This document shows, one piece after another, positions 1 to 64,000 of a stretch of DNA of 64,000 nucleotides; position 1 is the first letter of the stretch, and each line of letters begins with the position of its first letter. Both the position numbers and the translations under genes were made by a program. The stretch lies in NCBI RefSeq assembly GCF_038397745.1, contig NZ_CP151636.1:496001-560000 (forward strand), given 5' to 3'. The notes below the pieces were generated by a model. That model was not told the origin of the DNA. It saw nothing but the letters and a program-made list of their open reading frames with translations, and did not search any database. The stretch comes from Microbacterium sp. LWH11-1.2. GTDB lineage: Bacteria; Actinomycetota; Actinomycetes; Actinomycetales; Microbacteriaceae.

Positions 1-513
1 ACCCAGGCGCGGCTCGACACCGTGCGCGCTCTCGCAGATGCCGGGTTCCGGGTGACGGTCTTCCTGATGCCGATCATGCCGCACATGACGGACTCGGTCG
101 AAGCGATCGACGACGCGCTCACGCGCATCGAGGCAACCGGTGCGCGCAGCGTGATCTACGGCGCACTGCACCTGCGCCCCGGGGTGAAGCCGTGGTTCTT
201 CCAGTGGCTCGAGATGGCCCGCCCCGACCTCGTGTCGTCGTACCGCGGACTGTATCCCGGTGCCTCCGCCGAGGCCCCGAAGGCATACCGGCAGTGGCTC
301 GCCAAGCGCGCGCGTCCGCTCATCCGTGCCCACGGACTCGACGGACGGCACGAAGACGACTATCCGCAACGCGGAGTCCGTCCCGGGCAGGGGCACGTCG
401 AGTCGATCTGGCGTCAGGGAAGTGTGCAGAGCACCGGCCGCCCGGGCGCACCCGTCACGTTCCGGACGACAGGCTCGGCCTCGGCATCCCCCGCGCAGCC
501 GATGCTCTTCTGA
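1..513 (+). CDS. Radical SAM protein, Rv2578c family (C-terminal part)
   Basis: The frame is open from base 1, so the gene begins before the window; 170 codons and a TGA stop are visible. Stretches such as FLMPIMPHMTDS and ALHLRPGVKPWFFQWLE match the distal half of the barrel in Rv2578c-like radical SAM proteins, which are distant relatives of spore photoproduct lyase. The CxxxCxxC iron-sulfur motif would lie upstream and cannot be checked here. The reaction of this actinobacterial family is not known to me. The last 50 residues are Arg/Gly/Ser/Pro-rich and probably disordered. The next gene, yaeQ, follows on the same strand with its own promoter. Confidence 0.82.
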   Translation, partial: TQARLDTVRALADAGFRVTVFLMPIMPHMTDSVEAIDDALTRIEATGARSVIYGALHLRPGVKPWFFQWLEMARPDLVSSYRGLYPGASAEAPKAYRQWLAKRARPLIRAHGLDGRHEDDYPQRGVRPGQGHVESIWRQGSVQSTGRPGAPVTFRTTGSASASPAQPMLF

Positions 514-536
514 ACGGGCGCACCGCGTCAGCCGCG

Positions 537-542
537 TAGGCT
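537..542 (+). promoter_or_regulatory. -10 box TAGGCT for leaderless yaeQ
   Basis: TAGGCT lies 8 bases before the ATG at 551. That spacing places the transcript start at or next to the ATG and leaves no room for a ribosome binding site. I see no clear -35. The same arrangement recurs at many genes in this window. Confidence 0.5.
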
Positions 543-550
543 CGACAGTT

Positions 551-1090
551 ATGGCTACCGGCTCCACGATGCACACGTTCGACGTCCAGCTGGCCGACAC
601 CGATCGGGGCGTCTACGAGGACTACGCGCTGCGCGTGGCGCGGCATCCGTCCGAGACCGACGCCTACATGATCACGCGCGTCCTGGCCCACGGACTGGAG
701 CACACCGAGGGGATCGCGTTCGGCGACGGCATCTCGTCGACGGAGGAACCCGCCGTGATCGTGCGCGACATGACCGGTGCCATCATGGCCTGGATCGAGA
801 TCGGCGCCCCCGATGCCGAGCGCCTGCACTACGGCAGCCGACTCGCCGAGCGCACCGTCGTCTACACGCACCGCGACCCCGCCAAGGTCATGGCGCCGTG
901 GGCGGGGAAGAAGATCCACCGGTCGGATGAGATCCGCGTGTACAGCTTCGACCCGGGCTTCATCGACTCGGCTGCGGCGCTGATCGAGCGCCGCAACACC
1001 CTCACCCTCACGGTGACCGAGCAGGTGCTCTACCTCGACCTGAACGGCACGAGCCTCACCTCGAGCATCCACGAGCACGAGCTGGCCTGA
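551..1090 (+). CDS. yaeQ: YaeQ family protein
   Basis: A 179-residue protein, close to the usual length of about 180 for YaeQ. The family has a PD-(D/E)XK nuclease-like fold, but its role is uncertain; the E. coli protein was once linked to RfaH-like suppression. Recognisable blocks are THTFDVQLADTDRGVYEDY-like N-terminal text, LAHGLEHTEGIAFGDGIS, and AWIEIGAPDAERLHYGSR, which carries the acidic residues typical of the nuclease-like core. The open frame extends further upstream to about 260, but that part overlaps the preceding gene and looks non-coding. The ATG at 551 gives the correct family N-terminus and sits just after a -10 box. Confidence 0.9.
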   Translation: MATGSTMHTFDVQLADTDRGVYEDYALRVARHPSETDAYMITRVLAHGLEHTEGIAFGDGISSTEEPAVIVRDMTGAIMAWIEIGAPDAERLHYGSRLAERTVVYTHRDPAKVMAPWAGKKIHRSDEIRVYSFDPGFIDSAAALIERRNTLTLTVTEQVLYLDLNGTSLTSSIHEHELA

Positions 1091-1147
1091 CGGCACCTCG
1101 CCCTCGGGCGGAGATCTCTCCGTCGGGAGGAGCCCTCGGCGCGGAAT

Positions 1148-1299
1148 CTCAGCCCGACACTGCGATCTCAGCCCGACACTGCGATCTCAGCCCGACGCGG
1201 TGTTCTCAGCCCGACGCGGTGTTCTCAGCCCGACGCGGTGTTCTCAGCCCGACACTGCGATCTCAGCCCGACGCGGTGTTCTCAGCCCTGTGCGGTCGT
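1148..1299. repeat. 19-bp tandem repeat, eight units of two types
   Basis: Units start at 1148, 1167, 1186, 1205, 1224, 1243, 1262 and 1281. All begin CTCAGCCCGAC (the last is degenerate) and end in one of two tails: ACTGCGAT (type A) or GCGGTGTT (type B). The order is A A B B B A B B'. The array fills half of the 318-base gap between the convergent yaeQ and helicase genes. Units are head to tail with no spacers. No open frame with coding character crosses it. Confidence 0.9.
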
Positions 1300-1383
1300 T
1301 CACAACTCAGCAAGAACAGTGCCGAAAGGGCCCAAGACATGTCGTCCCGGGCCCTTTCGAGCGAATATTGCTGAGTTGTGAAC
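1298..1383. repeat. Dispersed palindromic element, copy 1 (nested stems)
   Basis: The outer arms are a perfect 16-bp inverted repeat, GTTCACAACTCAGCAA at 1298-1313 and its complement at 1368-1383. Inside is a second 10-bp stem, GAAAGGGCCC at 1324-1333 with its complement at 1349-1358. It begins where the tandem array ends and lies between convergent genes, so it could terminate transcription both ways. Related copies are at 4872-4957 and 44377-44463. Confidence 0.85.
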
Positions 1384-1408
1384 GCGTCGACCTCTCGGCC
1401 CGGGCGAC

Positions 1409-3673
1409 TCAGCTCGTGAGAGCCGCCGCGGTCGGCATGCGACCGGTGATCTCCTCGATGATGTCGTCATCGAGACGCGCGTTCTCGAACGGGGCGTCGA
1501 TCTCGGCGCGGTCGAGCAGCTCGGTCATACGGCGCTGACGCTGACGCGTGATGAGCGTGACCACGCGACCCGAGCGACCGGCGCGGCCGGTGCGGCCGGA
1601 GCGGTGCAGGTACGTCTTGTACTCGTCGGGGGCATCGGCCTGGACGACCAGGTCGATGTCGTCGACGTGGATGCCGCGGGCCGCGACATCCGTCGCGACC
1701 AGCACGTTCACGCGACCCGAGGTCAGACGCTCCAGGTTGCGCGTGCGCTTGGCCTGGTTCAGGTCGCCGTGCAGCGAGACGGCCGGGATGCCGGCGTCGT
1801 CGAACTGCTCGGCGAGCATGTCGGCGTAGGCACGGGTGCGGGCGAACACGAGAGTCTTGCCCTCGCGGTCGACGAGCGAGGTGAGGATGTCGGCCTTGTC
1901 ACGGTGCTCGATCACGAGCACGCGGTGCTCGATCGTGCTCGAGCCCTGGTCCTCACCGGCGACCTCGAAGACCGCGGGATCGATCAGGAACTCGTCGACG
2001 AGAGCCGCGACCTCACGGTCGAGCGTCGCCGAGAAGAGGAGCTTCTGGCTGCCGTCCGCCGTGTGCCGCAGGATGCGCTGCACGGGCTCGACGAATCCGA
2101 GCTCGCACATGTGGTCGGCCTCGTCGAGCACCGCGATGCGGCAGTCGGAGAGGTCGAGCTTGCCCTGGTTGATCAGGTCCTCGATGCGACCGGGGGTGCC
2201 GATCACGATGTCGACGCCCTTCTTGAGCGCACCGACCTGACGACCCTGGGGCACGCCACCGTAGATCTGCGTGGTGAAGAGTCCGACGCTGCGCGCGATC
2301 GGCTGGATCGTGCGGTCGATCTGCAGCGCGAGCTCGCGCGTCGGAGCGAGGATGATCGCGCGCGGCGACCGGCCGAACTCACGGCGCTTGCCGGCCTGCG
2401 ACTTCAGCACGTTCTCGACGAGCGGAGCGCCGAAGGCGATGGTCTTGCCGGAGCCGGTGCGGCCGCGGGCGAGGACGTCGCGGCCCTCGAGCACTGCGGG
2501 GATGCTGGCGGCCTGGATGGCGAACGGCGATGCCGCTCCCAGACCGGCCAGAGTCTCGACGATGTTCGAGCCCAGCCCGAGATCGCTGAAGCTCACGCCG
2601 TCGACCTCGACCGCCTCGACGGACTTCGCCTCGAGGCGCTCGTGAACGACGTCGGCGCCCGGCTCGAACTTCGCCGCCGCAGGTGCGGGGCGGCTCGTCG
2701 CATTCCAGTCGTTGCGGCTCGGACGCTCGTTGCGGGCCGGACGCCCGCGGGTGTCCGAGGTCAGCGGACGCACGCGCTCGGTGCGGTACGCGCCGCCGGT
2801 CGACGGACGGGTCCGCTCGCCGCCGCGGGAATCGCGCGCGTCGCGGTCGTACCGCGGGCGCTCGGTGCGGTCGGACGAGGTGCGGTCGTCGCGGCGGGGA
2901 CGATCGTCGCGCGGCGCGTCGAACGAACGCTGCGTGCGATCGCGGTCGAAGGCGCGGCGCGCGCGATCCGCATCGTACGAGCGCTCCGGGCGCTCGGCAC
3001 CTCCGCGGTTCGGGCGGTCGTAGCCACGACCCTGCGGCGCGGCACCCCGATCGTCACGACGCGGACGCTCGTCACGATCGAAACGCTGGCCACCGCGCTC
3101 GTCGCGGTAGCTGCCGGGACCGGTGGGACGCTGGCCGCGGCGGTCGTCACGGACCGGACGTCCGCCGTCGCGGTGATCGTTGTCGCGGAAGCCCCGACGC
3201 TCGGTCGATGCCCCGCGGTCATCGCGGCGCGCACGGTCGTCGCGATCGAAGCGCTGACCCCCGCGGTCATCGCGGTAGGTGCCGGGGCCCGTGGGCCGAC
3301 GGTCGTCACCGCGGTGGTGCGGCGCCTCGCGACGGCCGGACTCGGCGCGGTTGCGGATGCTGCGGGCCTCGTCGCGCCCGGCGCGCTCCTGCGCGTTCCA
3401 GCGCTGCTTCGGGGCGCCCGACTCGGCCTCGGCCGGACGATAGCCGCGGTGACCGGCGCTGCGGCTGCCCGGTCGACGGTCGTAGCCGCCGGCGGCGGGA
3501 GCGGTGCGGCGTTCGCCGGCATCCGCACGTCCGCCGCGCTCAGGGCGGGCGCCGTCACGGGCGGCGTCGCGGCCACCCGCGTGACGGTCGTGGAACGAGG
3601 TCTTCTTGGCGCCGTAGCGCGGCTCGAAGTTGGCGGAGGGTCGTCCGCCGCGGGGCTTCTTGTTCTTGGGCAA
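1409..3673 (-). CDS. DEAD/DEAH-box ATP-dependent RNA helicase with long RGD-rich N-terminus
   Basis: The C-terminal half holds the full RNA helicase core: FSDLGL/Q motif with FAIQ, ARGRTGSGKT (Walker A), PTRELALQ, TPGR, DEAD (motif II), SAT (motif III), ARG and HRSGRTGR (motif VI). Such enzymes unwind RNA during ribosome assembly or decay. The first ~370 residues are low-complexity Arg/Asp/Gly repeats (RDDR, RGG-like), probably RNA-binding and disordered; actinobacterial relatives often carry this. I choose a TTG start at 3673: it gives the N-terminus (M)PKNKKPRGG, usual for this group, and AAGGAC lies about 8 bases upstream. The frame stays open to 3790, but the extra residues look like leader DNA. 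It is transcribed alone, convergent with yaeQ. Confidence 0.92.
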   Translation of the reverse strand: MPKNKKPRGGRPSANFEPRYGAKKTSFHDRHAGGRDAARDGARPERGGRADAGERRTAPAAGGYDRRPGSRSAGHRGYRPAEAESGAPKQRWNAQERAGRDEARSIRNRAESGRREAPHHRGDDRRPTGPGTYRDDRGGQRFDRDDRARRDDRGASTERRGFRDNDHRDGGRPVRDDRRGQRPTGPGSYRDERGGQRFDRDERPRRDDRGAAPQGRGYDRPNRGGAERPERSYDADRARRAFDRDRTQRSFDAPRDDRPRRDDRTSSDRTERPRYDRDARDSRGGERTRPSTGGAYRTERVRPLTSDTRGRPARNERPSRNDWNATSRPAPAAAKFEPGADVVHERLEAKSVEAVEVDGVSFSDLGLGSNIVETLAGLGAASPFAIQAASIPAVLEGRDVLARGRTGSGKTIAFGAPLVENVLKSQAGKRREFGRSPRAIILAPTRELALQIDRTIQPIARSVGLFTTQIYGGVPQGRQVGALKKGVDIVIGTPGRIEDLINQGKLDLSDCRIAVLDEADHMCELGFVEPVQRILRHTADGSQKLLFSATLDREVAALVDEFLIDPAVFEVAGEDQGSSTIEHRVLVIEHRDKADILTSLVDREGKTLVFARTRAYADMLAEQFDDAGIPAVSLHGDLNQAKRTRNLERLTSGRVNVLVATDVAARGIHVDDIDLVVQADAPDEYKTYLHRSGRTGRAGRSGRVVTLITRQRQRRMTELLDRAEIDAPFENARLDDDIIEEITGRMPTAAALTS

Positions 3674-3797
3674 AGCAGGTGTCCTTCTGAGTTCTCGCAC
3701 GAGAACAGCGCTGCGCGCACGCGCGAGCACCCGGTGCTTCCTCGCAGAGGAGATGAAGCGGGGTTCCGGACTGTCAGCGGCCGGGGCCATTCATGTG

Positions 3798-3830
3798 ATG
3801 GTTGATTTGCGTCGATCGACGCTCACCATC
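3798..3830. repeat. Nested palindrome in the helicase leader region
   Basis: A perfect 14-bp palindrome, GCGTCGATCGACGC (3809-3822), is flanked by the matching arms GATGGT (3798-3803) and ACCATC (3825-3830). It sits in the 276-base gap between the divergent helicase and epimerase genes. A further palindrome, GTTCTCG-CA-CGAGAAC (about 3691-3706), lies near the helicase TTG start. Both could form leader RNA structure or be protein-binding sites. Confidence 0.6.
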
Positions 3831-3937
3831 GGCCCCTGGACTCACACTTCTTACACAAAAACGTCCGCGCCATGCGCGGGCGTCCGAAGCCGACCGGACG
3901 AGTCTAGCGGTCGCACCTGAGAGAGTCATCCGCGCCA

Positions 3938-3943
3938 TACGAT
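3938..3943 (+). promoter_or_regulatory. -10 box TACGAT for leaderless epimerase gene
   Basis: TACGAT is 6 bases before the GTG at 3950. The spacing fits a leaderless transcript, and no Shine-Dalgarno sequence is visible. Confidence 0.55.
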
Positions 3944-3949
3944 GGCGAG

Positions 3950-4846
3950 GTGAGTTCCGCATCCCCCACCGGCACCCAGGTGCACCTCCAGTCCGGCGAC
4001 GTCTCGGCCCAGATCGCCCAGGTCGGAGCCTCTCTCCGTTCCCTCCGCGTCGACGGGATCGACCTCGTGACGCCGTATCCGCTCGACATCCCGACGCCGT
4101 CGTGCTCGGGCGTCGTCCTCACGCCCTGGCCGAATCGCGTGCGCGACGGGCTCTGGGACGACCGGGGGACCGCGCGCCAGCTCGCCCTCACCGAGCCCAA
4201 GTTCCGCAACGCCAGTCACGGGCTGCTGCGCTTCTCGGCCTACGAGATCGAGCAGACGGATGCCGCCGCCACCCTCAGCGCGACGATCGTGCCGCAGACC
4301 GGATACCCGTATCTGATCGAGACCTCGGTCACCTATCTGCTGACGGATGCCGGCATCGAGGTCGTCCACGTCCTGACGAACCGGTCGGCCGAACCGGCGC
4401 CGGTCGCGCTCGGCACCCACCCTTTCGTCACGATCGGCGATGTCGACCCCCGCGACCTCGTGCTGCGGGTTCCGGCCCAGACCGCGTTCGTGACCGACGA
4501 GCGGATGCTCCCCACCGGCACACGTCCGGCCGATGCCGCTCTGCGGGACGGCATCCGCCTGGGCGACACGACCCTCGACACCGGCTTCACCGATCTCGCG
4601 CGCGACGAGGACGGGCTGGTCCGCACCACACTCACGGCCCCCGACGGCCGCCGACTGACTCTCTGGCAGGGCGAGGGCTTCGACTTCGTGCAGGTCTACA
4701 CCGCGACGAACTACCCGGGTCAGGACCTCGCTGTCGCGATCGAGCCCATGACGGCGCCGGCCGACGCGCTCAACAGCGGCCTCGGCATCCGCCGTCTCGC
4801 CTCCGACGAGTCCTGGACCCTGCGCTGGGGCATCACGCTCGGCTGA
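3950..4846 (+). CDS. Aldose 1-epimerase family protein
   Basis: A 298-residue galactose mutarotase-like protein, predicted to interconvert the alpha and beta anomers of an aldose in the cytoplasm. Family features in order are GVVLTPWPNRVRDGLW (substrate-binding Arg), NASHGLLR and LGTHPFVTIGD (the two histidines of the active site), and DLAVAIEPMTAP near the C-terminus, whose Glu is the likely general base. The GTG start follows a -10 box by 6 bases. No sugar operon surrounds it, so the substrate cannot be told from context. It is convergent with the RND pump gene. Confidence 0.9.
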   Translation: MSSASPTGTQVHLQSGDVSAQIAQVGASLRSLRVDGIDLVTPYPLDIPTPSCSGVVLTPWPNRVRDGLWDDRGTARQLALTEPKFRNASHGLLRFSAYEIEQTDAAATLSATIVPQTGYPYLIETSVTYLLTDAGIEVVHVLTNRSAEPAPVALGTHPFVTIGDVDPRDLVLRVPAQTAFVTDERMLPTGTRPADAALRDGIRLGDTTLDTGFTDLARDEDGLVRTTLTAPDGRRLTLWQGEGFDFVQVYTATNYPGQDLAVAIEPMTAPADALNSGLGIRRLASDESWTLRWGITLG

Positions 4847-4871
4847 TTCGCCGCGGTCTCGTCCCTGGGCC

Positions 4872-4957
4872 GTTCATAACTCCGCAAGAACGGAGGCCAC
4901 CGGGGCGGGAATGGTCGATTCCGCCCCGGCGGTCCGGACTCTTGCTGAATTGTGAAC
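4872..4957. repeat. Dispersed palindromic element, copy 2
   Basis: Arms GTTCATAACTCCGCAAG (4872-4888) and CTTGCTGAATTGTGAAC (4941-4957) pair imperfectly. They are nearly the same as copy 1. An inner GC-rich stem (CCGGGGCGG with CCGCCCCGG) fills the middle. It lies between two convergent genes, as copy 1 does, and may be a bidirectional terminator. Confidence 0.8.
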
Positions 4958-4967
4958 GCCGTGGCGG

Positions 4968-7900
4968 CTAGACGAGCCCGCGGTCGCGCAGCTCGCGGCG
5001 CGTCAGGTGCGACAGATCGGGCAGACCGCTCGCATCCACGGTGACCGAGTCCGTCGATGCGTCCGCAGACGCGGGCGCCTTGGGATCGACTGGCGCGTCC
5101 GGATCGGAACCCGCGCCCGCGGCATCCGATCCGCCGCCCTTGCGGGCGCGGCGCCGCTCCTTCGCACCCTCGACGAGGTTGTAGAGCGTCGGCAGCACGA
5201 TCAGGGTCAGCACGGTCGAGGAGAGCAGTCCGCCGATCACCACGATCGCGAGCGGCTGCGAGATGAAGCCGCCATGCCCCGTGATGCCGAGAGCCATCGG
5301 GGTCAGCGCCAGGATCGTCGCGAGCGCCGTCATGAGGATCGGCCGCAGTCGCTTCTCGCCACCGGCCTTCACCGCCTCGACGGTCGACAGACCCTTCTCC
5401 CGATACTGGTTCACGAGGTCGATGAGCACGATCGCGTTCGTCACCACGATGCCGATCAGCATCAGCACGCCGATCAGCGACGCCACGCCGAGCGGCACGC
5501 CCGTGATGATCTGCAGCAGGATCGCGCCGGTCGCCGCGAACGGCACCGACACGAGCAGCAGCAGCGGCTGACGCAGCGACTTGAACGTCGCCACCATCAC
5601 GACGTACACGATGAGGATCGCGGCCAGCATCGCCAGACCCAGCTGCGAGAACGAGTCGGCCTGCTGCGAGGCGACACCGCCGACCTCGGCGGAGGCGCCG
5701 TCTGGCAGCTCCGCGGCGGCGAGCGCCTCATTCACCGACGCCGTCGCGGTCGCGAGGTTGTCGGATGCCGGCGGCACGGTGATCGTCGCGGTGCGGCGGC
5801 CCTGCTCCGTGGTGATGGAGGTGGGGCCGTTGCGCTCCTCGACGGTCGCGATGTCCTGCAGCTGCACGATGCCGAGCGGGGTCGGGATCGCGAGGGCCTT
5901 CAGGGCGTCGATGGTGGTCGGCGGCTCCGGTGTGACGATGTAGATCGTCAGCGCGGTGTCGTCGATCTCGACGGTGCCGGCCTGCTGCGGGCGCATGGTG
6001 CTCGACACGATCGACCCGACCGCGACCTCGGACAGCCCGCGCTGGGCGGCCGCCGCACGATCGACCACGACGGCGATGTAGGGCAGCGATGCCGCCAGGT
6101 TGTCGGTCACCTGGCCGACTCCGGCACGACCGTCGAGCTCGTCCATCACAGACGTCGTCGCGGTCTGCAGGTCATCGGCGTTCGACGCCGAGACGGCGAT
6201 CTCGATGTCGCTCGAGCCGAAGCCGGCGGATGCCGCCACCGACACGTCGCCGACCTCGTCGCCGAGTCCGTCGATCGCGTCCTGCACGTCGGCGCGCAGC
6301 TTCTCCTGATCGGCGTCACCGTCGGTCAGCACCGAGTAGGTGACCCCGGCCCCACCCGAGAAGGCGTCGCGCAGCGCCGAGCCGCTCGACCCGATCGATG
6401 CCTGCACGTGCTCGATGCCGTCGATGCCCAGCAGAGCGTCCTCGACCTGGACGGCGGCCTCCGACTTCGCCTCGAGGCTCGCGGTCGGACCGAGGTCCTG
6501 CGTGACCGTCATCGTGTTCTGGCCCGAGTCGCCGAGGAAGTTGACCTTCATCAGCGGCGCGGCGGCGAGCGTGCCGCCCAGCACCACCACGGCGAGGATC
6601 ACCGTGACGACCGAGTGCTTCAGGGTCCAGCCGAGGATGGGCCGGTACCGGCGCTGCAGCCATGTGGGCGGAGCATCGGGGTGCTCGGGGTCGATCGCCA
6701 CGCCGTTCTCGTCGAGCAGCGGCTTGCCGGGGCGGAGGAACCAGTATGCGAGCACCGGCACGATCGTCAGCGAGACGAGCAGGGACGCGATCATGGCGAT
6801 CGCCACGGTCATCGCGAACGGACGGAAGAGCTCGCCGACCATGTCTCCGACGAACACGATCGGGAGGAACACCGCGACGGTCGTGATCGTGGATGCCGTG
6901 ACGGCCATCGCGACCTCGCGCACCGCGAGCCTGATCGCATCGCCCTTGTCGGCGTCGCCGACATAGTGACGTTTGATGTTCTCGATCACGACGATGGAGT
7001 CGTCGACCACGCGGCCGATCGCGATCGTGAGCGCGCCGAGCGTCAGGATGTTCAGGGAGTAGCCGAAGGCCTGCAGCCCGATGAAGGTGATGAGCACCGA
7101 GGTCGGGATCGAGATCGCCGTCACCAGGGTCGAGCGGATCGACAGCAGGAAGACCAGGATGACGATCACCGCGAACGCGAGTCCGAGAAGGCCCTCCGTC
7201 GCGAGGCTCTCGATGGACTGCACGATGAACGGCGCCTGGTCGAAGATGACCGTGAACTCGGCATCCGGGAACGCCTTGCCGATCTCGTCCAGCGCGGCGA
7301 GCACGCCCTGCGAGACCTCGACGGTGTTCGCGGCAGGGAGCTTGGTGATCGAGATGGAGAGCGCGTCCTTGCCGTCGACGCGCGAGATCGAGCTGATCGG
7401 GTCGGACTCCTGCGCGACCGTCGCCACATCGCCGATCGTCAGCGCGCTGCCGACGAGCGGAAGAGCGGCGATCTCGTCGACGGACGTGATCTTCGCGCCC
7501 GTCTGGACGGTGAGGGTCTGGCCGTTCTCGGTGATGTCGCCGCCCGGGAAGAGCGTGCCGTTCTGCTGCAGCGCCGACGTGATCGCCTGCGTGCTCTGCC
7601 CCTCGGCGGCCAGCAGCGCGAAGTCGGGGGTGATGGTGATCCGCTGGCCGACGCCGCCGATCAGCTGCGCGGCGTTGACGCCGTCGACGTCTTCGAGGTC
7701 GGGGATCGCGACGCTCTGGAGCTCTGCCTGTGCGTTGTCGGCATCCTCGAATCCGGTCACCGCCACCTGGATCACCGGGAAGTCGTCGATCGAGACCGCG
7801 AGCACCTGCGGGCTCACGTCTTCGGGGAGCTGGCCCGAGATGCGGTTGATCGCCTGCTGGATCTTCTGCTCCGCGGTCGCGAGGTTCGTGCCGTAGGCGA

Positions 7901-8186
7901 AGGTCGCCTGCACGATCGACGCGTTCGTGGTGCTCGTCGCCGTCGTCCCCTCGAGGCCGGGCACACCCTGGATGGCGGATTCGACCGGCGTCGAGACGTC
8001 GTTCTCGACGACCTCGGGCGACGCTCCGGGGTACGTCGTCATGACCATGAGGTTGGGCAGCTCGAGCGAGGGGATGAGCTCCTGCTTGAGGTTGGTCAGC
8101 GCCAGACCGCCGAACACCGCGGCGACGATCGTGATGAGGGCGATGAGCGCCCGGTTCTTCAGGCTCAGGACGGCGAGATTCGACAC
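4968..8186 (-). CDS. RND family efflux transporter permease (HAE1/AcrB-like)
   Basis: A 1,072-residue RND pump, the normal length for this family. It has a first membrane helix at residues 10-32, a large periplasmic-type loop (40-330), helices 2-7, a second loop (about 560-830) and helices 8-12. The proton-relay pair Asp395-Asp396 sits in GRVVDDSIVVIEN, and the second-half signature GIVVTNAIVLIDLVNQYRE is present. It probably exports drugs or lipids using the proton gradient. The C-terminal ~70 residues are a charged cytoplasmic tail. It starts with GTG after a GAGGAA site, 15 bases behind a tetR gene, so the two form an operon. No membrane-fusion or outer-membrane partner is encoded nearby, as expected for a single-membrane host. 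Confidence 0.92.
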   Translation of the reverse strand: MSNLAVLSLKNRALIALITIVAAVFGGLALTNLKQELIPSLELPNLMVMTTYPGASPEVVENDVSTPVESAIQGVPGLEGTTATSTTNASIVQATFAYGTNLATAEQKIQQAINRISGQLPEDVSPQVLAVSIDDFPVIQVAVTGFEDADNAQAELQSVAIPDLEDVDGVNAAQLIGGVGQRITITPDFALLAAEGQSTQAITSALQQNGTLFPGGDITENGQTLTVQTGAKITSVDEIAALPLVGSALTIGDVATVAQESDPISSISRVDGKDALSISITKLPAANTVEVSQGVLAALDEIGKAFPDAEFTVIFDQAPFIVQSIESLATEGLLGLAFAVIVILVFLLSIRSTLVTAISIPTSVLITFIGLQAFGYSLNILTLGALTIAIGRVVDDSIVVIENIKRHYVGDADKGDAIRLAVREVAMAVTASTITTVAVFLPIVFVGDMVGELFRPFAMTVAIAMIASLLVSLTIVPVLAYWFLRPGKPLLDENGVAIDPEHPDAPPTWLQRRYRPILGWTLKHSVVTVILAVVVLGGTLAAAPLMKVNFLGDSGQNTMTVTQDLGPTASLEAKSEAAVQVEDALLGIDGIEHVQASIGSSGSALRDAFSGGAGVTYSVLTDGDADQEKLRADVQDAIDGLGDEVGDVSVAASAGFGSSDIEIAVSASNADDLQTATTSVMDELDGRAGVGQVTDNLAASLPYIAVVVDRAAAAQRGLSEVAVGSIVSSTMRPQQAGTVEIDDTALTIYIVTPEPPTTIDALKALAIPTPLGIVQLQDIATVEERNGPTSITTEQGRRTATITVPPASDNLATATASVNEALAAAELPDGASAEVGGVASQQADSFSQLGLAMLAAILIVYVVMVATFKSLRQPLLLLVSVPFAATGAILLQIITGVPLGVASLIGVLMLIGIVVTNAIVLIDLVNQYREKGLSTVEAVKAGGEKRLRPILMTALATILALTPMALGITGHGGFISQPLAIVVIGGLLSSTVLTLIVLPTLYNLVEGAKERRRARKGGGSDAAGAGSDPDAPVDPKAPASADASTDSVTVDASGLPDLSHLTRRELRDRGLV

Positions 8187-8201
8187 GGCGGATTCCTCGG
8201 T

Positions 8202-8801
8202 TCAGGGTGCGGACGGCGCAGCGGTGCGACCGGGATTGTCATCATTCTCGGGCATGCCGAGGAGCTGGGTGAGTGCGGTCTCGATGAAGGCGTGATCCGG
8301 GGTAGTCTCCCGGATCTGGGTGCTCCACATGACCCCGTCGATGAAGATCATCGCGGCTGTCGCCCTGTCGTACCCGTAGGCAGGCTCGAGCAGGGCGACC
8401 AGCTGCTCGGACAGGTGCTGCGCGAGCTTGCGCAGGCGGGGGTCGTGGATGGCGGCGGTGACGACGGCCCGATCGGCTTTCACGGCCCGGGCGTCGTCGA
8501 GGCCCTCGGTGATCAGATCGGCGATCACGGCCGGGCTGACCCCGCGCTCGGCGAGGGCGATGCGCACGCCGTCGAGTCGCGCGTCGACCTCGTCCGCGAG
8601 GGCGCGGAGAGCGGCGGAGCGGAGGTCGTCGAGCGTGTCGAAGTACTGGGTGGTCGCGCCGAGCGGAACGCCGGCGCGGGCGGCGACCATGCGGTGGGTG
8701 AGGCCGTCGGCGCCGACCTCGACGATCAGCTCCGCCGCGGCGGTGACGATCTCCCGACGGCGCGCTTCAGGGTCACGTCGACGACGCGCGCTCTCCCCCA
8801 T
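8202..8801 (-). CDS. TetR family transcriptional regulator of the RND pump
   Basis: A 199-residue TetR repressor. The N-terminal helix-turn-helix covers residues 10-60 (RREIVTAAAELIVEVGADGLTHRMVAARAG, then GATTQYFDTLDDL). The remainder is a helical ligand domain. It lies directly upstream of the RND pump gene on the same strand with a 15-base gap, so it probably represses its own operon and responds to a pump substrate. A dyad rich in GTACA sits in its promoter at about 8824-8840. The ATG start is supported by the typical short basic N-terminus. Confidence 0.9.
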   Translation of the reverse strand: MGESARRRRDPEARRREIVTAAAELIVEVGADGLTHRMVAARAGVPLGATTQYFDTLDDLRSAALRALADEVDARLDGVRIALAERGVSPAVIADLITEGLDDARAVKADRAVVTAAIHDPRLRKLAQHLSEQLVALLEPAYGYDRATAAMIFIDGVMWSTQIRETTPDHAFIETALTQLLGMPENDDNPGRTAAPSAP

Positions 8802-8823
8802 CGGGCACCCCCTGGACTTCCGT

Positions 8824-8840
8824 ACATGTACGTTTGTACA
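8824..8840. promoter_or_regulatory. Candidate TetR operator (TGTAC-N4-GTACA dyad)
   Basis: The stretch just upstream of the tetR start contains GTACATGTAC, itself a palindrome, followed by a TGTAC-GTTT-GTACA dyad. A dyad in the short gap before an autoregulated tetR gene is the expected operator position. I have no direct evidence of binding. Confidence 0.5.
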
Positions 8841-8879
8841 TTTTCGGATTGTGAGGATGCTGGGAGCCGTGCTCGCGCC

Positions 8880-9239
8880 TCAGAGCGCAGCGCCGAGCAT
8901 GAGCCCGAGCCCCGCCGCGGCGAGCCCCAGCACCAGCATCCCGATCGCGTTGACAGCGGATGCCGGGCGCTCGCCGTCGCGCCAGAGCGCGACCGTGTCG
9001 AGCATCGCGGTGCTGAAGGTCGTGTAGCCGCCGAGCAGACCCGCGCCGAGGAGGAACGCCGCATCGGGCAGCGCGGTGGTCACGAGGCCGAGCGCGAAGG
9101 ACCCGGTGACGTTCACGATGAGGATGCCCCACGGGAGACGGCGGCCGGCGAGACGCGCGACGCCGAGGTCGGCGAGGTAGCGCAGCACGGCGCCGATCCC
9201 GCCGGCGAGGGCAGCCGCGACGAAGAGCAGCGGATTCAC
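8880..9239 (-). CDS. crcB: Fluoride efflux channel subunit CrcB/FluC (second gene)
   Basis: A 119-residue protein with four membrane helices and the Fluc signatures: GGIGAVLRY near the N-terminus, VNVTGSFALG in helix 2 and GGYTTFSTAMLDTVAL in helix 3 (the Phe/Thr-Ser pore segment). It forms a passive fluoride channel in the membrane. The open frame runs far upstream, but homology and a GTGA overlap with the partner gene place the start at the GTG ending at 9239. Neighbouring crcB pairs usually encode the two different halves of a heterodimer. Confidence 0.93.
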   Translation of the reverse strand: MNPLLFVAAALAGGIGAVLRYLADLGVARLAGRRLPWGILIVNVTGSFALGLVTTALPDAAFLLGAGLLGGYTTFSTAMLDTVALWRDGERPASAVNAIGMLVLGLAAAGLGLMLGAAL

Positions 9240-9625
9240 GACGCGGCCTCCGTCGTCCGGCGAGGGCGGCCGAGTCGCAGGCCGAGAGACGCGGCGGCGA
9301 CGCCCAGCATGAGACTTCCGAGGGCGTAGGCCCCGGCCAGCAGCGGCGCGTCCGTCCACAGCGCCAGCGTGCCGGTCATGAACGCGCTGTATGTCGTGAA
9401 CCCGCCGAGCACGCCGGTGCCGAGCAGCAGTCGAAGATCGGTGGATGCCGCAAGGCGCGCGGCGACGACGCCGATCAGGAACGCCCCGAGGATGTTCGCG
9501 ACGAGGACCGCGACCGGGAATCCGCCCTGGTCGGGGATCGCGAGCCCCAGCCCCAGCCGGGCCGCCGTGCCGACCGTGCCGCCGAGGGCGACGAGCAGGA
9601 CGCGGCGGAAGTTCACTTTCGTCAC
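9236..9625 (-). CDS. crcB: Fluoride efflux channel subunit CrcB/FluC (first gene)
   Basis: A protein of 129 residues (126 if the inner start is used) with four membrane helices. The motifs are VALGGTVGTAARLG, VANILGAFLIGVV and LGGFTTYSAFMTGTLAL. It overlaps the second crcB gene by four bases (GTGA), so they are translated together and likely form a heterodimer. The start is uncertain: GTG at 9625, or GTG at 9616, which follows a TACAGT -10-like box by 7 bases as a leaderless mRNA would. I looked for a fluoride riboswitch upstream and did not see one. Confidence 0.92.
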   Translation of the reverse strand: MTKVNFRRVLLVALGGTVGTAARLGLGLAIPDQGGFPVAVLVANILGAFLIGVVAARLAASTDLRLLLGTGVLGGFTTYSAFMTGTLALWTDAPLLAGAYALGSLMLGVAAASLGLRLGRPRRTTEAAS

Positions 9626-9702
9626 TGTAGTCGCCTGTGGCAGCGCGGCGCCCCGATGTCAAGGCAGTGGGTCCTGAGCCGCCGAGGGCGTTGACTGAGC
9701 GC

Positions 9703-11232
9703 ATGAATCCGCTCTGGAAGACCGGCACGCTCCCGTCCCTCGGCTCGCCGTTCGAGCCGGGTGCCTCGCACGATGTCGTCATCGTGGGAGCGGGGCTCAC
9801 CGGCCTGAGCACCGCGGTGATGCTGACCCGCGCCGGTCTCGATGTGGCCGTGATCGAGTCGGGCGACATCGCCGAGCTCGCGACCGGAGGGAACACCGGC
9901 AAGCTCTCGCTGCTGCAGGGCAAGCGGCTCGCCGAGATCCGCCGCCACCACCCCGCTGCGCTCGTGCGCGCCTACGTCGACGCGAACCGCGAGGGCATGG
10001 AGTGGCTGATCGCGTTCGCCGACAGCGCGGGAGTCCCGTACACGTGGCGCACGGACCACTCCTACGCGCAGACGCCCGACGGACTCGAGACGGTGCGGGC
10101 GCAGCATGCCGCCGCACGCGAGGCGGGACTCGCGACGAGGATGCTGACTCCGAGCGACCTGGATGCGACCCCGTTCCCGGTCGCCGGGGCCGTCGCGCTC
10201 GACGACCAGGTGACGATCGACCCCGTGGTGATCACGCGCGCCCTCGCAGGGGAGTTCCTCGAGGAGGGCGGGACCCTGCACACCGGCATCCGCGCCACCG
10301 GCGTTCACGCCCTCCCCTCGGCGCGTGTCGAGACGGCGGAAGGACCGCTCTTCGCCGACCACATCGTGCTCGCCACCGGAAGCCCCCTCCTCGACCGCGG
10401 CCTGTACTTCACCAAGACCAGCGGGATGCGGTCGTACTGCGTCTCGTTCCGCGTGCCCGGCGAGGCACCGACCGGCACCTTCCTCTCGGTCGATGCGTCG
10501 ACCCGCTCGATCCGCCCGGTGACGGAGACCGACGGCCCCGCCGGCACGGCGCAGCTCGTCGTCGGCGGGAACGGCCACCCGGTCGGACGCTCGGACAGCG
10601 AGGCCGCGGCGATCGAGGACCTGGTGTCGTGGACCGCGCAGCACTTCCCGGGCGCGGAGGAGACGCACCGCTGGTCGGCGCAGGACTACACCTCGCACAA
10701 CCAGATCCCGTTCGTCGGAGCGATGCCGCGCGGACTCGGCGCGATCCGATTCGCCACCGGCTACGCGAAGTGGGGGCTCTCGAATGCTCCGGCCGCGGCA
10801 CTGCGCCTCACCGCCGAGATCCTCGGCACCGGGTGGCGCGACCGGCCCCGCTGGATGAACGCGCTGGCCACACGGCTGACCGTGCCTGCCGATCTCGCGA
10901 CGGGCGCGGTCGAGGGCGCCAAGGTCGCGGCGGCCGCCGCCTCCGGGTGGGCGGGCGCCGAATCGCGACAGATTCCAGTCCCCCGCCCCGAGGAGGGCAG
11001 CGGCGTGCGGGCCAACAGAGCGGGGCTCCCGGTCGGGATCTCGACCGTCGACGGCGTCACACGGGCGGTCTCGGCCGTGTGCACGCATCTCGGCGGGGTG
11101 CTCGAATGGAACGACGCGGAGTGCACCTGGGACTGCCCGCTGCACGCCTCCCGCTTCGCTCCCGACGGCACGCGCATCGAAGGCCCGGCACTCAAGGACC
11201 TCCCGGAGCTGCCGCGGGTCGGCCGCCCCTGA
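9703..11232 (+). CDS. FAD-dependent oxidoreductase with C-terminal Rieske [2Fe-2S] domain
   Basis: A 509-residue fusion. Residues 25-55 hold the FAD Rossmann motif VVIVGAGLTGLSTAVMLTRAG. A D-amino-acid-oxidase-type domain runs to about 390, with FVGAMPRG and FATGYAKWGLSNAPAAA as the C-terminal FAD contacts. The last ~90 residues are a Rieske domain: Cys460-x-His462 and Cys478-x2-His481, bound as CTHLGG and CPLHASRF. Actinobacteria and bacilli have this fused architecture, but the substrate is unknown. I choose ATG 9703 (MNPLWKTG) over the in-frame ATG at 9637, because the extra residues look like intergenic DNA. The gene stands alone, divergent from crcB. Confidence 0.9.
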   Translation: MNPLWKTGTLPSLGSPFEPGASHDVVIVGAGLTGLSTAVMLTRAGLDVAVIESGDIAELATGGNTGKLSLLQGKRLAEIRRHHPAALVRAYVDANREGMEWLIAFADSAGVPYTWRTDHSYAQTPDGLETVRAQHAAAREAGLATRMLTPSDLDATPFPVAGAVALDDQVTIDPVVITRALAGEFLEEGGTLHTGIRATGVHALPSARVETAEGPLFADHIVLATGSPLLDRGLYFTKTSGMRSYCVSFRVPGEAPTGTFLSVDASTRSIRPVTETDGPAGTAQLVVGGNGHPVGRSDSEAAAIEDLVSWTAQHFPGAEETHRWSAQDYTSHNQIPFVGAMPRGLGAIRFATGYAKWGLSNAPAAALRLTAEILGTGWRDRPRWMNALATRLTVPADLATGAVEGAKVAAAAASGWAGAESRQIPVPRPEEGSGVRANRAGLPVGISTVDGVTRAVSAVCTHLGGVLEWNDAECTWDCPLHASRFAPDGTRIEGPALKDLPELPRVGRP

Positions 11233-11241
11233 CGCCCGGGC

Positions 11242-12063
11242 TCACGATTCGTGCGTGAGCCTTCCGGTCGGCGCGTCATCCCAGCCCTGCTGCGGAGAGT
11301 CGCAGGTCTCGCGGAACACGTACTGGGACGCGAGCTTGCGCTGGCTGCTCGACCAGTCGATCGCCGGACGGCGCTGCTCGGGCGGCAGGTAGCCGAGCCG
11401 GTACACGGCCATCAGCTCGAGATCGTCCGGCACCTTCAGCAGGCGGATGATCTCCTCCCACCGACCGGGCACCTCCATCGGGAAGGAGATGAACTGGATG
11501 CCCATGCCGAGCTCGACCGTGGTGAGCCAGATGTTCTCCATGGCCGCGCCCATGCTGAACACCGAGTAGAACGACGAGAGCTGACCGGGGCGGTACTCGC
11601 TGCGATCCAGCATGACCCCGAGCAGCAGCGGGGATCCCGCGACGAGCTTCCGGTTCTCGGAGCCCAGGGTCTTCGGCACGCCGAACGTGTTCATCAGCGT
11701 CTGGCCGCGCTTGGTGAACACCTGGCTCGTGAACGGCCGGAGCGCGGCAGGGAGCTTGTCGAACAGCATCCCGCTGCGCTTCTCCTCCATCTCGGCCTCG
11801 CTGAAGCGGAAGTACGGCTTGTACCGCTCGAAGAAGGTGCCGTTCGACATCGCCTCGGTCATGCTCTCGCCCGAGATGCGCGCGATCTCCTCGATGGTGT
11901 CGCGGCTCTCGATCACGACGAACCGCCAGGGCTGACTGTTCAGCTGGGAGGGAGCGCGTCCCGCCGCTTCGAGCAGCAGAAGCTGGTGCTCCTCGGAGAC
12001 CGGATCCGGCAGAAGCGGCCCGTTCGTGGTCTTGCGGCGGCGGATGGCGTCGAGCAGTTCCAT
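11242..12063 (-). CDS. Nitroreductase family protein
   Basis: A 273-residue FMN-dependent nitroreductase-like protein. The N-terminus [14 protein letters not shown] carries the Arg-Arg-(x)-(S/T) FMN phosphate contacts, followed by [16 protein letters not shown] (FMN-binding Ser/Asn/Gln-Pro-Trp). [17 protein letters not shown] is the helix at the dimer interface, and [10 protein letters not shown] is the C-terminal FMN loop. It likely reduces nitro or quinone compounds using NAD(P)H. The open frame continues upstream into the neighbouring gene's region, but the ATG at 12063 gives the proper family start. It follows a small membrane protein gene with a gap of only four bases, so the two are cotranscribed. 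Confidence 0.9.
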
Positions 12064-12067
12064 GCGT

Positions 12068-12442
12068 TCACTTCCGGTCGGCTCGGAGCGAGCACACGAG
12101 GCCCGCGAGGAGGAAAGGGGCGGCGGCGAGCGCGGTGAGCGGATGCCGGCGACCGTGGGTCCCGAGATACGGGATGGCCGCGAGAGGCGCGGCGGCGGGG
12201 AGGAGCAGGAGGGCCGCACGGCGGCTCGCTTCGCGCGGCGCCGACCGGAACAGGCCCACGACCACAGCGGCCGCGGTCGTCGCGCAGGTCGCGATGTAGA
12301 TCGCGTGGTGCACCCACCGGAAGTTCGTGGTGTCGACGACTCTCGTCGCGACGGCCGTGCCGAGGGCGACGTTGGCGGTGTACGCGGCGGCGGCAGCCAC
12401 GAACAGCGGCGCAGCGGCGCTGCGTCGGGGTGGCTGCCTCAT
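12068..12442 (-). CDS. Small four-helix membrane protein of unknown function
   Basis: A 124-residue, strongly hydrophobic protein. Likely membrane segments are at residues 10-30, 43-63, 75-95 and 100-118. The short loops carry HH (residues 45-46) and an RRHP stretch. I do not recognise a named family. It stops four bases before the nitroreductase start, so the pair form an operon, which could mean a role near a redox cofactor or simply shared transcription. The upstream gap holds a large imperfect palindrome. Confidence 0.7.
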
Positions 12443-12472
12443 GCCCCGACCCTACGCCTCACCGCCGGATGC

Positions 12473-12550
12473 CGAACCACCCCTTGCGCGCGAGCGGCCC
12501 CCTTGAGTGCGACCACGAAGGGGTGGCTCGTACGCAAAGGGGCCGCTCGG
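12473..12550. repeat. Large imperfect inverted repeat with swapped blocks
   Basis: Between two genes on the minus strand lie two arms of about 32 bases. Each carries one CCACCCCTT block and one CGAGCGGCCCC block, but the blocks are in opposite order in the two arms, so alternative hairpins can form. The linker is GAGTGCGACCACG. It may end transcription of the merR gene just upstream. No coding sequence is seen. Confidence 0.65.
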
Positions 12551-12563
12551 GTGCGGTGCGACG

Positions 12564-13343
12564 CTAGAGGTTGCCGTCCGCGTAGATGCGGAGCGCATCG
12601 CGGACGAACTCCGCGCCCTGCGTGCCGCCGGATGCGGTCGCGTAGTTCGCGCCGAAGCGCGGGTCGGCGACATACATCTCGCCGAGCCCGATCACGTAGC
12701 CCTTGACGTCGCCGCCCGGGACGGATGCAGGAGTGCCGGGCACACCGGTCAGCCACTCGACGTGGCGACGGGCGACGGCCTGAGCCTCAGCGGATGCCGG
12801 ATCGACACCGCTCTCGGCGGCGGCGATCCAGTCGCGTGCGAGATCGGACACGCGCTGCTGCCAGTCGGCACGCTCGGCATCCGTCATCCCGCGCCACCAG
12901 CGGTCGCTGTCGGCGTAGGCCTTCTTGCCCCAACGGTCCTCGACCTCCTCCTTGTACCGGGTGTGGTCGAAGCCGTCGAACATGTTCTCTGCCATGAGTT
13001 CTTCACCTCCTCTCAATGCGTCGATGGTGGATTCGACCGACGCGATCTGTCGCGCCAGCCGGGTCTGCTCCTCGCGCAGCAGCGCGAGATGGGTCTGCAG
13101 GGCGGATGCCTCCTCACTCTCCTTCGCGAGGATCTCGGCGATCTGCGGTAGCCCGAGCCCGAGTTCCCTCAGCAGCAGGATGCGCTGCAGACGCACGAGA
13201 GCCTGTCCGTCGTAGTGGCGATAGCCGTTGGTCGCGATGCGCGACGGCGGGAGCAGCCCGACGTCGTCGTAGTGACGCAGCGTGCGGCTGGTGGTTCCCG
13301 CGAGCCGCGCGATCTCCTGAATGGACCAGTCCTTCTGCTCCAT
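12564..13343 (-). CDS. MerR family regulator with TipAS effector domain
   Basis: A 259-residue TipA-like regulator. Residues 5-75 form the MerR winged helix (SIQEIARLAGTTSRTLRHYDDVGLLPPSR, NGYRHYDGQ). Residues 75-115 form a coiled-coil dimerisation helix. Residues ~125-255 are the TipAS domain (FDGFDHTRYKEEVEDRWG, AYADSDRWW), which in TipA binds thiopeptide antibiotics. It has a strong GGAAGGAGG site and a classic MerR-type promoter with a 19-bp spacer, so it most likely activates its own gene when a ligand binds. No other target gene is adjacent. Confidence 0.92.
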   Translation of the reverse strand: MEQKDWSIQEIARLAGTTSRTLRHYDDVGLLPPSRIATNGYRHYDGQALVRLQRILLLRELGLGLPQIAEILAKESEEASALQTHLALLREEQTRLARQIASVESTIDALRGGEELMAENMFDGFDHTRYKEEVEDRWGKKAYADSDRWWRGMTDAERADWQQRVSDLARDWIAAAESGVDPASAEAQAVARRHVEWLTGVPGTPASVPGGDVKGYVIGLGEMYVADPRFGANYATASGGTQGAEFVRDALRIYADGNL

Positions 13344-13373
13344 CTGCAGCCTCCTTCCGTTGTCGATGTCTCG

Positions 13374-13404
13374 ACTCTAGAAGTTGACGTTACGTCAAGG
13401 TCAA
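13374..13404 (-). promoter_or_regulatory. MerR-type promoter with 19-bp spacer and central dyad
   Basis: Read on the minus strand, the -35 is TTGACC (13399-13404) and the -10 is TAGAGT (13374-13379). The 19-bp spacer contains the perfect 15-bp palindrome TTGACGTAACGTCAA (13384-13398). A long spacer with a dyad inside it is the hallmark of promoters that MerR proteins untwist. The merR/tipA-like gene starts about 30 bases downstream. Confidence 0.85.
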
Positions 13405-13478
13405 GCCGGCATCGGGATTCGGAACAAGGCGCTGCCCTGACGCGGGCGGCGCCTTTTCTGTGAAGTCAGCCGGCCCTC

Positions 13479-13533
13479 TTGACATGATCGAGATATATCG
13501 TGTTACTCTCAATCCACACGATATATCTCGATC
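13479..13533 (+). promoter_or_regulatory. Promoter inside a 17-bp inverted repeat, likely PadR operator
   Basis: Arms GATCGAGATATATCGTG (13486-13502) and its perfect complement (13517-13533) flank 14 bases. TTGACA (13479-13484) is the probable -35, and a TACTCT-like -10 (about 13504-13509, preceded by TG) lies between the arms. A bound PadR dimer pair would therefore cover the promoter. The GATATATC cores resemble PadR operators. The downstream operon ends with its own padR gene, so autorepression is the simplest reading. Confidence 0.8.
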
Positions 13534-13556
13534 CCCCGAAACCAGGAGAAGCAGAC

Positions 13557-14399
13557 ATGACCGAGAAGTGGCTCATCGCCCCCGGCGAGGAACGCGTCAT
13601 CGACATCGAATCCATCAGCCGGCTCAAGGTCGGTCTCGTCGGCGGCCAGGTCGACATCGTCGCGCACGACGAACCCGGCATCCGCATCGAGGTGCACGGC
13701 GTCACCACCAAGGACCTCCGCATCGAATCCCACGACGGCGAGGTCGAGATCGACCACCCGCAGCTCGGCTGGGACAACTTCCTCGAGGTGTTCCGCAACT
13801 TCGGCTCCGGCGGCCCCCGCGCCGAGGTGAGCGTGGCCGTTCCGCGGTCGATCGCCCTGAACCTCGGCGTCGTCAGCGCCGGCGCCCTGGTGTCCGGCAT
13901 CCGCAACGACGCCCGGCTCAACACCGTCTCCGGCGACATCATCGTCGACACCCTCATCGGCGATCTCAACGTGAACTCCGTCTCGGGCGATGTCCAGGTG
14001 CGCGGACTCACCGGCTCGATCACCGCCAACAGCGTCTCGGGAGACGTCGCCGTGACGGGCACGGTCCGCAAGGCCACCGTCGATATCGTCTCCGGCTCGA
14101 CCCTGGTGGATGCCGCGGGCGACGTGAACACCATCAACGTCAACTCCGTCTCGGGCGGGACCACCGTGCGCCTCGACGAGTCGCTCGCCGCGAACTACGT
14201 CATCCGCTCGCTCAGCGGACGCCTGCTCATCGACGGCGTCGAGCGCAGCTCCTCCGGCCCCAGCAACTACACCGGCACCACCGGCGAGCTCGCCGGACGC
14301 TTCGTCGACCTCCGGGCGAACTCCGTCTCCGGCGGCGTCACGGTGCTCCGCCGCGCTCCCGAATCGATCACGAACGACGCGGAGTGGGAGGAATCATGA
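13557..14399 (+). CDS. DUF4097 family beta-strand repeat protein
   Basis: A 280-residue protein built from repeated short beta strands with the recurring phrase NSVSGDV / TVSGDI, typical of DUF4097 (LiaG-like) right-handed beta folds. No signal peptide or membrane helix is visible, so it is predicted to be cytoplasmic. The function is unknown; family members often sit with PadR regulators and envelope-stress genes. ATG 13557 (MTEKWLIAPGEE) follows CAGGAGAAGCAG, a good ribosome site, and is preferred over the longer frame. The stop overlaps the padR start by four bases (ATGA). Confidence 0.9.
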   Translation: MTEKWLIAPGEERVIDIESISRLKVGLVGGQVDIVAHDEPGIRIEVHGVTTKDLRIESHDGEVEIDHPQLGWDNFLEVFRNFGSGGPRAEVSVAVPRSIALNLGVVSAGALVSGIRNDARLNTVSGDIIVDTLIGDLNVNSVSGDVQVRGLTGSITANSVSGDVAVTGTVRKATVDIVSGSTLVDAAGDVNTINVNSVSGGTTVRLDESLAANYVIRSLSGRLLIDGVERSSSGPSNYTGTTGELAGRFVDLRANSVSGGVTVLRRAPESITNDAEWEES

Positions 14400-15028
14400 G
14401 CCCCGCCGTCTTCTCCCACGGCGACCTTCGCCTGTACCTGCTGTCGCTTCTCGCCGAAGCGCCGCAGCACGGCTACGGCATCATCCAGTCGCTCACCGAT
14501 CGCACCGGGGGCACCTACACTCCCAGCGCCGGCACCATCTACCCGCGACTCGCGAAGCTCGAGGAGGAGGGCCTGGTCTCCAAGACCGTCGACGGCCGCA
14601 CCACCATCTACGCGATCACCGATGCCGGCCGCGCCGAACTCGCGTCGCGCGAGGGCGACCTCGCCGGCATCGAGGCGGGCCTCACGGACTCCGTGCGACT
14701 CATCGCGAACGAGGTGCGCCAGAGCGTGAAAGAGGCCATGAAGAGCCTCCGGGCCGACCTCGCCTCGGCAGAGCACGACGAGCGCTCGGCCGCGAAGAGC
14801 CGACCGCGCGCCGCGTCGGATGACGCCCGCATCATCAGTCGCGAAGAACTGCACCGTGCGGATGCCGTGGTCAATGCCTTCCGCGCACGGGTGCGGACCG
14901 ATCTGCGCACCCACGTCGCGAAGGGCGGCGTGCTCCCGGCATCCGTCGTCAGCGAGCTCGAGGACGGGCTGGATGCCGCCGCGCACGCGGTGACCCGCGC
15001 GCTCGGAGCGCTCGGCTCCGGCCGCTGA
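14396..15028 (+). CDS. PadR family transcriptional regulator
   Basis: A 210-residue regulator. The N-terminal winged helix spans residues 8-90 (LRLYLLSLLAEAPQHGYGIIQSLTDRTGG, SAGTIYPRLAKLEEEGLV, YAITDAGRAEL), the standard PadR layout. A longer C-terminal helical part follows and probably mediates dimerisation. It is translated together with the DUF4097 gene through an ATGA overlap. The large inverted repeat at 13486-13533 is its most likely operator. A strong terminator follows immediately, so the operon has two genes. Confidence 0.92.
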   Translation: MSPAVFSHGDLRLYLLSLLAEAPQHGYGIIQSLTDRTGGTYTPSAGTIYPRLAKLEEEGLVSKTVDGRTTIYAITDAGRAELASREGDLAGIEAGLTDSVRLIANEVRQSVKEAMKSLRADLASAEHDERSAAKSRPRAASDDARIISREELHRADAVVNAFRARVRTDLRTHVAKGGVLPASVVSELEDGLDAAAHAVTRALGALGSGR

Positions 15029-15037
15029 CGGGGTGGT

Positions 15038-15080
15038 CACGAGAGGCCCGGTGTCCGTCGAGGACACCGGGCCTCTCGTG
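15038..15080 (+). terminator. Terminator of the DUF4097-padR operon
   Basis: A perfect 19-bp stem, CACGAGAGGCCCGGTGTCC with its complement, has a 5-base loop. It starts 10 bases after the padR stop and lacks a clear T-run, which is common in high-GC actinobacteria. Confidence 0.85.
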
Positions 15081-15156
15081 CGTCCAGTCCGCCGAGGCGC
15101 CATACCCTGACGGCATGAGGGTTGACCGGACGAAGGGTTCCCCGAGCGGAAGGAAC

Positions 15157-15705
15157 CTACGCGTTCTCCGGCCAGATCTCCTTCTGCGAATCCGGCACGG
15201 ACTCCCCGAGCGGGACGACCAGCACGGACCGATGCTGACGATGCGTGAGCCGCGCGGCCACCGAGCCGGTGAAGAACTCCCGGATCGACTCGCCGATCCC
15301 GCGCTTGCGCGTGCCGACCACGATCAGCGACGCGTCGAGCTTGTTCGCGAGCTGCTTTATCGCCAGGGCGGGATCCCCGACCAGCTGCCGCGCGGTCCAG
15401 GTGAGACCGGTCCCGTCGAGGAGAGACGCGGCCGCCGCCTGCACGGCTTCGAACTCGGCCACCCCCGCGTCGAAGTTGATGTCGATGGGGGCGGAGTGCA
15501 CGTAGCCGTCGGGGTCCTCGTAGGTGACGAAGCGGGTGACGTCCACGTGCGCGACGACGAGCGGCGCACTGAGCAAACGGGCGAAGCGGACGGCCTCGTC
15601 GATCACATGCCGATCCTGATCGGGCTGCATGCCCACGATGACGGCTTTCTGCAGCGCTGCGTTCTGTGCGGCCTCGTCGGACGGGGTGGAGGTGCTGTCA
15701 GTCAT
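15157..15705 (-). CDS. Universal stress protein (UspA) family
   Basis: A 182-residue protein with one Usp domain. The fold begins with KAVIVGMQPDQDRHVIDEAVRFARLLSAPLVVAHVD. The ATP-binding loop near the C-terminus is VVGTRKRGIGESIREFFTGSVAARLTHRQHRSVLVVP, which matches the G-2x-G-9x-G-(S/T) pattern, so it probably binds ATP. ATG 15705 is chosen because GGAG lies 8 bases upstream; an in-frame GTG at 15723 would place that site inside the gene. It is a single gene, divergent from DUF3073. Confidence 0.88.
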   Translation of the reverse strand: MTDSTSTPSDEAAQNAALQKAVIVGMQPDQDRHVIDEAVRFARLLSAPLVVAHVDVTRFVTYEDPDGYVHSAPIDINFDAGVAEFEAVQAAAASLLDGTGLTWTARQLVGDPALAIKQLANKLDASLIVVGTRKRGIGESIREFFTGSVAARLTHRQHRSVLVVPLGESVPDSQKEIWPENA

Positions 15706-15854
15706 GAGAATCGCTCCGTTCACCTGCCTGGCGTCGGCCAGAGGGTCTTACCCGCGTGCTATTCTGAATGCTACTCTTACCGGCTTCGAGCCGGTGTCGT
15801 GAAATGCATCGGGCTCCTGTCGCCCGCAGCTGAAATCGTGAGGGGGTCTGGCGT

Positions 15855-16040
15855 ATGGGCCGTGGCCGTCAGAAGGCGAAGCACACAAAGATCGCCCGCG
15901 AACTCAAGGCGTACAGTCCGTCGGTGAACTACTCCGCGCTCGAGCGCGAGCTGGGTCATCCGACAGACGAAGACGCCTACGTCGACAAGTGGGCCGACGA
16001 GTACGCAGACGAAGACGAGGACGAGCTGGAAAAGGCCTGA
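15855..16040 (+). CDS. DUF3073 small conserved actinobacterial protein
   Basis: A 61-residue protein beginning MGRGRQKAKHTKIARELKAYSP, the invariant start of DUF3073. The N-terminal half is basic and the C-terminal half is very acidic (DEDEDELEKA). The function is unknown; the family is restricted to Actinobacteria and usually highly expressed, often near purine genes. GAGGGGG lies 9 bases upstream, and the AT-richer stretch at 15765-15780 (TATTCT) may be its -10. A terminator hairpin follows. Confidence 0.92.
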   Translation: MGRGRQKAKHTKIARELKAYSPSVNYSALERELGHPTDEDAYVDKWADEYADEDEDELEKA

Positions 16041-16059
16041 CCGCCTGCTCCGTCGTTCC

Positions 16060-16082
16060 GCCCCCGTGCGACCCACGGGGGC
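16060..16082 (+). terminator. Terminator after DUF3073
   Basis: A 9-bp stem GCCCCCGTG / CACGGGGGC with a 5-base loop, 20 bases past the stop codon. It lies between convergent genes and could serve both. Confidence 0.8.
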
Positions 16083-16104
16083 TTCGTCGTGCCCGCGGAT
16101 CGGG

Positions 16105-16440
16105 TCAGGACGCGCTCGACCGCTGATCTTCCAGCGACCAGACCTGCTCGATCGGCAGGAACCCCTCTTCGCCGTCGGGTCCGTGGAAGCCGTCGACGAA
16201 TCGACCGATATCGGCCTGCCATGCGGCATTCGCCGGCGCGGCGTCGACGATGCGCATCGCCCGGTCGAAGTCGTCGCACTCGACCAGGTGGAACAGGTTC
16301 CTGCCCGACCGCCAGATGATCCAGTCATGGATGCCGGCTTCGGCGAACAGGTCGCGCAGGTCGTCGGGGATCCGTGCGTGATGCGATCGGTACTGGTCGA
16401 CAGCTCCGTCCACGATGACCGAGTGCAGGGCGATACGCAT
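16105..16440 (-). CDS. L-rhamnose mutarotase family protein
   Basis: A 111-residue RhaM-type protein (usual length 104-110) that interconverts anomers of L-rhamnose or a similar sugar. Family blocks are RIALHSVIVDGAVDQYRSHHARIPDDLRDLFAEAGIHDWIIWRSGRNLFHLVECDDF, with the catalytic-type Tyr and His residues near the start and the Trp-rich centre, and the C-terminal W-x-x-D. A strong AGGAGGAA site is present. No rhamnose catabolic genes adjoin it, so the true sugar is open. Confidence 0.87.
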   Translation of the reverse strand: MRIALHSVIVDGAVDQYRSHHARIPDDLRDLFAEAGIHDWIIWRSGRNLFHLVECDDFDRAMRIVDAAPANAAWQADIGRFVDGFHGPDGEEGFLPIEQVWSLEDQRSSAS

Positions 16441-16499
16441 GTTTCCTCCTAGCCGGTGACCCCCGGCGACAGTGTGACGTGACCTGCGAGAATCATTTC

Positions 16500-17300
16500 A
16501 TGGCCCGTGTCGTCGCTCTCTACCGTCACCCGATCAAGGGGCTCACCCCCGAATCCCTCGAATCGCTCACGGTGCAGGCGGACGGCAGGGTCGCGGGCGA
16601 CCGGGTGCTCGCATTCCGCTTCGCCGATGCGGTCACCCCGGAGGACGACGGCGGGCTCGACTACTGGCCCAAGTCGAAGGGGCTCGCCCTGCAGGACTTC
16701 CCGGCACTGGCCGCGCTGCGCACGAGCTACGACGACGCGTCACGGCGCCTGCGGATCGAACACGACGGCCGCGTGCTCGCCGAGGCGGGGATCGACGACG
16801 CCGGACGGGCCGAACTCGTGGCGGCGGTCACCGACTTCACCCTCTCGACGCGGGAAGGTCGCCGGCTGCAGCGTCCCGGTCGCCTCCCCCTCGCCCTCGT
16901 CGGCGACGGGGAGACGTCGAGGTTCCAGGATCGCGCGCGCGGGTACGTGTCGGTGCACAGCCGCGGCAGCACCCTGGCCCTGAGCGACGCGCTCGACCTT
17001 CCCGTCGATGACCGCCGCTTCCGTTCCAACATCGTCATCGACGGCGTCGCCCCGTGGTCGGAACTCGACTGGGAGGGCGAGGTGCGCATCGGCACCGTCG
17101 CGTTCCGGACGGCCGGTCCCATCGTGCGCTGCCTGGCGACGCACGCGAACCCCGACACGGGCGTGCGCGATGCCAAGGTGCTCACCACCCTCACCGGAGC
17201 GCTCGCACAGGGCGAGCCGACGCTCGGGCGCCTCCTGCTCCCCGCCGACGAGACCGCGGAGGGCATCGTGCGCCTCGGCGACGAGGTGCTGACCGCCTGA
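16500..17300 (+). CDS. MOSC domain protein
   Basis: A 266-residue protein with an N-terminal MOSC beta-barrel (VVALYRHPIKGLTPESLESL) and a MOSC domain (RFRSNIVIDGVAPWSELDWEGEVRIGTV, then RCLATHANPDTG). The Cys in RCLATH corresponds to the conserved Cys seen in molybdenum-cofactor sulfurase-type and YiiM-like proteins, so it probably handles sulfur or the molybdenum cofactor. ATG 16500 fits homologues better than the in-frame GTG at 16479. There is no Shine-Dalgarno; GAGAAT six bases upstream may be the -10 of a leaderless mRNA. Confidence 0.85.
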   Translation: MARVVALYRHPIKGLTPESLESLTVQADGRVAGDRVLAFRFADAVTPEDDGGLDYWPKSKGLALQDFPALAALRTSYDDASRRLRIEHDGRVLAEAGIDDAGRAELVAAVTDFTLSTREGRRLQRPGRLPLALVGDGETSRFQDRARGYVSVHSRGSTLALSDALDLPVDDRRFRSNIVIDGVAPWSELDWEGEVRIGTVAFRTAGPIVRCLATHANPDTGVRDAKVLTTLTGALAQGEPTLGRLLLPADETAEGIVRLGDEVLTA

Positions 17301-17410
17301 GGCACTGTCGGGTCATCCGCTCGGAATGCCCCGCTCTCCTCGCTCGTCAAGCAATGTCAGCGCTATCCTCATGCGCGCGGCAATCGGCATGAACAGTTAC
17401 GTTCGCGGGC

Positions 17411-17439
17411 TTGTGAACGCAAACATTCTGATGTTTAAT
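17411..17439 (+). promoter_or_regulatory. Promoter and LacI-type operator of the sugar ABC operon
   Basis: The probable -35 is TTGTGA (17411-17416) and the -10 is TTTAAT (17434-17439), with a 17-bp spacer. The 14-mer TGTGAACGCAAACA (17412-17425; complement TGTTTGCGTTCACA) overlaps the -35 and differs by one base from the site before the GH35/LacI genes. A small dyad, AAACAT-TCTG-ATGTTT, sits in the spacer. Repressor binding here would block RNA polymerase. Confidence 0.75.
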
Positions 17440-17518
17440 GTCCATGATCAGTACCGCGGTGAAGCGACCCGGCATCCCGGCGATCCTGTAAGAACCTGAC
17501 CTCGAAGAGGAGAACAGC

Positions 17519-18832
17519 ATGGCTTCCACATCCCCTGCCACACGGGCGGCCGCGATCATCGCGGTCGGCGCCGTGTCCGCCTTCGGCCTCGCGGCCTGCT
17601 CCTCGGGCGACGCCCCTGCCGGAGACGGTGGCGGTGAGCCGATCACGATCGAGTACATCCACCGTCTCCCCGACGGCGAGGGGATGACCAGCGTCGCCGA
17701 GATCGTCGACCGCTGGAACGCCGAGCACCCCGACATCCAGGTCGAGCCGACCAAGTTCGACGGCAAGGCCGCGGATCTCGTCCTCAAGCTCGAGACCGAC
17801 ATCAAGGCGAAGAACGGCCCGTGCCTCGCCCAGGTCGGGTACGCCGAGGTTCCGCAGCTCTACGTGAAGGGCATGCTGGAGGACGTCGCGTCCGAGGCGA
17901 AGAAGTACGAGGACGACTTCTCGGCCGGGGCGTTCAGCGGCATGAGGGTCGGCGACGCCGTCGTCGGCCTTCCGACGGACACCGGGCCCCTCGTGTACTT
18001 CTACAACGAGACGGCGTTCGCGGCTCTCGGCGTCGAGGCACCCGCGACGCTCGACGACCTCGCAGCCACGTCGGCGACCGCTGCCGCCGCCGGCAAGTTC
18101 GCGACCGCCTTCACGCCCGACGAGGCCCAGTACTGGCTCTCGGCGCAGGCCGCCGCCGCGGGCGACACCTGGTTCTCCACCGAGGGCGACGAGTGGCGGG
18201 TGGATGCCGAGGGCAAGGGCGCTGAGCGCGTCGCCGCCTTCTGGCAGGGCCTGCTCGACGACAAGCAGACCCTCGCCACCGAGCGCTGGGGCGAGGGCTT
18301 CACGGCGGCGCTCAACGACGGCAGCCTGATCGGGCACGTCGGTGCGGCCTGGGAGGCCGGCTTCCTGCTCGACTCCCTCGACGGCACCCCCGCCGAGGGA
18401 CAGTGGCGCGTCGCACAGCTGCCGGACTTCGGTGCCGGCGCTCAGAGCGGCCCCGACGGAGGCTCCGGCATCGGAGTGATGAAGGGCTGCGAGCACCCCG
18501 CCGAGGCGATGGAGTTCAACGACTGGTTCAACACCCAGGTGGACGACCTGTCTTCGCAGGGTCTCGTCGTCGCCGCCAAGGGCAGCGTGAAGACCCCCGA
18601 GAAGATGCTGCGCCAATTCGGCGGACAGGACGTCCTCGCCGAGCTGGGCACGGCCACGGGGAACCTGAATCCCGACTTCCCCTACGCTCCCGGATTCTCG
18701 ACACTGTCGAAGATGAACGAGACCGCGGCGGCAGCCGTGGCCGGCACAGCCACCGTCGCCGACATCTTCACGACAGCACAGGAGACGGCTGTCGCGTCGC
18801 TGAAGGACCTCGGTCTGCCGGTCGCCGAGTAG
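17519..18832 (+). CDS. Sugar ABC transporter substrate-binding lipoprotein
   Basis: A 437-residue extracellular solute-binding protein of the large sugar-binding (family 1, UgpB/MalE-like) type. A signal peptide ends in the lipobox LAAC, with lipidated Cys27. The mature part starts with ITIEYIHRLPDGEGM and has the typical VGYAEVPQLYVKGMLEDV and HVGAAWEAGFLLDSL segments. GAGGAGAAC precedes the ATG. It leads an operon with two permeases but no ATPase, so it would use a shared MsiK-like ATPase. A hairpin after the gene probably boosts its level over the permeases. The shared operator links it to GH101 and GH35, so galacto-N-biose-type sugars are a reasonable guess. Confidence 0.92.
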   Translation: MASTSPATRAAAIIAVGAVSAFGLAACSSGDAPAGDGGGEPITIEYIHRLPDGEGMTSVAEIVDRWNAEHPDIQVEPTKFDGKAADLVLKLETDIKAKNGPCLAQVGYAEVPQLYVKGMLEDVASEAKKYEDDFSAGAFSGMRVGDAVVGLPTDTGPLVYFYNETAFAALGVEAPATLDDLAATSATAAAAGKFATAFTPDEAQYWLSAQAAAAGDTWFSTEGDEWRVDAEGKGAERVAAFWQGLLDDKQTLATERWGEGFTAALNDGSLIGHVGAAWEAGFLLDSLDGTPAEGQWRVAQLPDFGAGAQSGPDGGSGIGVMKGCEHPAEAMEFNDWFNTQVDDLSSQGLVVAAKGSVKTPEKMLRQFGGQDVLAELGTATGNLNPDFPYAPGFSTLSKMNETAAAAVAGTATVADIFTTAQETAVASLKDLGLPVAE

Positions 18833-18860
18833 GCGCGCGGCAGAGCATCATCGGATGATC

Positions 18861-18898
18861 GGCGGCGGGGCACACGAACGGTCGTGCACCCCGCCGCC
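18861..18898 (+). terminator. Intercistronic hairpin between binding protein and permease genes
   Basis: GGCGGCGGGG (18861-18870) pairs perfectly with CCCCGCCGCC (18889-18898), with an inner CACGA/TCGTG stem. It lies inside the operon in an 89-base gap. Such structures partly stop transcription or protect the upstream mRNA, so more binding protein than permease is made. Confidence 0.75.
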
Positions 18899-18921
18899 GT
18901 CACCAATCGAGAGGCAGCACA

Positions 18922-19899
18922 ATGGTCATAGCGACCGAGGATCGGCGCATGTCACCGGCATCCGTTCCCCCGACCCGTCCTGAGCCCGACCGCCGACGCG
19001 GCCGTGGAACCCGTCGGGAGGGCCTCACGGGCTGGCTGTTCATGGCCCCCTTCGCCGTCCTGTTCGCGGTGGTCTTCCTGGTGCCGATCATCGTGTCGGT
19101 GCGCTCGTCCTTCTTCGCGCAGGTCCCGTCGGGTGGCGGACTGTACGGCGGCGGCGAGCTGGTCGATGCCTTCGTCGGCCTGGACAACTTCGCGGCTGCG
19201 GCGACCAACGGCGCGTTCTGGGCCGGCATGGGCCGCGTGGTCCTGTACGCGGGGCTGCAGATCCCGGTGATGATCATCGTCGCACTCGCGCTCGCCCTCC
19301 TGCTCGACTCGTACATCCTCCGTCGCCCGGCGCTCTTCCGCCTCGCGTTCTTCCTCCCGTATGCGGTGCCCGGCATCATCGCCGCGATGATGTGGCTGTA
19401 TCTGTACACGCCGGAGGTTTCGCCGCTGCTCCCCTACCTGCCCGAGGGCACCGACTTCATGTCGCCGCAGACGATCCTCTTCTCGATGGCGAACATGACG
19501 ACATGGACCTACACCGGCTACAACATGCTCATCTTCCTGTCGGCGTTGCAGGCTGTGCCTCGTGATCTGTACGAGGCCGCACGCCTCGACGGGGCGTCAG
19601 GATTCCAGGTCGCGATGCGGATCAAGGTGCCGCTGGTGCGCGGCGCGGCGCTCCTCGCGGTCCTGCTCTCGATCATCGGCACGATCCAACTCTTCAACGA
19701 GCCGGTGATCATGGAGGCCTCCAACACGTGGATGGGCAAGGACTTCACTCCGATGATGCTCACCTACAACACGATGATGGGCGAGATCTCTCCGTCGGGC
19801 AGCGGGCCCGCATCCGCGTACTCCCTCCTCATGGCCCTGATCGCGGGCGTGCTCGCGATCGTCTACGCGCTGCTGCAGCGCCGGAAGGGGGACTCATGA
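18922..19899 (+). CDS. Sugar ABC transporter permease (MalF-like)
   Basis: A 325-residue membrane protein with six predicted helices; the first is WLFMAPFAVLFAVVFLVPIIV (residues 34-56). The EAA loop that contacts the ATPase is YEAARLDGASGFQVAMRIKVPL. A basic, proline-rich cytoplasmic N-terminus precedes the first helix. It pairs with the next gene, which overlaps its stop codon by four bases (ATGA). An inner ATG at 18949 is also possible, but the first ATG has GAGAGGCAG before it. Confidence 0.92.
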   Translation: MVIATEDRRMSPASVPPTRPEPDRRRGRGTRREGLTGWLFMAPFAVLFAVVFLVPIIVSVRSSFFAQVPSGGGLYGGGELVDAFVGLDNFAAAATNGAFWAGMGRVVLYAGLQIPVMIIVALALALLLDSYILRRPALFRLAFFLPYAVPGIIAAMMWLYLYTPEVSPLLPYLPEGTDFMSPQTILFSMANMTTWTYTGYNMLIFLSALQAVPRDLYEAARLDGASGFQVAMRIKVPLVRGAALLAVLLSIIGTIQLFNEPVIMEASNTWMGKDFTPMMLTYNTMMGEISPSGSGPASAYSLLMALIAGVLAIVYALLQRRKGDS

Positions 19900-20819
19900 C
19901 CACCACTTCCCTCCTGACCACGTTCGACCCGTCCGCGAAGCGGGGCCGCCGCCGCGCGCAGGCCCCCGATGCCCCACCCCCGTCCATGGCGCCGGGACCG
20001 GTCGCTCGGACGTTCGGCATCATCACGCTGGTCATCGCGACGCTGTACTTCCTCGTTCCGGTGTACTGGCTCATCGTCGCCTCGACGAAGAACAACACGG
20101 ATCTGACGTCGACGTTCGGCTTCTGGTTCGCCGAGTGGAACCTGGAGACGAACTACGACAGCCTCATGGGCTGGACGCAGGGGCTCTTCTGGCGCTGGGT
20201 CGGGAACTCGCTCTTCTACTCGGTGAGCGCGGGCATCATCGGCACCCTGTTCGCCGTGATGGCGGGTTACGCGATCGCCAAGTTCGCCTTCCCCGGCAAG
20301 AAGATCGCCGTGGGCGTGATCATGGCCGGCCTCCTGCTGCCGGTGGCGCTGCTCACCGTGCCGCTGTACATCGAGTTCCATGCTCTGGGACTGACGAACA
20401 CGGCGTGGGCGATCATCATCCCGTCCGCGGTCTCACCGTTCGGCGTGTTCCTGGGCATGGTCTACGCCCAGTCATCGGTGCCGACCGAGCTCCTGGAGGC
20501 CGCCCGCATCGACGGCGCCGGCGAAGCGCGGATCTTCTTCACCATCGTGCTGCGACTGCTCGGGCCTGCGATGGTGACGATCTTTCTCTTCATCTTCGTG
20601 GCCACGTGGAACAACTTCCTGCTGCCCCTGATGATGATCTCCAGCGCCGACCTGAAGCCGGTGACGCAGGGCCTGTACGGCATGATGACCTACTTCTCGC
20701 CGGACAAGGGAGCGGTGATGCTCGGCGCCCTGCTGGGTGTGATCCCGCTCATCATCCTGTTCTTCAGCCTGCAGCGCTACTGGCGGTCAGGCCTCGCGGC
20801 CGGCGCCGTCAAGGGCTGA
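19896..20819 (+). CDS. Sugar ABC transporter permease (MalG-like)
   Basis: A 307-residue partner permease with six helices (first at about residues 38-60) and the EAA loop LEAARIDGAGEARIFFTIVLRL. The C-terminus RYWRSGLAAGAVKG is the standard ending of MalG-type subunits. Translation is coupled to the MalF-like gene by an ATGA overlap. The operon ends here, with no ATPase or enzyme gene downstream; the next gene is convergent. Confidence 0.92.
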   Translation: MTTTSLLTTFDPSAKRGRRRAQAPDAPPPSMAPGPVARTFGIITLVIATLYFLVPVYWLIVASTKNNTDLTSTFGFWFAEWNLETNYDSLMGWTQGLFWRWVGNSLFYSVSAGIIGTLFAVMAGYAIAKFAFPGKKIAVGVIMAGLLLPVALLTVPLYIEFHALGLTNTAWAIIIPSAVSPFGVFLGMVYAQSSVPTELLEAARIDGAGEARIFFTIVLRLLGPAMVTIFLFIFVATWNNFLLPLMMISSADLKPVTQGLYGMMTYFSPDKGAVMLGALLGVIPLIILFFSLQRYWRSGLAAGAVKG

Positions 20820-20895
20820 GCGCCGGCGTCGCGTCTCGCGTCTCGGAGCGCGTGTCGGAGCGCGTCTCGCGACACTGTCGGTCAGGTCCTTCGTG

Positions 20896-22272
20896 TCAGG
20901 TGAACATGACGCGGTGGGTGGGGCGGTCGGTGTAGGTGCGGCCGAGGGGGCTGTGCCAGGTGATGGTGCCGTCGCGTTCTTGTCGGGCTGTCCACCGGTG
21001 TGTGTCGGGGATGTCGGGATGTTTGAGGGTGTGGTGGGCGCGGCAGAGGTGGGCGAGGTTGTCGAGCCTGGTCTTGCCGCCTCGGGCGTGGTCGTGGGTG
21101 TGGTCGATGTCGCATCGGTGCACGGGCATGCGGCAGCCGGGGAATCGGCAGTGCTGGTCCCGGGCGCGCAGGAACCTCCGCATCCCCTCCGTCGGGGTGT
21201 ACGTGTCGGTCTGCCGGACCATGCCGTCGGGGTTGAGGAACAGGCGTGACCACCCGGTGTTGCGTCCGGCGAGGTCGCGGGCGATGTCGGGGTGGAGGGG
21301 GCCGTGCCCGTCGAGGTCCGCCGGCCGATCATCCGCCCCGGCGAGCGTGGTCCCGGCGATCGTCACCTGGATGCGGCCCTGGATGTTGTCCAGCCCGTCA
21401 CCATGGACGGCGCTCGGGTCGGCGGTGAGCAGCAGGTCGGCGAGCAGGTCCGCCTGCACCTGATCCCAGGTGCGCGTGTCGGCGGCGACATTCTCGGTCT
21501 CGCAGCCGGCGCCGGTGTCGGTGTCGGGATCCATCGCGAACGTGTCGTCGCTGACGATCACCCTTCCGTCGTCGCGTGCACTCTCGGCATCGTCGCGGGC
21601 ATGCGCACGGTTCCGGATCACCTGCCGGGTCATCTGGCGGAGCCGGTCCGCGATCGCGACAGCGACCCACTCCGGCAGCACCGCCGTCAACAAAGCCAGC
21701 CCGTCGCCGACGGAGCGCACCTTCACGCACCGCTCACCCGCTGCCCGCTTATGCCGGTCCGTGACCGTCTCCCCGACCAGAGCCGCCGCGACCTGCGCCG
21801 CATGCGCCTTCGTCCGCGCCGCGGTCTCCCGTTCGGCGAACACCAGCACCGCCGCCTCGTACAACCCCATCACGTCGGCATCCACCCGCTTGTTCCGGAT
21901 CGCCTCCGCCACGATCGCACTCTCCCGCACGATCTCCCGCACATGCCCCGCACACACCCGGCCCGCGGCGAACGCCGCCCGCACCTCCGGCAGGGACGTC
22001 GACACCACCAGGGCATCCGTGAACGCATACTCCACAGACCCGGTCGGGATCCGAGCGGCAGCGGAGAACTCCGCAACCATCGACCGATAGATCGCATCCC
22101 GATGGAACCCGTTCCCCGCGACATCCGCCTCATGGAACCCGATCTGCTCGACCATCACCTCCATCGCCTCGCACTCCAGCACCGCGATCTGCCGCTTCTT
22201 CTCCACCCACGCCTCCAGCACACGACGACGCTTATCGAGGTCGAGGTGAAGATCCGTCTGCCGCTGTGCCAT
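20896..22272 (-). CDS. DUF222 / HNH endonuclease protein (13E12 family)
   Basis: A 458-residue protein. Residues ~30-330 are DUF222 (the 13E12 repeat-family domain), with VEYAFTDALVVSTSLPEVRAAF and GRVCAGHVREIV. The C-terminus holds an HNH nuclease: CRFPGC, then HRCDIDHTHDHARGGKTRLDNLAHLCRAHHTLKH, with the DH and HH metal residues and two Cys pairs. These genes are multicopy in actinobacteria and many are damage-inducible. Here an SOS-like box sits 11 bases before the ATG. It lies between the ABC operon and GH101, probably as a later insertion, because it shares nothing with the sugar genes. Confidence 0.9.
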   Translation of the reverse strand: MAQRQTDLHLDLDKRRRVLEAWVEKKRQIAVLECEAMEVMVEQIGFHEADVAGNGFHRDAIYRSMVAEFSAAARIPTGSVEYAFTDALVVSTSLPEVRAAFAAGRVCAGHVREIVRESAIVAEAIRNKRVDADVMGLYEAAVLVFAERETAARTKAHAAQVAAALVGETVTDRHKRAAGERCVKVRSVGDGLALLTAVLPEWVAVAIADRLRQMTRQVIRNRAHARDDAESARDDGRVIVSDDTFAMDPDTDTGAGCETENVAADTRTWDQVQADLLADLLLTADPSAVHGDGLDNIQGRIQVTIAGTTLAGADDRPADLDGHGPLHPDIARDLAGRNTGWSRLFLNPDGMVRQTDTYTPTEGMRRFLRARDQHCRFPGCRMPVHRCDIDHTHDHARGGKTRLDNLAHLCRAHHTLKHPDIPDTHRWTARQERDGTITWHSPLGRTYTDRPTHRVMFT

Positions 22273-22282
22273 ACCCCCAGAT

Positions 22283-22298
22283 TAGAACATACATTCGA
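22283..22298 (-). promoter_or_regulatory. LexA/SOS-like box before the DUF222-HNH gene
   Basis: TAGAACATACATTCGA matches the actinobacterial SOS pattern TCGAAC-N4-GTTCGA at 10 of 12 fixed bases. It ends 11 bases upstream of the ATG at 22272, where a bound repressor would cover the promoter. Confidence 0.65.
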
Positions 22299-22343
22299 AT
22301 ATGGCAGTATATTCCGCGGCAGGAATCCTCCCTGGCGATCGCG

Positions 22344-22381
22344 CGAGACGGCCCGGAGGGAACTCCCTCCGGGCCGTCTCG
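22344..22381 (-). terminator. Terminator after GH101
   Basis: A perfect 17-bp stem, CGAGACGGCCCGGAGGG and its complement, has a 4-base loop. It starts 28 bases beyond the GH101 stop and separates it from the downstream DUF222 promoter. Confidence 0.85.
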
Positions 22382-22408
22382 CCGCGCCTCAGCGGCGAAG
22401 CGAACCGC

Positions 22409-25400
22409 TCAGCCGACCCGACGTCGGCGCGTCCACAGCACCCCGCCGAGGAGTATCAGCGCCAGCGCCGACAGGCCGACTGCCGCCCACAGCGCTCCAT
22501 CCGCTCCGGTCTCCGAGAGGCTGCCACCGGCACCCCCGGGTGCGGCCGTCACTGCGAGACCCGTGCGGGCGAGTTCCGCGCCTTCGGCATCCGTCACGAC
22601 GATCGAATGCTGTCCGGCCGGAGTCGCCGCGGGGATCACGACCCGCGCCAGAGCATTCCCGTCCGCGTCGACCGTCACATCGCCCAGCTTCACCGGCTCG
22701 GAGTGCAGCCAGACCTGCACGGCATCGCCGGGCTCGAAGCTGCGCAGCTGCACATCGACGCTGGATCCGCCTCGAACCGTCTCGACAGACACCGTCACCG
22801 TCGCGTCCTTCGCCGGCTTCGCCTTCTTCACCTTCAGCGGCGCACTGGCGACCGGTTCGCCCGAGGCGTCCTTGACGATCACCTCGTGCTTCCCGACTTC
22901 GGTCGCCAGCGGGATGAGCAGCCGACTCGTCAGCGCCCCCTCGCCATCGACCGCGGCATCGGTGATCTTCACCTCGCCGAGCCAGAAGGACACCGCGGAG
23001 CTCGGCTCGAAGCCCGTGAGCTCCGCCCCGACCGTCTCGCCGGCGCGGACCGATGTGGCATCGAGACTCAGCTCCGGATCGGTGACGGGGGTGCATTCGT
23101 CGATGTCGTCGGCCGGACGCTCCTTCGGTGCATGTCCGCTCTGCGGTGCGGCCGTGCCGTAGATCGCGATCTCGGCGACGGCGGAGAACTGCGACCCCGA
23201 GATCGACGACGTCGCGGTCACTCGCACGTACCGGGCCGTCGTCTCCTCGAAGCTCACGTCCTGCCACTCGGCGACGTTCTTCCACTCTCCTGTGGTCACG
23301 GGGGTGAACGTCTGCCCGTCGGCCGAGACGGCGACCTCGTAGCCCTTGATCGGACCGTTCGTGTTCGCCGTCCGGCGCAGGTACGAGATGCCGTCGACCT
23401 GTTCGGCAGCGCCGAGGTCGAACGTCAGCACGTGCGGATAGGCCGTGGCATCGGCGGCCCAGCGGCTGACCCAGAAGGTCCCGGCTTCGCCGTCGAGCAT
23501 GTTCGCCGCCTTGCCGTCTTCGTTCACCGTCTCCTCGGAGTTCGCCGAGGCCGTGATCTGCTCGTTCGGGATCCGCGCCCGCGTCGCGACCGTCGCCTGC
23601 ACCGAGGTCGCGACCGACCGCACGTCGCAGTCGGCGAGGTAGGTCGCCTCGATGCCGATGCCGACCGATGCGCCGGCCGCTTCCGCCGGGGCGGTGATCA
23701 GCCAGGTCGTCTCGACGCTGTCGCCCGCATCGACGGTCTCGAACAGGTTCGAGGAGCCGTCTGCAACCTCGACCGCATACCCCTCCGGCACAGCGAGCTC
23801 CACTCCGATGTTCTCGACGGCGATGTCCTCGCTGTTCGTGAACGTCGAGGTGAACGTCGACTGCCCGCCCGGGCTCAGGACCGCGGCTCCGCCCGAGACC
23901 GTGGCGCACGGCGTGCCGCCCGTCGTCGGTCCGAGGTCCGTCACCGTGAAGTCGTCGAGCACGAAGTCGACCTCCGGGCCGCCGACGCGTTCGAGTCCCA
24001 CCCAGGTGTAGTCGCCGCATCCGACCTTCACGTCCTGGACGAACGACGTCGTCTCCAGAGCCTGGGCGAGATCGGTTCGTCCGAGGGTCGTCGAGGTCGC
24101 CTCGCCGGCGGCGAGGGCATCCGTCCCCGTCACCCAGCGATAGGCCCCGCTCGCTCCGACCTGGTAGTTGAATCCGACACGGTAGGTGTGTCCGGCCTGC
24201 AGCGAGACGAGCGTCGGGTCGGTGCGGTAGACGACGCCGCTGAGCTCCGAGTGCGACAGCAGCGAGTGATCGCCGTGCAGGGTCGAGTCGACCGCGAGAC
24301 CGGCCTGCGCACCACCCGGGGCGAACGGACGCGCGGTGTTGCGCCAGTCGCTGCCCGTGTACGGGTCGTGACGGCGGGAGATGCTGGTGCGGATGCCGCC
24401 CGGATCGCCCGAGTAGACGAACGGACCCCAGCCGGGCTGGTTGCCCTCGAAGTCGCTCGAGTACACCGTGCCTTGCGTCGGCGCCGTCGTGGTGTCGACC
24501 ATGACCCGCGCATTGTCGACGCGGACCTTCGCCTCGCCCGCGGGTGCGGCGATCGAGACGGTCACCTCGCCGGATGCCGGGGCCAGGAACGAGACCGTGC
24601 CGCGCTGGTAATGCTGTCCCGCCTTCGAATCCGGGAGCATGAGGTTGAGCGTCGGAGACAGGTTCCAGGTGCGGGTGATCGCGCCGGCAGGGGTGTCGAC
24701 CGCGACGACGACGTCGCGAGCCGCGGTCTGGTCGATCTGCACCTGCGCCGAGAAGGAGTACCGCTGTCCGGGAGCGAGCCCGGTGACCGTCTGCGAGATC
24801 GACGACGCGGCCGCACCCAGCACGGCGACGTTGTCGCCACGCGACTGGTTCTTCTGCGCGCCGAGGTCGGTGCGCTCGATCGAGACGTCGCCCTGCGGGT
24901 GCCAGCCGTCGAGAGTTCCGGCGTTGAAGCCGGGGTCGTCGAGTCCTGCGTCGTGGTAGTCGATGGGGGCGCGCACGGCTCCGCCCTGCGGCACCACGAC
25001 GTAGGCGGTGTTCTCGTCGCCGCTGAGCGTGAGCTCGCCGTTCATGGCGCTGACGGTCGAGACCTTCTGACGACCCTGGTCGCTCAGCTCGAACACGTCG
25101 AAGGCGGTGTTGCCGCTGAACGCGTCGGTCACCCCGAACGTGTGGGAGCCGCCGGATGCCGAGAAGAAGTACATCTTGTCGGCATCGACCGGCGAACCGG
25201 CGTCGGCGCTCGATTCGAGGGTCTGCCACGGCAGCAGGTAGGAATCGCCGCGGAGGACGGTCACGCCGTCCATGGTGATGACCCTGTCGCCGTCGTCGAT
25301 GGTGATGCCCACGTCATCCGTGAGCGTCGCCGAGGTTCCCGCCTCGTACGTGAGGAGATCGAACTGCTGGATGAACTTCGTCGGGAGGCTCTGCGTCCAG

Positions 25401-27598
25401 ATGTTGCCGATGAAGCCGTCCCAGTTGCGGTTGCCGCTCCACCCCTCGGCATCGATGAGCCGCTGCTGGCCGAGGAGCGCGTCGTCGTTCCAGATGTCCG
25501 CCTGACCGTTCTGGATGAACCGGACCATCGTCGAATTGATGCCCTTGTTCTCCTTGCCGCCGTAGGCGAGATCGTTCGGCCAATGCGCCCAGACGGAGTC
25601 GTCGACGAACTTGTCGCCCCACTCGGTCGCGACCTCGAGGTCCATCGCATGCAGCTCGTCCGCCAGCTCTTCGGCGACCCACCCGTTCGAGTAGTAGACG
25701 TCGATGTACACGCCGCTGAGGCCAGGGACCTCGTCGCGCAGCTGCTGGAAGCGGTCGAGCACGCGTCCGGTGCCGAGGTCGGTCTGCTGGTTGATGTAGT
25801 AGGACTGATCGAGCCAGTTCCACCCGGGCTTGTACGGGGCGGCACCGTCGAGGATCGCCGGATCGAACGAGTTCGCCTGCGGGTAGATCTCGGTCGCGTT
25901 GACGTGCACGCTCATGTCGGCGTTGAGCTTCGCTCCCTCGTCGACCAGGCGGTTGAGGTCGTCGACACCACCGGCGCGCTCATTGGGGTTTCCACCGTAG
26001 TCGGTGTTCGCCGAGTCGTGCCCCTCGCTGCCGAAGCCCTTGTTGAGCACCCACTGGCCGAGGCCGTCGGTCTGATTCGCGATGCGCTTGGTGTTGTCGA
26101 GCGTGAGGTCGAAGTAGTTGGTCGCGGTCGAGGCGAAGTTGAACGGGATGCGACTGACCACGCGCTCCGCGACCCGGTCGGCGCCGAGGCGCACGGTGTC
26201 GACCTCGCGATAGCGGATGCCGGCGTCCTGCCAGTCGACGGCGGCGTCGCCGTTGCGGTCGGACGTGAGGAACACGGTCACCTTCGGCAGCTCGTACGTC
26301 GTCACCCGCGCATCGACGGCGGTCGTCGGGTGGATCAGCCAGGCGCTCGATCCGATCTCGGCCGTGCGTCCGCCGGCGGTCGTCACGCGAGTGAGAAGGC
26401 GGGTGTTCCACGACGGCGTCCCGCCCGACGCCTGCGTCGTCGCGTTCGTGAGCACACTGCCGACGAGTGCGCCGTCGCCGAGGAAGGCGAAGGCCGCCCC
26501 CTTCTGACCGGTGGCGGTCGCGTCGTTCACCACGATGTGCTCATCGGCGTTCGTCGTGCTGTTCGGATCGATGACCGTGCGGTCGAGGACGGAGCCGGGA
26601 TCGTTCGTGGAGAGGAAGGCGTTGTCCGGCAGGCCCAGCGTGTTCACCGCTGCCCCGCCGCCGACCTCAGTCACCTCGAACTCGACGGCGCCCTCCGCCG
26701 TGACACGGATGCTGCTGCTCACCGTCACGTCGATGCCCGTGAGCGTCGACACGTAGTCGACTCCGGTCGCGGTGGCCGTCGAGGTGGTCGACGCGGCGTA
26801 GGAGGTGCCGTCGACCGACCAGGTGTTCGCCGACGCGCGCTGGCCGTCGAACGCGGCTCCGCCGACCAGGTAGCCCGTGATCTGCGGGAAGCCCTTCGCG
26901 ACGGTGGCGGTGGTGCCGCCGTTCGCGATCTCGACCGTCTCGATGTCGACGGGGACCTCGGGCTCCTCGGGCTCTTCGACGATGGGAGGGAGCTCCTCGT
27001 CCGAGAGCACCTCGATCTCGCCGGCACCGGCGCCGTTGCCCGCCATGTCCTGCGCGTCGATGATCAGCAGCGCGACGTAACGGCCGTCCTTCGCGGTGTC
27101 GAGCGTGATGCGCTGCTTCTCGTCGTTCGCCGTCGGCGCGTGCAGCGTCGCCGTGGCGGCCGCGTCGCCCCAGCCGCCCTCCGCGGGCGAGGTCGCAGCC
27201 GTCTGCGCGTCGTCGGTGACGTACACCTCGACGGTCTTCGCATCGATCCGCTGGCCGACCTTGCCCGAGTAGTCGAGCGCCTTCACCGAGAGCGACCGCT
27301 GCAGATCGATCGAGACCCAGTGCGGGAAGGGAGCCAGCTCCGCGTAGCGGGAGACCCACTGCGTCGCGAAGTCACCGTCGAAGGCGGCGAGCGCCGTGCC
27401 GTCGAGCGCGGGCGGCGCGGGGTAGGGATCCGCAGCGCTCGACACCCCGGTCAGGCGATAGTCGGTCTTGGGCACGGGAACCAGATCGGCGGCCAGCGCC
27501 GGCGACGCCTGCGCGGCGACACCGCCGAAGACGAGCGCGGTGACCAGGAGGGAGCTGAGGGTTCGTGCAGTGCGGGGACGTCGGGGACTCTTCGACAC
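22409..27598 (-). CDS. Endo-alpha-N-acetylgalactosaminidase (GH101), cell-surface anchored
   Basis: A 1,729-residue exported enzyme that should release Gal-beta-1,3-GalNAc from Ser/Thr O-glycans. Order: signal peptide (cleavage near ASPALA-AD, residue ~37); galactose-binding domain (~45-185); GH101 core (~230-900) with YIDVYY, where Asp633 is the likely nucleophile, and TEWG, where Glu659 is the likely acid/base; beta domain (~1040-1230); NEW3-type domain (~1240-1340); F5/8 type C (CBM32-like) domain (~1345-1490); two Ig-like repeats (GETVGAELTGFEP, GSSVDVQLRSFEP); sortase-type LSETG, a membrane helix and RRRR. The GTG at 27598 after GAGAGG gives a proper signal peptide; the frame stays open to 27694 without one. 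Two LacI-type sites flank the promoter. Confidence 0.9.
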   Translation of the reverse strand: MSKSPRRPRTARTLSSLLVTALVFGGVAAQASPALAADLVPVPKTDYRLTGVSSAADPYPAPPALDGTALAAFDGDFATQWVSRYAELAPFPHWVSIDLQRSLSVKALDYSGKVGQRIDAKTVEVYVTDDAQTAATSPAEGGWGDAAATATLHAPTANDEKQRITLDTAKDGRYVALLIIDAQDMAGNGAGAGEIEVLSDEELPPIVEEPEEPEVPVDIETVEIANGGTTATVAKGFPQITGYLVGGAAFDGQRASANTWSVDGTSYAASTTSTATATGVDYVSTLTGIDVTVSSSIRVTAEGAVEFEVTEVGGGAAVNTLGLPDNAFLSTNDPGSVLDRTVIDPNSTTNADEHIVVNDATATGQKGAAFAFLGDGALVGSVLTNATTQASGGTPSWNTRLLTRVTTAGGRTAEIGSSAWLIHPTTAVDARVTTYELPKVTVFLTSDRNGDAAVDWQDAGIRYREVDTVRLGADRVAERVVSRIPFNFASTATNYFDLTLDNTKRIANQTDGLGQWVLNKGFGSEGHDSANTDYGGNPNERAGGVDDLNRLVDEGAKLNADMSVHVNATEIYPQANSFDPAILDGAAPYKPGWNWLDQSYYINQQTDLGTGRVLDRFQQLRDEVPGLSGVYIDVYYSNGWVAEELADELHAMDLEVATEWGDKFVDDSVWAHWPNDLAYGGKENKGINSTMVRFIQNGQADIWNDDALLGQQRLIDAEGWSGNRNWDGFIGNIWTQSLPTKFIQQFDLLTYEAGTSATLTDDVGITIDDGDRVITMDGVTVLRGDSYLLPWQTLESSADAGSPVDADKMYFFSASGGSHTFGVTDAFSGNTAFDVFELSDQGRQKVSTVSAMNGELTLSGDENTAYVVVPQGGAVRAPIDYHDAGLDDPGFNAGTLDGWHPQGDVSIERTDLGAQKNQSRGDNVAVLGAAASSISQTVTGLAPGQRYSFSAQVQIDQTAARDVVVAVDTPAGAITRTWNLSPTLNLMLPDSKAGQHYQRGTVSFLAPASGEVTVSIAAPAGEAKVRVDNARVMVDTTTAPTQGTVYSSDFEGNQPGWGPFVYSGDPGGIRTSISRRHDPYTGSDWRNTARPFAPGGAQAGLAVDSTLHGDHSLLSHSELSGVVYRTDPTLVSLQAGHTYRVGFNYQVGASGAYRWVTGTDALAAGEATSTTLGRTDLAQALETTSFVQDVKVGCGDYTWVGLERVGGPEVDFVLDDFTVTDLGPTTGGTPCATVSGGAAVLSPGGQSTFTSTFTNSEDIAVENIGVELAVPEGYAVEVADGSSNLFETVDAGDSVETTWLITAPAEAAGASVGIGIEATYLADCDVRSVATSVQATVATRARIPNEQITASANSEETVNEDGKAANMLDGEAGTFWVSRWAADATAYPHVLTFDLGAAEQVDGISYLRRTANTNGPIKGYEVAVSADGQTFTPVTTGEWKNVAEWQDVSFEETTARYVRVTATSSISGSQFSAVAEIAIYGTAAPQSGHAPKERPADDIDECTPVTDPELSLDATSVRAGETVGAELTGFEPSSAVSFWLGEVKITDAAVDGEGALTSRLLIPLATEVGKHEVIVKDASGEPVASAPLKVKKAKPAKDATVTVSVETVRGGSSVDVQLRSFEPGDAVQVWLHSEPVKLGDVTVDADGNALARVVIPAATPAGQHSIVVTDAEGAELARTGLAVTAAPGGAGGSLSETGADGALWAAVGLSALALILLGGVLWTRRRRVG

Positions 27599-27679
27599 GT
27601 GGTGCCTCTCGAACGTAGCGTCGCACGGGAGTCGAGACGCCCCGATGCGCCGCAGATGGAAGCCATCAGCAGAAGCTGA

Positions 27680-27748
27680 TGTTTGCGCTATCACCCTACA
27701 GTCGCTCTATTCGCATGACAAGGATTCTTCTTGATATCTGCGCAAACA
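27680..27748 (-). promoter_or_regulatory. GH101 promoter flanked by two LacI-type operators
   Basis: Read on the minus strand, the -35 is TTGTCA (27716-27721) and the -10 is TAGGGT (27693-27698), 17 bp apart. One operator-like site, TGTTTGCGCTATCA, covers 27680-27693 at the transcript start. A second, TGTTTGCGCAGATA, covers 27735-27748 upstream of the -35. The centres are 55 bp apart, about five helical turns, which would allow repression by looping. Confidence 0.72.
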
Positions 27749-27771
27749 TCCTCCATGTCGCGACCGGACAC

Positions 27772-27808
27772 GCAGAGCCGCCCGGCCTTCACGGCCGAGC
27801 GGCTCTGC
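27772..27808 (-). terminator. Terminator after the GH35 gene
   Basis: Stem GCAGAGCCG (27772-27780) / CGGCTCTGC (27800-27808), with an inner CGGCC/GGCCG stem and a short loop. It lies 13 bases past the GH35 stop codon. Confidence 0.8.
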
Positions 27809-27820
27809 GACCATCCCCGG

Positions 27821-29614
27821 TCAGGACCCCACGAACTCCTCGGTGTCGCCGAAGACCGGCTCCTCGCAGATCTCGACGGTCGCGCCGACACCGTCGAGAT
27901 CCAGGACGCGGATCTCGTTGCGCCCGCACCGCCAGAGCGGGGCGGGCGCATAGAGGGTCTGCTGCGGGCCCACCTTCCAGTACCGGCCGAGCAGGAAGCC
28001 GTTCAACCACACCATCCCCTTGCCGCCGCCGGGGAAGGCGAGCCAGGCGTCCAGCGCCTCGTCGACGTCGATGTGCGCGACGGCGAGCCCGTCGCGCACG
28101 CCGAACGCGTTCTCGGCATCCGGCGCCTCCTGCGGCACGACACGGTGCGTCCAGGCGTTGACGAAGCGGCGGCCGATCATCACGCCCCGCATGACCCCCT
28201 TGCCCTCGCCGGTGTACGGGCCGTAGTTGATGCGGCCGAGGCTCTCGACGACGATCGTGAGGAGCCCCGTGCGCGCGGAACCGGGAAGGACCATCGAGGT
28301 CGTGCCGTCGCGCTCCAGCGTGCCGATCCGCTCATCGTCGAGGAAGACGGTCGCGCGGTCATGCAGACCCTCGATCGTGAGCGTGGCGCCCTCGGGGAAC
28401 GACACCGAGGTCTCGTACGCGACGAGCCCGTCCTCCGCGCCGAGCTGCTCGAACGTCTGCGGACGAGGGGTCGGCGCGCCCACGGGAGGTGCCGCGCGGA
28501 CGACGTCGAGCAGCGATGCCTGCGGCACCAGGGCGACGGATGCCGCCGCCTGCCGCCGCGGCGGGAGCGGGATCGCCGGCAGCTCTTCTCGATGGAAGGG
28601 GGCGAAGAGCTCACGCAGCGCGTGGAACTTGGCGCCGAGCGACCCGTCCTCGCCGATCGGGGCATCGGAGTCGTAGCTGGTCGTCGTGGGCTGGAGCACA
28701 CGGTCGTGGTTGGCCCCGTTCCAGAGACCGAAGTTCGTGCCGCCGTGCGCCATGTAGAGGCTCACCGAGCCTCCGGCCTCGAGAAGCTCGCCGAGGGTGC
28801 CGCCCATGCTCGCGACGGAGCGCACATGGTGCCGCTCCCCCCAGTGGTCGAACCAGCCGCCCCACAGCTCGCTGCACATGAGCGCCTCGCCGTCCCGGCG
28901 CAGCTTCAGGGCCTCGCCGACACCGGTGCCGAAGGTGAAGGTGGTCATCGCGCCGGGGATGCTGCCGTGGGCGACCATGTCGCCCGTGATCCCGTCGGCC
29001 GTCGTGAGCATCTCGACCATCCCGCGCGACCGGAGCCCGTCGCGGAGGTGGGCGAGATACTCCTCGTCGCTCCCGAAGGATCCGTACTCGTTCTCCACCT
29101 GCACCGCGACGATGGGCCCGCCGTGCGCCGCCTGCAGCGGCACGAGTCGCGGGATGAGCTCGTCGTACCAGGCGTCGACGGCCGCGAGGAAGGCGGGATC
29201 GCTGGTGCGCAGTGCGGTGACGCGTCCGGAGAGCCAGTGCGGGATGCCGCCGTTGGACCACTCGGCGCAGATGTAGGGACTCGGCCGGATGAAGACATCG
29301 AGCCCGACCTCGCCCGCGATCCGGACGAATCGCTCGACATCACGCCAGTCGTCGAAACGGCGGTCGCCCTCGACCCGCTCGTGGAAGTTCCATGCCACGT
29401 ACGTGTCGACCGTGTTCGCCCCCATCGCCGCGAGGCGGCGGAGCCGGTCCTCCCACTGGTCAGGGTGCACGCGGAAATAGTGGATCGCGCCGGAGAGGAT
29501 GCGGTGCTTCTCTCCGTGACGGAGGATCTCGCCGTCACGCCAGGTCAGAGCGGGCGACCGCGCGTCGAGCGCGGCGGGGGCGACGCCGGCAGGCGATGCG
29601 AGAAGGTCAGACAT
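27821..29614 (-). CDS. Beta-galactosidase, glycoside hydrolase family 35
   Basis: A 597-residue GH35 enzyme. The barrel begins with LSGAIHYFRVHPDQWEDRLRRLAAMGANTVDTYVAWNFHE. The acid/base is Glu176 in VQVENEYGS, and the nucleophile is Glu249 in CSELWGGWFDHWG. After the barrel come beta domains with NYGPYTGEGKG and WLNGFLLGRYWKVGPQQTLY. There is no signal peptide, so it acts in the cytoplasm, probably removing beta-1,3-linked galactose from an imported disaccharide. The ATG follows GGGAG. A LacI-type operator lies in its promoter just after a GATAAT -10. It is divergent from the LacI gene and downstream of nothing else, so it is a single-gene unit. Confidence 0.92.
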   Translation of the reverse strand: MSDLLASPAGVAPAALDARSPALTWRDGEILRHGEKHRILSGAIHYFRVHPDQWEDRLRRLAAMGANTVDTYVAWNFHERVEGDRRFDDWRDVERFVRIAGEVGLDVFIRPSPYICAEWSNGGIPHWLSGRVTALRTSDPAFLAAVDAWYDELIPRLVPLQAAHGGPIVAVQVENEYGSFGSDEEYLAHLRDGLRSRGMVEMLTTADGITGDMVAHGSIPGAMTTFTFGTGVGEALKLRRDGEALMCSELWGGWFDHWGERHHVRSVASMGGTLGELLEAGGSVSLYMAHGGTNFGLWNGANHDRVLQPTTTSYDSDAPIGEDGSLGAKFHALRELFAPFHREELPAIPLPPRRQAAASVALVPQASLLDVVRAAPPVGAPTPRPQTFEQLGAEDGLVAYETSVSFPEGATLTIEGLHDRATVFLDDERIGTLERDGTTSMVLPGSARTGLLTIVVESLGRINYGPYTGEGKGVMRGVMIGRRFVNAWTHRVVPQEAPDAENAFGVRDGLAVAHIDVDEALDAWLAFPGGGKGMVWLNGFLLGRYWKVGPQQTLYAPAPLWRCGRNEIRVLDLDGVGATVEICEEPVFGDTEEFVGS

Positions 29615-29630
29615 GGGGCTCCCAAGAAAG

Positions 29631-29650
29631 TGTTTGCGCTCACATTATCG
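29631..29650. promoter_or_regulatory. GH35 promoter -10 and LacI-type operator
   Basis: On the minus strand, GATAAT (29645-29650) is the probable -10 of the GH35 gene. Directly after it is the 14-mer TGTGAGCGCAAACA (29631-29644; complement TGTTTGCGCTCACA), covering the transcript start. The same 14-mer with one change is in the ABC operon promoter. Confidence 0.72.
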
Positions 29651-29694
29651 CATGCACACGCTCATTGCTCCCCGGAAACCAGCCGTTTGATCGC

Positions 29695-29700
29695 TATCAT
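29695..29700 (+). promoter_or_regulatory. -10 box TATCAT for leaderless lacI-type gene
   Basis: TATCAT lies 6 bases before the ATG at 29707 and no ribosome site is present, which fits a leaderless mRNA. Confidence 0.6.
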
Positions 29701-29706
29701 TGCTCC

Positions 29707-30741
29707 ATGTCCCCACGCCGCCCTCGAGAGGATCGAGCCCCGAGCCAGGTCGACGTGGCGCGCCTCGCCGGCGTCTCGACGCAGACCGTCTCCCGCGTCA
29801 TGTCCGCACAGGACAACGTCCGCCCCGACACCGCGCGACGGGTTCTCGCGGCCGTCGAGGAGCTGGGCTACCGCGTGCACGCGGCCGCCGCGTCGCTCGC
29901 CTCCGGCCGCTCACGGATCCTCGGCGTCATCGTCGTCTCCACCGACCGGTACTCCTCGGCAGCCCTCGGCGTCGGCATCGAGCAGGCGGCCGCGGCGAAC
30001 GGATACACGGTCACGACCGCAGCGGTTCCGGACCACGCATCGACCGAGTCGTTCCTCGAGGCCTTCGACCGCCTGGAGCGGCAGGGGGCGGAGGGGATCA
30101 TCCTCGGCATCCCGGTCGAACTCGACAGCCCGGCCATGAGAGCGCGAACAGAGCGCACGCCGTCGACGCGCAGCGAGCGCGCCTCTCTCGACGAGGACGC
30201 ACCCCTCGCCGTCGACCAGCGCGCGATCGCCCGCCTCGCCGTGGAGCACCTTCTCGATCTCGGTCACTCCACGGTCTGGCACGTCTCGGGCGACGACTAC
30301 TGGGCCGAGACGCAGCAGCGCAGCGAGGCGTGGGAGCAGACGCTCCGCGACCGCGGCATCGTGCCGCCTCCGGTGATCCCCGCCGACTGGACCCCCGAGT
30401 CGGGATACCGCGCCGGCCGCACGATCGCGGCGATCCCCGAGGTGACCGCTGTCTTCGTCAGCAGCGATGAGATGGCGTTCGGCCTGATCCGCGCCCTGCA
30501 CGAGGCCGGGCGCAGCGTACCGGAGGACGTCTCGGTCGTGAGCGTCGACGACATCGCCCTCGCAGCCTACGCGTCGCCGGCGCTCACGACGGTGCGTCAG
30601 CCGTTCGAGGCGATGGGGCGCGCGGCGGCACTCCGGGTGATCGGGCAGATCGAGGGCCATGAGGCCGTCGGCGACGTGCCGTCGACCGATCCGGAGCTCA
30701 TCGTGCGCTCCTCGACCGCGCCGCCGAGATCGGCGCGCTGA
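29707..30741 (+). CDS. LacI family regulator of the glycan locus
   Basis: A 344-residue LacI repressor. The DNA-binding head is VDVARLAGVSTQTVSRVMSAQDNVRPDTARRVLAAVEELGYRVHAAAASLASG (residues ~14-66), followed by a periplasmic-binding-protein-like sugar domain (ILGVIVVSTDRYSS to about residue 335) with the dimer-side phrase VSVVSVDDIALAAYASPALTTVRQPFE. It is divergent from GH35 and close to GH101, and the shared TGTTTGCG sites are its likely targets. The ligand is probably a galactose- or GalNAc-containing sugar. Its mRNA appears leaderless. Confidence 0.92.
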   Translation: MSPRRPREDRAPSQVDVARLAGVSTQTVSRVMSAQDNVRPDTARRVLAAVEELGYRVHAAAASLASGRSRILGVIVVSTDRYSSAALGVGIEQAAAANGYTVTTAAVPDHASTESFLEAFDRLERQGAEGIILGIPVELDSPAMRARTERTPSTRSERASLDEDAPLAVDQRAIARLAVEHLLDLGHSTVWHVSGDDYWAETQQRSEAWEQTLRDRGIVPPPVIPADWTPESGYRAGRTIAAIPEVTAVFVSSDEMAFGLIRALHEAGRSVPEDVSVVSVDDIALAAYASPALTTVRQPFEAMGRAAALRVIGQIEGHEAVGDVPSTDPELIVRSSTAPPRSAR

Positions 30742-30747
30742 CCCGCG

Positions 30748-32049
30748 TCACCAGCGACCGCGCCGACGCTCCCACTCGTCTTCGATCGTGCGCCGTCGGC
30801 CGGCGACGATCCCGGCGGGGATCGAGAGCACGAGCACGGCAGCGACGACGAAGATCGGAACCTGCCACCCGGCTGTCGTCTCGTGGAGCATCCCGATCAA
30901 CAGGGGGAAGACGGCGGCGATCGCATAGCCGATGCTCTGCACGAAGCCGCTCAGCGCGACAGCGCTCTCGGGCGTGCGTGCGCGGATGCTGAGCAGTACG
31001 AGGCTCAGTGGGAACATGATCGCCGAGAGCCCGAAGATGCCGACCCACAACGGCAGCGCCACGGTCGGCGCGAACAGGAACCCGGCCAGACCCACCAGAC
31101 CGCCGACGACGCCGACGAAGAAGAGCGGACGCGTCGCCTGGTACTTCACCACGAGGACCGGCACGATCATCGAGCACGGCAGACCGACGAGCGCGAACAG
31201 GGAGAGCAGCAGACCGGCGGTCGCCGGAGTGACGCCGCCGATGTCGACCAGCATCGTCGGCATCCAGGCGAACGAGACGTAGGCCATGGTCGACGATGTG
31301 CCGAAGACGAGCGCGAGCGCCCAGGCGAGCGGCAGGCGCCAGAGCCGGGCGAAGTACCGTGGGTTCGCCGGAGCGGTCGAGATCGGACCGGTCGCGACGG
31401 CCACGGCATCCTGCACGTCATGGCGTCCGTCAGTGGGGTCGATGTCGTCGTACTCGACCGGCGCGACCATCGGTGCGCGGCGCTCACGGAGGGCCAGCGT
31501 CACCCACGGCAGCAGGGAGAGGGCTGCGACGACACCCCACATGCCGAGCGACAGACGCCAGCCGAGCGAGTCGGCCACCGGCACGGCGACCAGCGGCGGC
31601 AGGAAGGTCGAGATCGCCAGCGTCGTCGAGTAGACCGTCATCATGAGGCCGATGCGGTCGGGGAAGTACTTCTTCACCAGGGGCGGCAGCAGCACGTTCC
31701 CGGAGCCGACACCCGCGAAGACGAGGGCGGTCGACGCCAGAAGGGTCACGGAGTCGACAGCGAAGCCGCGCAGCAGCATCCCCGCCGCCATCAGCGCGAT
31801 GGCGGTCACCGCGACGCGCTCCAGACCGAACCGCCGCTCGAACAGCGGAGTGAGCAGGCCGAAGATCGCGAAGCACACCGGCGGCGCGGCCCCGATCAGG
31901 CCGATGACGACCGGCGAGACGGGGAAGTCCTCGGCCACGTGGTCGATCACCGGCGACAGCGAGGCGACAGCCGATCGCAGCGAGAACGCGACCAGCACGA
32001 TCCCGACGAGCGCGAGAGCCCTCCCCTGCCAGAGCGGCCTCGGCGTCAC
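30748..32049 (-). CDS. MFS transporter (CynX/NimT-like) coupled to purF
   Basis: A 433-residue protein with 12 predicted membrane helices and a central cytoplasmic loop rich in Asp (YDDIDPTDGRHD). The N-terminal pattern FSLRSAVASLSPVIDHVAEDF and GSGNVLLPPLVKKYFPDRIGLMM place it in the CynX/NimT-type group of the major facilitator superfamily. The GTG start at 32049 overlaps the purF stop by four bases (GTGA); longer frames run into purF. Translational coupling to purF is unusual and could mean transport of a purine or a purine analogue, but this is inference. It ends 6 bases from the convergent lacI-type gene. Confidence 0.9.
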   Translation of the reverse strand: MTPRPLWQGRALALVGIVLVAFSLRSAVASLSPVIDHVAEDFPVSPVVIGLIGAAPPVCFAIFGLLTPLFERRFGLERVAVTAIALMAAGMLLRGFAVDSVTLLASTALVFAGVGSGNVLLPPLVKKYFPDRIGLMMTVYSTTLAISTFLPPLVAVPVADSLGWRLSLGMWGVVAALSLLPWVTLALRERRAPMVAPVEYDDIDPTDGRHDVQDAVAVATGPISTAPANPRYFARLWRLPLAWALALVFGTSSTMAYVSFAWMPTMLVDIGGVTPATAGLLLSLFALVGLPCSMIVPVLVVKYQATRPLFFVGVVGGLVGLAGFLFAPTVALPLWVGIFGLSAIMFPLSLVLLSIRARTPESAVALSGFVQSIGYAIAAVFPLLIGMLHETTAGWQVPIFVVAAVLVLSIPAGIVAGRRRTIEDEWERRRGRW

Positions 32050-33518
32050 GAGGTCTGCGACCCCTCCACCCAGGCGAGGTATTCGTCGGAGACGGTGCCG
32101 GTCACGTAGCGGCCGTCGAAGCAGCTCATGTCGAGATCCGTCAGGACGGAGCCCTCGATGATCGCGGCCTTGAGGTCTTCGACCTCCTGGTAGACCAGGT
32201 GGTCGCAGCCGAGCTCCTCCGCGATCTCGGGAATGGTCCTCCCGTGTGCGATGAGCTCGTGACGCGACGGCATGTTGATGCCGTAGACGTGCGGATGCCG
32301 AACGGGCGGGGCCGCGGATGCGAAGGTCACCGAGGCGGCGCCGGCATCCCGCGCCATCTGGATGATCTCCTTCGACGTGGTGCCGCGCACGATCGAGTCG
32401 TCGATCAGGAGCACGTTCTTGCCCTGGAACTCGGTCGACATCGCGTTGAGCTTCTGCCGCACGCTCTTCTTGCGGACCGCCTGCCCCGGCATGATGAAGG
32501 TCCGGCCGACGTAGCGGTTCTTGTAGAAGCCCTCGCGGTATTCGATGCCGAGCTTGCGGGCGACCTCCATCGCGGCGGGGCGCGACGAGTCGGGGATCGG
32601 CATGACCACGTCGATCTTGTCCATCGGCACGTGCTTGGCGATCGTGTCGGCCAGGCGGTCGCCCATGCGCAGGCGCGACTCGTAGACCGAGACGCCGTTC
32701 ATGACCGAGTCGGGGCGGGCGAGGTAGACGTACTCGAAGGCGCACGGCGCGAGATGCACGTCCGATGCGCACCGTTTGCTGAACATCTCGCCGTCGTTCG
32801 TGATGAACACGGCCTCACCCGGCTCGACCTCGCGGACGACCTCGTAGTCGCCGTTCTCGAGCACGAGCGATTCGCTCGCGACGACCCACTCGTCTCGTCC
32901 CTCCGCGCCCTCGACGGTCGACGGACGGCGCCCGAGGATGAGCGGACGGATGCCGAACGGGTCGCGGAACGCGAGGAGGCCGTAGCCGGCGATCACGGCG
33001 ATCACGGCGTAGGCGCCCTCGATGCGCGCCTGCGTGCGGGTGACGGCCTCGAACACGCGCTCGGAGTCGAGGTCGACGGTCGAGGTGGTCGCCTGCAGCT
33101 CACCGGCGAGCACGTTCAGCAGCAGCTCGGTGTCACTGGACGAGTTGAGGTGGCGACGGTCGCGCTTCGCCATGTCGGCGGTGAGCTCACGCGTGTTGGT
33201 GAGATTGCCGTTGTGGATGAGGATGATGCCGTACGGCGCGTTCACGTAGAACGGCTGCATCTCCTCCTCGTTCGACGCGGTGCCCTTCGTGGCATAGCGC
33301 ACGTGTCCGAGGCCGACGTTGCCGAGCAGCGCGCGCATGTCGCGCGTGCGGAACGCCTCGCGCACCATGCCCTGCGCCTTCGCGTTGTGCATGACGCCGT
33401 TGGCTTCCGCCGTGGCGATGCCCGTCGCATCCTGGCCGCGATGCTGCAGCAGCAGGAGTGCGTCGTAGATGTCCTGATTGACCGGGGCGGACCCCACCAT
33501 TCCGACGATGCCGCACAT
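32046..33518 (-). CDS. purF: Amidophosphoribosyltransferase (PurF)
   Basis: A 490-residue enzyme of the first committed step of purine synthesis: PRPP + glutamine to phosphoribosylamine. It starts directly with MCGIVGMVG, so Cys2 becomes the N-terminal nucleophile after Met removal, with no propeptide. The glutaminase domain has HRGQDATGIAT, HVRYATKG and HNGNLTNTREL. The phosphoribosyltransferase domain has the PRPP loop LLIDDSIVRGTTSKEI. No ribosome site is clear; it begins 6 bases after purM stops, so the two are in one operon, purM-purF-MFS. Confidence 0.97.
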   Translation of the reverse strand: MCGIVGMVGSAPVNQDIYDALLLLQHRGQDATGIATAEANGVMHNAKAQGMVREAFRTRDMRALLGNVGLGHVRYATKGTASNEEEMQPFYVNAPYGIILIHNGNLTNTRELTADMAKRDRRHLNSSSDTELLLNVLAGELQATTSTVDLDSERVFEAVTRTQARIEGAYAVIAVIAGYGLLAFRDPFGIRPLILGRRPSTVEGAEGRDEWVVASESLVLENGDYEVVREVEPGEAVFITNDGEMFSKRCASDVHLAPCAFEYVYLARPDSVMNGVSVYESRLRMGDRLADTIAKHVPMDKIDVVMPIPDSSRPAAMEVARKLGIEYREGFYKNRYVGRTFIMPGQAVRKKSVRQKLNAMSTEFQGKNVLLIDDSIVRGTTSKEIIQMARDAGAASVTFASAAPPVRHPHVYGINMPSRHELIAHGRTIPEIAEELGCDHLVYQEVEDLKAAIIEGSVLTDLDMSCFDGRYVTGTVSDEYLAWVEGSQTS

Positions 33519-33524
33519 GGGCTT

Positions 33525-34703
33525 TTACTTCGCTCCGTCCGCGTAGGCGCCCACCAGGCGCACCGCTCCACCGTCGACGCCCTTGGCGCCCTGTTCGAAC
33601 TCGCCTGCCGGACGCGCGCCGAAGCCGACGGTCCCGACCTGCCACGAGGGCATGCCCTCGGCGGCGAGCGCCGCGATCGCGGCATCCTTCTTGTCTGCGG
33701 CGATGACCGCGAGGAACCCGATGCCGAGGTTCCAGGTACCCTCGGCCGACTCCAGCGTGGAGCCGGCGATGTCGCTGAGCACGCGGAAGACCGGGCTCGG
33801 CGACCACGTGCTGCGATCGACCTCGGCCCAGCTGCCCTGCGGGAGCACGCGCGCGAGGTTCGCCGCGATGCCGCCTCCCGTGACGTGGCTGAGCGCATGC
33901 ACGGCCTGCGTCCCCGACCTCACGGCCTGGGTCCCCGACCCCACGGCCTGGGTCCCTGAGCCTGTCGAAGGGCCAAGCTCGTCGATCAGACGGAGCAGCG
34001 GAAGCGTGTACAGGCGGGTCGGCTCGAGGAGCGCCTCGCCCCAGGTCGTGCCGAAGTCGGCGGCGTTGTCGCCGTAGGAGATGCCGGCGTTCGTGATGAT
34101 GTGGCGCACGAGCGAGTAGCCGTTGGAGTGCAGTCCGCTGGAGGCGATGGCGATGACCGCGTCGCCGTCCTGCACGCGCTCGGACCCCAGGATCGCGTCG
34201 GCCTCGACGACACCGGTGGCGGCACCGGCCACGTCGTAGTCACGCGGGCCGAGAAGCCCGGGGTGCTCAGCGGTCTCGCCGCCGACCAGCGCGGTGCCCG
34301 TCGCGGAGCACGCCTCGGCGATGCCGCGCACGATGTCGGCGATGCGCTGCGGGAAGACCTTGCCGCACGCGATGTAGTCGGTCATGAAGAGGGGCTTGGC
34401 GCCCACCACGACGATGTCGTCGACGACCATGCCGACCAGGTCCTGGCCGATCGTGTCGTGCTTGTCGATCGCCTGAGCGATCGCGACCTTGGTGCCGACG
34501 CCGTCGGTGCTCGTCGCCAGCAGCGGGCGACGGAAGTCGCGCAGTGCGCTGGCGTCGAACAGGCCGGCGAATCCGCCGACACCGCCGAGCACTTCGGGGC
34601 CGTGCGTCGCGCGCACGGAAGACTTCATCAGCTCGACGGCGAGATCACCTGCAGCGGTGTCGACGCCGGCTTCGGAATAGGGATTGGTGGGGGAGGCAGC
34701 CAC
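33525..34703 (-). CDS. purM: Phosphoribosylformylglycinamidine cyclo-ligase (PurM) with a repeat-derived insertion
   Basis: A 392-residue AIR synthetase (family usually ~345-370) that uses ATP to close the imidazole ring of FGAM. Family blocks are YSEAGVDTAAGD, TSTDGVGTKV, VDDIVVVGAKPLFMTDYIACGKV, ALVGGETAEHPG and HALSHVTGGGIAANLARVLP. Between LRLIDELG and HALSHVTGGG, residues ~245-268 contain three near-copies of GSGTQAV, encoded by a 21-bp triplication that ends in a dispersed intergenic repeat. The reading frame is kept, so the protein is probably active with an extra loop. The GTG start follows a TAGGCT -10 box by 6 bases. Confidence 0.96.
   Translation of the reverse strand: MAASPTNPYSEAGVDTAAGDLAVELMKSSVRATHGPEVLGGVGGFAGLFDASALRDFRRPLLATSTDGVGTKVAIAQAIDKHDTIGQDLVGMVVDDIVVVGAKPLFMTDYIACGKVFPQRIADIVRGIAEACSATGTALVGGETAEHPGLLGPRDYDVAGAATGVVEADAILGSERVQDGDAVIAIASSGLHSNGYSLVRHIITNAGISYGDNAADFGTTWGEALLEPTRLYTLPLLRLIDELGPSTGSGTQAVGSGTQAVRSGTQAVHALSHVTGGGIAANLARVLPQGSWAEVDRSTWSPSPVFRVLSDIAGSTLESAEGTWNLGIGFLAVIAADKKDAAIAALAAEGMPSWQVGTVGFGARPAGEFEQGAKGVDGGAVRLVGAYADGAK
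33901..33973. repeat. 21-bp triplication plus dispersed repeat inside purM
   Basis: Units at 33901, 33922 and 33943 each read ACGGCCTG(G/C)GTCCC followed by 7 variable bases. The third runs into GGGTCCCTGAGCCTGTCGAA (33950-33969), a word also found between genes at 43176-43196 as GGGTCCCTGAGGCTGTCGAA. The whole block adds a multiple of three bases. Confidence 0.85.
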
Positions 34704-34709
34704 ACCTCC

Positions 34710-34715
34710 AGCCTA
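34710..34715 (-). promoter_or_regulatory. -10 box TAGGCT for leaderless purM
   Basis: TAGGCT on the minus strand ends 6 bases before the GTG at 34703. It drives the purM-purF-MFS unit. Confidence 0.55.
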
Positions 34716-34777
34716 CCGCCCGCGGGCACCCCGACTCTCCGCCGGAACAGAGCTCGGACGGCGGCCCCGCTCCCGCC

Positions 34778-34783
34778 TACGAT
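34778..34783 (+). promoter_or_regulatory. -10 box TACGAT for leaderless gene at 34790
   Basis: TACGAT is 6 bases before the ATG. It lies back to back with the purM promoter, 62 bases away. Confidence 0.55.
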
Positions 34784-34789
34784 GGGGCC

Positions 34790-35395
34790 ATGGCCGACAA
34801 GCCGCAGTGGCTCATCCGCGAAGACGCGAGCGTTCCGGTGCTCGTCGCGCTCACGCTGCGCCAGACGCTCGGGATCCGGGCGCCGGAGGACCTCCCGAGC
34901 CTTCGCGACCTCGCGGTGCGGGCGCCGGATGCCACCGAGGCGTCGGCCGCCGTCGAGGGGCAGTGGCGGGACTACTGGGACATGACGGTCGAGCCGCGCG
35001 CTCACCCGTCGGGGGTGCCGCTCGAGCTCGTCGACGGCTTCGACACCCTCGTCGCACTGCCGGCCACCGGTGCGGAGGAGCTCGCCGCGGCCGTCGCTCC
35101 GCACGGGGAATCCGCGCTCCGCTACGCGCGCGCCGCGCACGACCGCTACGTGAACTCGATGAAGAGCAGCACCGGTGGTGACGCGTATCGCGCCTACGCG
35201 AGTGCCATCGCCGAGTTCGAGCGCGAGGTCGGACGCCGTGCACATTCGTTCGAGCTGAACGTGCAGGTGCTGCCGTTCTCGCAGCGCGGCATCTGGTGGA
35301 TCGGCGCCCTCACGGTCGCGGTGACCGACGGGCTCCGGCGCGACGTCGTGGCGTTCGACGCCGCGATCCGTCCGGTGATCGCCGAGCTGGCCTAG
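34790..35395 (+). CDS. Conserved hypothetical protein, soluble
   Basis: A 201-residue protein with no signal peptide or membrane helix. I do not recognise a family. It has an acidic, alpha-rich composition, with the phrases WRDYWDMTVEPRAHPSGVP, ALRYARAAHDRYVNSMK and FELNVQVLPFSQRGIWWIG; the latter parts look like a structured core. It is divergent from purM and starts with a leaderless-type -10. Its TAG stop overlaps the TAG stop of the convergent next gene within CTAG. Confidence 0.75.
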   Translation: MADKPQWLIREDASVPVLVALTLRQTLGIRAPEDLPSLRDLAVRAPDATEASAAVEGQWRDYWDMTVEPRAHPSGVPLELVDGFDTLVALPATGAEELAAAVAPHGESALRYARAAHDRYVNSMKSSTGGDAYRAYASAIAEFEREVGRRAHSFELNVQVLPFSQRGIWWIGALTVAVTDGLRRDVVAFDAAIRPVIAELA

Positions 35396-35721
35396 TCGGC
35401 GGCCGGTCGGTCCGTCTCGACGACGGTCTCCCGGTCGACCGTGACGACGCGGTCGTGACGGCGCGCGATGCGCTCCATGATGATGCCGACGACACCGCCG
35501 AGCGCGAGTCCGATCGGCACGGTCCACAGCAACAGGAAGCCGAAGACCTGACCGGGCGGGTAGACGACGTCGAGAGCCTGCGACTCCTCGAAACTGCCGC
35601 TCCAGGTCAGGATGGCGGCCGCGATGATCCCGACCACGACGCCGATGCCCATGAGCACGCCGTAGCGAGGCACGCGACGCACGGTCGCCTCGACGGTCTG
35701 GTGGGAATCGGTGGGAGCCAT
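35392..35721 (-). CDS. Small membrane protein with two helices
   Basis: A 109-residue protein. A polar N-terminus (MAPTDSHQTVEATVRRVPRYG) precedes helix 1 (VLMGIGVVVGIIAAAILTW). After a short outside loop comes helix 2 (VFGFLLLWTVPIGLALGGVVGIIM), then a charged, Arg/Asp-rich cytoplasmic tail. The pattern resembles small conserved actinobacterial potassium-transporter-like or Trp-rich membrane proteins, but I cannot name the family. A GACAAT box 6 bases before the ATG suggests a leaderless mRNA. Its end overlaps the neighbouring gene by four bases. Confidence 0.78.
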   Translation of the reverse strand: MAPTDSHQTVEATVRRVPRYGVLMGIGVVVGIIAAAILTWSGSFEESQALDVVYPPGQVFGFLLLWTVPIGLALGGVVGIIMERIARRHDRVVTVDRETVVETDRPAAD

Positions 35722-35775
35722 GCCTCCATTGTCCCACCGTTCGGGCACACCTTGCAGCCGGTGTGCGCGTCCCGC

Positions 35776-35848
35776 TTTGCAGGTCGAGATCACGAATGCA
35801 GGTCGAGATCGTCGATCTCGACCTGCATTCGTGATCTGAGCCTGCAAA
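35776..35848 (-). terminator. Near-perfect 73-base palindrome after htaA
   Basis: Two 24-bp arms (35788-35811 and 35813-35836) are perfect complements around one central base. Outer arms TTTGCAGG (35776-35783) and CCTGCAAA (35841-35848) also match. It begins 24 bases past the htaA stop and can form one very stable hairpin, so it probably ends the htaA transcript. Within each arm, a CGAATGCAGGTCGAGATC-like phrase is also partly repeated head to tail. Confidence 0.8.
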
Positions 35849-35872
35849 CCGTGCCGTCGCGGGCCCGAAGCG

Positions 35873-38800
35873 TCAGACCTCCGTCGTCACCTCGGCCGCC
35901 CCGGCGCGGTTGCGGCGCGCGATGAGCACCCCGCCCGCCGCGGCGAGAGCGACGACGACGAGGCCGCCGACGATCCACGGCCACACCGGAGCGCCCTCCG
36001 TGATCGCCGGTGTCGTCGCGGCGGTGACCGCGGCGGTCGCCTCGGAGTCGGACCCGTCCTCGACCGGTGCCGCGACGCCGCAGTCGGCGTCGACCGGGAT
36101 CACCGCGGTGACCGGGTCGAGCGCCTCGCCCGCGGCGTAGGTGCCGAACGCGGCGGCACCGGCCTCGGTGAGAGCTGTCGGCACGGCATCCAGCGACAGG
36201 ACCCCGTCGACCACGGCCGCGTCGCGCGCCGCGAACTCCGCGAGACGCACGCCCTTCTGGTCGACGCTCGCGCCGTCCTGCGTGGTGCCGGTCACGTCGA
36301 ACACGAGATAGCCGGTGTCGCCGGCGAGCTCGATCCGCGCGTTCGCCAACGTCGTGTTCAGCGCGCCCTCGTGACCGGTGAAGGCGATGCTGCCTCCGAA
36401 GGCGACGAGCCCGGCGAGGGAGGTGTCGTCGAACGATCCGGTGCCGCTCTCCCAGACATAGTCCGGGTACCGGTACTCCACGCCGGTGAGCGTCCAGCCG
36501 CCCTTCGCGATGCCCTCGATGTACGTGCGGAACGACTCCTTGTAGCCCCACTTCAGCGTCGCGCCCTCGACCGTGCAGGCGCCGATCACGGCCGCCGCTC
36601 GGTTCAGGGTGAAGGCGAGACCGCGGTCGACGGATCCCTGCAGCGTCAGGGTGTGCGCGCCGTCCTCGAGGCTGGCGGGCAGCGTGCCCGACCAGGTCGC
36701 GACGCCCGTGGCATCCGCCTGCACGGTCTCGAGCAGCACCGGCGTCGAGTAGACGACGACCTGGATGCCCTCCTCGTTCGGCTGGAAGCCCGCGGCGGAG
36801 ACGGTCGCCGCCTTGCCTGCTTCGAGTGCGGCGAGGTTCTTCTCGTCGATCACGATGCCGTCGGTCGCGGGAGGCGTGTCGGGCAGCGCCGCCTTCTTCG
36901 TCACGGATGCCGCCGCGACCATGCCCGTCGTTCCCTGCGGGGCCGCTGCCGGCGAGCCGATCGTGAAGGTGACCGGGTTGAGCACGGTCGAGTTGCCCGA
37001 CAGGACCGTGTCGCGCCCGGCAGCCGTCAGAGCGGCGGGAGCAGCGGTGTAGCTCACCGCGCCGTTCGCGGTCGTGCGCACGGCGCTGCCGAGGTCGAGC
37101 GTCGCGAAAGCCACCTGCGACCCGCCGCTCGACACGAAGAGCGTCGCGCTGTTCGAGGACGTGACGCGGATCACCGGGTCGGAGAGCGTGATGTCGAGCA
37201 CCCCGTGATGGCCGGTGAAGCGCACCGAGCCGCGGTAGACGACGCTGCCGACGCCGGTCGCGACGTCGAAATCACCCCCGACCGACTGGCCGAACTGGAA
37301 CTGTCCGCCCGAGCGCGTCGCTCCTCCGGAGACGGAGATCGACCCCTGTGCGATCGGACCGGTGACGTAGTCGGCGAAGGACGAGGAGATGGCCCAGCGC
37401 AGGGAGCCGCCGGGGACGTTCGCCGGCGGGGTCACCGGGGTCACCGGTGGCTTCGGCTCTTCGGGCTTCGTGCCGAGCAGCGCGTCCCACTGCGCCTCGG
37501 TGATCGTGACGGTCGAGCGCGCGAGCATCGTGTCGGCGTTCGGCATCGTGTGCTGCTTCCAGACGATCACCTCGTACGACTTCGTCCGGTCGAGCTTGGC
37601 GACGGCCGTCGTGAGGTCGACGGAGAACGCCTCGAAGGTGATCCGGGGGACGTACTTCATGGCGAGGAAGCCGCCGCCGGCAGTCACGCCCGACTCGGTG
37701 CCGGCCTCGATCAGCGCGACGTACGCGCCGACGTTCGTGCCCATCTCCGAGCCGGATGCCGTGACGGTGAGGCCGTCCGCAGCCGTGGCTGTCTTGACGC
37801 TCGTCGCGACCACCGGTTCGTCGACCGGGAACAGCGTGTCCCAGTCCGCGTCGCTGATCTCGACGGCGCCGCGAGCGAGGATCGTGTCGGCGTTCGGGAG
37901 GGTGTGCTGTTTCCAGACGATCACCTCATACGTCTTCGTGCGGTCGAGCTTGTCGGCGGCAGCGGTCAGATCGACCGTGAACGCACCACCCGGGATCCCG
38001 CGCACGTACTGCATCGCGAGGAACCCGCCACCCGCGGTCACATCCGCCTCGGTGCCCGCCTCGATCAGCGCCACGTAGGCACCGGTGATCTCGCCGAGCT
38101 TCGAACCGGATGCCGTCACGGTCAGTCCTTCATCAGCGCTCGCGGCCGTGACCGCCGTCGCGACCGTGGGGACATCCACGGGGAACAGCGTGTCCCAGTC
38201 CGCGTCGCTGATCTCGACGGCGCCGCGAGCGAGGATCGTGTCGGCGTTCGGGAGGGTGTGCTGTTTCCAGACGATCACCTCATACGTCTTCGTGCGGTCG
38301 AGCTTGTCGGCGGCAGCGGTCAGATCGACCGTGAACGCACCACCCGGGATCCCGCGCACGTACTGCATCGCGAGGAACCCGCCACCCGCGGTCACATCCG
38401 CCTCGGTTCCCGTCTCGATGAGCGCCGCGTACACGCCGGTGATCTCGCCGAGCTTCGAACCGGTTGCCGTCACGGTCAGTCCTTCATCAGCGCTCGCGGC
38501 CGTGACCGCCGTCGCGACCGTGGGGACCTCCACGGGGAACAGCGTGTCCCAGTCCGCATCGCTGATCGCGACCGCTCCACGGCTCAGGATCGTGTCGGCG
38601 TTCGGCATCGTGTGCTGCTTCCAGACGATCACCTCATACGTCTTCGTGCGGTCGAGCGTGTCGGCGGCAGCGGTCAGATCGACCGTGAACGCACCACCCG
38701 AGATCCCGCGCACGTACTGCATCGCGAGGAACCCGCCACCCGCGGTCACATCCGCCTCGGTTCCCGCCTCGATCAGCGCCGCGTACACGCCGGTCGTGGC

Positions 38801-40009
38801 GCCGAAGCCCGTACCCGTGACGGACGCGGTGATGCCGGGCTCGGCCGTCGCGAGGGACGCCGAGATCACGATCTTCGGGGGAACGGCGTAGTCCAGGGCG
38901 ACGCTGCGCTCCTGGTCGGCGTTCACGACGCCACCGGCCCCGTAGGTGTAGACGCCGTAGGAACCGGGGGATGCCGCGGCATCCTTCAGCGTGAGAGTGG
39001 CCTGGAACGTGCCGTCATCGGCGAGGTCGACCCACTGCGCGCGGACCGCACCCTGGTACTGCGCAGGGACCTGGTTCAGCACGGACTCCGAGAGAGCCCA
39101 GGCCTGCGTGCCGACCGAGCGTGCGGCCGACGTCGCGCCGGCGGAAGGCTGCCAGTTCGCGGCGAAGTTGCCGAACACGACGTAGGTCCCCTGCGAGAGG
39201 TTCGCGGGGATCGGCACACCGCGTCCGCCGACGTTGGCCGTCGGGTCGTAGCCCGAGCCCTTCACGACGATCGTGTCGCCGGCCCGGAGCGCGGTGCCCG
39301 CGGCCGGGGTGGTGCCGTCGGCGAGAAAGACCTCGATCGCCGCGGATGCCGGGGGCGTGGTTCCCGGGTCGGTGCCGGGATCCGTGCCCGGGTCCGTGCC
39401 GGGGTCCGTTCCCGGATCGGTACCCGGATCGGTGCCCGGGTCGGTGCCGGGGTCCGTGCCCGGGTCGGTGCCGGGGTCCGTGCCCGGATCGGTGCCGGGG
39501 TCCGTGCCCGGATCGGTACCCGGATCGGTTCCCGGCTCCGCGCCGAACACGGCATCCCACTGCTCCGCAGTGACCTCCACGTCCCCCCGGGCGTAGATCG
39601 TCGTCGCGTCCGGGTTCGAGTGCTGCTGCCACATCAGCACCTCGTAGGCCTGCGTACGGTCGAGCGATCCGGCCGGAGCCGTGAGCGTGAACGAGCTCGC
39701 TCCGCCGCTGACCGCGGGGAAGGGCATGGCGAACGCCGCGTATCCGCCGCCCGCCGAGATCGACCCTTCGGTGCCCTTCACGATGAGCGCGGCATAGGCG
39801 CCGGCGACGTCCGGCAAGCCGGATGCCTGCACCTGCACCGTCACACCCGACGTCGACGCAGCGGTGACGCTCGCGTCGACCGAGCCGTCGGCGGCGTGGG
39901 CAGGAGGCACGACCACCGCTCCCGCGGCGAGGAGAAGGAAGGAGACGAAGGCGGCGATGAGCACGCGGAGGCGGCTGCTCGCTCGAAGGGGGATGGCTGT
40001 GTCGTTCAC
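35873..40009 (-). CDS. htaA: HtaA-domain heme-binding surface protein with five tandem repeats
   Basis: A 1,378-residue exported protein of heme uptake. Order: signal peptide (~1-36, VVVPPAHA-AD); unnamed repeat R0 (~37-155); about 13 copies of PGTD (~156-215); a beta domain (~220-375); repeats R1-R4 of 118 residues (~378-850); HtaA domain 1 (~866-1020, SLRWAISSSFADYVTG); an Ig-like link; HtaA domain 2 (~1153-1313, TLKWGYKESFRTYIEG); a C-terminal membrane helix (WIVGGLVVVALAAAGG) and basic tail. HtaA domains bind heme through conserved Tyr and His. Each repeat carries EVIVWKQH and GGGFLAMQYV. GTG 40009 follows GGAGAG. It is divergent from hmuTUV, with a DtxR box upstream. Confidence 0.9.
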   Translation of the reverse strand: MNDTAIPLRASSRLRVLIAAFVSFLLLAAGAVVVPPAHAADGSVDASVTAASTSGVTVQVQASGLPDVAGAYAALIVKGTEGSISAGGGYAAFAMPFPAVSGGASSFTLTAPAGSLDRTQAYEVLMWQQHSNPDATTIYARGDVEVTAEQWDAVFGAEPGTDPGTDPGTDPGTDPGTDPGTDPGTDPGTDPGTDPGTDPGTDPGTDPGTDPGTDPGTTPPASAAIEVFLADGTTPAAGTALRAGDTIVVKGSGYDPTANVGGRGVPIPANLSQGTYVVFGNFAANWQPSAGATSAARSVGTQAWALSESVLNQVPAQYQGAVRAQWVDLADDGTFQATLTLKDAAASPGSYGVYTYGAGGVVNADQERSVALDYAVPPKIVISASLATAEPGITASVTGTGFGATTGVYAALIEAGTEADVTAGGGFLAMQYVRGISGGAFTVDLTAAADTLDRTKTYEVIVWKQHTMPNADTILSRGAVAISDADWDTLFPVEVPTVATAVTAASADEGLTVTATGSKLGEITGVYAALIETGTEADVTAGGGFLAMQYVRGIPGGAFTVDLTAAADKLDRTKTYEVIVWKQHTLPNADTILARGAVEISDADWDTLFPVDVPTVATAVTAASADEGLTVTASGSKLGEITGAYVALIEAGTEADVTAGGGFLAMQYVRGIPGGAFTVDLTAAADKLDRTKTYEVIVWKQHTLPNADTILARGAVEISDADWDTLFPVDEPVVATSVKTATAADGLTVTASGSEMGTNVGAYVALIEAGTESGVTAGGGFLAMKYVPRITFEAFSVDLTTAVAKLDRTKSYEVIVWKQHTMPNADTMLARSTVTITEAQWDALLGTKPEEPKPPVTPVTPPANVPGGSLRWAISSSFADYVTGPIAQGSISVSGGATRSGGQFQFGQSVGGDFDVATGVGSVVYRGSVRFTGHHGVLDITLSDPVIRVTSSNSATLFVSSGGSQVAFATLDLGSAVRTTANGAVSYTAAPAALTAAGRDTVLSGNSTVLNPVTFTIGSPAAAPQGTTGMVAAASVTKKAALPDTPPATDGIVIDEKNLAALEAGKAATVSAAGFQPNEEGIQVVVYSTPVLLETVQADATGVATWSGTLPASLEDGAHTLTLQGSVDRGLAFTLNRAAAVIGACTVEGATLKWGYKESFRTYIEGIAKGGWTLTGVEYRYPDYVWESGTGSFDDTSLAGLVAFGGSIAFTGHEGALNTTLANARIELAGDTGYLVFDVTGTTQDGASVDQKGVRLAEFAARDAAVVDGVLSLDAVPTALTEAGAAAFGTYAAGEALDPVTAVIPVDADCGVAAPVEDGSDSEATAAVTAATTPAITEGAPVWPWIVGGLVVVALAAAGGVLIARRNRAGAAEVTTEV
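37460..38880. repeat. 354-bp tandem repeats within htaA
   Basis: The marker ACAGCGTGTC recurs at 37831, 38185 and 38539, exactly 354 bases (118 codons) apart. The stretches after 37831 and 38185 are identical for roughly 200 bases, which points to recent duplication or gene conversion. The two outer copies have diverged. Confidence 0.9.
39363..39540. repeat. 12-bp repeats encoding the PGTD linker of HtaA
   Basis: About 13-14 twelve-base units encode (PGTD)n. The units vary at synonymous sites (GGG/GGA, TCC/TCG, GTG/GTA/GTT). This makes an extended, negatively charged spacer between the N-terminal repeat and the rest of the protein, probably to span the cell wall. Confidence 0.9.
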
Positions 40010-40085
40010 GGGTTCTCTCCGGACCCCGGGGCACGCGGACACGCGCGCCGGCGGTGCCGCAATGCAGTCGGGCGAATGGATGAGG

Positions 40086-40104
40086 TTTGGTTAGGCTCAG
40101 CTAA
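40086..40104 (-). promoter_or_regulatory. DtxR/IdeR iron box before htaA
   Basis: TTTGGTTAGGCTCAGCTAA matches 16 of 19 bases of the DtxR/IdeR consensus (TTAGGTTAGGCTAACCTAA). It lies about 77 bases upstream of the htaA GTG, where iron-loaded repressor would block the promoter. Confidence 0.8.
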
Positions 40105-40153
40105 GAAGCCCACGGCCCCGAGCGTAGGGGGCGACCTCGGAGCGCGTCAAGTT

Positions 40154-40172
40154 TTAGGATAGCCTTGCCTAA
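40154..40172 (+). promoter_or_regulatory. DtxR/IdeR iron box overlapping the hmuT -10 and start codon
   Basis: TTAGGATAGCCTTGCCTAA matches 16 of 19 consensus bases. Its last A is the first base of the hmuT ATG. A -10-like TAGCCT (40160-40165) lies inside it, 6 bases before the ATG, so the mRNA is probably leaderless and the repressor would cover the polymerase site. Confidence 0.82.
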
Positions 40173-41278
40173 TGCGTCGCGCCTTTGCCCTCCTCATCGC
40201 CGCGGCTCTCGCCGTCGGACTCACCGCGTGCGCCGAGCCGGGTGCGACCGCGGCAGCCCCTTCCGAGTCCGCAGACACCTGCCCCTCGGCATCCGCTCCG
40301 CTCTCCTCGCTGGACCTGGTCGACGACGTCCGCGCGGTCACGGGCGGGTCGACGGCCTGCCTGTCGAGCCGCGCGATCGAGGCGGTCGACGACGACACCG
40401 CGCCGAAGCTGCCCGTGACCGTGACCGACAGCGAAGGTCGCGAGGTCGAGATCACCGACATCGATCGCATCCTTCCCATCGACATCTCCGGCACGATCGC
40501 CGCCACGGTGTTCGCGCTCGGCCTCGGCGACCAGGTGGTCGGCCGCGACTCGTCGACCGCCTTCGCCGGCACCGAGGAGCTTCCCGTCGTGACCAGGACC
40601 GGGCACACCCTCAACGCGGAGGCGATCCTCGAGCTCGCGCCGACCGTGATCCTGACCGACACCTCGATCGGGCCGAAGGAGATCCGTCAGCAGCTGCGCG
40701 ACGCCGGCATCGCCGTGATCGTCGTCTCCAGCGACCGCCGCATCGACACGACCGACGAGCTCGTCACCGGGATCGCCACCGCGCTCGGCGTGCCGACCCG
40801 CGGCGACGCACTCATCGAGCGGCTGGATGTCGCCCTCGACGCCTCTCTCGCCGAGATCGCCGAGGTGGTCCCGGCCGCCGAGGAGGACCGCGCCCGGATG
40901 CTCTTCCTCTACGTGCGCGGCAACGCGAACGTGTACTACATCTTCGGCGAGGACTCCGGCGCCGATTCGCTCATCGACGCCGTGGGCGGTGTCGATGTCG
41001 CCGGCGAGATCGGCTGGGAGGGCATGAAGCCGATGACGGCCGAGGCGCTCGTCGCCGCACGCCCCGATGTGCTCGTGATGATGACGGACGGCCTGGAATC
41101 GGTCGGCGGCATCGACGGGCTCATCGAGCGGATCCCCGCGGTCGCCGAGACCCCCGCCGGTGCCAACCGTCGCGTGATCGACATGGCCGACAGCGAGATC
41201 CTCAGCTTCGGGCCGCGCTCCGCCGACGTCATCGGCGCTCTCGCCCGCGCCCTGTACGCCCCCGAGCCCCAGCAGTGA
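40172..41278 (+). CDS. hmuT: Hemin ABC transporter substrate-binding lipoprotein (HmuT)
   Basis: A 368-residue BtuF/HmuT-type binding protein. The signal peptide ends with lipobox LTAC (Cys20). The fold has two lobes joined by a helix, with VFALGLGDQVVGRDSS, LNAEAILELAPTVILTDTS, FLYVRGNANVYYIFGEDSGADSLIDAVGG and MTAEALVAARPDVLVMMTDG. It receives heme from HtaA and gives it to HmuU. The ATG overlaps an iron box. hmuU follows with a GTGA overlap, so hmuTUV are translated together. Confidence 0.93.
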   Translation: MRRAFALLIAAALAVGLTACAEPGATAAAPSESADTCPSASAPLSSLDLVDDVRAVTGGSTACLSSRAIEAVDDDTAPKLPVTVTDSEGREVEITDIDRILPIDISGTIAATVFALGLGDQVVGRDSSTAFAGTEELPVVTRTGHTLNAEAILELAPTVILTDTSIGPKEIRQQLRDAGIAVIVVSSDRRIDTTDELVTGIATALGVPTRGDALIERLDVALDASLAEIAEVVPAAEEDRARMLFLYVRGNANVYYIFGEDSGADSLIDAVGGVDVAGEIGWEGMKPMTAEALVAARPDVLVMMTDGLESVGGIDGLIERIPAVAETPAGANRRVIDMADSEILSFGPRSADVIGALARALYAPEPQQ

Positions 41279-42363
41279 CCTCGACGGCAGCGACCTCCGA
41301 GGTCGTCACCTCGACGCCGGGTGCGCATCGGGGGCTGCGCTTCGTCCTGGTCCTGGTCGGCCTGATCGTCGCGCTCGCGATCACCTGCATCGCCTCGATC
41401 ACGAGCGGGCAGTACGACCTGTCCCCCACGGCCCTCGTCGGCGTGCTGCTGCGCGGCATAGGCATCGACACCGCGTGGGCCCCGTCCGCCTCGACGGACT
41501 ACGGGGTGATCTTCAACCTGCGGATGCCGCGCCTCGTGCTCGGACTGCTCGTGGGCGCTGCCCTGGCCGTCTCGGGCGTGCTCATGCAGGCGATCTTCGG
41601 CAACCCGCTGGCGGATGCCGGCGTCGTCGGCGTCTCCTCGGGCGCTGCTCTCGGTGCCGCGGGAAGCATCACCCTCGGCCTCGCCACGTTCGGGATGTGG
41701 ACCACACCGGCATTCGCCTTCCTCGGCGGCCTCGCGGCGGTGCTCGCCGTGTACTTCATCAGCCGTTCCGGCGGGCGCACCGAGGTCGTGACGCTGCTGC
41801 TCACCGGCATCGCGATCAACGCGATCGCGGGCGCGGGCATGGCGTTCTTCACCTTCCTGGGCACGACGTCGACCCGCGAGCAGATCGTGTTCTGGCAGCT
41901 CGGTTCGCTCAACGGCGCCCTCTGGTCGAACATCCAGCTGATCGCCCCGCTCGTGGGGATCGGCATCGTGATCGCCCTCATCGTGGCCCCGACGCTCGAC
42001 CTCTTCTCCCTCGGCGAGCGCACCGCTCGGCACCTCGGCGTGAACGTCGAGCTGCTGCGGATGGTCGTGATCGTGACCGTCGCGATCCTGGTCTGCGCGG
42101 CCGTCGCCTTCGCGGGCATCATCGGCTTCGCGGGTCTCGTCGTGCCGCACCTGATGCGCATGGTGATCGGTCCCGCGCATCTGCCGCTCGTGATCGCGTC
42201 CGCGGTCGGCGGAGCGCTGCTCATCGCCGTCGCGGATCTCGTCGCGCGCACCGCGGTGCCGCTGGCCGACCTGCCGATCGGCATGATCACCTCGCTCGTG
42301 GGCGGGCCGTTCTTCCTCTGGCTGCTCGTGCGCACGCGGCGGCGCTCTGGAGGGTGGGCATGA
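41275..42363 (+). CDS. hmuU: Hemin ABC transporter permease (HmuU)
   Basis: A 362-residue FecCD-family permease with about ten membrane helices. Typical motifs are RMPRLVLGLLVGAALAVSGVLMQAIFGNPLADAGVVGVSSGAALGA, GTTSTREQIVFWQLGSL and FAGIIGFAGLVVPHLMRMVIGPAH (the ATPase-coupling region). The GTG start overlaps the hmuT stop; the stop overlaps the hmuV ATG. It moves heme across the membrane as a dimer. Confidence 0.94.
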   Translation: MTSTAATSEVVTSTPGAHRGLRFVLVLVGLIVALAITCIASITSGQYDLSPTALVGVLLRGIGIDTAWAPSASTDYGVIFNLRMPRLVLGLLVGAALAVSGVLMQAIFGNPLADAGVVGVSSGAALGAAGSITLGLATFGMWTTPAFAFLGGLAAVLAVYFISRSGGRTEVVTLLLTGIAINAIAGAGMAFFTFLGTTSTREQIVFWQLGSLNGALWSNIQLIAPLVGIGIVIALIVAPTLDLFSLGERTARHLGVNVELLRMVVIVTVAILVCAAVAFAGIIGFAGLVVPHLMRMVIGPAHLPLVIASAVGGALLIAVADLVARTAVPLADLPIGMITSLVGGPFFLWLLVRTRRRSGGWA

Positions 42364-43133
42364 GCGTGCGGCTGCGCGGCGCCGACCTCACGGTGCGCGT
42401 CGGCGAGGGACGCGCGATCCTCGAAGACGCATCGATCACGATCCATGCCGGCGAGATCCACGCACTCGTGGGACCCAACGGCGCCGGCAAGACCACGCTC
42501 TTCGGCGTCCTCGCGGGCGATGTCCCCGCGCAGTCCGGTGAGGTCGTCCTCGACGATCAGCCGATCGGAGACGTGCGCGCCCGGGCCCTGGCTCGGCAGC
42601 GCGCGGTGCTCCTGCAGGAGAACACCGTGACGTTCCCGTTCCGCGCCGAGCAGGTCGTGCGGATGGGACGGGCGCCCTGGGCCCGCACCCCCGCCGCGGA
42701 CGACGACGAGCTCGTGGTCGCCTCGGCGATGGACCTGACCGAGGTGACGGCGCTGCGCGCACGTGCGGTGACCTCGCTCTCCGGCGGCGAGCGCGCCCGC
42801 GTCGCCCTCGCCCGCGTGATCGCCCAGAGCACCGGCATCCTGCTGCTCGACGAGCCCACGGCCGCACTCGACCTCAAGCACCATGAGGACGTGATGCGGC
42901 TGATCCGCGCACGAGCGGATGCCGGAGTCGCCGTCGCGATCGTGCTGCACGATCTGAACGCCGCCCTCGCGCACGCCGACCGGGTCACGCTGCTCTCGGA
43001 GGGCCGCGTCGTCGCCTCCGGCCCGCCCGCCGAGGTGCTCACGGCCGCGCGCATCGAGGAGGTCTACGGCCAGCCCGTCGACGTCTTCCCGCACCCCGTC
43101 ACGGCCGTGCCCCTGGTCGTCGCGCGGCGCTGA
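42360..43133 (+). CDS. hmuV: Heme ABC transporter ATP-binding protein (HmuV)
   Basis: A 257-residue ATPase with Walker A (GPNGAGKTT), Q-loop (LLQENTV), signature LSGGERARVALARV, Walker B (ILLLDEPTAALD) and H-loop (VLHDLNAALAHADRV). The layout is that of FecE/HmuV subunits. It powers HmuU. It is the last gene of the hmuTUV operon and is followed by a hairpin containing a dispersed repeat. Confidence 0.94.
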   Translation: MSVRLRGADLTVRVGEGRAILEDASITIHAGEIHALVGPNGAGKTTLFGVLAGDVPAQSGEVVLDDQPIGDVRARALARQRAVLLQENTVTFPFRAEQVVRMGRAPWARTPAADDDELVVASAMDLTEVTALRARAVTSLSGGERARVALARVIAQSTGILLLDEPTAALDLKHHEDVMRLIRARADAGVAVAIVLHDLNAALAHADRVTLLSEGRVVASGPPAEVLTAARIEEVYGQPVDVFPHPVTAVPLVVARR

Positions 43134-43161
43134 GGGCACGTGACCGTCCCGCGCGACGATG

Positions 43162-43202
43162 CTTCGACACACCCTGGGTCCCTGAGGCTGTCGAAGGGTC
43201 CC
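43162..43202. repeat. Dispersed CTTCGACA...TGTCGAAG repeat hairpin
   Basis: CTTCGACA (43162-43169) pairs with TGTCGAAG (43189-43196) around GGGTCCCTGAGGC-type text. The core word GGGTCCCTGAG-CTGTCGAAGGG is the same as the one inside purM. It lies between the convergent hmuV and sterol-carrier genes and may end both transcripts. Confidence 0.75.
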
Positions 43203-43210
43203 GATGCAGA

Positions 43211-43582
43211 CTAGGGACGGAGCGGCAGCACGTCCACAAGGCTGGCCCGAGTTCCGGAGGCCGCGATGCGCCCTGCTGTCTCGGCATCCGTCCAGATCTC
43301 GGCACCCGTGGCGACGGCGATCCAGGTCGCGGCATCCATCTCGACGACGTTCGGCGGGGTGCCACGCGTGTGCCGCGGCCCCTGGATGACCTGCACGGCC
43401 CCGAAGGGCGGCACGCGCACCTCGACGCTGTTGCCCGGGGCCTTCTCGTCGAGCAGCTGCAGCAGGTAGCGCACGGCGGTGGCGAGATCGGTGCGCTGCG
43501 GCGTCGAGCCGGCGGCATCCGCGGCGCGCACGGCGTCGAGGGCCGCGCGTCCGTCGATGATGTCGATCCTGCGGGAGGGCAT
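43211..43582 (-). CDS. Sterol carrier family protein
   Basis: A 123-residue protein similar to the small actinobacterial 'bacterial SCP' group. The core is TAVRYLLQLLDEKAPGNSVEVRVPPFGAVQVIQGPRHTRGTPPNVVEMDAATWIAVATG, which ends in the helix typical of SCP-x-like domains. The ligand is unknown. A TACCCT -10-like box 7 bases before the ATG suggests a leaderless mRNA. It is a single gene, divergent from nudL by 75 bases. Confidence 0.85.
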   Translation of the reverse strand: MPSRRIDIIDGRAALDAVRAADAAGSTPQRTDLATAVRYLLQLLDEKAPGNSVEVRVPPFGAVQVIQGPRHTRGTPPNVVEMDAATWIAVATGAEIWTDAETAGRIAASGTRASLVDVLPLRP

Positions 43583-43589
43583 GAGAACG

Positions 43590-43595
43590 AGGGTA
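43590..43595 (-). promoter_or_regulatory. -10 box TACCCT for leaderless sterol-carrier gene
   Basis: TACCCT on the minus strand ends 7 bases before the ATG at 43582. Confidence 0.45.
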
Positions 43596-43644
43596 CGCGC
43601 CCGAAACCTCCTCGGGCGCCCGCCCCGAACGCCTCCGACAGGCA

Positions 43645-43650
43645 TAGGCT
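43645..43650 (+). promoter_or_regulatory. -10 box TAGGCT for leaderless nudL-type gene
   Basis: TAGGCT is 7 bases before the ATG at 43658; no ribosome binding site is visible. Confidence 0.55.
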
Positions 43651-43657
43651 CGAATCG

Positions 43658-44338
43658 ATGAGCCCCGACCCCGACACCCTGCATGGCGCCCGCGCCGAGC
43701 TGCTCGCGACAGCACAGCGCAGCGACGGGTGGGCGAAGGGCTTCCCTGCGGTGTTCGACGGCGCGCAACCGGCATCCGTGCTGGTGCTCTTCGGCCGGCT
43801 CGACAGCATCCCGGCGCAGACGGACGAGCGCACCGTGGCCGCCGACCTCGATGTCCTGCTGCAGCGGCGCGCCGCCACCCTCTCGTCGCACCCCGGGCAG
43901 GTCTCGTTCCCCGGCGGACGCCGCGAGAAGACGGATGCCGATGCCATCGCCACCGCGCTCCGCGAGGCGCAGGAGGAGACCGGCCTCGACCCCGCGGGCG
44001 TCGAGGTCCTGGCCACTCTGCCGGAGATCCCGCTCGCGGCCAGCAACCACCTGGTCACGCCGGTGCTGGGCTGGTGGCGGTCCCCGTCGCGCGTCGTCGC
44101 CGTGGACCACGCCGAGACCGTGGACGTCTTCCGCGTGCCGGTCGCGCAGCTGCTCGACCCCGAGACCCGCTTCACCTCGACGCTTCATCGGCTGGGGCAG
44201 ACGTTCCGCGGGCCCGCGTTCGACGTCGACGGCACGATCGTCTGGGGCTTCACGGCGATGGTGCTCGACGCGCTCTTCGACGCCGCCGGCTGGACCCTGC
44301 CCTGGGACCGCACGGTCGAGCGCCCGATCGAGCTCTGA
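43658..44338 (+). CDS. nudL: Nudix hydrolase, coenzyme A pyrophosphatase type
   Basis: A 226-residue Nudix protein. It has the UPF0035/CoA-pyrophosphatase signature RAATLSSHPGQVSFPGG directly before the Nudix box, where REAQEETGL provides the metal-binding glutamates and Asp replaces the first Glu, as is usual in this subgroup. It likely hydrolyses CoA or acyl-CoA to phosphopantetheine and 3',5'-ADP. The ATG at 43658 follows a -10 box; the longer open frame is antisense to the neighbouring gene. Confidence 0.9.
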   Translation: MSPDPDTLHGARAELLATAQRSDGWAKGFPAVFDGAQPASVLVLFGRLDSIPAQTDERTVAADLDVLLQRRAATLSSHPGQVSFPGGRREKTDADAIATALREAQEETGLDPAGVEVLATLPEIPLAASNHLVTPVLGWWRSPSRVVAVDHAETVDVFRVPVAQLLDPETRFTSTLHRLGQTFRGPAFDVDGTIVWGFTAMVLDALFDAAGWTLPWDRTVERPIEL

Positions 44339-44376
44339 CACGCGCCGCGGCGCGAGGCGAGAGCGCGCCCGTCTGC

Positions 44377-44463
44377 GTTCACAATTCAGCAAGAACTCGC
44401 CCGGAACGCCCTGAAACTCCCCGGACACGCACCTTCCATCGCGATTCGACTGAATCGTGAACG
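44377..44463. repeat. Dispersed palindromic element, copy 3
   Basis: GTTCACAATTCAGCAAGAA (44377-44395) faces GACTGAATCGTGAAC (44449-44463). The arms are those of copies 1 and 2, with more mismatches. It lies between two plus-strand genes, nudL and purD, just ahead of the purD promoter. Confidence 0.75.
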
Positions 44464-44500
44464 CCGCACGCGCACACCGAAACGCGACGGCCGCGCTCGG

Positions 44501-44506
44501 TAGGCT
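44501..44506 (+). promoter_or_regulatory. -10 box TAGGCT for leaderless purD
   Basis: TAGGCT is 6 bases before the GTG at 44513. Confidence 0.55.
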
Positions 44507-44512
44507 GGACCG

Positions 44513-45790
44513 GTGAAGATTCTCGTCCTCGGTTCCGGTGCTCGTGAGCACGCGATCATCCTCGCTCTGCGGGCAGAGCACGCGGAGCACGAGATCTTCG
44601 TCTCCCCCGGCAACGCCGGCATCGCGCAGGACGCGACCCCCGTCACGGTCGATCCGCTCGACGGTGCCGCAGTCACCGCGTTCGCGAACGAGCACGCGAT
44701 CAACCTCGTCGTGGTCGGCCCCGAGGCCCCTCTGGTCGCTGGTGTCGCCGACGCCCTGCGCGCCCACGGTGTTCCGGTGTTCGGACCGGGCAAGGCGGCG
44801 GCCCAGCTCGAGGGCTCGAAGTCGTTCGCGAAGCGCGTGATGGATGCCGCCGGCGTGCCGACCGGACGTGCCGTGCGCGCCTCGACCCCGGCCGGCGTCG
44901 AGGACGCGTTCGACCAGCTCGGCGCACCGTACGTGGTCAAGGCCGACGGGCTCGCGGCGGGCAAGGGCGTCATCGTGACGTCCGACCGCGCCGAGGCGCT
45001 CGCGCACGCCGAGCACTATCTCCCCTCGGGCCCGGTGCTCGTGGAGGAGTTCCTGTCCGGCCCCGAGGTCTCACTCTTCTTCCTGAGCGACGGCGACACG
45101 GTGCGCGCGCTCAGCCCGGCGCAGGACTTCAAGCGTGCGCTCGACGGCGACGCCGGCCCCAACACGGGCGGCATGGGCGCCTACTCGCCGCTGCCGTGGC
45201 TCGCCGAGCAGTTCGGCAGCGAGAAGGCCTTCGTCGACGAGGTCACCCGCGACGTCGCACTCCCCGTCATCCGCCAGCTCGACGCCGAGGGCACCCCGTT
45301 CATCGGCCTGCTCTACGCGGGGCTCATCCTCACTCCCGCGGGCGTCCGGGTGATCGAGTTCAACGCGCGCTTCGGCGATCCCGAGACGCAGATCGTGCTG
45401 CCCCGACTCGTCACCCCGCTCTCGGAGCTGCTGTTCGCCGCGGCATCCGGCACCCTCGAGGACCAGCCGCAGCCGGTCTTCAGCGAGGACGTCGCGATCA
45501 CGGTCGTGCTCGCCAGCGAGGGCTACCCCGAGGCACCCCAGACCGGACGCCCGATCGAGGGACTCGAGGATGCGGCCGCCGTCGAGGGCGTGCGACTCGT
45601 GCACGCCGCGACCGCGAGCCCGGACGCACCGGGCGGATCGCTGGTCGCGACCGGCGGCCGGGTGCTGAACGTCGTCGCCGTGGCATCCGACTTCCGCACC
45701 GCGCGCGATCGCGCCTACGAGGCGATCGGACGCATCCGTCTCGACGGATCGCACTACCGCACCGACATCGCGGCCCGCGTCGCGGACTAG
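44513..45790 (+). CDS. purD: Phosphoribosylamine-glycine ligase (PurD)
   Basis: A 425-residue ATP-grasp enzyme that joins glycine to phosphoribosylamine, the step after PurF. It starts (M)KILVLGSGAREHAI, the invariant PurD N-terminus. Further blocks are VVGPEAPLVAGVADALR, FGPGKAAAQLEGSK, PYVVKADGLAAGKGV, GPEVSLFFLSDG, NTGGMGAYSPLP and VIEFNARFGDPETQ (metal-binding). The GTG start is 6 bases after a -10 box. It stands apart from the other purine genes. Confidence 0.97.
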   Translation: MKILVLGSGAREHAIILALRAEHAEHEIFVSPGNAGIAQDATPVTVDPLDGAAVTAFANEHAINLVVVGPEAPLVAGVADALRAHGVPVFGPGKAAAQLEGSKSFAKRVMDAAGVPTGRAVRASTPAGVEDAFDQLGAPYVVKADGLAAGKGVIVTSDRAEALAHAEHYLPSGPVLVEEFLSGPEVSLFFLSDGDTVRALSPAQDFKRALDGDAGPNTGGMGAYSPLPWLAEQFGSEKAFVDEVTRDVALPVIRQLDAEGTPFIGLLYAGLILTPAGVRVIEFNARFGDPETQIVLPRLVTPLSELLFAAASGTLEDQPQPVFSEDVAITVVLASEGYPEAPQTGRPIEGLEDAAAVEGVRLVHAATASPDAPGGSLVATGGRVLNVVAVASDFRTARDRAYEAIGRIRLDGSHYRTDIAARVAD

Positions 45791-45799
45791 AGGCGCTCC

Positions 45800-45849
45800 G
45801 ATCGGAGGATTCCTGCCGAATCGTCCGAGATTCCTGCCAACCTCCGATC
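45800..45849. terminator. Palindrome with internal direct repeat after purD
   Basis: GATCGGAGG (45800-45808) pairs with CCTCCGATC (45841-45849). Inside, the word GATTCCTGCC occurs twice about 20 bases apart. It starts 10 bases after the purD stop and probably terminates it. Confidence 0.65.
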
Positions 45850-45865
45850 TCCGGCCTCACCCGTC

Positions 45866-45893
45866 TTGACAGCGCTCGCTTTCTTCAAGAAAG
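45866..45893 (+). promoter_or_regulatory. hxlR promoter and palindromic operator
   Basis: TTGACA (45866-45871) is a good -35. A perfect 15-base odd palindrome, CTTTCTT-C-AAGAAAG (45879-45893), ends 7 bases before the hxlR ATG and covers the expected -10, so self-repression is likely. Confidence 0.65.
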
Positions 45894-45900
45894 TGGGCGG

Positions 45901-46374
45901 ATGCCGCTCCGCTCCGACTGGTCGACCACGACCTGCCCGATAGCCCGTTCCGCCGATGTGCTCGCCGACCCCTGGGTGCTGCTCATCCTGCGCGAGCTGT
46001 TCTCGGGCCGGAACCGCTTCGACCAGCTGCGCGACGCCACCGGGGCCGCCGACTCAGTGCTCTCCCGGCGGCTGAGCTCGATGGTCGACGCCGGTCTGCT
46101 CGTCCGCGACGACGACCCGCGATCGGGCTACCGCATGACGGATGCCGGCCGCGAGACGCTCCCGATCCTGCACGCGTACGCGCGCTTCGCGCACATCACC
46201 GACCCCGAGGGCGAGTGGGGGCTGACGGTGACCTGCGGACGCTGCGGCGAGGTCGCGGCATCCGCCGACTGGTGCGCGCCCTGCGCCGCGCCGCTCGACG
46301 CCGACAGCACGCGATGGGCGCGACGCAGCATGGGCGATGTCCCGTTCGCCCTCCTCGCGGGAGTCGTGGCGTGA
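45901..46374 (+). CDS. HxlR family transcriptional regulator with C-terminal zinc-ribbon-like part
   Basis: A 157-residue regulator. Residues 10-100 form the HxlR winged helix (CPIARSADVLADPWVLLILRELFSGRNRFDQLRDATGAADSVLSRRLSSMVDAGLL), with the conserved Cys at the start that can sense oxidants. The tail CGRCGEVAASADWCAPC has four cysteines and could bind zinc. The ATG sits close to a palindromic operator. The stop overlaps the MFS gene (GTGA), so it probably controls that transporter. Confidence 0.9.
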   Translation: MPLRSDWSTTTCPIARSADVLADPWVLLILRELFSGRNRFDQLRDATGAADSVLSRRLSSMVDAGLLVRDDDPRSGYRMTDAGRETLPILHAYARFAHITDPEGEWGLTVTCGRCGEVAASADWCAPCAAPLDADSTRWARRSMGDVPFALLAGVVA

Positions 46375-47729
46375 CCGCCGAATCGGTGGAGGAGCCCACC
46401 AGCACCCCGACCGGCCGCACCGACGGCAGGCCGCGGCGCTTCCACCCGGCGTGGACGGTCGCACTGGTCGCGCTCATCGCCCTCATCGGCGCCGCCGGGT
46501 TCCGCGCCGCGCCGGGTGTGCTGATGGTGCCGCTGGAGGAGGAGTTCGGATGGACGACCGCGGAGCTGTCGCTCGCCGTGTCGATCAACCTCCTGCTCTA
46601 CGGGCTCATCGCCCCTTTCGCGGCCGCACTGATGCAGCGCTTCGGCATCCGCGCCGTGACCGTCGTCGCGCTGTTCGTGATCGGGGCCGGGGCGGCGCTC
46701 AGCGTCTTCGTCGCGACGCCGGGGCAGCTGATCCTCACCTGGGGCGTGCTGATCGGGCTCGGCACCGGATCGATGGCGCTCGTCTTCGCCGCCACCATCA
46801 CCGACACCTGGTTCGCCACCCGGCGAGGGCTCGTGTCCGGCGTGCTCACGGCCGGCAGTGCCACCGGACAGCTGATCTTCCTGCCGGTGATCGCCGCTGC
46901 CGCCGAGGACGTCGGCTGGCGAGGAGCATCCCTCATCATCGCGGGAGGAGCGCTCGCAGTCGCGCCCCTCGTCTGGATCTTCCTCCGCAACCGACCGAGC
47001 GACCTCGGTGTCACACGCTACGGAGAGACCGAGCCCTACGCCGCACCCGCGCCCGCGCCGCGCGGCTCGGCATGGGGCGCGGCTCGCCTCGCGCTCACCA
47101 CGCTGCGGGATGCCGCACGCACGAAGACCTTCTGGGCACTCGCCATCGGCTTCGCGATCTGCGGCGCGACGACCAACGGCCTGATCGGCACCCACTTCAT
47201 CCCCAGCGCCCATGACCACGGGATGGCGACGACGACGGCCGCCGGGCTGCTTGCGGTGGTGGGCATCTTCGACATCGTCGGAACGGTGTTCTCGGGCTGG
47301 CTGACCGACCGCGTGAACCCCCGCATCCTCCTCGCCGCCTACTACGCGCTGCGCGGCGTGAGCCTGCTGTTCCTGCCGAGCCTGCTCTCGGCCGAGGTGC
47401 AGCCGAGCATCGTGGTGTTCATCGTGATCTACGGGCTCGACTGGGTCGCGACCGTCCCGCCGACGATCGCCCTCTGCCGCGAGGTCTTCGGCACCAAGGG
47501 CCCGCTCGTGTTCGGCTGGGTGTTCGCGGCGCACCAGATCGGCGCCGGCATCGCGTCGATCCTCGCCGGGATCGTGCGCGACCACACTGGTCAGTACACG
47601 TTCGCGTGGTTCGCGGCCGCCGGCCTGTGCGCGGTGGCGGCCCTGGTCAGTGCGACGATCCGTCGGCACAGGCCCGCCGCACCGGCATCCGATCCCGCCG
47701 TCGCGCCCGCGCAGCCCCTCGCCGACTAG
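46371..47729 (+). CDS. MFS transporter under HxlR control
   Basis: A 452-residue protein with 12 predicted membrane helices, a long polar N-terminus and a basic loop in the middle. The first half has FRAAPGVLMVPLEEEFGWTTAELSLAVSINLLLYGL and FAATITDTWFATRRGLVSGVLTAGSATGQLIFLPV, the pattern of the monocarboxylate/oxalate-formate-like MFS group. The substrate is unknown. The GTG start overlaps hxlR by four bases. Confidence 0.9.
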   Translation: MTAESVEEPTSTPTGRTDGRPRRFHPAWTVALVALIALIGAAGFRAAPGVLMVPLEEEFGWTTAELSLAVSINLLLYGLIAPFAAALMQRFGIRAVTVVALFVIGAGAALSVFVATPGQLILTWGVLIGLGTGSMALVFAATITDTWFATRRGLVSGVLTAGSATGQLIFLPVIAAAAEDVGWRGASLIIAGGALAVAPLVWIFLRNRPSDLGVTRYGETEPYAAPAPAPRGSAWGAARLALTTLRDAARTKTFWALAIGFAICGATTNGLIGTHFIPSAHDHGMATTTAAGLLAVVGIFDIVGTVFSGWLTDRVNPRILLAAYYALRGVSLLFLPSLLSAEVQPSIVVFIVIYGLDWVATVPPTIALCREVFGTKGPLVFGWVFAAHQIGAGIASILAGIVRDHTGQYTFAWFAAAGLCAVAALVSATIRRHRPAAPASDPAVAPAQPLAD

Positions 47730-47765
47730 GTCGGCGCGGGGTCCGGGCGCGCTCCACCCAGGGGG

Positions 47766-48494
47766 TCAGAGCACCTTCGAGAGGAAGTCCTTCAGGCGAT
47801 CGTTCTTCGGGGCGCCGAACAGCTCGGCAGGCGGGGCCTCCTCCACCACGACGCCGCCGTCCATGAAGACCGTGCGACCGGAGACCTCGCGGGCGAAGCC
47901 CATCTCGTGGGTCACCAGCACCATGGTCATACCACCCGATGCGAGGTCGCGGATGACCTGCAGCACCTCGCCCACCATCTCGGGGTCGAGCGCGCTCGTC
48001 GCCTCGTCGAACAGCATGATCTCGGGGTCCATCGCGAGCGCGCGGGCGATCGCCACGCGCTGCTTCTGACCGCCGGAGAGAGATGCCGGCTTCGCATCGG
48101 CCTTCTCGGCCAGACCCACACGCTCGAGCAATGACATCGCCCGCTCGCGGGCCTGCACCTTCGACAGCTTCCCGAGCTCGGTCGGCGCGAGGGTGATGTT
48201 CTCGAGCACCGTCATGTGCGGGAACAGGTTGAAGTGCTGGAACACCATGCCGATGCGCTGCCGCACCTCGTCGAGCTTGACGCTCTTGTCGGTGAGGTCG
48301 ACGCCGTCGATGACGACGTGCCCGGACGTGGGCTCCTCGAGCTTGTTCAGGCACCGCAGCAGCGTCGACTTGCCGGACCCCGAGGGGCCGATGACCGCGA
48401 CGACCTCGCCGTCTTCGACCGTCAGGTCGATGCCCTTGAGCACCTGGTTGTCGCCGAACGACTTGTGCAGATCCTTGACCTCGATCTTGCTCAT
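47766..48494 (-). CDS. Polar amino acid ABC transporter ATP-binding protein (GlnQ-like)
   Basis: A 242-residue ATPase. Walker A is GPSGSGKST, the Q-loop [12 protein letters not shown], the signature [15 protein letters not shown], Walker [15 protein letters not shown], and the H-loop [11 protein letters not shown]. The close match to GlnQ/HisP-type proteins indicates amino acid uptake. Its ATG overlaps the stop of the upstream binding-protein/permease gene (ATGA). Confidence 0.94.
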
Positions 48495-49960
48495 GCGTTG
48501 AACTTCCTCTCCAGGCGGTTCGCGAGCAGCGTCAGCAGCGTGATCACGACGAAGTAGATGATGGCGACGATGGTCAGCACCTGTGCCGACAGGTACGTGG
48601 AGGCGATGATCTGGCGCGACACGAACGTGAGCTCGGCCAGACCGATGACGCTGATCAGCGACGTGTCCTTCAGGGTGATGATGCCCTGATTGACGAAGGA
48701 CGGGATCATGATGCGGAACGCCTGCGGGAGCACGACCTTCTGCATCGTCTTCCAGTGCCCGAGACCCAGCGAGCGGGAGGCCTCGGCCTGACCGGGATCG
48801 ACCGCCTGGATGCCGCCGCGGATGATCTCGGTCATGTACGCGCCCGTGTTGAGCGACAGAGTGATCGCGCCCGCGACGAACGGGTTGAACGTCAGACCCG
48901 GGAACAGCTGCGGGATGGCGAAGAACACGAAGAACGCCTGCACGAGGATCGGCGTGCCGCGGAACACGAACACGTAGGCCGTCGCGAGCCAGCGGAACGG
49001 CGCGAACTTCGAGATGCGTCCGAAGCCGAACACCAGTCCGAGGATGAAGGCGGCCACGAGCGCGACCAGCGTGGCGAGGATCGTGAGCCAGAGGCCCTGC
49101 ATGAGCGCCGGCCAGTACTGCACCGCGACCGAGAAGATGTCGGTCGCCTGCGCCGACTTCTCGCCGCCCGCGAGATACGTGTCGACGATCTTGTCGTACT
49201 CGCCGGATTCCTGCAGGTTCGCGAGACCTTCGTTGAACATCTCGATCAGCTCGGGGTTCATGCCCTTGTTGACCGCGAAGCCGTACTCGCCGCCGAGCTC
49301 GGGCTCGCCGACCAGGCGGAATCCGGAGCCCTGCTGGATGCCGTAGGCCAGCACCGGGAAGTCCTCGAAGTAGCCGACGGCCTGGCCGGCCTTCACGGCG
49401 TCGACCATGTCGGTCGTGTCGGAGTAGGGGGTGACGGTGAAGCCGTACTCGTCCTGGTTCTCCTCGGCGAAGGTCTGCCCCTGCGTGCCGGTCTTGACCG
49501 CCACGGCCTCGCCGTCGAGGTCGTCGAGGGACTGGATGTCGCTGGACTCGAGAACGCCGAGCTGGATGCCGCTGGTGAAGTACGGCTCACTGAAGTCGAA
49601 CGTCTGCTCGCGCTCCTCGGTGATCGACATGCCGGCCATGACGGCATCCACCTGGTTCGCCTGCAGCGCCTGCACGGCCGCGTCGAACCCGAGCTGTCGG
49701 ATCTCGACCTCGAAGCCCTGATCCGCAGCGATCGCGCGAAGCAGATCCATGTCGATGCCGACGAGGTCGCCGCTCGCATCGGTGAACTCGAAGGGCGCGA
49801 ACGTCGTGTCGGTGCCGATGACGTAGGTCTCGCCGTCTTCGGCGGCGACGGCGCTCGACGCCCCGCCGAGAAGGGCGCCGGCGGCGACGAACGCGGTCAG
49901 CGCGGTCGCGACGGCGGTGCGGCCGAAGCGGCGCAGGCGCGCGGAGGGAGTGCGGATCAC
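48491..49960 (-). CDS. Amino acid ABC transporter: fused binding protein and permease
   Basis: A 489-residue fusion. A signal peptide (to about residue 39, AVA-AED) leads into a family 3 solute-binding domain (~43-265: [54 protein letters not shown]). It is followed by a permease of five helices (~280-489) with the EAA loop [24 protein letters not shown]. Fused binding-protein/permease proteins are known in this ABC family and place the sensor next to the channel. The GTG at 49960 has GAGGAG upstream; the ATG at 50014 would add residues unlike a signal peptide. It pairs with the ATPase gene. Confidence 0.93.
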
Positions 49961-50056
49961 GACGGATGCTCCTCGGGATCGGATGATGCGACCGGACAGC
50001 CGCCGATCATCCACCCTAACGGGCGGCCGCTCACACCTCCGGTTCGCCGGCGCCTG

Positions 50057-50587
50057 TCAGAGAGCGATCCAGTACCGGCGCAGCATCCCCTGCCCGCGCT
50101 CGGACTGGTCGCTCACGTCCTGCAGGACGCCACCCGCCTTCTCGATCGTGCGGGCGGAGGCGACGTTGTCGACGTCGCAGGTGAGGAACACCCGCTCGAG
50201 CCCCAAGGCACGGGCACGGTCGAGCCCGAGGGCGAGGGCAGCCGACGCGTGACCCTGACGTCGCCGCGACGCACGGACCGCGTAGCCGATGTGGCCGCCC
50301 GCCTCACGGAGCCAGTCGTTGAGCTCGTGCCGGAACGAGAGGAAGCCGATGACCTCACCCTCGTCGACCATCCAGTAGAGATCGTTGTGCACGAGACCGT
50401 CCGGCAGCTCCGCGGAGGTGTCGGCGTGCAGCGTCGCCTTCTCGATGAGGGCCTCGAGCGTCTCACGGTCCGGCGTGACAGGCGCCGACAGACCCGATCC
50501 ATCGACGTGCCCGTCACCGAACTCGGAGACCGCCTCGGCCCAGCTGTCGAAGAGGTCGGTGGTCGGTCGGATGAGGTCGATCGTCAT
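50057..50587 (-). CDS. GNAT family N-acetyltransferase
   Basis: A 176-residue acetyltransferase-fold protein. The acetyl-CoA loop is in VRASRRRQGHASAALALGLDRARALG (R-x-x-x-Q/R-G-x-A pattern), followed by VFLTCDVDNVASARTIEKAGGVL, the standard motif B. The substrate is not predictable. It is a single gene on the minus strand; its start overlaps nothing, and the terminator of the neighbouring MFS gene lies just upstream. Confidence 0.88.
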   Translation of the reverse strand: MTIDLIRPTTDLFDSWAEAVSEFGDGHVDGSGLSAPVTPDRETLEALIEKATLHADTSAELPDGLVHNDLYWMVDEGEVIGFLSFRHELNDWLREAGGHIGYAVRASRRRQGHASAALALGLDRARALGLERVFLTCDVDNVASARTIEKAGGVLQDVSDQSERGQGMLRRYWIAL

Positions 50588-50656
50588 CCGCCGATGACAT
50601 CACGATCGTCGGCAGAGACGCAAAACGGCTCAGCGACGAATCCGGCGCCCGCTCAA

Positions 50657-50705
50657 GTCGCGAAAAGGCACCCATCCGCGACCGGGATGGGTGCCTTCTC
50701 GCGAC
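50657..50705 (-). terminator. Terminator after the DHA2 transporter gene
   Basis: Arms GTCGCGAAAAGGCACCCATC and GATGGGTGCCTTCTCGCGAC (ending 50705) pair with one mismatch around a loop of about 9 bases. It lies 6 bases past the MFS stop. Confidence 0.85.
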
Positions 50706-50710
50706 GGGAG

Positions 50711-52261
50711 CTACTCGATCGGAGCGGATGCCGTGACGTCGGGCTGTGCGGCGGGCGCACCCTTCGGAGCTCCACGCAGGAACAGCGAGGCGACGAGCGC
50801 GACGAGGATCACGACGGCGGGAAGCAGGATCGCCTGCGACATGCCGGCGGAGAAGCCTTCGGCGACGGCATCCGGCAGCGCTCCGCCCGAACCGATCGAA
50901 CCCGCGGCATCTCCCATGCCGGGGAGGTTCGCCTCGAGCCGCGCCTGCATGAAGGTCGCGATCGCGGCGGAGCCCACGACCGAGCCGATCGTGCGCGTGG
51001 TGTTGTAGATGCCGGCACCGGCGCCCGCCTGGCGCATCGGCAGCATCCGGGTGGCGGTCGTCGCGAGCGGTCCCCACATGCCCGCGCTGCCGATGCCGAG
51101 GAGCGCCGACGGGAACAGGAACATCCAGATCGGCGTGTCCATGTTCACGAGCGACGAGTACCAGAACAGCGCGGCGGCGAAGGCGAGAAGACCGGGGATG
51201 AGGATGAACCGCGGGTCGGTCCGGTCGAGGATCCGTCCGGCGAGCGGGGCGAGCACGCCGGACAGCACGGCCATCGGGATCATCAGCAGGGCGGCCTGAG
51301 TCGGGGCGAGCCCGCGGGCGATCTGCAGGAAGAACATCAGCGGCAGCGACATGCTCGTCACCGCGAATCCCACGGCGGCGATCGCGACGTTGGCGCCGGA
51401 GAAGTTGCGGTCGCGGAACAGGTCGAGCGGCACGAGCGCCTCGCTCTTGGTCTTCCACTGCTGCAGGATGAACAGCGCGAGCACGACGATGCCGGCGATG
51501 ATCAGGCCCCACACCGAGATCGGGCCCCAGATGACGCCCCAGTCGTACTTCTCCCCCTCCTGCAGGCCGAAGACCACGAGGAAGATGGCGAGCGCGCTGA
51601 GCACGACGCCGAGGATGTCGAAGCGGTGCGGGTGCGTCTTCAGACGCGGTACGAGGATCCACGCGGCGACGAAGGCGATCACGCCGACCGGCAGGTTGAC
51701 GAAGAAGATCCACTCCCAGCCGAGGCCGTCGACCAGCACGCCTCCGAGCAGCGGACCGACGAGGGTCGCCACACCGGCGGTCGCACCCCACAGCCCCATC
51801 GCCGCGCCGCGGCGGTTCGGCGGGAAGGTGCGGGTGATGACGGCCATGGTCTGCGGAGTCATGAACGCCGCACCGAGACCCTGGACCGCGCGGGCGACGA
51901 TCAGTCCTTCGAGCGAGGTCGACAGGCCGCACCAGAGCGAGGCGAGCGTGAAGATGGCGAGACCGATGAGATAGATGTTCTTCGGTCCGAAGCGGTCGCC
52001 GAGGCGTCCGGTGATGAGGAGGGGGACGGCGTACGTCAGCAGGTACGCGCTCGTCACCCACACCACGTTGTCGAGGTTGTTCGTGTTCGGGTCGAGCGCG
52101 GCCTTGATGGCCGGGTTCGCCACCGAGACGATCGTCGTGTCGACGAGGATCATGAAGAACCCGATGACGAGCGCCCAGAGGGCGGGCCACGGGCTCTTCG
52201 GCGCGTTCCCCGCGGCGAACGGCCCGGTCTCGGGGCCGGCGGCCTGTCGTGATTCGGTCAT
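50711..52261 (-). CDS. MFS drug transporter, DHA2 (EmrB/QacA-like) family
   Basis: A 516-residue protein with 14 predicted helices. The DHA2 signature in helix 1 is FMILVDTTIVSVANPAI, followed by WVTSAYLLTYAVPLLITGRLGDRFGPKN (motif A) and ARAVQGLGAAFMTPQTMAVITRTFPPNRRGAAMGLWGATAGVATLVGPLLGG (motifs B and C). It likely exports drugs by proton exchange. It overlaps the upstream padR gene by four bases, so PadR controls it. A terminator follows. Confidence 0.93.
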   Translation of the reverse strand: MTESRQAAGPETGPFAAGNAPKSPWPALWALVIGFFMILVDTTIVSVANPAIKAALDPNTNNLDNVVWVTSAYLLTYAVPLLITGRLGDRFGPKNIYLIGLAIFTLASLWCGLSTSLEGLIVARAVQGLGAAFMTPQTMAVITRTFPPNRRGAAMGLWGATAGVATLVGPLLGGVLVDGLGWEWIFFVNLPVGVIAFVAAWILVPRLKTHPHRFDILGVVLSALAIFLVVFGLQEGEKYDWGVIWGPISVWGLIIAGIVVLALFILQQWKTKSEALVPLDLFRDRNFSGANVAIAAVGFAVTSMSLPLMFFLQIARGLAPTQAALLMIPMAVLSGVLAPLAGRILDRTDPRFILIPGLLAFAAALFWYSSLVNMDTPIWMFLFPSALLGIGSAGMWGPLATTATRMLPMRQAGAGAGIYNTTRTIGSVVGSAAIATFMQARLEANLPGMGDAAGSIGSGGALPDAVAEGFSAGMSQAILLPAVVILVALVASLFLRGAPKGAPAAQPDVTASAPIE

Positions 52262-52881
52262 TGCTGTGCAGCCTTTCGCTGAGCGAGGTAGCGGTCGGAG
52301 TGGGGGAACTTCGTCGGACCCCAGGGGATGCTGTCGGCGTCGAGGCGGGCGAGCAGGGAGTCGAGCCAGCGCAGCTCGGCCGCGAGGAGGGCCTCCTGGC
52401 GTTCGATCTCGACGAGGACCTGCTCGGGGACGGAGTTCGCCCTGGCCTTGGACAGGCCGTCACGGTGCATGACGTGATCGTCGACGAGAGCGTCGCGACG
52501 CTCCTCCAGCAGCTCGACGACGTCGGCGCGCTCGAGGTTGTGCGCCTCGGCGAGAGCCACGCGGAACTCGGCAGGACGATCGACCTTGGGCAGCTCCCGC
52601 CGCACCCAGGCGATGACCGCGTCGCGCCCGGCATCCGTCAGCGTGTAGGTCGTGCGCTCGGGACGGTTGCCGTCCCGGTCGATGCCGACCTCGTCGATCA
52701 GTCCGGCCCGCTGCAGCCGCGCCACCGTGTGGTACAGCGTGCCGTTCGTGATGGTGAGCAGCCGGTCGTCGTGACGCACGCGCATGAGCCGCACCATCTC
52801 ATAGGGGTGCATGTCGGCCTCGCGCAGCAGCGCGAGCACCATCACCCCCATGGGCGTGAGCCGATCCACGGCATCCTTCAT
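52258..52881 (-). CDS. PadR family regulator of the DHA2 transporter
   Basis: A 207-residue PadR/Vir-type regulator. The winged helix is PMGVMVLALLREADMHPYEMVRLMRVRHDDRLLTITNGTLYHTVARLQRAGLIDE, with YTLTDAGRDAVIAWV. The C-terminal part is helical (~105-190, LERADVVELLEERRDALVDDH). SD GAGGTGG precedes the ATG. A perfect 16-bp palindrome lies 14 bases upstream, and its target operon is padR-MFS. Confidence 0.92.
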   Translation of the reverse strand: MKDAVDRLTPMGVMVLALLREADMHPYEMVRLMRVRHDDRLLTITNGTLYHTVARLQRAGLIDEVGIDRDGNRPERTTYTLTDAGRDAVIAWVRRELPKVDRPAEFRVALAEAHNLERADVVELLEERRDALVDDHVMHRDGLSKARANSVPEQVLVEIERQEALLAAELRWLDSLLARLDADSIPWGPTKFPHSDRYLAQRKAAQQ

Positions 52882-52894
52882 GTACCACCTCGAT

Positions 52895-52910
52895 TAGTCC
52901 ACGTGGACTA
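52895..52910 (-). promoter_or_regulatory. Palindromic PadR operator TAGTCCACGTGGACTA
   Basis: A perfect 16-bp palindrome, 14 bases before the padR start. TATAGT at its distal edge could be a -10, so binding would block transcription. Confidence 0.75.
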
Positions 52911-52954
52911 TACGCCTTTCGGCGCGGTGGGACAAGACGCGACCGTGCGTCGTC

Positions 52955-53503
52955 TCAGCGCAACGCGGCATCGAGCTGCGCTGGGCTCAACGGTCGATCC
53001 GCGTAGACGAGGCGCATCACGGACGCATCGGGGTTCCCGGCATCAGGGGCCCGGTGGACGACAGCGAGGCCGAGCTTCTCGGCGACGTGCGCCGACGCCG
53101 TGTTGTGCTCGACCAGGTACGCGACCAGAGGACGGTCGGGATCGATCGCGCGCGCCCGTTCCATGCCGGCCCGCGCCAGCTCGGTCGCGAGTCCCCGCCC
53201 GTGATGGTCCGCCGAGATCCGGTAGCCGACGTTCCACACCCGGCCGCCCAGCAGCGTGCATCCGCCGTTGCCGACGACCTCGTCGGTATCGCGCAGACGC
53301 GCGACCCACGAACCGAGCCCCGCCTCGGCCCAGCTCCCCCTCCACCTCTCGATCATCTCGAGGGTCTGCGCCGGGTCGGTGTGCCGGAGACTCGGATAGT
53401 GCGCCCACACGCGTGGATCGGTCTGGATCGGGAACAGCGCGTCGACGTCGCCGAGGACGGGACGGGACAGACGAAGCCGCTCGGTGAAGGTGTCGTCGCT
53501 CAC
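52955..53503 (-). CDS. GNAT family N-acetyltransferase (RimJ/RimL-like)
   Basis: A 182-residue protein. It begins (M)SDDTFTERLRLSRPVLGDVDALFPIQTDPRVWAHYPS, as RimJ/RimL-type enzymes do, and has the acetyl-CoA motif ISADHHGRGLATELARAGMERAR and NTASAHVAEKLGL. The substrate is unknown. The GTG start at 53503 follows TAGCCT by 6 bases. It is divergent from purC with only 59 bases between them. Confidence 0.88.
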   Translation of the reverse strand: MSDDTFTERLRLSRPVLGDVDALFPIQTDPRVWAHYPSLRHTDPAQTLEMIERWRGSWAEAGLGSWVARLRDTDEVVGNGGCTLLGGRVWNVGYRISADHHGRGLATELARAGMERARAIDPDRPLVAYLVEHNTASAHVAEKLGLAVVHRAPDAGNPDASVMRLVYADRPLSPAQLDAALR

Positions 53504-53509
53504 GCCTCC

Positions 53510-53515
53510 AGGCTA
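53510..53515 (-). promoter_or_regulatory. -10 box TAGCCT for leaderless acetyltransferase gene
   Basis: TAGCCT on the minus strand ends 6 bases before the GTG at 53503. Confidence 0.5.
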
Positions 53516-53549
53516 GGCACCCGCGCCGACACCAGGCGCGACGAACCGG

Positions 53550-53555
53550 GATAAT
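53550..53555 (+). promoter_or_regulatory. -10 box GATAAT for leaderless purC
   Basis: GATAAT is 7 bases before the GTG at 53563. It overlaps the ATG at 53554, which argues that the GTG, not that ATG, is the true start. Confidence 0.6.
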
Positions 53556-53562
53556 GGGGCGG

Positions 53563-54441
53563 GTGAGCACCTCATCAGAAGGCACGGCACGGACCATCCC
53601 CGGCTGGCGGCACATCTACTCGGGCAAGGTCCGCGACCTGCATGCATCCGAGGACCCGGAGGACACGCGCATCCTCGTCGTCGCCTCGGATCGCGTGAGC
53701 GCCTTCGACTTCGTGCTGTCCCCCGGCATCCCCGAGAAGGGCGCCCTGCTCACCCGGCTCAGCCGCTGGTGGTTCGCGCAGCTCTCCGACGTGCCCAACC
53801 ATCTCGCCGACGGCGAGATCCCGGCATCCGTCGCCGACCGTGCGATGCTCGCGCAGTCGCTCGAGATGCTGCCGATCGAGTGCGTCGTCCGCGGCTACAT
53901 CACCGGCTCCGGATGGGCGGAGTACCAGGAGAGCGGCACCGTCTGCGGCATCCCGCTGCCCGCCGGCCTGCAGAACGGCGACCGGCTGCCTGCACCCCTG
54001 TTCACCCCCGCCTACAAGGCGCCGATGGGCGAGCACGACGAGAACATCACCTTCGAGAAGGTCGTCGAGCTCGTCGGCGCCGACCGCGCCGCCGAGCTGC
54101 GCGATGCCTCGCTCGCGATCTACGCCCGCGCCGCCGCGATCGCCGAGGAGAAGGGGCTGATCCTCGCCGACACCAAGTTCGAGTTCGGAACAGACCCCGA
54201 TGGCGTCCTGCGCCTGGCCGACGAGGTGCTCACGAGCGATTCCTCGCGGTACTGGGATGCCGAGGCCTGGAAGAACGGCACCACCCCGAGCGAGCGGATG
54301 GCGAGCTTCGACAAGCAGATCGTGCGCGACTGGCTCGCCGCGAACTGGGACAAGCAGGGCGAGCCGCCGCTGCTCCCCGACGACATCGTCGAGCGCACGG
54401 CCGACCGCTACCGCGAGCTGATCGAGCGCCTCGGCGCCTGA
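53563..54441 (+). CDS. purC: SAICAR synthase (PurC)
   Basis: A 292-residue phosphoribosylaminoimidazole-succinocarboxamide synthase, which adds aspartate to CAIR. Blocks are IYSGKVRDL (ATP loop), VVASDRVSAFDFVLSPGIPEKG, PIECVVRGYITGSGWAEYQESGTVCGIPLPAGL and LILADTKFEFG. The C-terminal RYRELIERL is normal. The GTG start is favoured by the GATAAT box 7 bases upstream; an ATG at 53554 is the alternative. uraA follows after 149 bases with its own ribosome site. Confidence 0.96.
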   Translation: MSTSSEGTARTIPGWRHIYSGKVRDLHASEDPEDTRILVVASDRVSAFDFVLSPGIPEKGALLTRLSRWWFAQLSDVPNHLADGEIPASVADRAMLAQSLEMLPIECVVRGYITGSGWAEYQESGTVCGIPLPAGLQNGDRLPAPLFTPAYKAPMGEHDENITFEKVVELVGADRAAELRDASLAIYARAAAIAEEKGLILADTKFEFGTDPDGVLRLADEVLTSDSSRYWDAEAWKNGTTPSERMASFDKQIVRDWLAANWDKQGEPPLLPDDIVERTADRYRELIERLGA

Positions 54442-54590
54442 CCCCGCGGGTGACTCACCCGACGCACATCGGTGTGGAGGAAGCCGTCGCCTTCGGTCGG
54501 GGCACCCAGCCAACACTCAGGAATCGGTAGTGTGGCTCCAGCACGGTCGCGATCCCCCGCGCGACCATCCCCTGAACCTGAGGAGACCGC

Positions 54591-55919
54591 ATGGCCCTGT
54601 GGAAGCTGCATGGAGACGGCCGCACCCTCGAGCCCGGCGCCGTCGTGCGCCCAGACGAGCGCCTGAACTGGCCCGCCACGATCGCGATCGGCCTCCAGCA
54701 CGTGATCGCGATGTTCGGCGCCACGTTCCTCGTGCCGATCATCACGGGCTTCCCGGTCGCCACGACCCTGCTCTTCAGCGGTGTCGGAACGATCCTGTTC
54801 CTCCTCGTCACGCGCAACAAGCTGCCCAGCTACCTCGGCTCGTCGTTCGCCTTCATCGCGCCGGTGACCGCGGCGACGGCATCCGCGAACATGGGCACCG
54901 CGCTCGCCGGCATCGTCGCGGTGGGCGTGCTGCTCGCGATCATCGGCGTCGTCGTGCACACCGTCGGCGTCAAGTGGGTCGATCGCTTCCTGCCGCCGGT
55001 GCTCGCCGGCACGATCGTCGCGCTCATCGGGTTCAACCTCGCCGGCGCCGCGCACAACAACTACGCCGCGGCGCCGATCACCGCGACGTTCACGCTCGCC
55101 ATCACGATCATCTTCGCCGTGGTCTTCCGCGGGTTCCTCGGACGCATCTCGATCTTCCTCGGCGTGATCGCGGGATACATCTTCGCGGCGTTCCGCGGGG
55201 AGTTGAACTTCGAGGCCGTCGAGAAGGCGGACTGGATCGGCCTGCCGACCTTCACCCTGCCGAACTTCACCGAGCCCGGCACGCTGACCGCGCTCGCCAT
55301 GTTCCTCCCCGTCGTGCTCGTGCTCATCGCCGAGAACGTCGGACACGTGCGCGGCGTCGCCACCATGACCGGTGACAGCACCATCAACGAGCAGACCGGG
55401 AAGGCCTTGATCGCCGACGGCGTCTCGACCACCCTGGCCGGCTTCTTCGGCGGCTCCGGCACGACGACCTACGGCGAGAACATCGGCGTCATGGCGTCGA
55501 CACGGGTCTACTCCACCGCCGCCTACTGGGTCGCGGGCGCCGCAGCAATCCTGCTGAGCCTGTCACCGAAGTTCGGCGAGGTCATCAACTCGGTCCCGGC
55601 CGGCGTTCTCGGCGGCGTCACCACCGCTCTCTACGGCCTGATCGGCGTCATCGGCATCAAGATCTGGGTCGACAACCGCGTCGACTTCTCCCGGCCGGTG
55701 AACCAGTACACGGCTGCCGTCGCGCTCATCATGGCCGTCGGCGGGTTCATGATCAAGGACGAGGCATCGGGCTTCGAGCTCGGCGGCATCGTCATCGCGA
55801 CGGTGGCGGCGATCCTCATCTACCACCTCGGCAACCTCATCGCCCGTCTCCGCAAGACCGGCGCCGACGACCCCAAGCCGCTCGAGGCGGTCGGCCCCCT
55901 CGGCGGCGACCCGGCCTGA
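54591..55919 (+). CDS. uraA: Uracil/xanthine permease, NCS2 family (UraA-like)
   Basis: A 442-residue transporter with 14 helices of the NCS2 fold. Signatures are LQHVIAMFGATFLVPIITGFP (helix 1), VGFNLAGAA-type residues, the substrate-binding Glu in LIAENVGHVRGVATMTG, and GGSGTTTYGENIGVMASTRVYS, the NCS2 hallmark. It imports uracil or a related base with protons. GGAGA precedes the ATG. It lies after purC on the same strand, so purine/pyrimidine supply is the common theme. Confidence 0.93.
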   Translation: MALWKLHGDGRTLEPGAVVRPDERLNWPATIAIGLQHVIAMFGATFLVPIITGFPVATTLLFSGVGTILFLLVTRNKLPSYLGSSFAFIAPVTAATASANMGTALAGIVAVGVLLAIIGVVVHTVGVKWVDRFLPPVLAGTIVALIGFNLAGAAHNNYAAAPITATFTLAITIIFAVVFRGFLGRISIFLGVIAGYIFAAFRGELNFEAVEKADWIGLPTFTLPNFTEPGTLTALAMFLPVVLVLIAENVGHVRGVATMTGDSTINEQTGKALIADGVSTTLAGFFGGSGTTTYGENIGVMASTRVYSTAAYWVAGAAAILLSLSPKFGEVINSVPAGVLGGVTTALYGLIGVIGIKIWVDNRVDFSRPVNQYTAAVALIMAVGGFMIKDEASGFELGGIVIATVAAILIYHLGNLIARLRKTGADDPKPLEAVGPLGGDPA

Positions 55920-55959
55920 CGGCCGGGCGGTCCGGGCGTCTCGTCTCGGCGCGTCTCGC

Positions 55960-56631
55960 TCAGGAATCGCCTGGGCAGACAGCTCCGCTCGCTCGCGGGC
56001 GGGGCTGTCCGTCGCGCACGACGACGGGCGCCATGGGCATCGGCGCGGCGGGCTCGGGCAGGCCGTAGCGCCGGTGCATCCATCGCCGCGCGTCCTCCAG
56101 CGGATAGGTCTCGCCGAACACCGCGTACTTCACGAAGATCCCCTCGAGCGTGCTCCGCAGCATGACCTCCTCGAGCGCCGGGTCGTCGGCGCCGCGGGCG
56201 CGGAACAGATCGCGCACGGCATCCTCCGCCGCCGTCGCGGCCGCCTCGTGCCGCGCTTCGGACTCGGCGAAGAGACGGTGCGTCGCAGGCTGCTGCTGCA
56301 TGGCGAGCACGGCCCTCTGCAGCGGAAGCGCGTAGGCCGTCGCCATGAGGGCCCCGTCGATGACCGCGGCGAGCGCCTCGTCCGGCGTCCCTTCGACGCG
56401 GGCGAAACCGAGGACGGTCTCGAACCAGCGGTCGATCACCGCGGCGACCAGATGATCCTTGCCCCCGAAGTGATAGTTCACGAGCCCCTGGGCGACGCCG
56501 GCGCGGGAGGTGATCTCGGCGATGCTGGCCCCCGAGACGCCCCGCTCGCTGAAGACCTCGATCGCCGCCTGGAGCAGCGCCTCGCGCGAGCGTTCCCGCG
56601 CGACTCTGTTCCGTTCGTCGGAGCGCGCCAT
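55960..56631 (-). CDS. TetR family transcriptional regulator
   Basis: A 223-residue TetR regulator. The helix-turn-helix is in REALLQAAIEVFSERGVSGASIAEITSRAGVAQGLVNYHFGGKDHLVAAVIDRWFE (residues ~18-72). The ligand domain resembles the TetR_C_6/BetI group in layout (TPDEALAAVIDGALM). ATG 56631 has AGGAGGTG 8-10 bases upstream; the longer frame is unlikely. It is divergent from the DUF1266 gene, with a dyad between them, so it likely controls that pair. Confidence 0.9.
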   Translation of the reverse strand: MARSDERNRVARERSREALLQAAIEVFSERGVSGASIAEITSRAGVAQGLVNYHFGGKDHLVAAVIDRWFETVLGFARVEGTPDEALAAVIDGALMATAYALPLQRAVLAMQQQPATHRLFAESEARHEAAATAAEDAVRDLFRARGADDPALEEVMLRSTLEGIFVKYAVFGETYPLEDARRWMHRRYGLPEPAAPMPMAPVVVRDGQPRPRASGAVCPGDS

Positions 56632-56700
56632 GCGGCATCCACCTCCTGAGTTCGCGACCGCAGCTTTCGAAATCCTCCCCGTGCCGTATAGATTACTCAC

Positions 56701-56714
56701 TGAATGTTCGTTCA
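56701..56714. promoter_or_regulatory. Candidate TetR operator dyad
   Basis: TGAATGTTCGTTCA has TGAA/TTCA ends, and the wider CAC...GTG frame is also roughly symmetric. It lies between the divergent tetR and DUF1266 genes, where one repressor could control both. Confidence 0.5.
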
Positions 56715-56755
56715 ATCTGTGAACGACGACGGATTCATCCCTGCCAGGAGTAGCA

Positions 56756-57628
56756 ATGCACCCTTTCGCGCGCGTCGACTTCAATGACCTCGGCTCGATC
56801 ATCGGCTGGCTCATCGAGCAGTGGTGGGTGTGGGCGATCGTCGGCGTCATCGTGCTGTTCTTCATCGTCGTCTGGCTGCTGCCCGACGCGAAGGTGAAGC
56901 CCTCGGAGCAGTTCTCCACGGCCGACGCCGAGGCCAACGAGATCGCACTCGGGTTCCTGCAGATCACGAACCTCCCCTCCGGTCCGTGGAACGACCCGAC
57001 CGCCTCGGGGCTCGGTGCGCGGGAGAAGTCCGTGCTCGTCGACCAGTGGGGCGTGCACTCGCGTCAGGACTGGCTCGACAACATCGAGCGCCTCACCAGC
57101 GACCGTCGCCGCCGCGAAATGTGGACGCTCTACCTCGCCGTCCGCACCGCGGTCGCCGAACGTCTCGGCCGCACGCCGAAGGCCAAGGAATGGCTCGCGG
57201 CGATCGTGGAGGAAGGCGGCGACAAGCGCGATGCGCGCAGCTTCGTCACCGCGATCGAGTACATCGAGTCGGAGGTGCGCAAGCGCGTCGGCAAGGACAT
57301 CGTGTCGCCCGGGGTCTTCGTGAAGACGCTCGACGGGTACGCCCTGGGCCAGGCCGTCGCGATGACGACCTGGGGTGTCGCGCTGGGTCACGGCGACGTC
57401 GCGGAGGCGCGGGAGATCATCCGTCGGATCAACGCCGACGCGCGCCCCGGCTTCGCCTCGTGGGCCGACTTCGGCCTGAGCTACATCGCGGGGCGCGTCA
57501 TGCACTGGAGCGACGGCAACGTCGACGAGAAGTCGTTCGAGAAGTTCGGCGACGGCTGGTCGGACTTCAAGGCCGCCGCGACCGAGAAGCGCAACGGCCC
57601 GTGGGCGACGCTGTCGTGGAGCCGCTGA
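56756..57628 (+). CDS. DUF1266 domain protein with N-terminal membrane helix
   Basis: A 290-residue protein. One membrane helix at residues ~25-45 (VWAIVGVIVLFFIVVWLLP) is followed by a cytoplasmic part of DUF1266 type, with VDQWGVHSRQDWLDNIERLTSDRRRREMW and the later WGVALGHGDVAEAREIIRRIN and DGWSDFKAA. DUF1266 proteins are uncharacterised and often occur in gene-rich neighbourhoods of type VI-like or stress genes. GCCAGGAG precedes the ATG. The 3' end overlaps the next gene by 13 bases, so they act together. Confidence 0.85.
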   Translation: MHPFARVDFNDLGSIIGWLIEQWWVWAIVGVIVLFFIVVWLLPDAKVKPSEQFSTADAEANEIALGFLQITNLPSGPWNDPTASGLGAREKSVLVDQWGVHSRQDWLDNIERLTSDRRRREMWTLYLAVRTAVAERLGRTPKAKEWLAAIVEEGGDKRDARSFVTAIEYIESEVRKRVGKDIVSPGVFVKTLDGYALGQAVAMTTWGVALGHGDVAEAREIIRRINADARPGFASWADFGLSYIAGRVMHWSDGNVDEKSFEKFGDGWSDFKAAATEKRNGPWATLSWSR

Positions 57629-58665
57629 CCGTCGACCTGGAACCGCTGCGACGCAGCGCCGGATTCCGCGACATCCTCGCCTACGAGCGCATCTGCCGGA
57701 TGCCGCCGCACCGCCGCTTCGTGGTGATCCTCATCGCCGTGCTGCTGTTCGCCGCGGCGATGCTCGTGGGACTGTGGTTCCTCGGGCGCACCGACATCCT
57801 CGCGGTCGCGCCGATCCTCGGGGTATTCGTCATCGGGTACACCGTGCTCGCCGCGGTCGGATTCGTCTGGTACTCCGTCGGGCTGAGCCGCAGGGTCAAG
57901 ATCGCCGCGTTCGCCTGGCAGAACGGATGGGCCTACGCCGACACGCTCGAGCACACCCGCCGACCGGGAGCGGCTTTCACCCGCGTCCTGCGCGGGCAGG
58001 AGCGCGCGATCGTCGCGTGCGACGACGAGCGGATGCCGTTCGAGCTCGGCGTGCACCACTCGGTATCCCGCGGGCAGGAGCGGGCGACCGTGCAGCGCCC
58101 GTTCGCATTCATCGAGCTGCCGCTGCCGGCATCCGTGCCGCACATCGTGCTCGCCAACAAGCGACGCAGCATCATCCCCACGCTGGGGCTCGGCCGGGGA
58201 GCGGCCCGGATGGATCTCGAGGGCGACTTCGCCTCGACCTTCCGCCTGATCGTGCCCGAGGGCTACCAGCAGGACGCGCTGTACATCTTCACGCCCGATC
58301 TCATGGCCCGGGTGCTGGACCTCGGCGCAGGTGCCGAGATCGAGCTCGTCTCCGACCGGCTCTACGTCTATCTGCCCGCGAGCACCCGATTCGATCGCGC
58401 CGGGACCATGGCCGCCGCGATCACGCTCGCCGAGGAGTTCCACCGCCGCTTCGCCGCGCGCACCGCGCTGTACCGCGACGACGACGCCGGCGAGATCGCC
58501 GCGCGGGCCGGCGTCTCCGTCGGGCTCCGCGGGCAGCGGCTCGGCGGCCGCGGGATCTCCGTCCTCGCCGTCGCGGGGACCGCCGGCGTGCTGCTGCTGT
58601 CAGCCGGAGTGACGGCGTTCTCGCTGTTCGGCGGCGGCCTGCTGCGAACGCTCGGCCTCGGCTGA
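57616..58665 (+). CDS. Membrane protein of unknown function, partner of the DUF1266 gene
   Basis: A 349-residue protein I do not recognise. Two helices lie near the N-terminus (residues ~35-56 and ~62-85), and one near the C-terminus (~315-340). The long middle domain is soluble and mostly beta, with VPHIVLANKRRSIIPTLGLGRGAARMDLEGDFASTFRLIVPEGYQQDALYIFTPDLMARVLDLG; this resembles actinobacterial DUF3137-like membrane proteins. The start is uncertain (GTG 57616 or GTG 57601), both inside the previous gene. A terminator follows. Confidence 0.75.
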   Translation: MEPLTVDLEPLRRSAGFRDILAYERICRMPPHRRFVVILIAVLLFAAAMLVGLWFLGRTDILAVAPILGVFVIGYTVLAAVGFVWYSVGLSRRVKIAAFAWQNGWAYADTLEHTRRPGAAFTRVLRGQERAIVACDDERMPFELGVHHSVSRGQERATVQRPFAFIELPLPASVPHIVLANKRRSIIPTLGLGRGAARMDLEGDFASTFRLIVPEGYQQDALYIFTPDLMARVLDLGAGAEIELVSDRLYVYLPASTRFDRAGTMAAAITLAEEFHRRFAARTALYRDDDAGEIAARAGVSVGLRGQRLGGRGISVLAVAGTAGVLLLSAGVTAFSLFGGGLLRTLGLG

Positions 58666-58676
58666 GCTCCTAGACC

Positions 58677-58723
58677 CACGGCTGTGGGCCTGGCCCGGAG
58701 GGGGCGCCAGGGCCACAGCCGTG
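58677..58723. terminator. Bidirectional terminator between convergent genes
   Basis: CACGGCTGTGG-GCCTGGC pairs with GCCAGG-GCCACAGCCGTG around a short loop. It lies 11 bases after the plus-strand gene and 33 bases past the minus-strand lacI-type gene. Confidence 0.85.
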
Positions 58724-58755
58724 TTCACCTCTCCCGTGCCGCGAACTCGAGCCCG

Positions 58756-59754
58756 CTACGCCGAAGCCCGCACCACGAGCTCGGTCGGCAGGATCGTCGT
58801 GTGCGCCGGATCCTCGCCCGCGAGCCGCGCCAGCAGCACGCCCGCCATGGCCTCTCCCTGGGCGTACATCGGCTGGCGCATCGTGGTCAGCGCGGGCTCG
58901 GTCGACGTCGCGACCGAGGAGTCATCGAAGCCGACGAGCGCCACATCCTCCGGAACGCGCAGTCCTGCCGAGCGCAGGGCCGTGAGCGCGCCCCGCGCCA
59001 TCAGGTCGCTCGCGACGAACACCGCGTCGGGCGCGCCCGCCGCGAGGATGCGGCGCATGGCATCGGCTCCGCTGGCCTCGCTGTAGTCGCCGGCCTCCTC
59101 CGCGAACGGCTGCAGCCCGGCATCCGCGAGGGCCCGCCGGAATCCCTGCATGCGGTCGATCGACGACACCATGGTCGGCGTGCCGGAGACCGTCGCGATG
59201 CGGGTCCGACCGATGTCGACCAGTCGGCGGGTGGCGTTCTCCGCCCCGGCGACGTTATCCACGTCGACGACGTAGTCGGTCTCGCGTCGGCGCACGGGGC
59301 GTCCGCCGTAGACGACGGGCACGGCATCCGCGATCCGATCGATGAACGCGTCACTGGTGTGGTGCGACACGATCAGCGCGCCGTCGACACCGCCGTTGCG
59401 CACGAAGCTCGTCATCTTGTCGCCGGGGTCGTCGCTGGCGATCAGCAGGTTGAGCAGGTAGTCCGAGCCGCCGAGTCTGCCGGTGATGCCGGCGACGATC
59501 GCGGCGAAGAACGGGTCGCCGAAGAAGCGGTTCGTGTCCTCCGGGACGATCAGGGCGATCGCGTGGGTCTGCCGTGATGCCAGCGACCGGGCGGCACGGT
59601 TGGGCACGTAGCTCAGCTCGTCGATGGCGGCACGCACCGCGGCGAGCGCCTCGGGACTCACCGCCGTCGAGCCGTTCACCACCCGCGACACCGTCGACCG
59701 GGACACCCCGGCAGCGGATGCCACCTCCTCGATGGTCGCCCGTGACGACATCAC
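58756..59754 (-). CDS. LacI family regulator of the GH1/sugar ABC operon
   Basis: A 332-residue LacI repressor. The head is ATIEEVASAAGVSRSTVSRVVNGSTAVSPEALAAVRAAIDELSYVPNRAARSLASR (residues ~6-60), followed by the sugar-binding domain to about residue 330 (DVALVGFDDSSVATSTEPALTTMRQPMY). It follows the GH1 gene on the same strand after 145 bases, so it may be the last gene of that operon or have its own promoter. GTG 59754 and ATG 59751 are both possible; GGAAGAGAG is the ribosome site. Confidence 0.9.
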   Translation of the reverse strand: MMSSRATIEEVASAAGVSRSTVSRVVNGSTAVSPEALAAVRAAIDELSYVPNRAARSLASRQTHAIALIVPEDTNRFFGDPFFAAIVAGITGRLGGSDYLLNLLIASDDPGDKMTSFVRNGGVDGALIVSHHTSDAFIDRIADAVPVVYGGRPVRRRETDYVVDVDNVAGAENATRRLVDIGRTRIATVSGTPTMVSSIDRMQGFRRALADAGLQPFAEEAGDYSEASGADAMRRILAAGAPDAVFVASDLMARGALTALRSAGLRVPEDVALVGFDDSSVATSTEPALTTMRQPMYAQGEAMAGVLLARLAGEDPAHTTILPTELVVRASA

Positions 59755-59899
59755 CGCACGCTCTCTTCCATCGCCCTATTCTGTCTGCTCCGCGTGCATC
59801 TCCGGCGTCGACCGGCCCCGGAGCCCTGTTCGAATCGGCTGACTGGTCCCTTTTCCGGCCCGCAGGCGACCATTCGCGCGATTCGAACGGCGGATCGGC

Positions 59900-61339
59900 T
59901 CAGAGGCTGCGGGCGGCGATGATGCGCGCGTACTCCCTGCCGGAGTCCTTCAGGCTCCGCTCCAGCGTGTCGTAGTCCACGCGCACGATGCCGAACCGCT
60001 TGTCGTAGCCCCAGGCCCACTCGTAGTTGTCGAACATCGACCAGTAGAAGTAGCCGCGCACGTCGACGCCCGCATCCGCGGCATCCAGGACGGCGCCGAG
60101 GTGCAGTCGCAGGAACTCGGTGCGCTCGGCGTCGTGCACCCGGGTCTCGCCGTCTTCGACCACGGCGACGTCGTCATAGGCGGCACCGTTCTCGGTCATG
60201 TAGAGCACGGTTCCCGCAGGCTCCGCGTACTCGGTCCACACGCGCTGGAGGAGGCGGGTGAGCCCCTCCGGCTGCACCTCCCAGTTCTGCGCGGTGCGCG
60301 GGAGACCCCGCTCGACCGAATGGATGCCGTCGCTCGAGGGGTACGGGCTGCGCCCCTTCCGCTCGGTCGCGGGACCGCCCGAGACCGGCGGCTCGGCGGG
60401 AGCCGCGCCCGCCACGAAGTCGCCGTGGTAGTAGTTCACGCCCTGGGTGTCGATGTGCTGCGAGATCGTCTCGAGGTCGCCGTCGTGGACCGCAGCCTCG
60501 AACAGGGCGACGGCATCCGCATCGACCGCCCTGATGTCCTCGACGATGTCGGCCGGGTAGGCCCCGCGGTAGATCGGGTCGAGGAACCAGCGGTTGAACT
60601 GCCCGTCGACACGGCGCGCGGCATCGACATCCGCGGGGTTCTGCGGGTCGGCCGGGTCGGCGACTGTGTGGTTCAGCGTGATGCCGAGATTGAGCGACGC
60701 GTCGCGGCCGCGCAGCTCGCGGACCGTGGCGCCGTGCGCGAGCAGCAGGTGGTGCGAGGCCAGCAGCCCCTCGGCGATGCTCGTGTGCCCCGGCGCGTGC
60801 TCACCGCCGGTGTACGAGAGGAACGACGAGCACCACGGCTCGTTCAGCGTGGTCCAGACGTTGACCCGGTCGCCCAGGGCGTCGTGCATGGAGCCGGCGT
60901 ACTCCAGGAAGCGGTCGACGGTGTCCCGGTTGGTCCAGCCCCCGGCATCCTGCAGCGCCTGCGGCATGTCCCAGTGGTACAGCGTGAGCCAGGGCAGGAT
61001 GTCGGCGGCGAGCAGCTCGTCGACCAGGCGCTCGTAGAAGTCGACGCCCTTCGGGTTCACGGCGCCGCCGTCGGGGCGCACCCGCGACCATGACGTGGAG
61101 AACCGGTACGTCTGCAGCCCGATCTCGCGCATGAGTGCGACATCGTCGGCGTAGCGGTGATAGTGGTCGCACGCGACCTCGCCGTCGTCGCCGCCGATCA
61201 CCGCACCCGGCACCTTCGAGAACGCGTCCCAGATCGAGGCGGTGCGTCCGTCCTCGAAGGCCGCTCCTTCGATCTGATACGCCGCCGTCGCGGCGCCGAA
61301 GAGGAAGTCCGAAGGGAAGGGGCGCGTCATAGAGGTCAT
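59900..61339 (-). CDS. Beta-glucosidase, glycoside hydrolase family 1
   Basis: A 479-residue GH1 enzyme. It starts FPSDFLFGAATAAYQIEGAA, the family N-terminal signature. The acid/base is Glu167 in TLNEPW, and the nucleophile is Glu383 in YMTENGAAY. The C-terminal FDNYEWAWGYDKRFGIVRVD completes the barrel. There is no signal peptide, so it cuts imported beta-glucosides or related sugars. ATG 61339 overlaps the permease stop (ATGA); the second ATG at 61330 has AAAGGA 8 bases upstream and may be the real start. It is in the ABC operon. Confidence 0.95.
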   Translation of the reverse strand: MTSMTRPFPSDFLFGAATAAYQIEGAAFEDGRTASIWDAFSKVPGAVIGGDDGEVACDHYHRYADDVALMREIGLQTYRFSTSWSRVRPDGGAVNPKGVDFYERLVDELLAADILPWLTLYHWDMPQALQDAGGWTNRDTVDRFLEYAGSMHDALGDRVNVWTTLNEPWCSSFLSYTGGEHAPGHTSIAEGLLASHHLLLAHGATVRELRGRDASLNLGITLNHTVADPADPQNPADVDAARRVDGQFNRWFLDPIYRGAYPADIVEDIRAVDADAVALFEAAVHDGDLETISQHIDTQGVNYYHGDFVAGAAPAEPPVSGGPATERKGRSPYPSSDGIHSVERGLPRTAQNWEVQPEGLTRLLQRVWTEYAEPAGTVLYMTENGAAYDDVAVVEDGETRVHDAERTEFLRLHLGAVLDAADAGVDVRGYFYWSMFDNYEWAWGYDKRFGIVRVDYDTLERSLKDSGREYARIIAARSL

Positions 61340-62226
61340 CCTTTCACCGCGCCCGCCATGATGCCACTGACCAGCTGCCGCCCCGCGACCACGAAGAGCA
61401 CGAGCAGCGGAAGGGTCGCGAGCACCGCGCCGGCGAGCACGATCGAGTAGTCGATGTAGTACCCGGACTGCAGCTGGCTGAGCGCCGTCTGCAGGGTCGG
61501 GTTCTGGGGGGAGAGCACGATCAGCGGCCACAGGTAGTCGGTCCACGCGGTCATGAACGTGAAGAGGCCGAGGATCGCCATGGCGGGGCGGGCAGCCGGG
61601 AGACCGACGGTGAGGAAGGTGCGGAACTGGTTCGCGCCGTCCATCCGCGCTGCCTCGATCAGCTCGTCCGGGATCACGTCGACGAGGTACTGCCGCATGA
61701 AGAACACCCCGAACGCCGTGACGAGCGTCGGCACGATGACCGCGCCGATCGACCCGGTCCAGCCGAGCTCGCGCATCAGCATGAACAGCGGGATGATGCC
61801 GAGCTGGGTGGGGATCGCCATGGTCGCGATCACGAAGATCATCAGTCCGTCGCGCCCCTTGAAGCGCAGCTTCGCGAAGGCGTAGCCGGCGAGCGTCGAG
61901 AAGGTCACGACCGAGATCGTGATGATGCCCGAGATGAGGAAGGAGTTGCCGAGGGCCAGCCAGAACGGGATCGCGTCGAACACCTTGGCGGCGTTGACGA
62001 GGAAGTTGCCGCCGGGGATGAGAGGCAGCGTCTCGCCGCGGGTGGCGTTGGTGCCGCTCGCCACGACCACGGACCACCACAGCGGGTACACGCTGCCGAT
62101 GATGAAGGCCGCGAGCAGGCCGTAGGTGAGGAAGCCGGGACGGCTGCCGATGCCGGCGTTCCCTCCGGTCGCGCTGCGGCGGCGGCGGATCTTCTCCGGC
62201 ACGCTGAGGGCCTGGGTGGCGGTCAT
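61336..62226 (-). CDS. Sugar ABC transporter permease (MalG-like)
   Basis: A 296-residue permease with six helices (first: YGLLAAFIIGSVYPLWWSVVVAS). The EAA loop is IEAARMDGANQFRTFLTVGLPAARPA. It ends ...SGIMAGAVKG, as MalG-type subunits do. It overlaps the upstream permease by four bases and the GH1 gene by four bases, so translation is coupled along the operon. Confidence 0.93.
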   Translation of the reverse strand: MTATQALSVPEKIRRRRSATGGNAGIGSRPGFLTYGLLAAFIIGSVYPLWWSVVVASGTNATRGETLPLIPGGNFLVNAAKVFDAIPFWLALGNSFLISGIITISVVTFSTLAGYAFAKLRFKGRDGLMIFVIATMAIPTQLGIIPLFMLMRELGWTGSIGAVIVPTLVTAFGVFFMRQYLVDVIPDELIEAARMDGANQFRTFLTVGLPAARPAMAILGLFTFMTAWTDYLWPLIVLSPQNPTLQTALSQLQSGYYIDYSIVLAGAVLATLPLLVLFVVAGRQLVSGIMAGAVKG

Positions 62227-63260
62227 CGCGCCTCCTCCTTGGCCGAGCGGACGCGGCGGCGCGCAGCCCGGTTCTTCGGATCGCTGCCCGTGGAGATGCG
62301 ACGGGAGATCAGGAAGTTGATCACGCCGATGCCCACGATGAGCAGGAACAGCAGGATGGCGACGGCGGATGCCTCACCGAGGTCGCGGCGGAAGAAGGCG
62401 AGCTCCCAGAGGAAGAGCACGGTCGTCTGGAACTGACGATCGCTGCCGCCGATGCCGCCCGCCGTCGACACGTCGAAGAGACGCGGCTCGGCGAAGATCT
62501 GCAGCCCGCCGATCGTGGCGGTGATGATCACGAAGATCAGCGTCGGCCGGATCGTGGGGATGGTGATGGAGAAGAAGCGGCGTGCGGCCCCGGCGCCGTC
62601 GAGCGCGGCGGACTCGTAGAGGTCGCGCGGGACGGCCTGCATCGCGGCGAGGAGGATGAGCGCGTTGTAGCCGGTCCAGCGGAAGTTGACCATCACCGCG
62701 ATGGCGATGTGCGACAGCGCCGTGTTGTGCTTCCACTCCTGGTCGGCGATGCCGATGAGGTTCAGGAGGTTGTTGGCGAGACCGTCGGCCTCGTTGAAGA
62801 TGCTCGAGAAGATGATCGCGACCGCGACCGGCGTGACGACGAAGGGGATGAGCACGCTCATGCGCCAGAACGTCGGAGCGCGCAGCCCCCGGTCGAGGAG
62901 GTAGGCGATCACCAGGGCGACCGCGAGCTGCGGGATCGCGGAGAGCAGGAAGATGCTCAGGGTGTTGCCGATCGAGTTCCAGAACATCGAGTCGCCGAGG
63001 ATCTCGACGAAGTTGCCGACGCCGACGAAGTCGCCCTCGCCCTTGAGCAGGTCCCACTCGTGCACGGCCACCCACACGGTGTAGAGCAGCGGGAACAGTC
63101 CGACGAGCCCGAAGAGCAGGAAGAACGGGGAGATGTAGAAGTACGGAGACGCGTTCTGGTCGAAGCGCGAGACGCGATGGCGCCACGGCCGCTTCGGCAC
63201 GGCATCCGTCTTCTGCGGGGGCGCGGATGCCGTCGCCCGGCGCTCATCGGTGAGAGTCAT
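62223..63260 (-). CDS. Sugar ABC transporter permease (MalF-like)
   Basis: A 345-residue permease with six helices (first: FLLFGLVGLFPLLYTVWVAVH) and a long basic N-terminus. The EAA loop is YESAALDGAGAARRFFSITIPTIRPT, with Ser in place of the usual second Ala. It forms the channel with the MalG-like partner. No ATPase gene is present, so a shared ATPase must serve it. A large inverted repeat separates it from the upstream binding-protein gene. Confidence 0.92.
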   Translation of the reverse strand: MTLTDERRATASAPPQKTDAVPKRPWRHRVSRFDQNASPYFYISPFFLLFGLVGLFPLLYTVWVAVHEWDLLKGEGDFVGVGNFVEILGDSMFWNSIGNTLSIFLLSAIPQLAVALVIAYLLDRGLRAPTFWRMSVLIPFVVTPVAVAIIFSSIFNEADGLANNLLNLIGIADQEWKHNTALSHIAIAVMVNFRWTGYNALILLAAMQAVPRDLYESAALDGAGAARRFFSITIPTIRPTLIFVIITATIGGLQIFAEPRLFDVSTAGGIGGSDRQFQTTVLFLWELAFFRRDLGEASAVAILLFLLIVGIGVINFLISRRISTGSDPKNRAARRRVRSAKEEAR

Positions 63261-63287
63261 GGGTCTTCCTTGTCGGATGCGAGCAGT

Positions 63288-63375
63288 GGGCGTTTCGTCT
63301 CGCTGCGCTCGCTCAACGACCGGATGGTGTCGGTCGTTGAGCGAGCACGGCGGAGCCGAGCGAGACGAAACGCCC
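63288..63375. repeat. Dispersed inverted repeat inside the sugar operon
   Basis: The left arm (63288-63321) begins GGGCGTTTCGTCTCGCTGCG and continues with GCTCAACGACC. The right arm (63332-63375) is its complement, with about 10 extra bases near the middle. The loop is about 10 bases. Repeats with these arms are common between genes in actinobacteria. It lies in the gap between the binding-protein and permease genes and would reduce downstream expression. Confidence 0.85.
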
Positions 63376-63382
63376 GAGGGTG

Positions 63383-64000
63383 TCAGTCGACGAGCTCGTT
63401 CAGGAGCTTGATCGCGGCATCCCAGGCACCCTGGGTGTCGGTGTCACCGCGGTCGAGTCCGCTGAGAGCCGGGCCGAAGACGTTCTCCTGGATGACGGAG
63501 TCGTCGGCGCCCTTGAACTGCGCCACGACGCCCTTCGCGCGCTCGGCCAGGATCGCGCCGGTGGGTGCGTCGTTGAAGAACGCGTTCGGCGTCGCCTCGG
63601 AGGCGAGAGTCTCCTGCGCCTTGACGGTCGAGGGGAAGTTGCCCGCGGCGGCGGACTGCTTCACCTGCTGCTCGGGCTGCGTCAGCCAGTCGGCGAGCTC
63701 AGCGGCCGCCTCCTGGTGCTGCGAGCTCTCCGGGATCGACAGGAAGGCGCCGCCCCAGTTGGCCGCCCCTCCGGGGAAGACGTCGGCGAAGTCCCAGCCG
63801 GTCGCCGCGTCTCCGCCGCCGGCCTCGACCTGGCCCTGGACGACGCCCAGCATCCAGCCCGGGCACACGAAGGTCGCGAAGGTGCCGTCGACGAACGACT
63901 TTCCGCCGTTCCAGTCCCAGGCGGTCTGCGCGGCGGACTGGCCGCCCTCGGTCGCGGCTCCCAGCAGCTCGAAGCGCTCCTTCAGCTCGGCGTTGTCCTC
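63383..64000 (-). CDS. Sugar ABC transporter substrate-binding protein (C-terminal part)
   Basis: The frame is open to the right edge of the window, giving 205 residues; the signal peptide lies beyond. Family 1 solute-binding features are GGAANWGGAFLSIPESSQHQEAAAELADWLTQPEQQVKQSAAAGNFPST and a C-terminal AIKLLNELVD helix. It binds a sugar outside the cell for the two permeases. It is the first visible gene of the minus-strand operon: binding protein, two permeases, GH1, LacI. Confidence 0.9.
   Translation of the reverse strand, partial: EDNAELKERFELLGAATEGGQSAAQTAWDWNGGKSFVDGTFATFVCPGWMLGVVQGQVEAGGGDAATGWDFADVFPGGAANWGGAFLSIPESSQHQEAAAELADWLTQPEQQVKQSAAAGNFPSTVKAQETLASEATPNAFFNDAPTGAILAERAKGVVAQFKGADDSVIQENVFGPALSGLDRGDTDTQGAWDAAIKLLNELVD

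Follow-up and report, generated by a model that had tools for sequence, protein, structure and literature searches.

A predicted core-1 O-glycan scavenging regulon of Microbacterium, probably governed by a LacI-family regulator

Introduction

A gene cluster of Microbacterium sp. LWH11-1.2, found in a stretch of 64,000 nucleotides (hereafter the window), very probably forms, judging from its genes and sites, a self-contained regulon for scavenging the core-1 O-glycan disaccharide Gal-beta-1,3-GalNAc (galacto-N-biose). A surface GH101 enzyme would release the disaccharide from the serine and threonine residues of glycoproteins; import would fall to a GL-BP-type lipoprotein with two permeases, served by an ATPase presumably supplied from elsewhere, and hydrolysis to galactose and GalNAc to a cytoplasmic GH35 beta-galactosidase. 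A divergently encoded LacI-family protein, most likely a repressor, would occupy pseudo-palindromic sites of the TGTTTGC-GYTCACA type, which overlap the -35 or meet the end of the -10 in three predicted promoters and stand beside its own gene, and would leave them as the disaccharide or one of its products accumulates. The original prediction had proposed such a LacI-site regulon uniting GH101, importer and GH35, a reading that conserved sites, gene co-occurrence and gene families now support.

Genes of the Cluster

The substrate-binding protein (SBP) gene of the ABC importer (17519..18832, plus strand; PF01547, with a lipobox LAAC recognized by eye) encodes a protein 52% identical to the 2z8d chain, GL-BP. 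Its arginine at position 49, in the sequence HRLPD, is invariant in 12 of 12 aligned rows, one of which is GL-BP itself, and by its place would correspond to the Arg49 that figures in the excerpt of PMC8106489. The closest PDB match is of the 7VFQ/7VFR type, and since 7VFQ is described in the excerpt of PMC12345172 as bound to lacto-N-tetraose, a ligand longer than a disaccharide is possible. Two permease genes follow on the same strand, at 18922..19899 (PF00528) and 19896..20819 (PF00528, matched on a longer ORF), the ATG of the second at 19896 overlapping the stop codon of the first.

The GH101 endo-alpha-N-acetylgalactosaminidase (22409..27598, minus strand, start taken as the GTG at 27598) is a secreted, probably sortase-anchored protein of 1729 residues. 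Its catalytic domain scores 351.6 bits against PF12905, for a cut-off of 25, and the active-site motifs WNWLDQ (593), YIDVYYS (631) and ATEWGD (657), placed by alignment to 3ecq, are intact. An LSETG sequence stands at 1694, and the score against the LPXTG anchor model, 14.1 bits, is slightly below the cut-off of 15.9. The plus-strand ORF at 22301-27679, which covers the same region and lacks a Pfam match, was rejected as a shadow frame.

The GH35 beta-galactosidase (27821..29614, minus strand; PF01301, 334.7 bits) is probably cytoplasmic, because no signal peptide was seen by eye. Its catalytic domain is of the BgaC/GnbG sequence type, with 4mad as the best PDB match (E 4e-148) and closely aligned active-site stretches. 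We take 4mad and 4e8c to be the BgaC enzymes of Bacillus circulans and Streptococcus pneumoniae, and 4mad to be beta-1,3-specific; the GH35 of the cluster is likewise predicted to cleave Gal-beta-1,3-GalNAc. Divergent from it runs the gene of the LacI-family regulator (29707..30741, plus strand; 344 residues; PF00356 and PF13377, both matched on a longer ORF).

Predicted Operators and Promoters

All four predicted sites are present: O1, TGTTTGCGTTCACA, at 17412..17425 on the minus strand; O2, TGTTTGCGCTATCA, at 27680..27693 on the plus strand; O3, TGTTTGCGCAGATA, at 27735..27748 on the minus strand; and O4, TGTTTGCGCTCACA, at 29631..29644 on the plus strand. The pattern TGTTTGCG occurs four times in the window for an expectation of 0.55, a count reached by 1 of 100 shuffles. 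In the entire 4.22-Mb genome TGTTTGCGNNNNNA has four matches, which are the four sites themselves and all fall within 12.3 kb; because a reversed control pattern has five matches genome-wide, the weight lies on this clustering and not on the number. The longer pattern TGTTTGCGYTCACA has two exact matches in the genome, both in the cluster; no sequence departs from it by a single mismatch, and 12 do so by two. Two of these 12 are in the cluster, namely the site of GH101 at 27680 and, within lacI, a near-site at 30137. The site at 27735 differs from TGTTTGCGYTCACA at three positions. Among the three observations named in advance as fatal to the original prediction, two could be examined and neither went against it; one of the three was that the motif be equally common elsewhere in the genome, and both TGTTTGCGNNNNNA and exact TGTTTGCGYTCACA are confined to the cluster. 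Chance clustering of the 8-mer is ruled out by the shuffles and genome-wide counts, together with the conservation in relatives and the comparison of importer loci given below.

The sites had also been said to lie on or next to plausible promoters. No promoter was picked up by a generic sigma-70 scan at the ABC operon, GH101 or GH35 positions, but stacked relatives display conserved promoter-like elements that touch the sites. For the ABC operon these are TTGTGA, a 17-nt spacer and TTTAAT (17411..17439, plus strand), recognized by eye and largely conserved in 38 stacked rows; O1 overlaps the predicted -35. For GH101 they are TTGTCA, a 17-nt spacer and TAGGGT (27693..27721, minus strand), also recognized by eye; in 29 stacked rows TA..GT is well conserved and the -35 partly so. 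O2, the promoter-proximal site, meets the end of this -10, and O3 lies 55 bp upstream of O2, with a single half-site conserved. O4, between GH35 and lacI, meets the end of a predicted extended -10 of the GH35 gene, TGCGATAAT (29644..29652, minus strand), conserved in the 41 of 55 rows that have full flanks.

Conservation of the Sites in Relatives

A search of related genomes for sites at the same genes, which had been suggested as a check, came out positive. The 8-mer stands upstream of the SBP gene in 38/38 loci and of GH35 in 55/55, and at least once at all 29 close GH101 loci; sites are paired at 25 of these 29, with a spacing of 55 or 56 bases in all 25. GH101 genes whose products are only 37-44% identical to that of the window likewise have the site, at 12 of the 14 loci examined over a longer region and at L062. 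The reversed pattern was found at none of the SBP, GH35, close GH101 or divergent GH101 loci, and the 8-mer was absent at the control genes purF (0/27), MFS (0/28) and perm1 (0/38). These counts, which come from related species and are not independent, are limited to rows of 60% identity or higher with more than half coverage, the window and its own species included. The regions searched comprised 250 bases upstream and 30 inside the gene, extended to 400 and 200 for divergent GH101 and reduced to 60 and 30 (90 bases) for perm1; two purF regions were empty and a few others short, the gene being near the end of the locus. Altogether, a protein with a LacI DNA-binding domain adjoins pseudo-palindromic sites with a central CG, placed at co-functional genes and conserved in relatives, as in a local LacI-family regulon.

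The sites also accompany GH101 genes at a distance. GH101 is far from LacI in five genomes (G041, G042, G106, G253 and G328), three of which have the exact 8-mer at GH101; the divergent GH101 genes of G041 and G042 have no exact site. G025 was kept out of this count, its two genes being near the ends of different contigs and possibly neighbours. The G106 locus (L044) holds three additional 8-mers elsewhere in its 20 kb, and G317 has a LacI orthologue with no site in its 20 kb.

Across 366 Microbacterium genomes the LacI orthologue occurs in 58, among them 43 of the 46 with GH101 and 40 of the 44 with the importer, leaving four importer genomes without this LacI. This importer is missing from 16 of the 46 GH101 genomes, two of which are just 76-77% complete. 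Near importer-less divergent GH101 genes, where some of the ORFs were scanned, an SSF symporter (L064) and purH-like genes (L071, L072) were considered and are not convincing importers.

The Importer and Its Splitting Enzyme

The absence of a GH112 phosphorylase, already remarked upon in the original prediction, was borne out: none was found in the genome, nor in any of 366 Microbacterium genomes, by a search that recovered 5 of 5 positive controls. Among the best 80 of 107 confirmed GL-BP-type importer stretches of Actinomycetota, GH112 lies beside 47, GH35 beside 27, neither beside 6 and both beside none, "beside" denoting a tblastn match of E 1e-10 or better in the locus, up to 10 kb per side and less at contig ends. 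The matches of L127 and L131 are truncated; the GH35 of L117 and that of L121 stand 7-8 kb from the importer. The importer tree was built without L125, which has a stop in its translation; its label changes overstate the number of switches, because the six loci with neither enzyme, some of them short contigs, are included. In the same best 80 of 107, all 22 importers of 70% identity or higher have the site upstream, as opposed to 1 of the 58 others, and the reversed pattern occurs at 0 of 80. The partner split thus marks the Microbacterium system as a hydrolytic form of the pathway known from bifidobacteria, with a probable LacI-type regulator of its own.

The Bifidobacterium GNB/LNB pathway consists of the GL-BP/LnbABC importer, the GH112 phosphorylase LnpA, the GH101 enzyme EngBF and the ROK repressor NagR. 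The Microbacterium cluster resembles it in its binding protein and related permeases and, as far as the excerpts cited describe that pathway, in an extracellular GH101 releasing galacto-N-biose (PMC8106489) and in repressor sites that overlap promoters (PMC9599254). It differs in having GH35 in the place of GH112 and in that the adjacent regulatory gene belongs to the LacI and not the ROK family, and no kinase or epimerase was found among those window ORFs that were scanned, a part of the total. The gnb operon of Lacticaseibacillus casei, with its PTS-Gnb importer and intracellular GH35 GnbG, offers the other parallel: imported galacto-N-biose is described in excerpts of PMC5583593 and PMC6109692 as hydrolysed inside the cell by GH35, as proposed here, GnbG working best on the phosphorylated disaccharide (PMC5583593/PMC6109692). 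The Microbacterium importer, in contrast, is of the ABC and not the PTS type and should therefore deliver unphosphorylated sugar; the cluster shows neither a GalNAc-6-P deacetylase nor a deaminase, and the unit includes GH101 and a LacI regulator. Arthrobacter echini (L118) likewise has the same importer type and GH101 in one cluster, but with GH112 and an adjoining DeoR-type gene, and with neither GH35 nor the motif in the locus.

Fate of GalNAc

AgaS-type catabolism was rejected as the downstream route: a search of 366 genomes gave some match in 137 and none over the cut-off. The match in the genome itself reaches 33 bits for a cut-off of 529.2 and lies in a 616-residue frame that is probably a GlmS-type protein. 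Near-full matches are confined to G056 and G097 (447 and 478 bits), neither of which is among the 46 GH101 genomes. As no AgaS route is visible, mainly galactose may be used, or GalNAc may be consumed by an undescribed route.

Alternative Explanations

The cluster might primarily serve lacto-N-biose, lacto-N-tetraose-like sugars or other beta-1,3-galactosides, with GH101 a later addition under the same switch. In its favour, GH101 is absent from 15 of the 58 LacI genomes; 10 of these 15 retain GH35, the importer and both sites, and another three of the 15 (G040, G113 and G235) retain GH35 and LacI with the site. We nevertheless consider it rather unlikely, since GL-BP prefers galacto-N-biose 8.5-fold, according to the excerpted literature, and GH101 carries the paired sites in most close loci and a site even where its sequence has strongly diverged. 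Core-1 scavenging remains the preferred reading.

Its regulatory part has two improbable competitors. The sites might be those of a different paralogue in the LacI family, or of a regulator with broader reach, the adjacent LacI controlling GH35 alone. The recognition helix QTVSRV is indeed common to paralogues in other actinobacteria, and comparing helices failed to tell orthologues from paralogues. In Nocardiopsis, moreover, a pair of paralogues (L179) has a near-perfect motif copy beside it, which means that the motif does not occur with this LacI alone. Yet the motif has no further exact match in the genome, Mycetocola and Agromyces have both the LacI orthologue and the motif at the importer, and none of nine other genomes searched has an orthologue above 45% identity or the 8-mer at its importer. 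That the protein should activate one or more of the promoters has slightly less still to commend it: O3, upstream of the predicted -35 of GH101, occupies a place open to activator binding, whereas O1 covers a -35 and O2 and O4 meet a -10, positions typical of repression, and LacI-family proteins mostly repress. Repression by the adjacent LacI is the reading retained.

Significance

Import of the mucin core-1 disaccharide is described, in excerpts of PMC8106489, PMC5583593 and PMC6109692, for gut bifidobacteria and lactobacilli; the Microbacterium regulon shares their importer type but differs in its splitting enzyme and its regulator. We incline, by a narrow margin of confidence, to a broader view in which the GL-BP-type importer of galacto-N-biose serves Actinomycetota as a modular gateway, coupled to mutually exclusive phosphorolysis by GH112 or hydrolysis by GH35 that were swapped more than once. 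In Microbacteriaceae, on this view, a LacI-type repressor would control the hydrolytic form and accompany its targets, among them GH101 enzymes of dissimilar subtypes and, in individual genomes, a lectin-bearing enzyme or an importer of another kind. Core 1 is a main O-glycan of insects and nematodes too, and animal glycoproteins in soil are therefore a possible natural source. The mutual exclusion of phosphorylase and hydrolase in the best 80 of 107 importer loci offers a clean and testable example, inside a single pathway, of one enzyme replacing another, and the cluster provides GH101 and GH35 enzymes ready for study along with a predicted sugar-responsive LacI switch.

Gene content of the predicted regulon

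The pathway proposed for the core-1 disaccharide (galacto-N-biose) runs from a surface GH101 through an ABC importer to a cytoplasmic GH35, under a LacI-family regulator. The importer operon comprises the gene for an extracellular solute-binding lipoprotein (SBP; 17519-18832, + strand, PF01547), 100% identical to the binding protein of Microbacterium sp. TPD7012, and two downstream permease genes (PF00528); no ATPase gene was seen in it, so a shared ATPase would be needed. GH101 (22409-27598, - strand) is a 1729-aa protein with a PF12905 domain (351.6 bits), companion domains and F5/8-type stretches. It ends in LSETG, a hydrophobic stretch and a basic tail, and is probably sortase-anchored, a grading that reflects its score of 14.1 bits with the LPXTG anchor model, below the 15.9 cut-off. 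GH35 (27821-29614, - strand), in which no signal peptide was seen, and lacI (29707-30741, + strand) complete the unit. The DUF222 gene that separates the ABC operon from GH101 (20896-22272), found in 2 of 45 GH101-centred relatives (loci L041 and L042), is left out.

Four sites in one cluster

The four TGTTTGCG sites of the original prediction are all present: O1 (17412-17425, - strand) at the importer operon, O2 (27680-27693, + strand) and O3 (27735-27748, - strand) at GH101, and O4 (29631-29644, + strand) between GH35 and lacI. Their shared 8-mer occurs four times in the window against 0.55 expected, a count reached in 1 of 100 shuffles. Across the whole 4,223,098-base genome, TGTTTGCGNNNNNA has four matches, all of them O1-O4, and the motif is therefore not equally common elsewhere. 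Since a reversed control pattern has five matches in this genome, the unusual feature is that all four sites fall within 12.3 kb. For the longer form TGTTTGCGYTCACA, the only two perfect matches in the genome belong to this cluster; allowing one mismatch adds none, and 12 more appear when two are allowed, two of them in the cluster. One of these two is a near-site inside lacI (30137-30150), where TGTTCGCGCTCTCA is a copy of TGTTTGCGNNNNCA with one mismatch; it could be an auxiliary operator or a chance occurrence.

Conservation in Microbacterium

Of 366 genomes of the genus, 46 carry GH101, 58 the LacI orthologue (at E 1e-100 or better) and 44 the SBP (at E 1e-60 or better). LacI is present in 43 of the 46 GH101 genomes (Fisher p = 2e-39, uncorrected for kinship) and in 40 of the 44 importer genomes (p = 1e-34, likewise uncorrected). 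The three GH101 genomes without it are G074, whose GH101 match reaches 36 bits only, and G293 and G299, which are 77% and 76% complete; in the four such importer genomes, the importer is 36% identical in one and 64-68% in three.

The loci compared, each of up to 20 kb, were centred on a GH101 gene in 45 cases and on a LacI gene in 20. Counted from 250 bases upstream of a gene to 30 bases into it, the 8-mer is found at the SBP gene in 38/38 loci, at GH35 in 55/55 and at close GH101 genes in 29/29 (25 with two sites), the conservation at the same genes that had been proposed as a check; the rows include the window and its own species, and as the species are related the counts are non-independent trials. 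At divergent GH101 genes (proteins about 37-44% identical to that of the window) it occurs in 12/14, within 400 bases upstream and 200 inside. The reversed pattern is absent at all four gene groups, and the 8-mer is absent at purF (0/27), at MFS genes (0/28) and, in 90-base windows, at permease 1 (0/38). The loci compared total 1,287,373 bases and hold 178 copies of the motif and 4 of the control. Among the best 80 of 107 named importer loci, a site lies upstream of 22/22 importers at least 70% identical, against 1/58 of the rest, and the reversed pattern of 0/80. One locus (L089, G317) has a LacI orthologue 82% identical, no site in 20 kb and a nearby GH35 only 42% identical, perhaps a regulator left without its targets or a regulon in decay.

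Promoter placement

The sites had been claimed to lie on or next to plausible promoters. A generic scan detected none of the SBP, GH101 and GH35 promoters, but conserved promoter-like elements emerge when relatives are stacked. In the SBP stack (38 rows), TTGTGA and TTTAAT are separated by 17 bases, and the site covers the -35. The GH101 stack (29 rows) has a partly conserved -35, 17 bases and TA..GT, with O2 at the end of the -10, while at GH35 an extended -10, TGCGATAAT, meets O4 (41/55 rows, those with full flanks). The predicted layout is that of a repressor. O3 and O2 lie 55 bases apart, and each of the 25 close GH101 loci with two sites shows a distance of 55 or 56, a spacing that would suit looping or cooperative binding.

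Which regulator reads the sites?

In Mycetocola and Agromyces italicus, where LacI is 68% and 67% identical, one site lies just upstream of the LacI gene and another at the importer, about 14 kb from LacI on the same contig in A. italicus. Of the 11 genomes searched, the nine besides these two have LacI matches of no more than 45% identity or none at E 1e-60, and the 8-mer was not found at their importers. Two loci cut against an exclusive pairing of the motif with this LacI: an uncultured Actinomyces with GH112 (L131) carries one ahead of its importer gene, and in Nocardiopsis (L179, G370) a near-perfect copy, TGTTTGCGTAAACA (locus positions 2400-2413), adjoins a pair of LacI paralogues with about 44% identity to that of the window, where a similar site may serve a different regulon. 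Comparison of recognition helices did not separate orthologues from paralogues. The predicted link between this LacI and these sites thus depends on adjacency and on co-occurrence.

The sites accompany genes that have relocated. GH101 is far from LacI in five genomes (G041, G042, G106, G253 and G328); the exact 8-mer is kept at the distant gene in three and absent in G041 and G042. It is less telling in G106, where the same 20 kb holds three more 8-mers elsewhere. In G211, where the GL-BP-type importer is absent, a site at 3504 precedes another ABC binding protein (L045, 2138-3583; 33% identity), 86 bases ahead of the point where the protein's alignment begins; this looks like retention of the switch through an exchange of importers.

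Other neighbourhoods were also observed. G324 has the LacI orthologue, with GH101, GH35 and GL-BP importer absent from the surrounding 20 kb, and a ricin-B-lectin protein (L090, 7016-9364) with two sites (7080 and 7135) 55 bases apart at its start. Its N-terminal part matches no Pfam family, its STDQGETW stretch resembles an Asp-box, and the protein could be a new enzyme belonging to this regulon. Divergent GH101, GH35 and LacI genes are adjoined by GH95 and alpha-L-fucosidase genes in L070 and by NAGLU and alpha-L-fucosidase in L065, which suggests wider host-glycan clusters in some species. In G074 (L046, 8385-19880), a weak GH101 relative lies beside ORFs whose sizes resemble those of an ABC operon, with a partial LacI match (38% identical) and no motif; this could be a parallel route for a different glycan.

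Importer ligand and hydrolytic enzyme

The SBP is 52% identical to 2z8d over 413 aligned positions, the match next after the closest standing at 1e-26. In the bifidobacterial counterpart, GL-BP, Arg49 in place of Trp63 of a beta-1,6-galactobiose binding protein goes with a change of specificity, as described in PMC8106489. The arginine of the HRLPD stretch, taken to be its equivalent, is invariant in 12/12 aligned rows, GL-BP itself among them. PMC12345172 gives GL-BP an 8.5-fold preference for galacto-N-biose over lacto-N-biose, and describes 7VFQ as a B. infantis binding protein complexed with lacto-N-tetraose. The predicted ligand class is well supported; the exact ligand would be galacto-N-biose or its type-1 relatives, and GH101 in the regulon favours the former.

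The claim that no GH112 phosphorylase is seen holds: the PF09508 profile has no match in this genome or in any of the 366 genus genomes, whereas in control genomes it found GH112 in 5/5 with a GH112-linked importer and in 0/9 others (eight GH35-linked, one with neither). Nor did AgaS, which would mark a route for GalNAc, pass the cut-off in any of the 366. Among the best 80 of 107 GL-BP-like loci, 47 have a GH112 relative (Bifidobacterium, Actinomyces, Trueperella, Mobiluncus, Winkia, Tessaracoccus, Arthrobacter echini), 27 GH35 (Microbacterium, Mycetocola, Nocardiopsis, Propioniciclava, Microterricola, Intrasporangium calvum), six neither and none both. In a tree of 79 of these binding proteins, rows linked to GH35 occupy two distinct regions, both of which also contain GH112-linked rows (5 with 5, and 22 with 4). 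The switch thus probably happened more than once; support for several of the forks there is weak. GH35 proteins outside the Microbacteriaceae group, mostly 42-53% identical to that of the window in these 80 loci, may be independent recruits. I. calvum (L134) has GH35, GH101 and a GL-BP-type importer in one locus, with the motif absent and no LacI match in its genome at E 1e-60; it is perhaps an independently wired version.

Relation to known systems

According to PMC9599254, the bifidobacterial importer accompanies GH112 and the ROK repressor NagR, 10 of whose 11 predicted sites overlap promoter elements. In L. casei, galacto-N-biose is imported by a PTS and split by the GH35 enzyme GnbG (PMC5583593 and PMC6109692). 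No earlier description of the Microbacterium system was found in the open-access literature searched, though one may be in print elsewhere; PMC9120202 names Microbacterium once, within an Actinobacteria count. Microbacterium would join the bifidobacterial type of importer to the kind of splitting enzyme, GH35, that L. casei employs.
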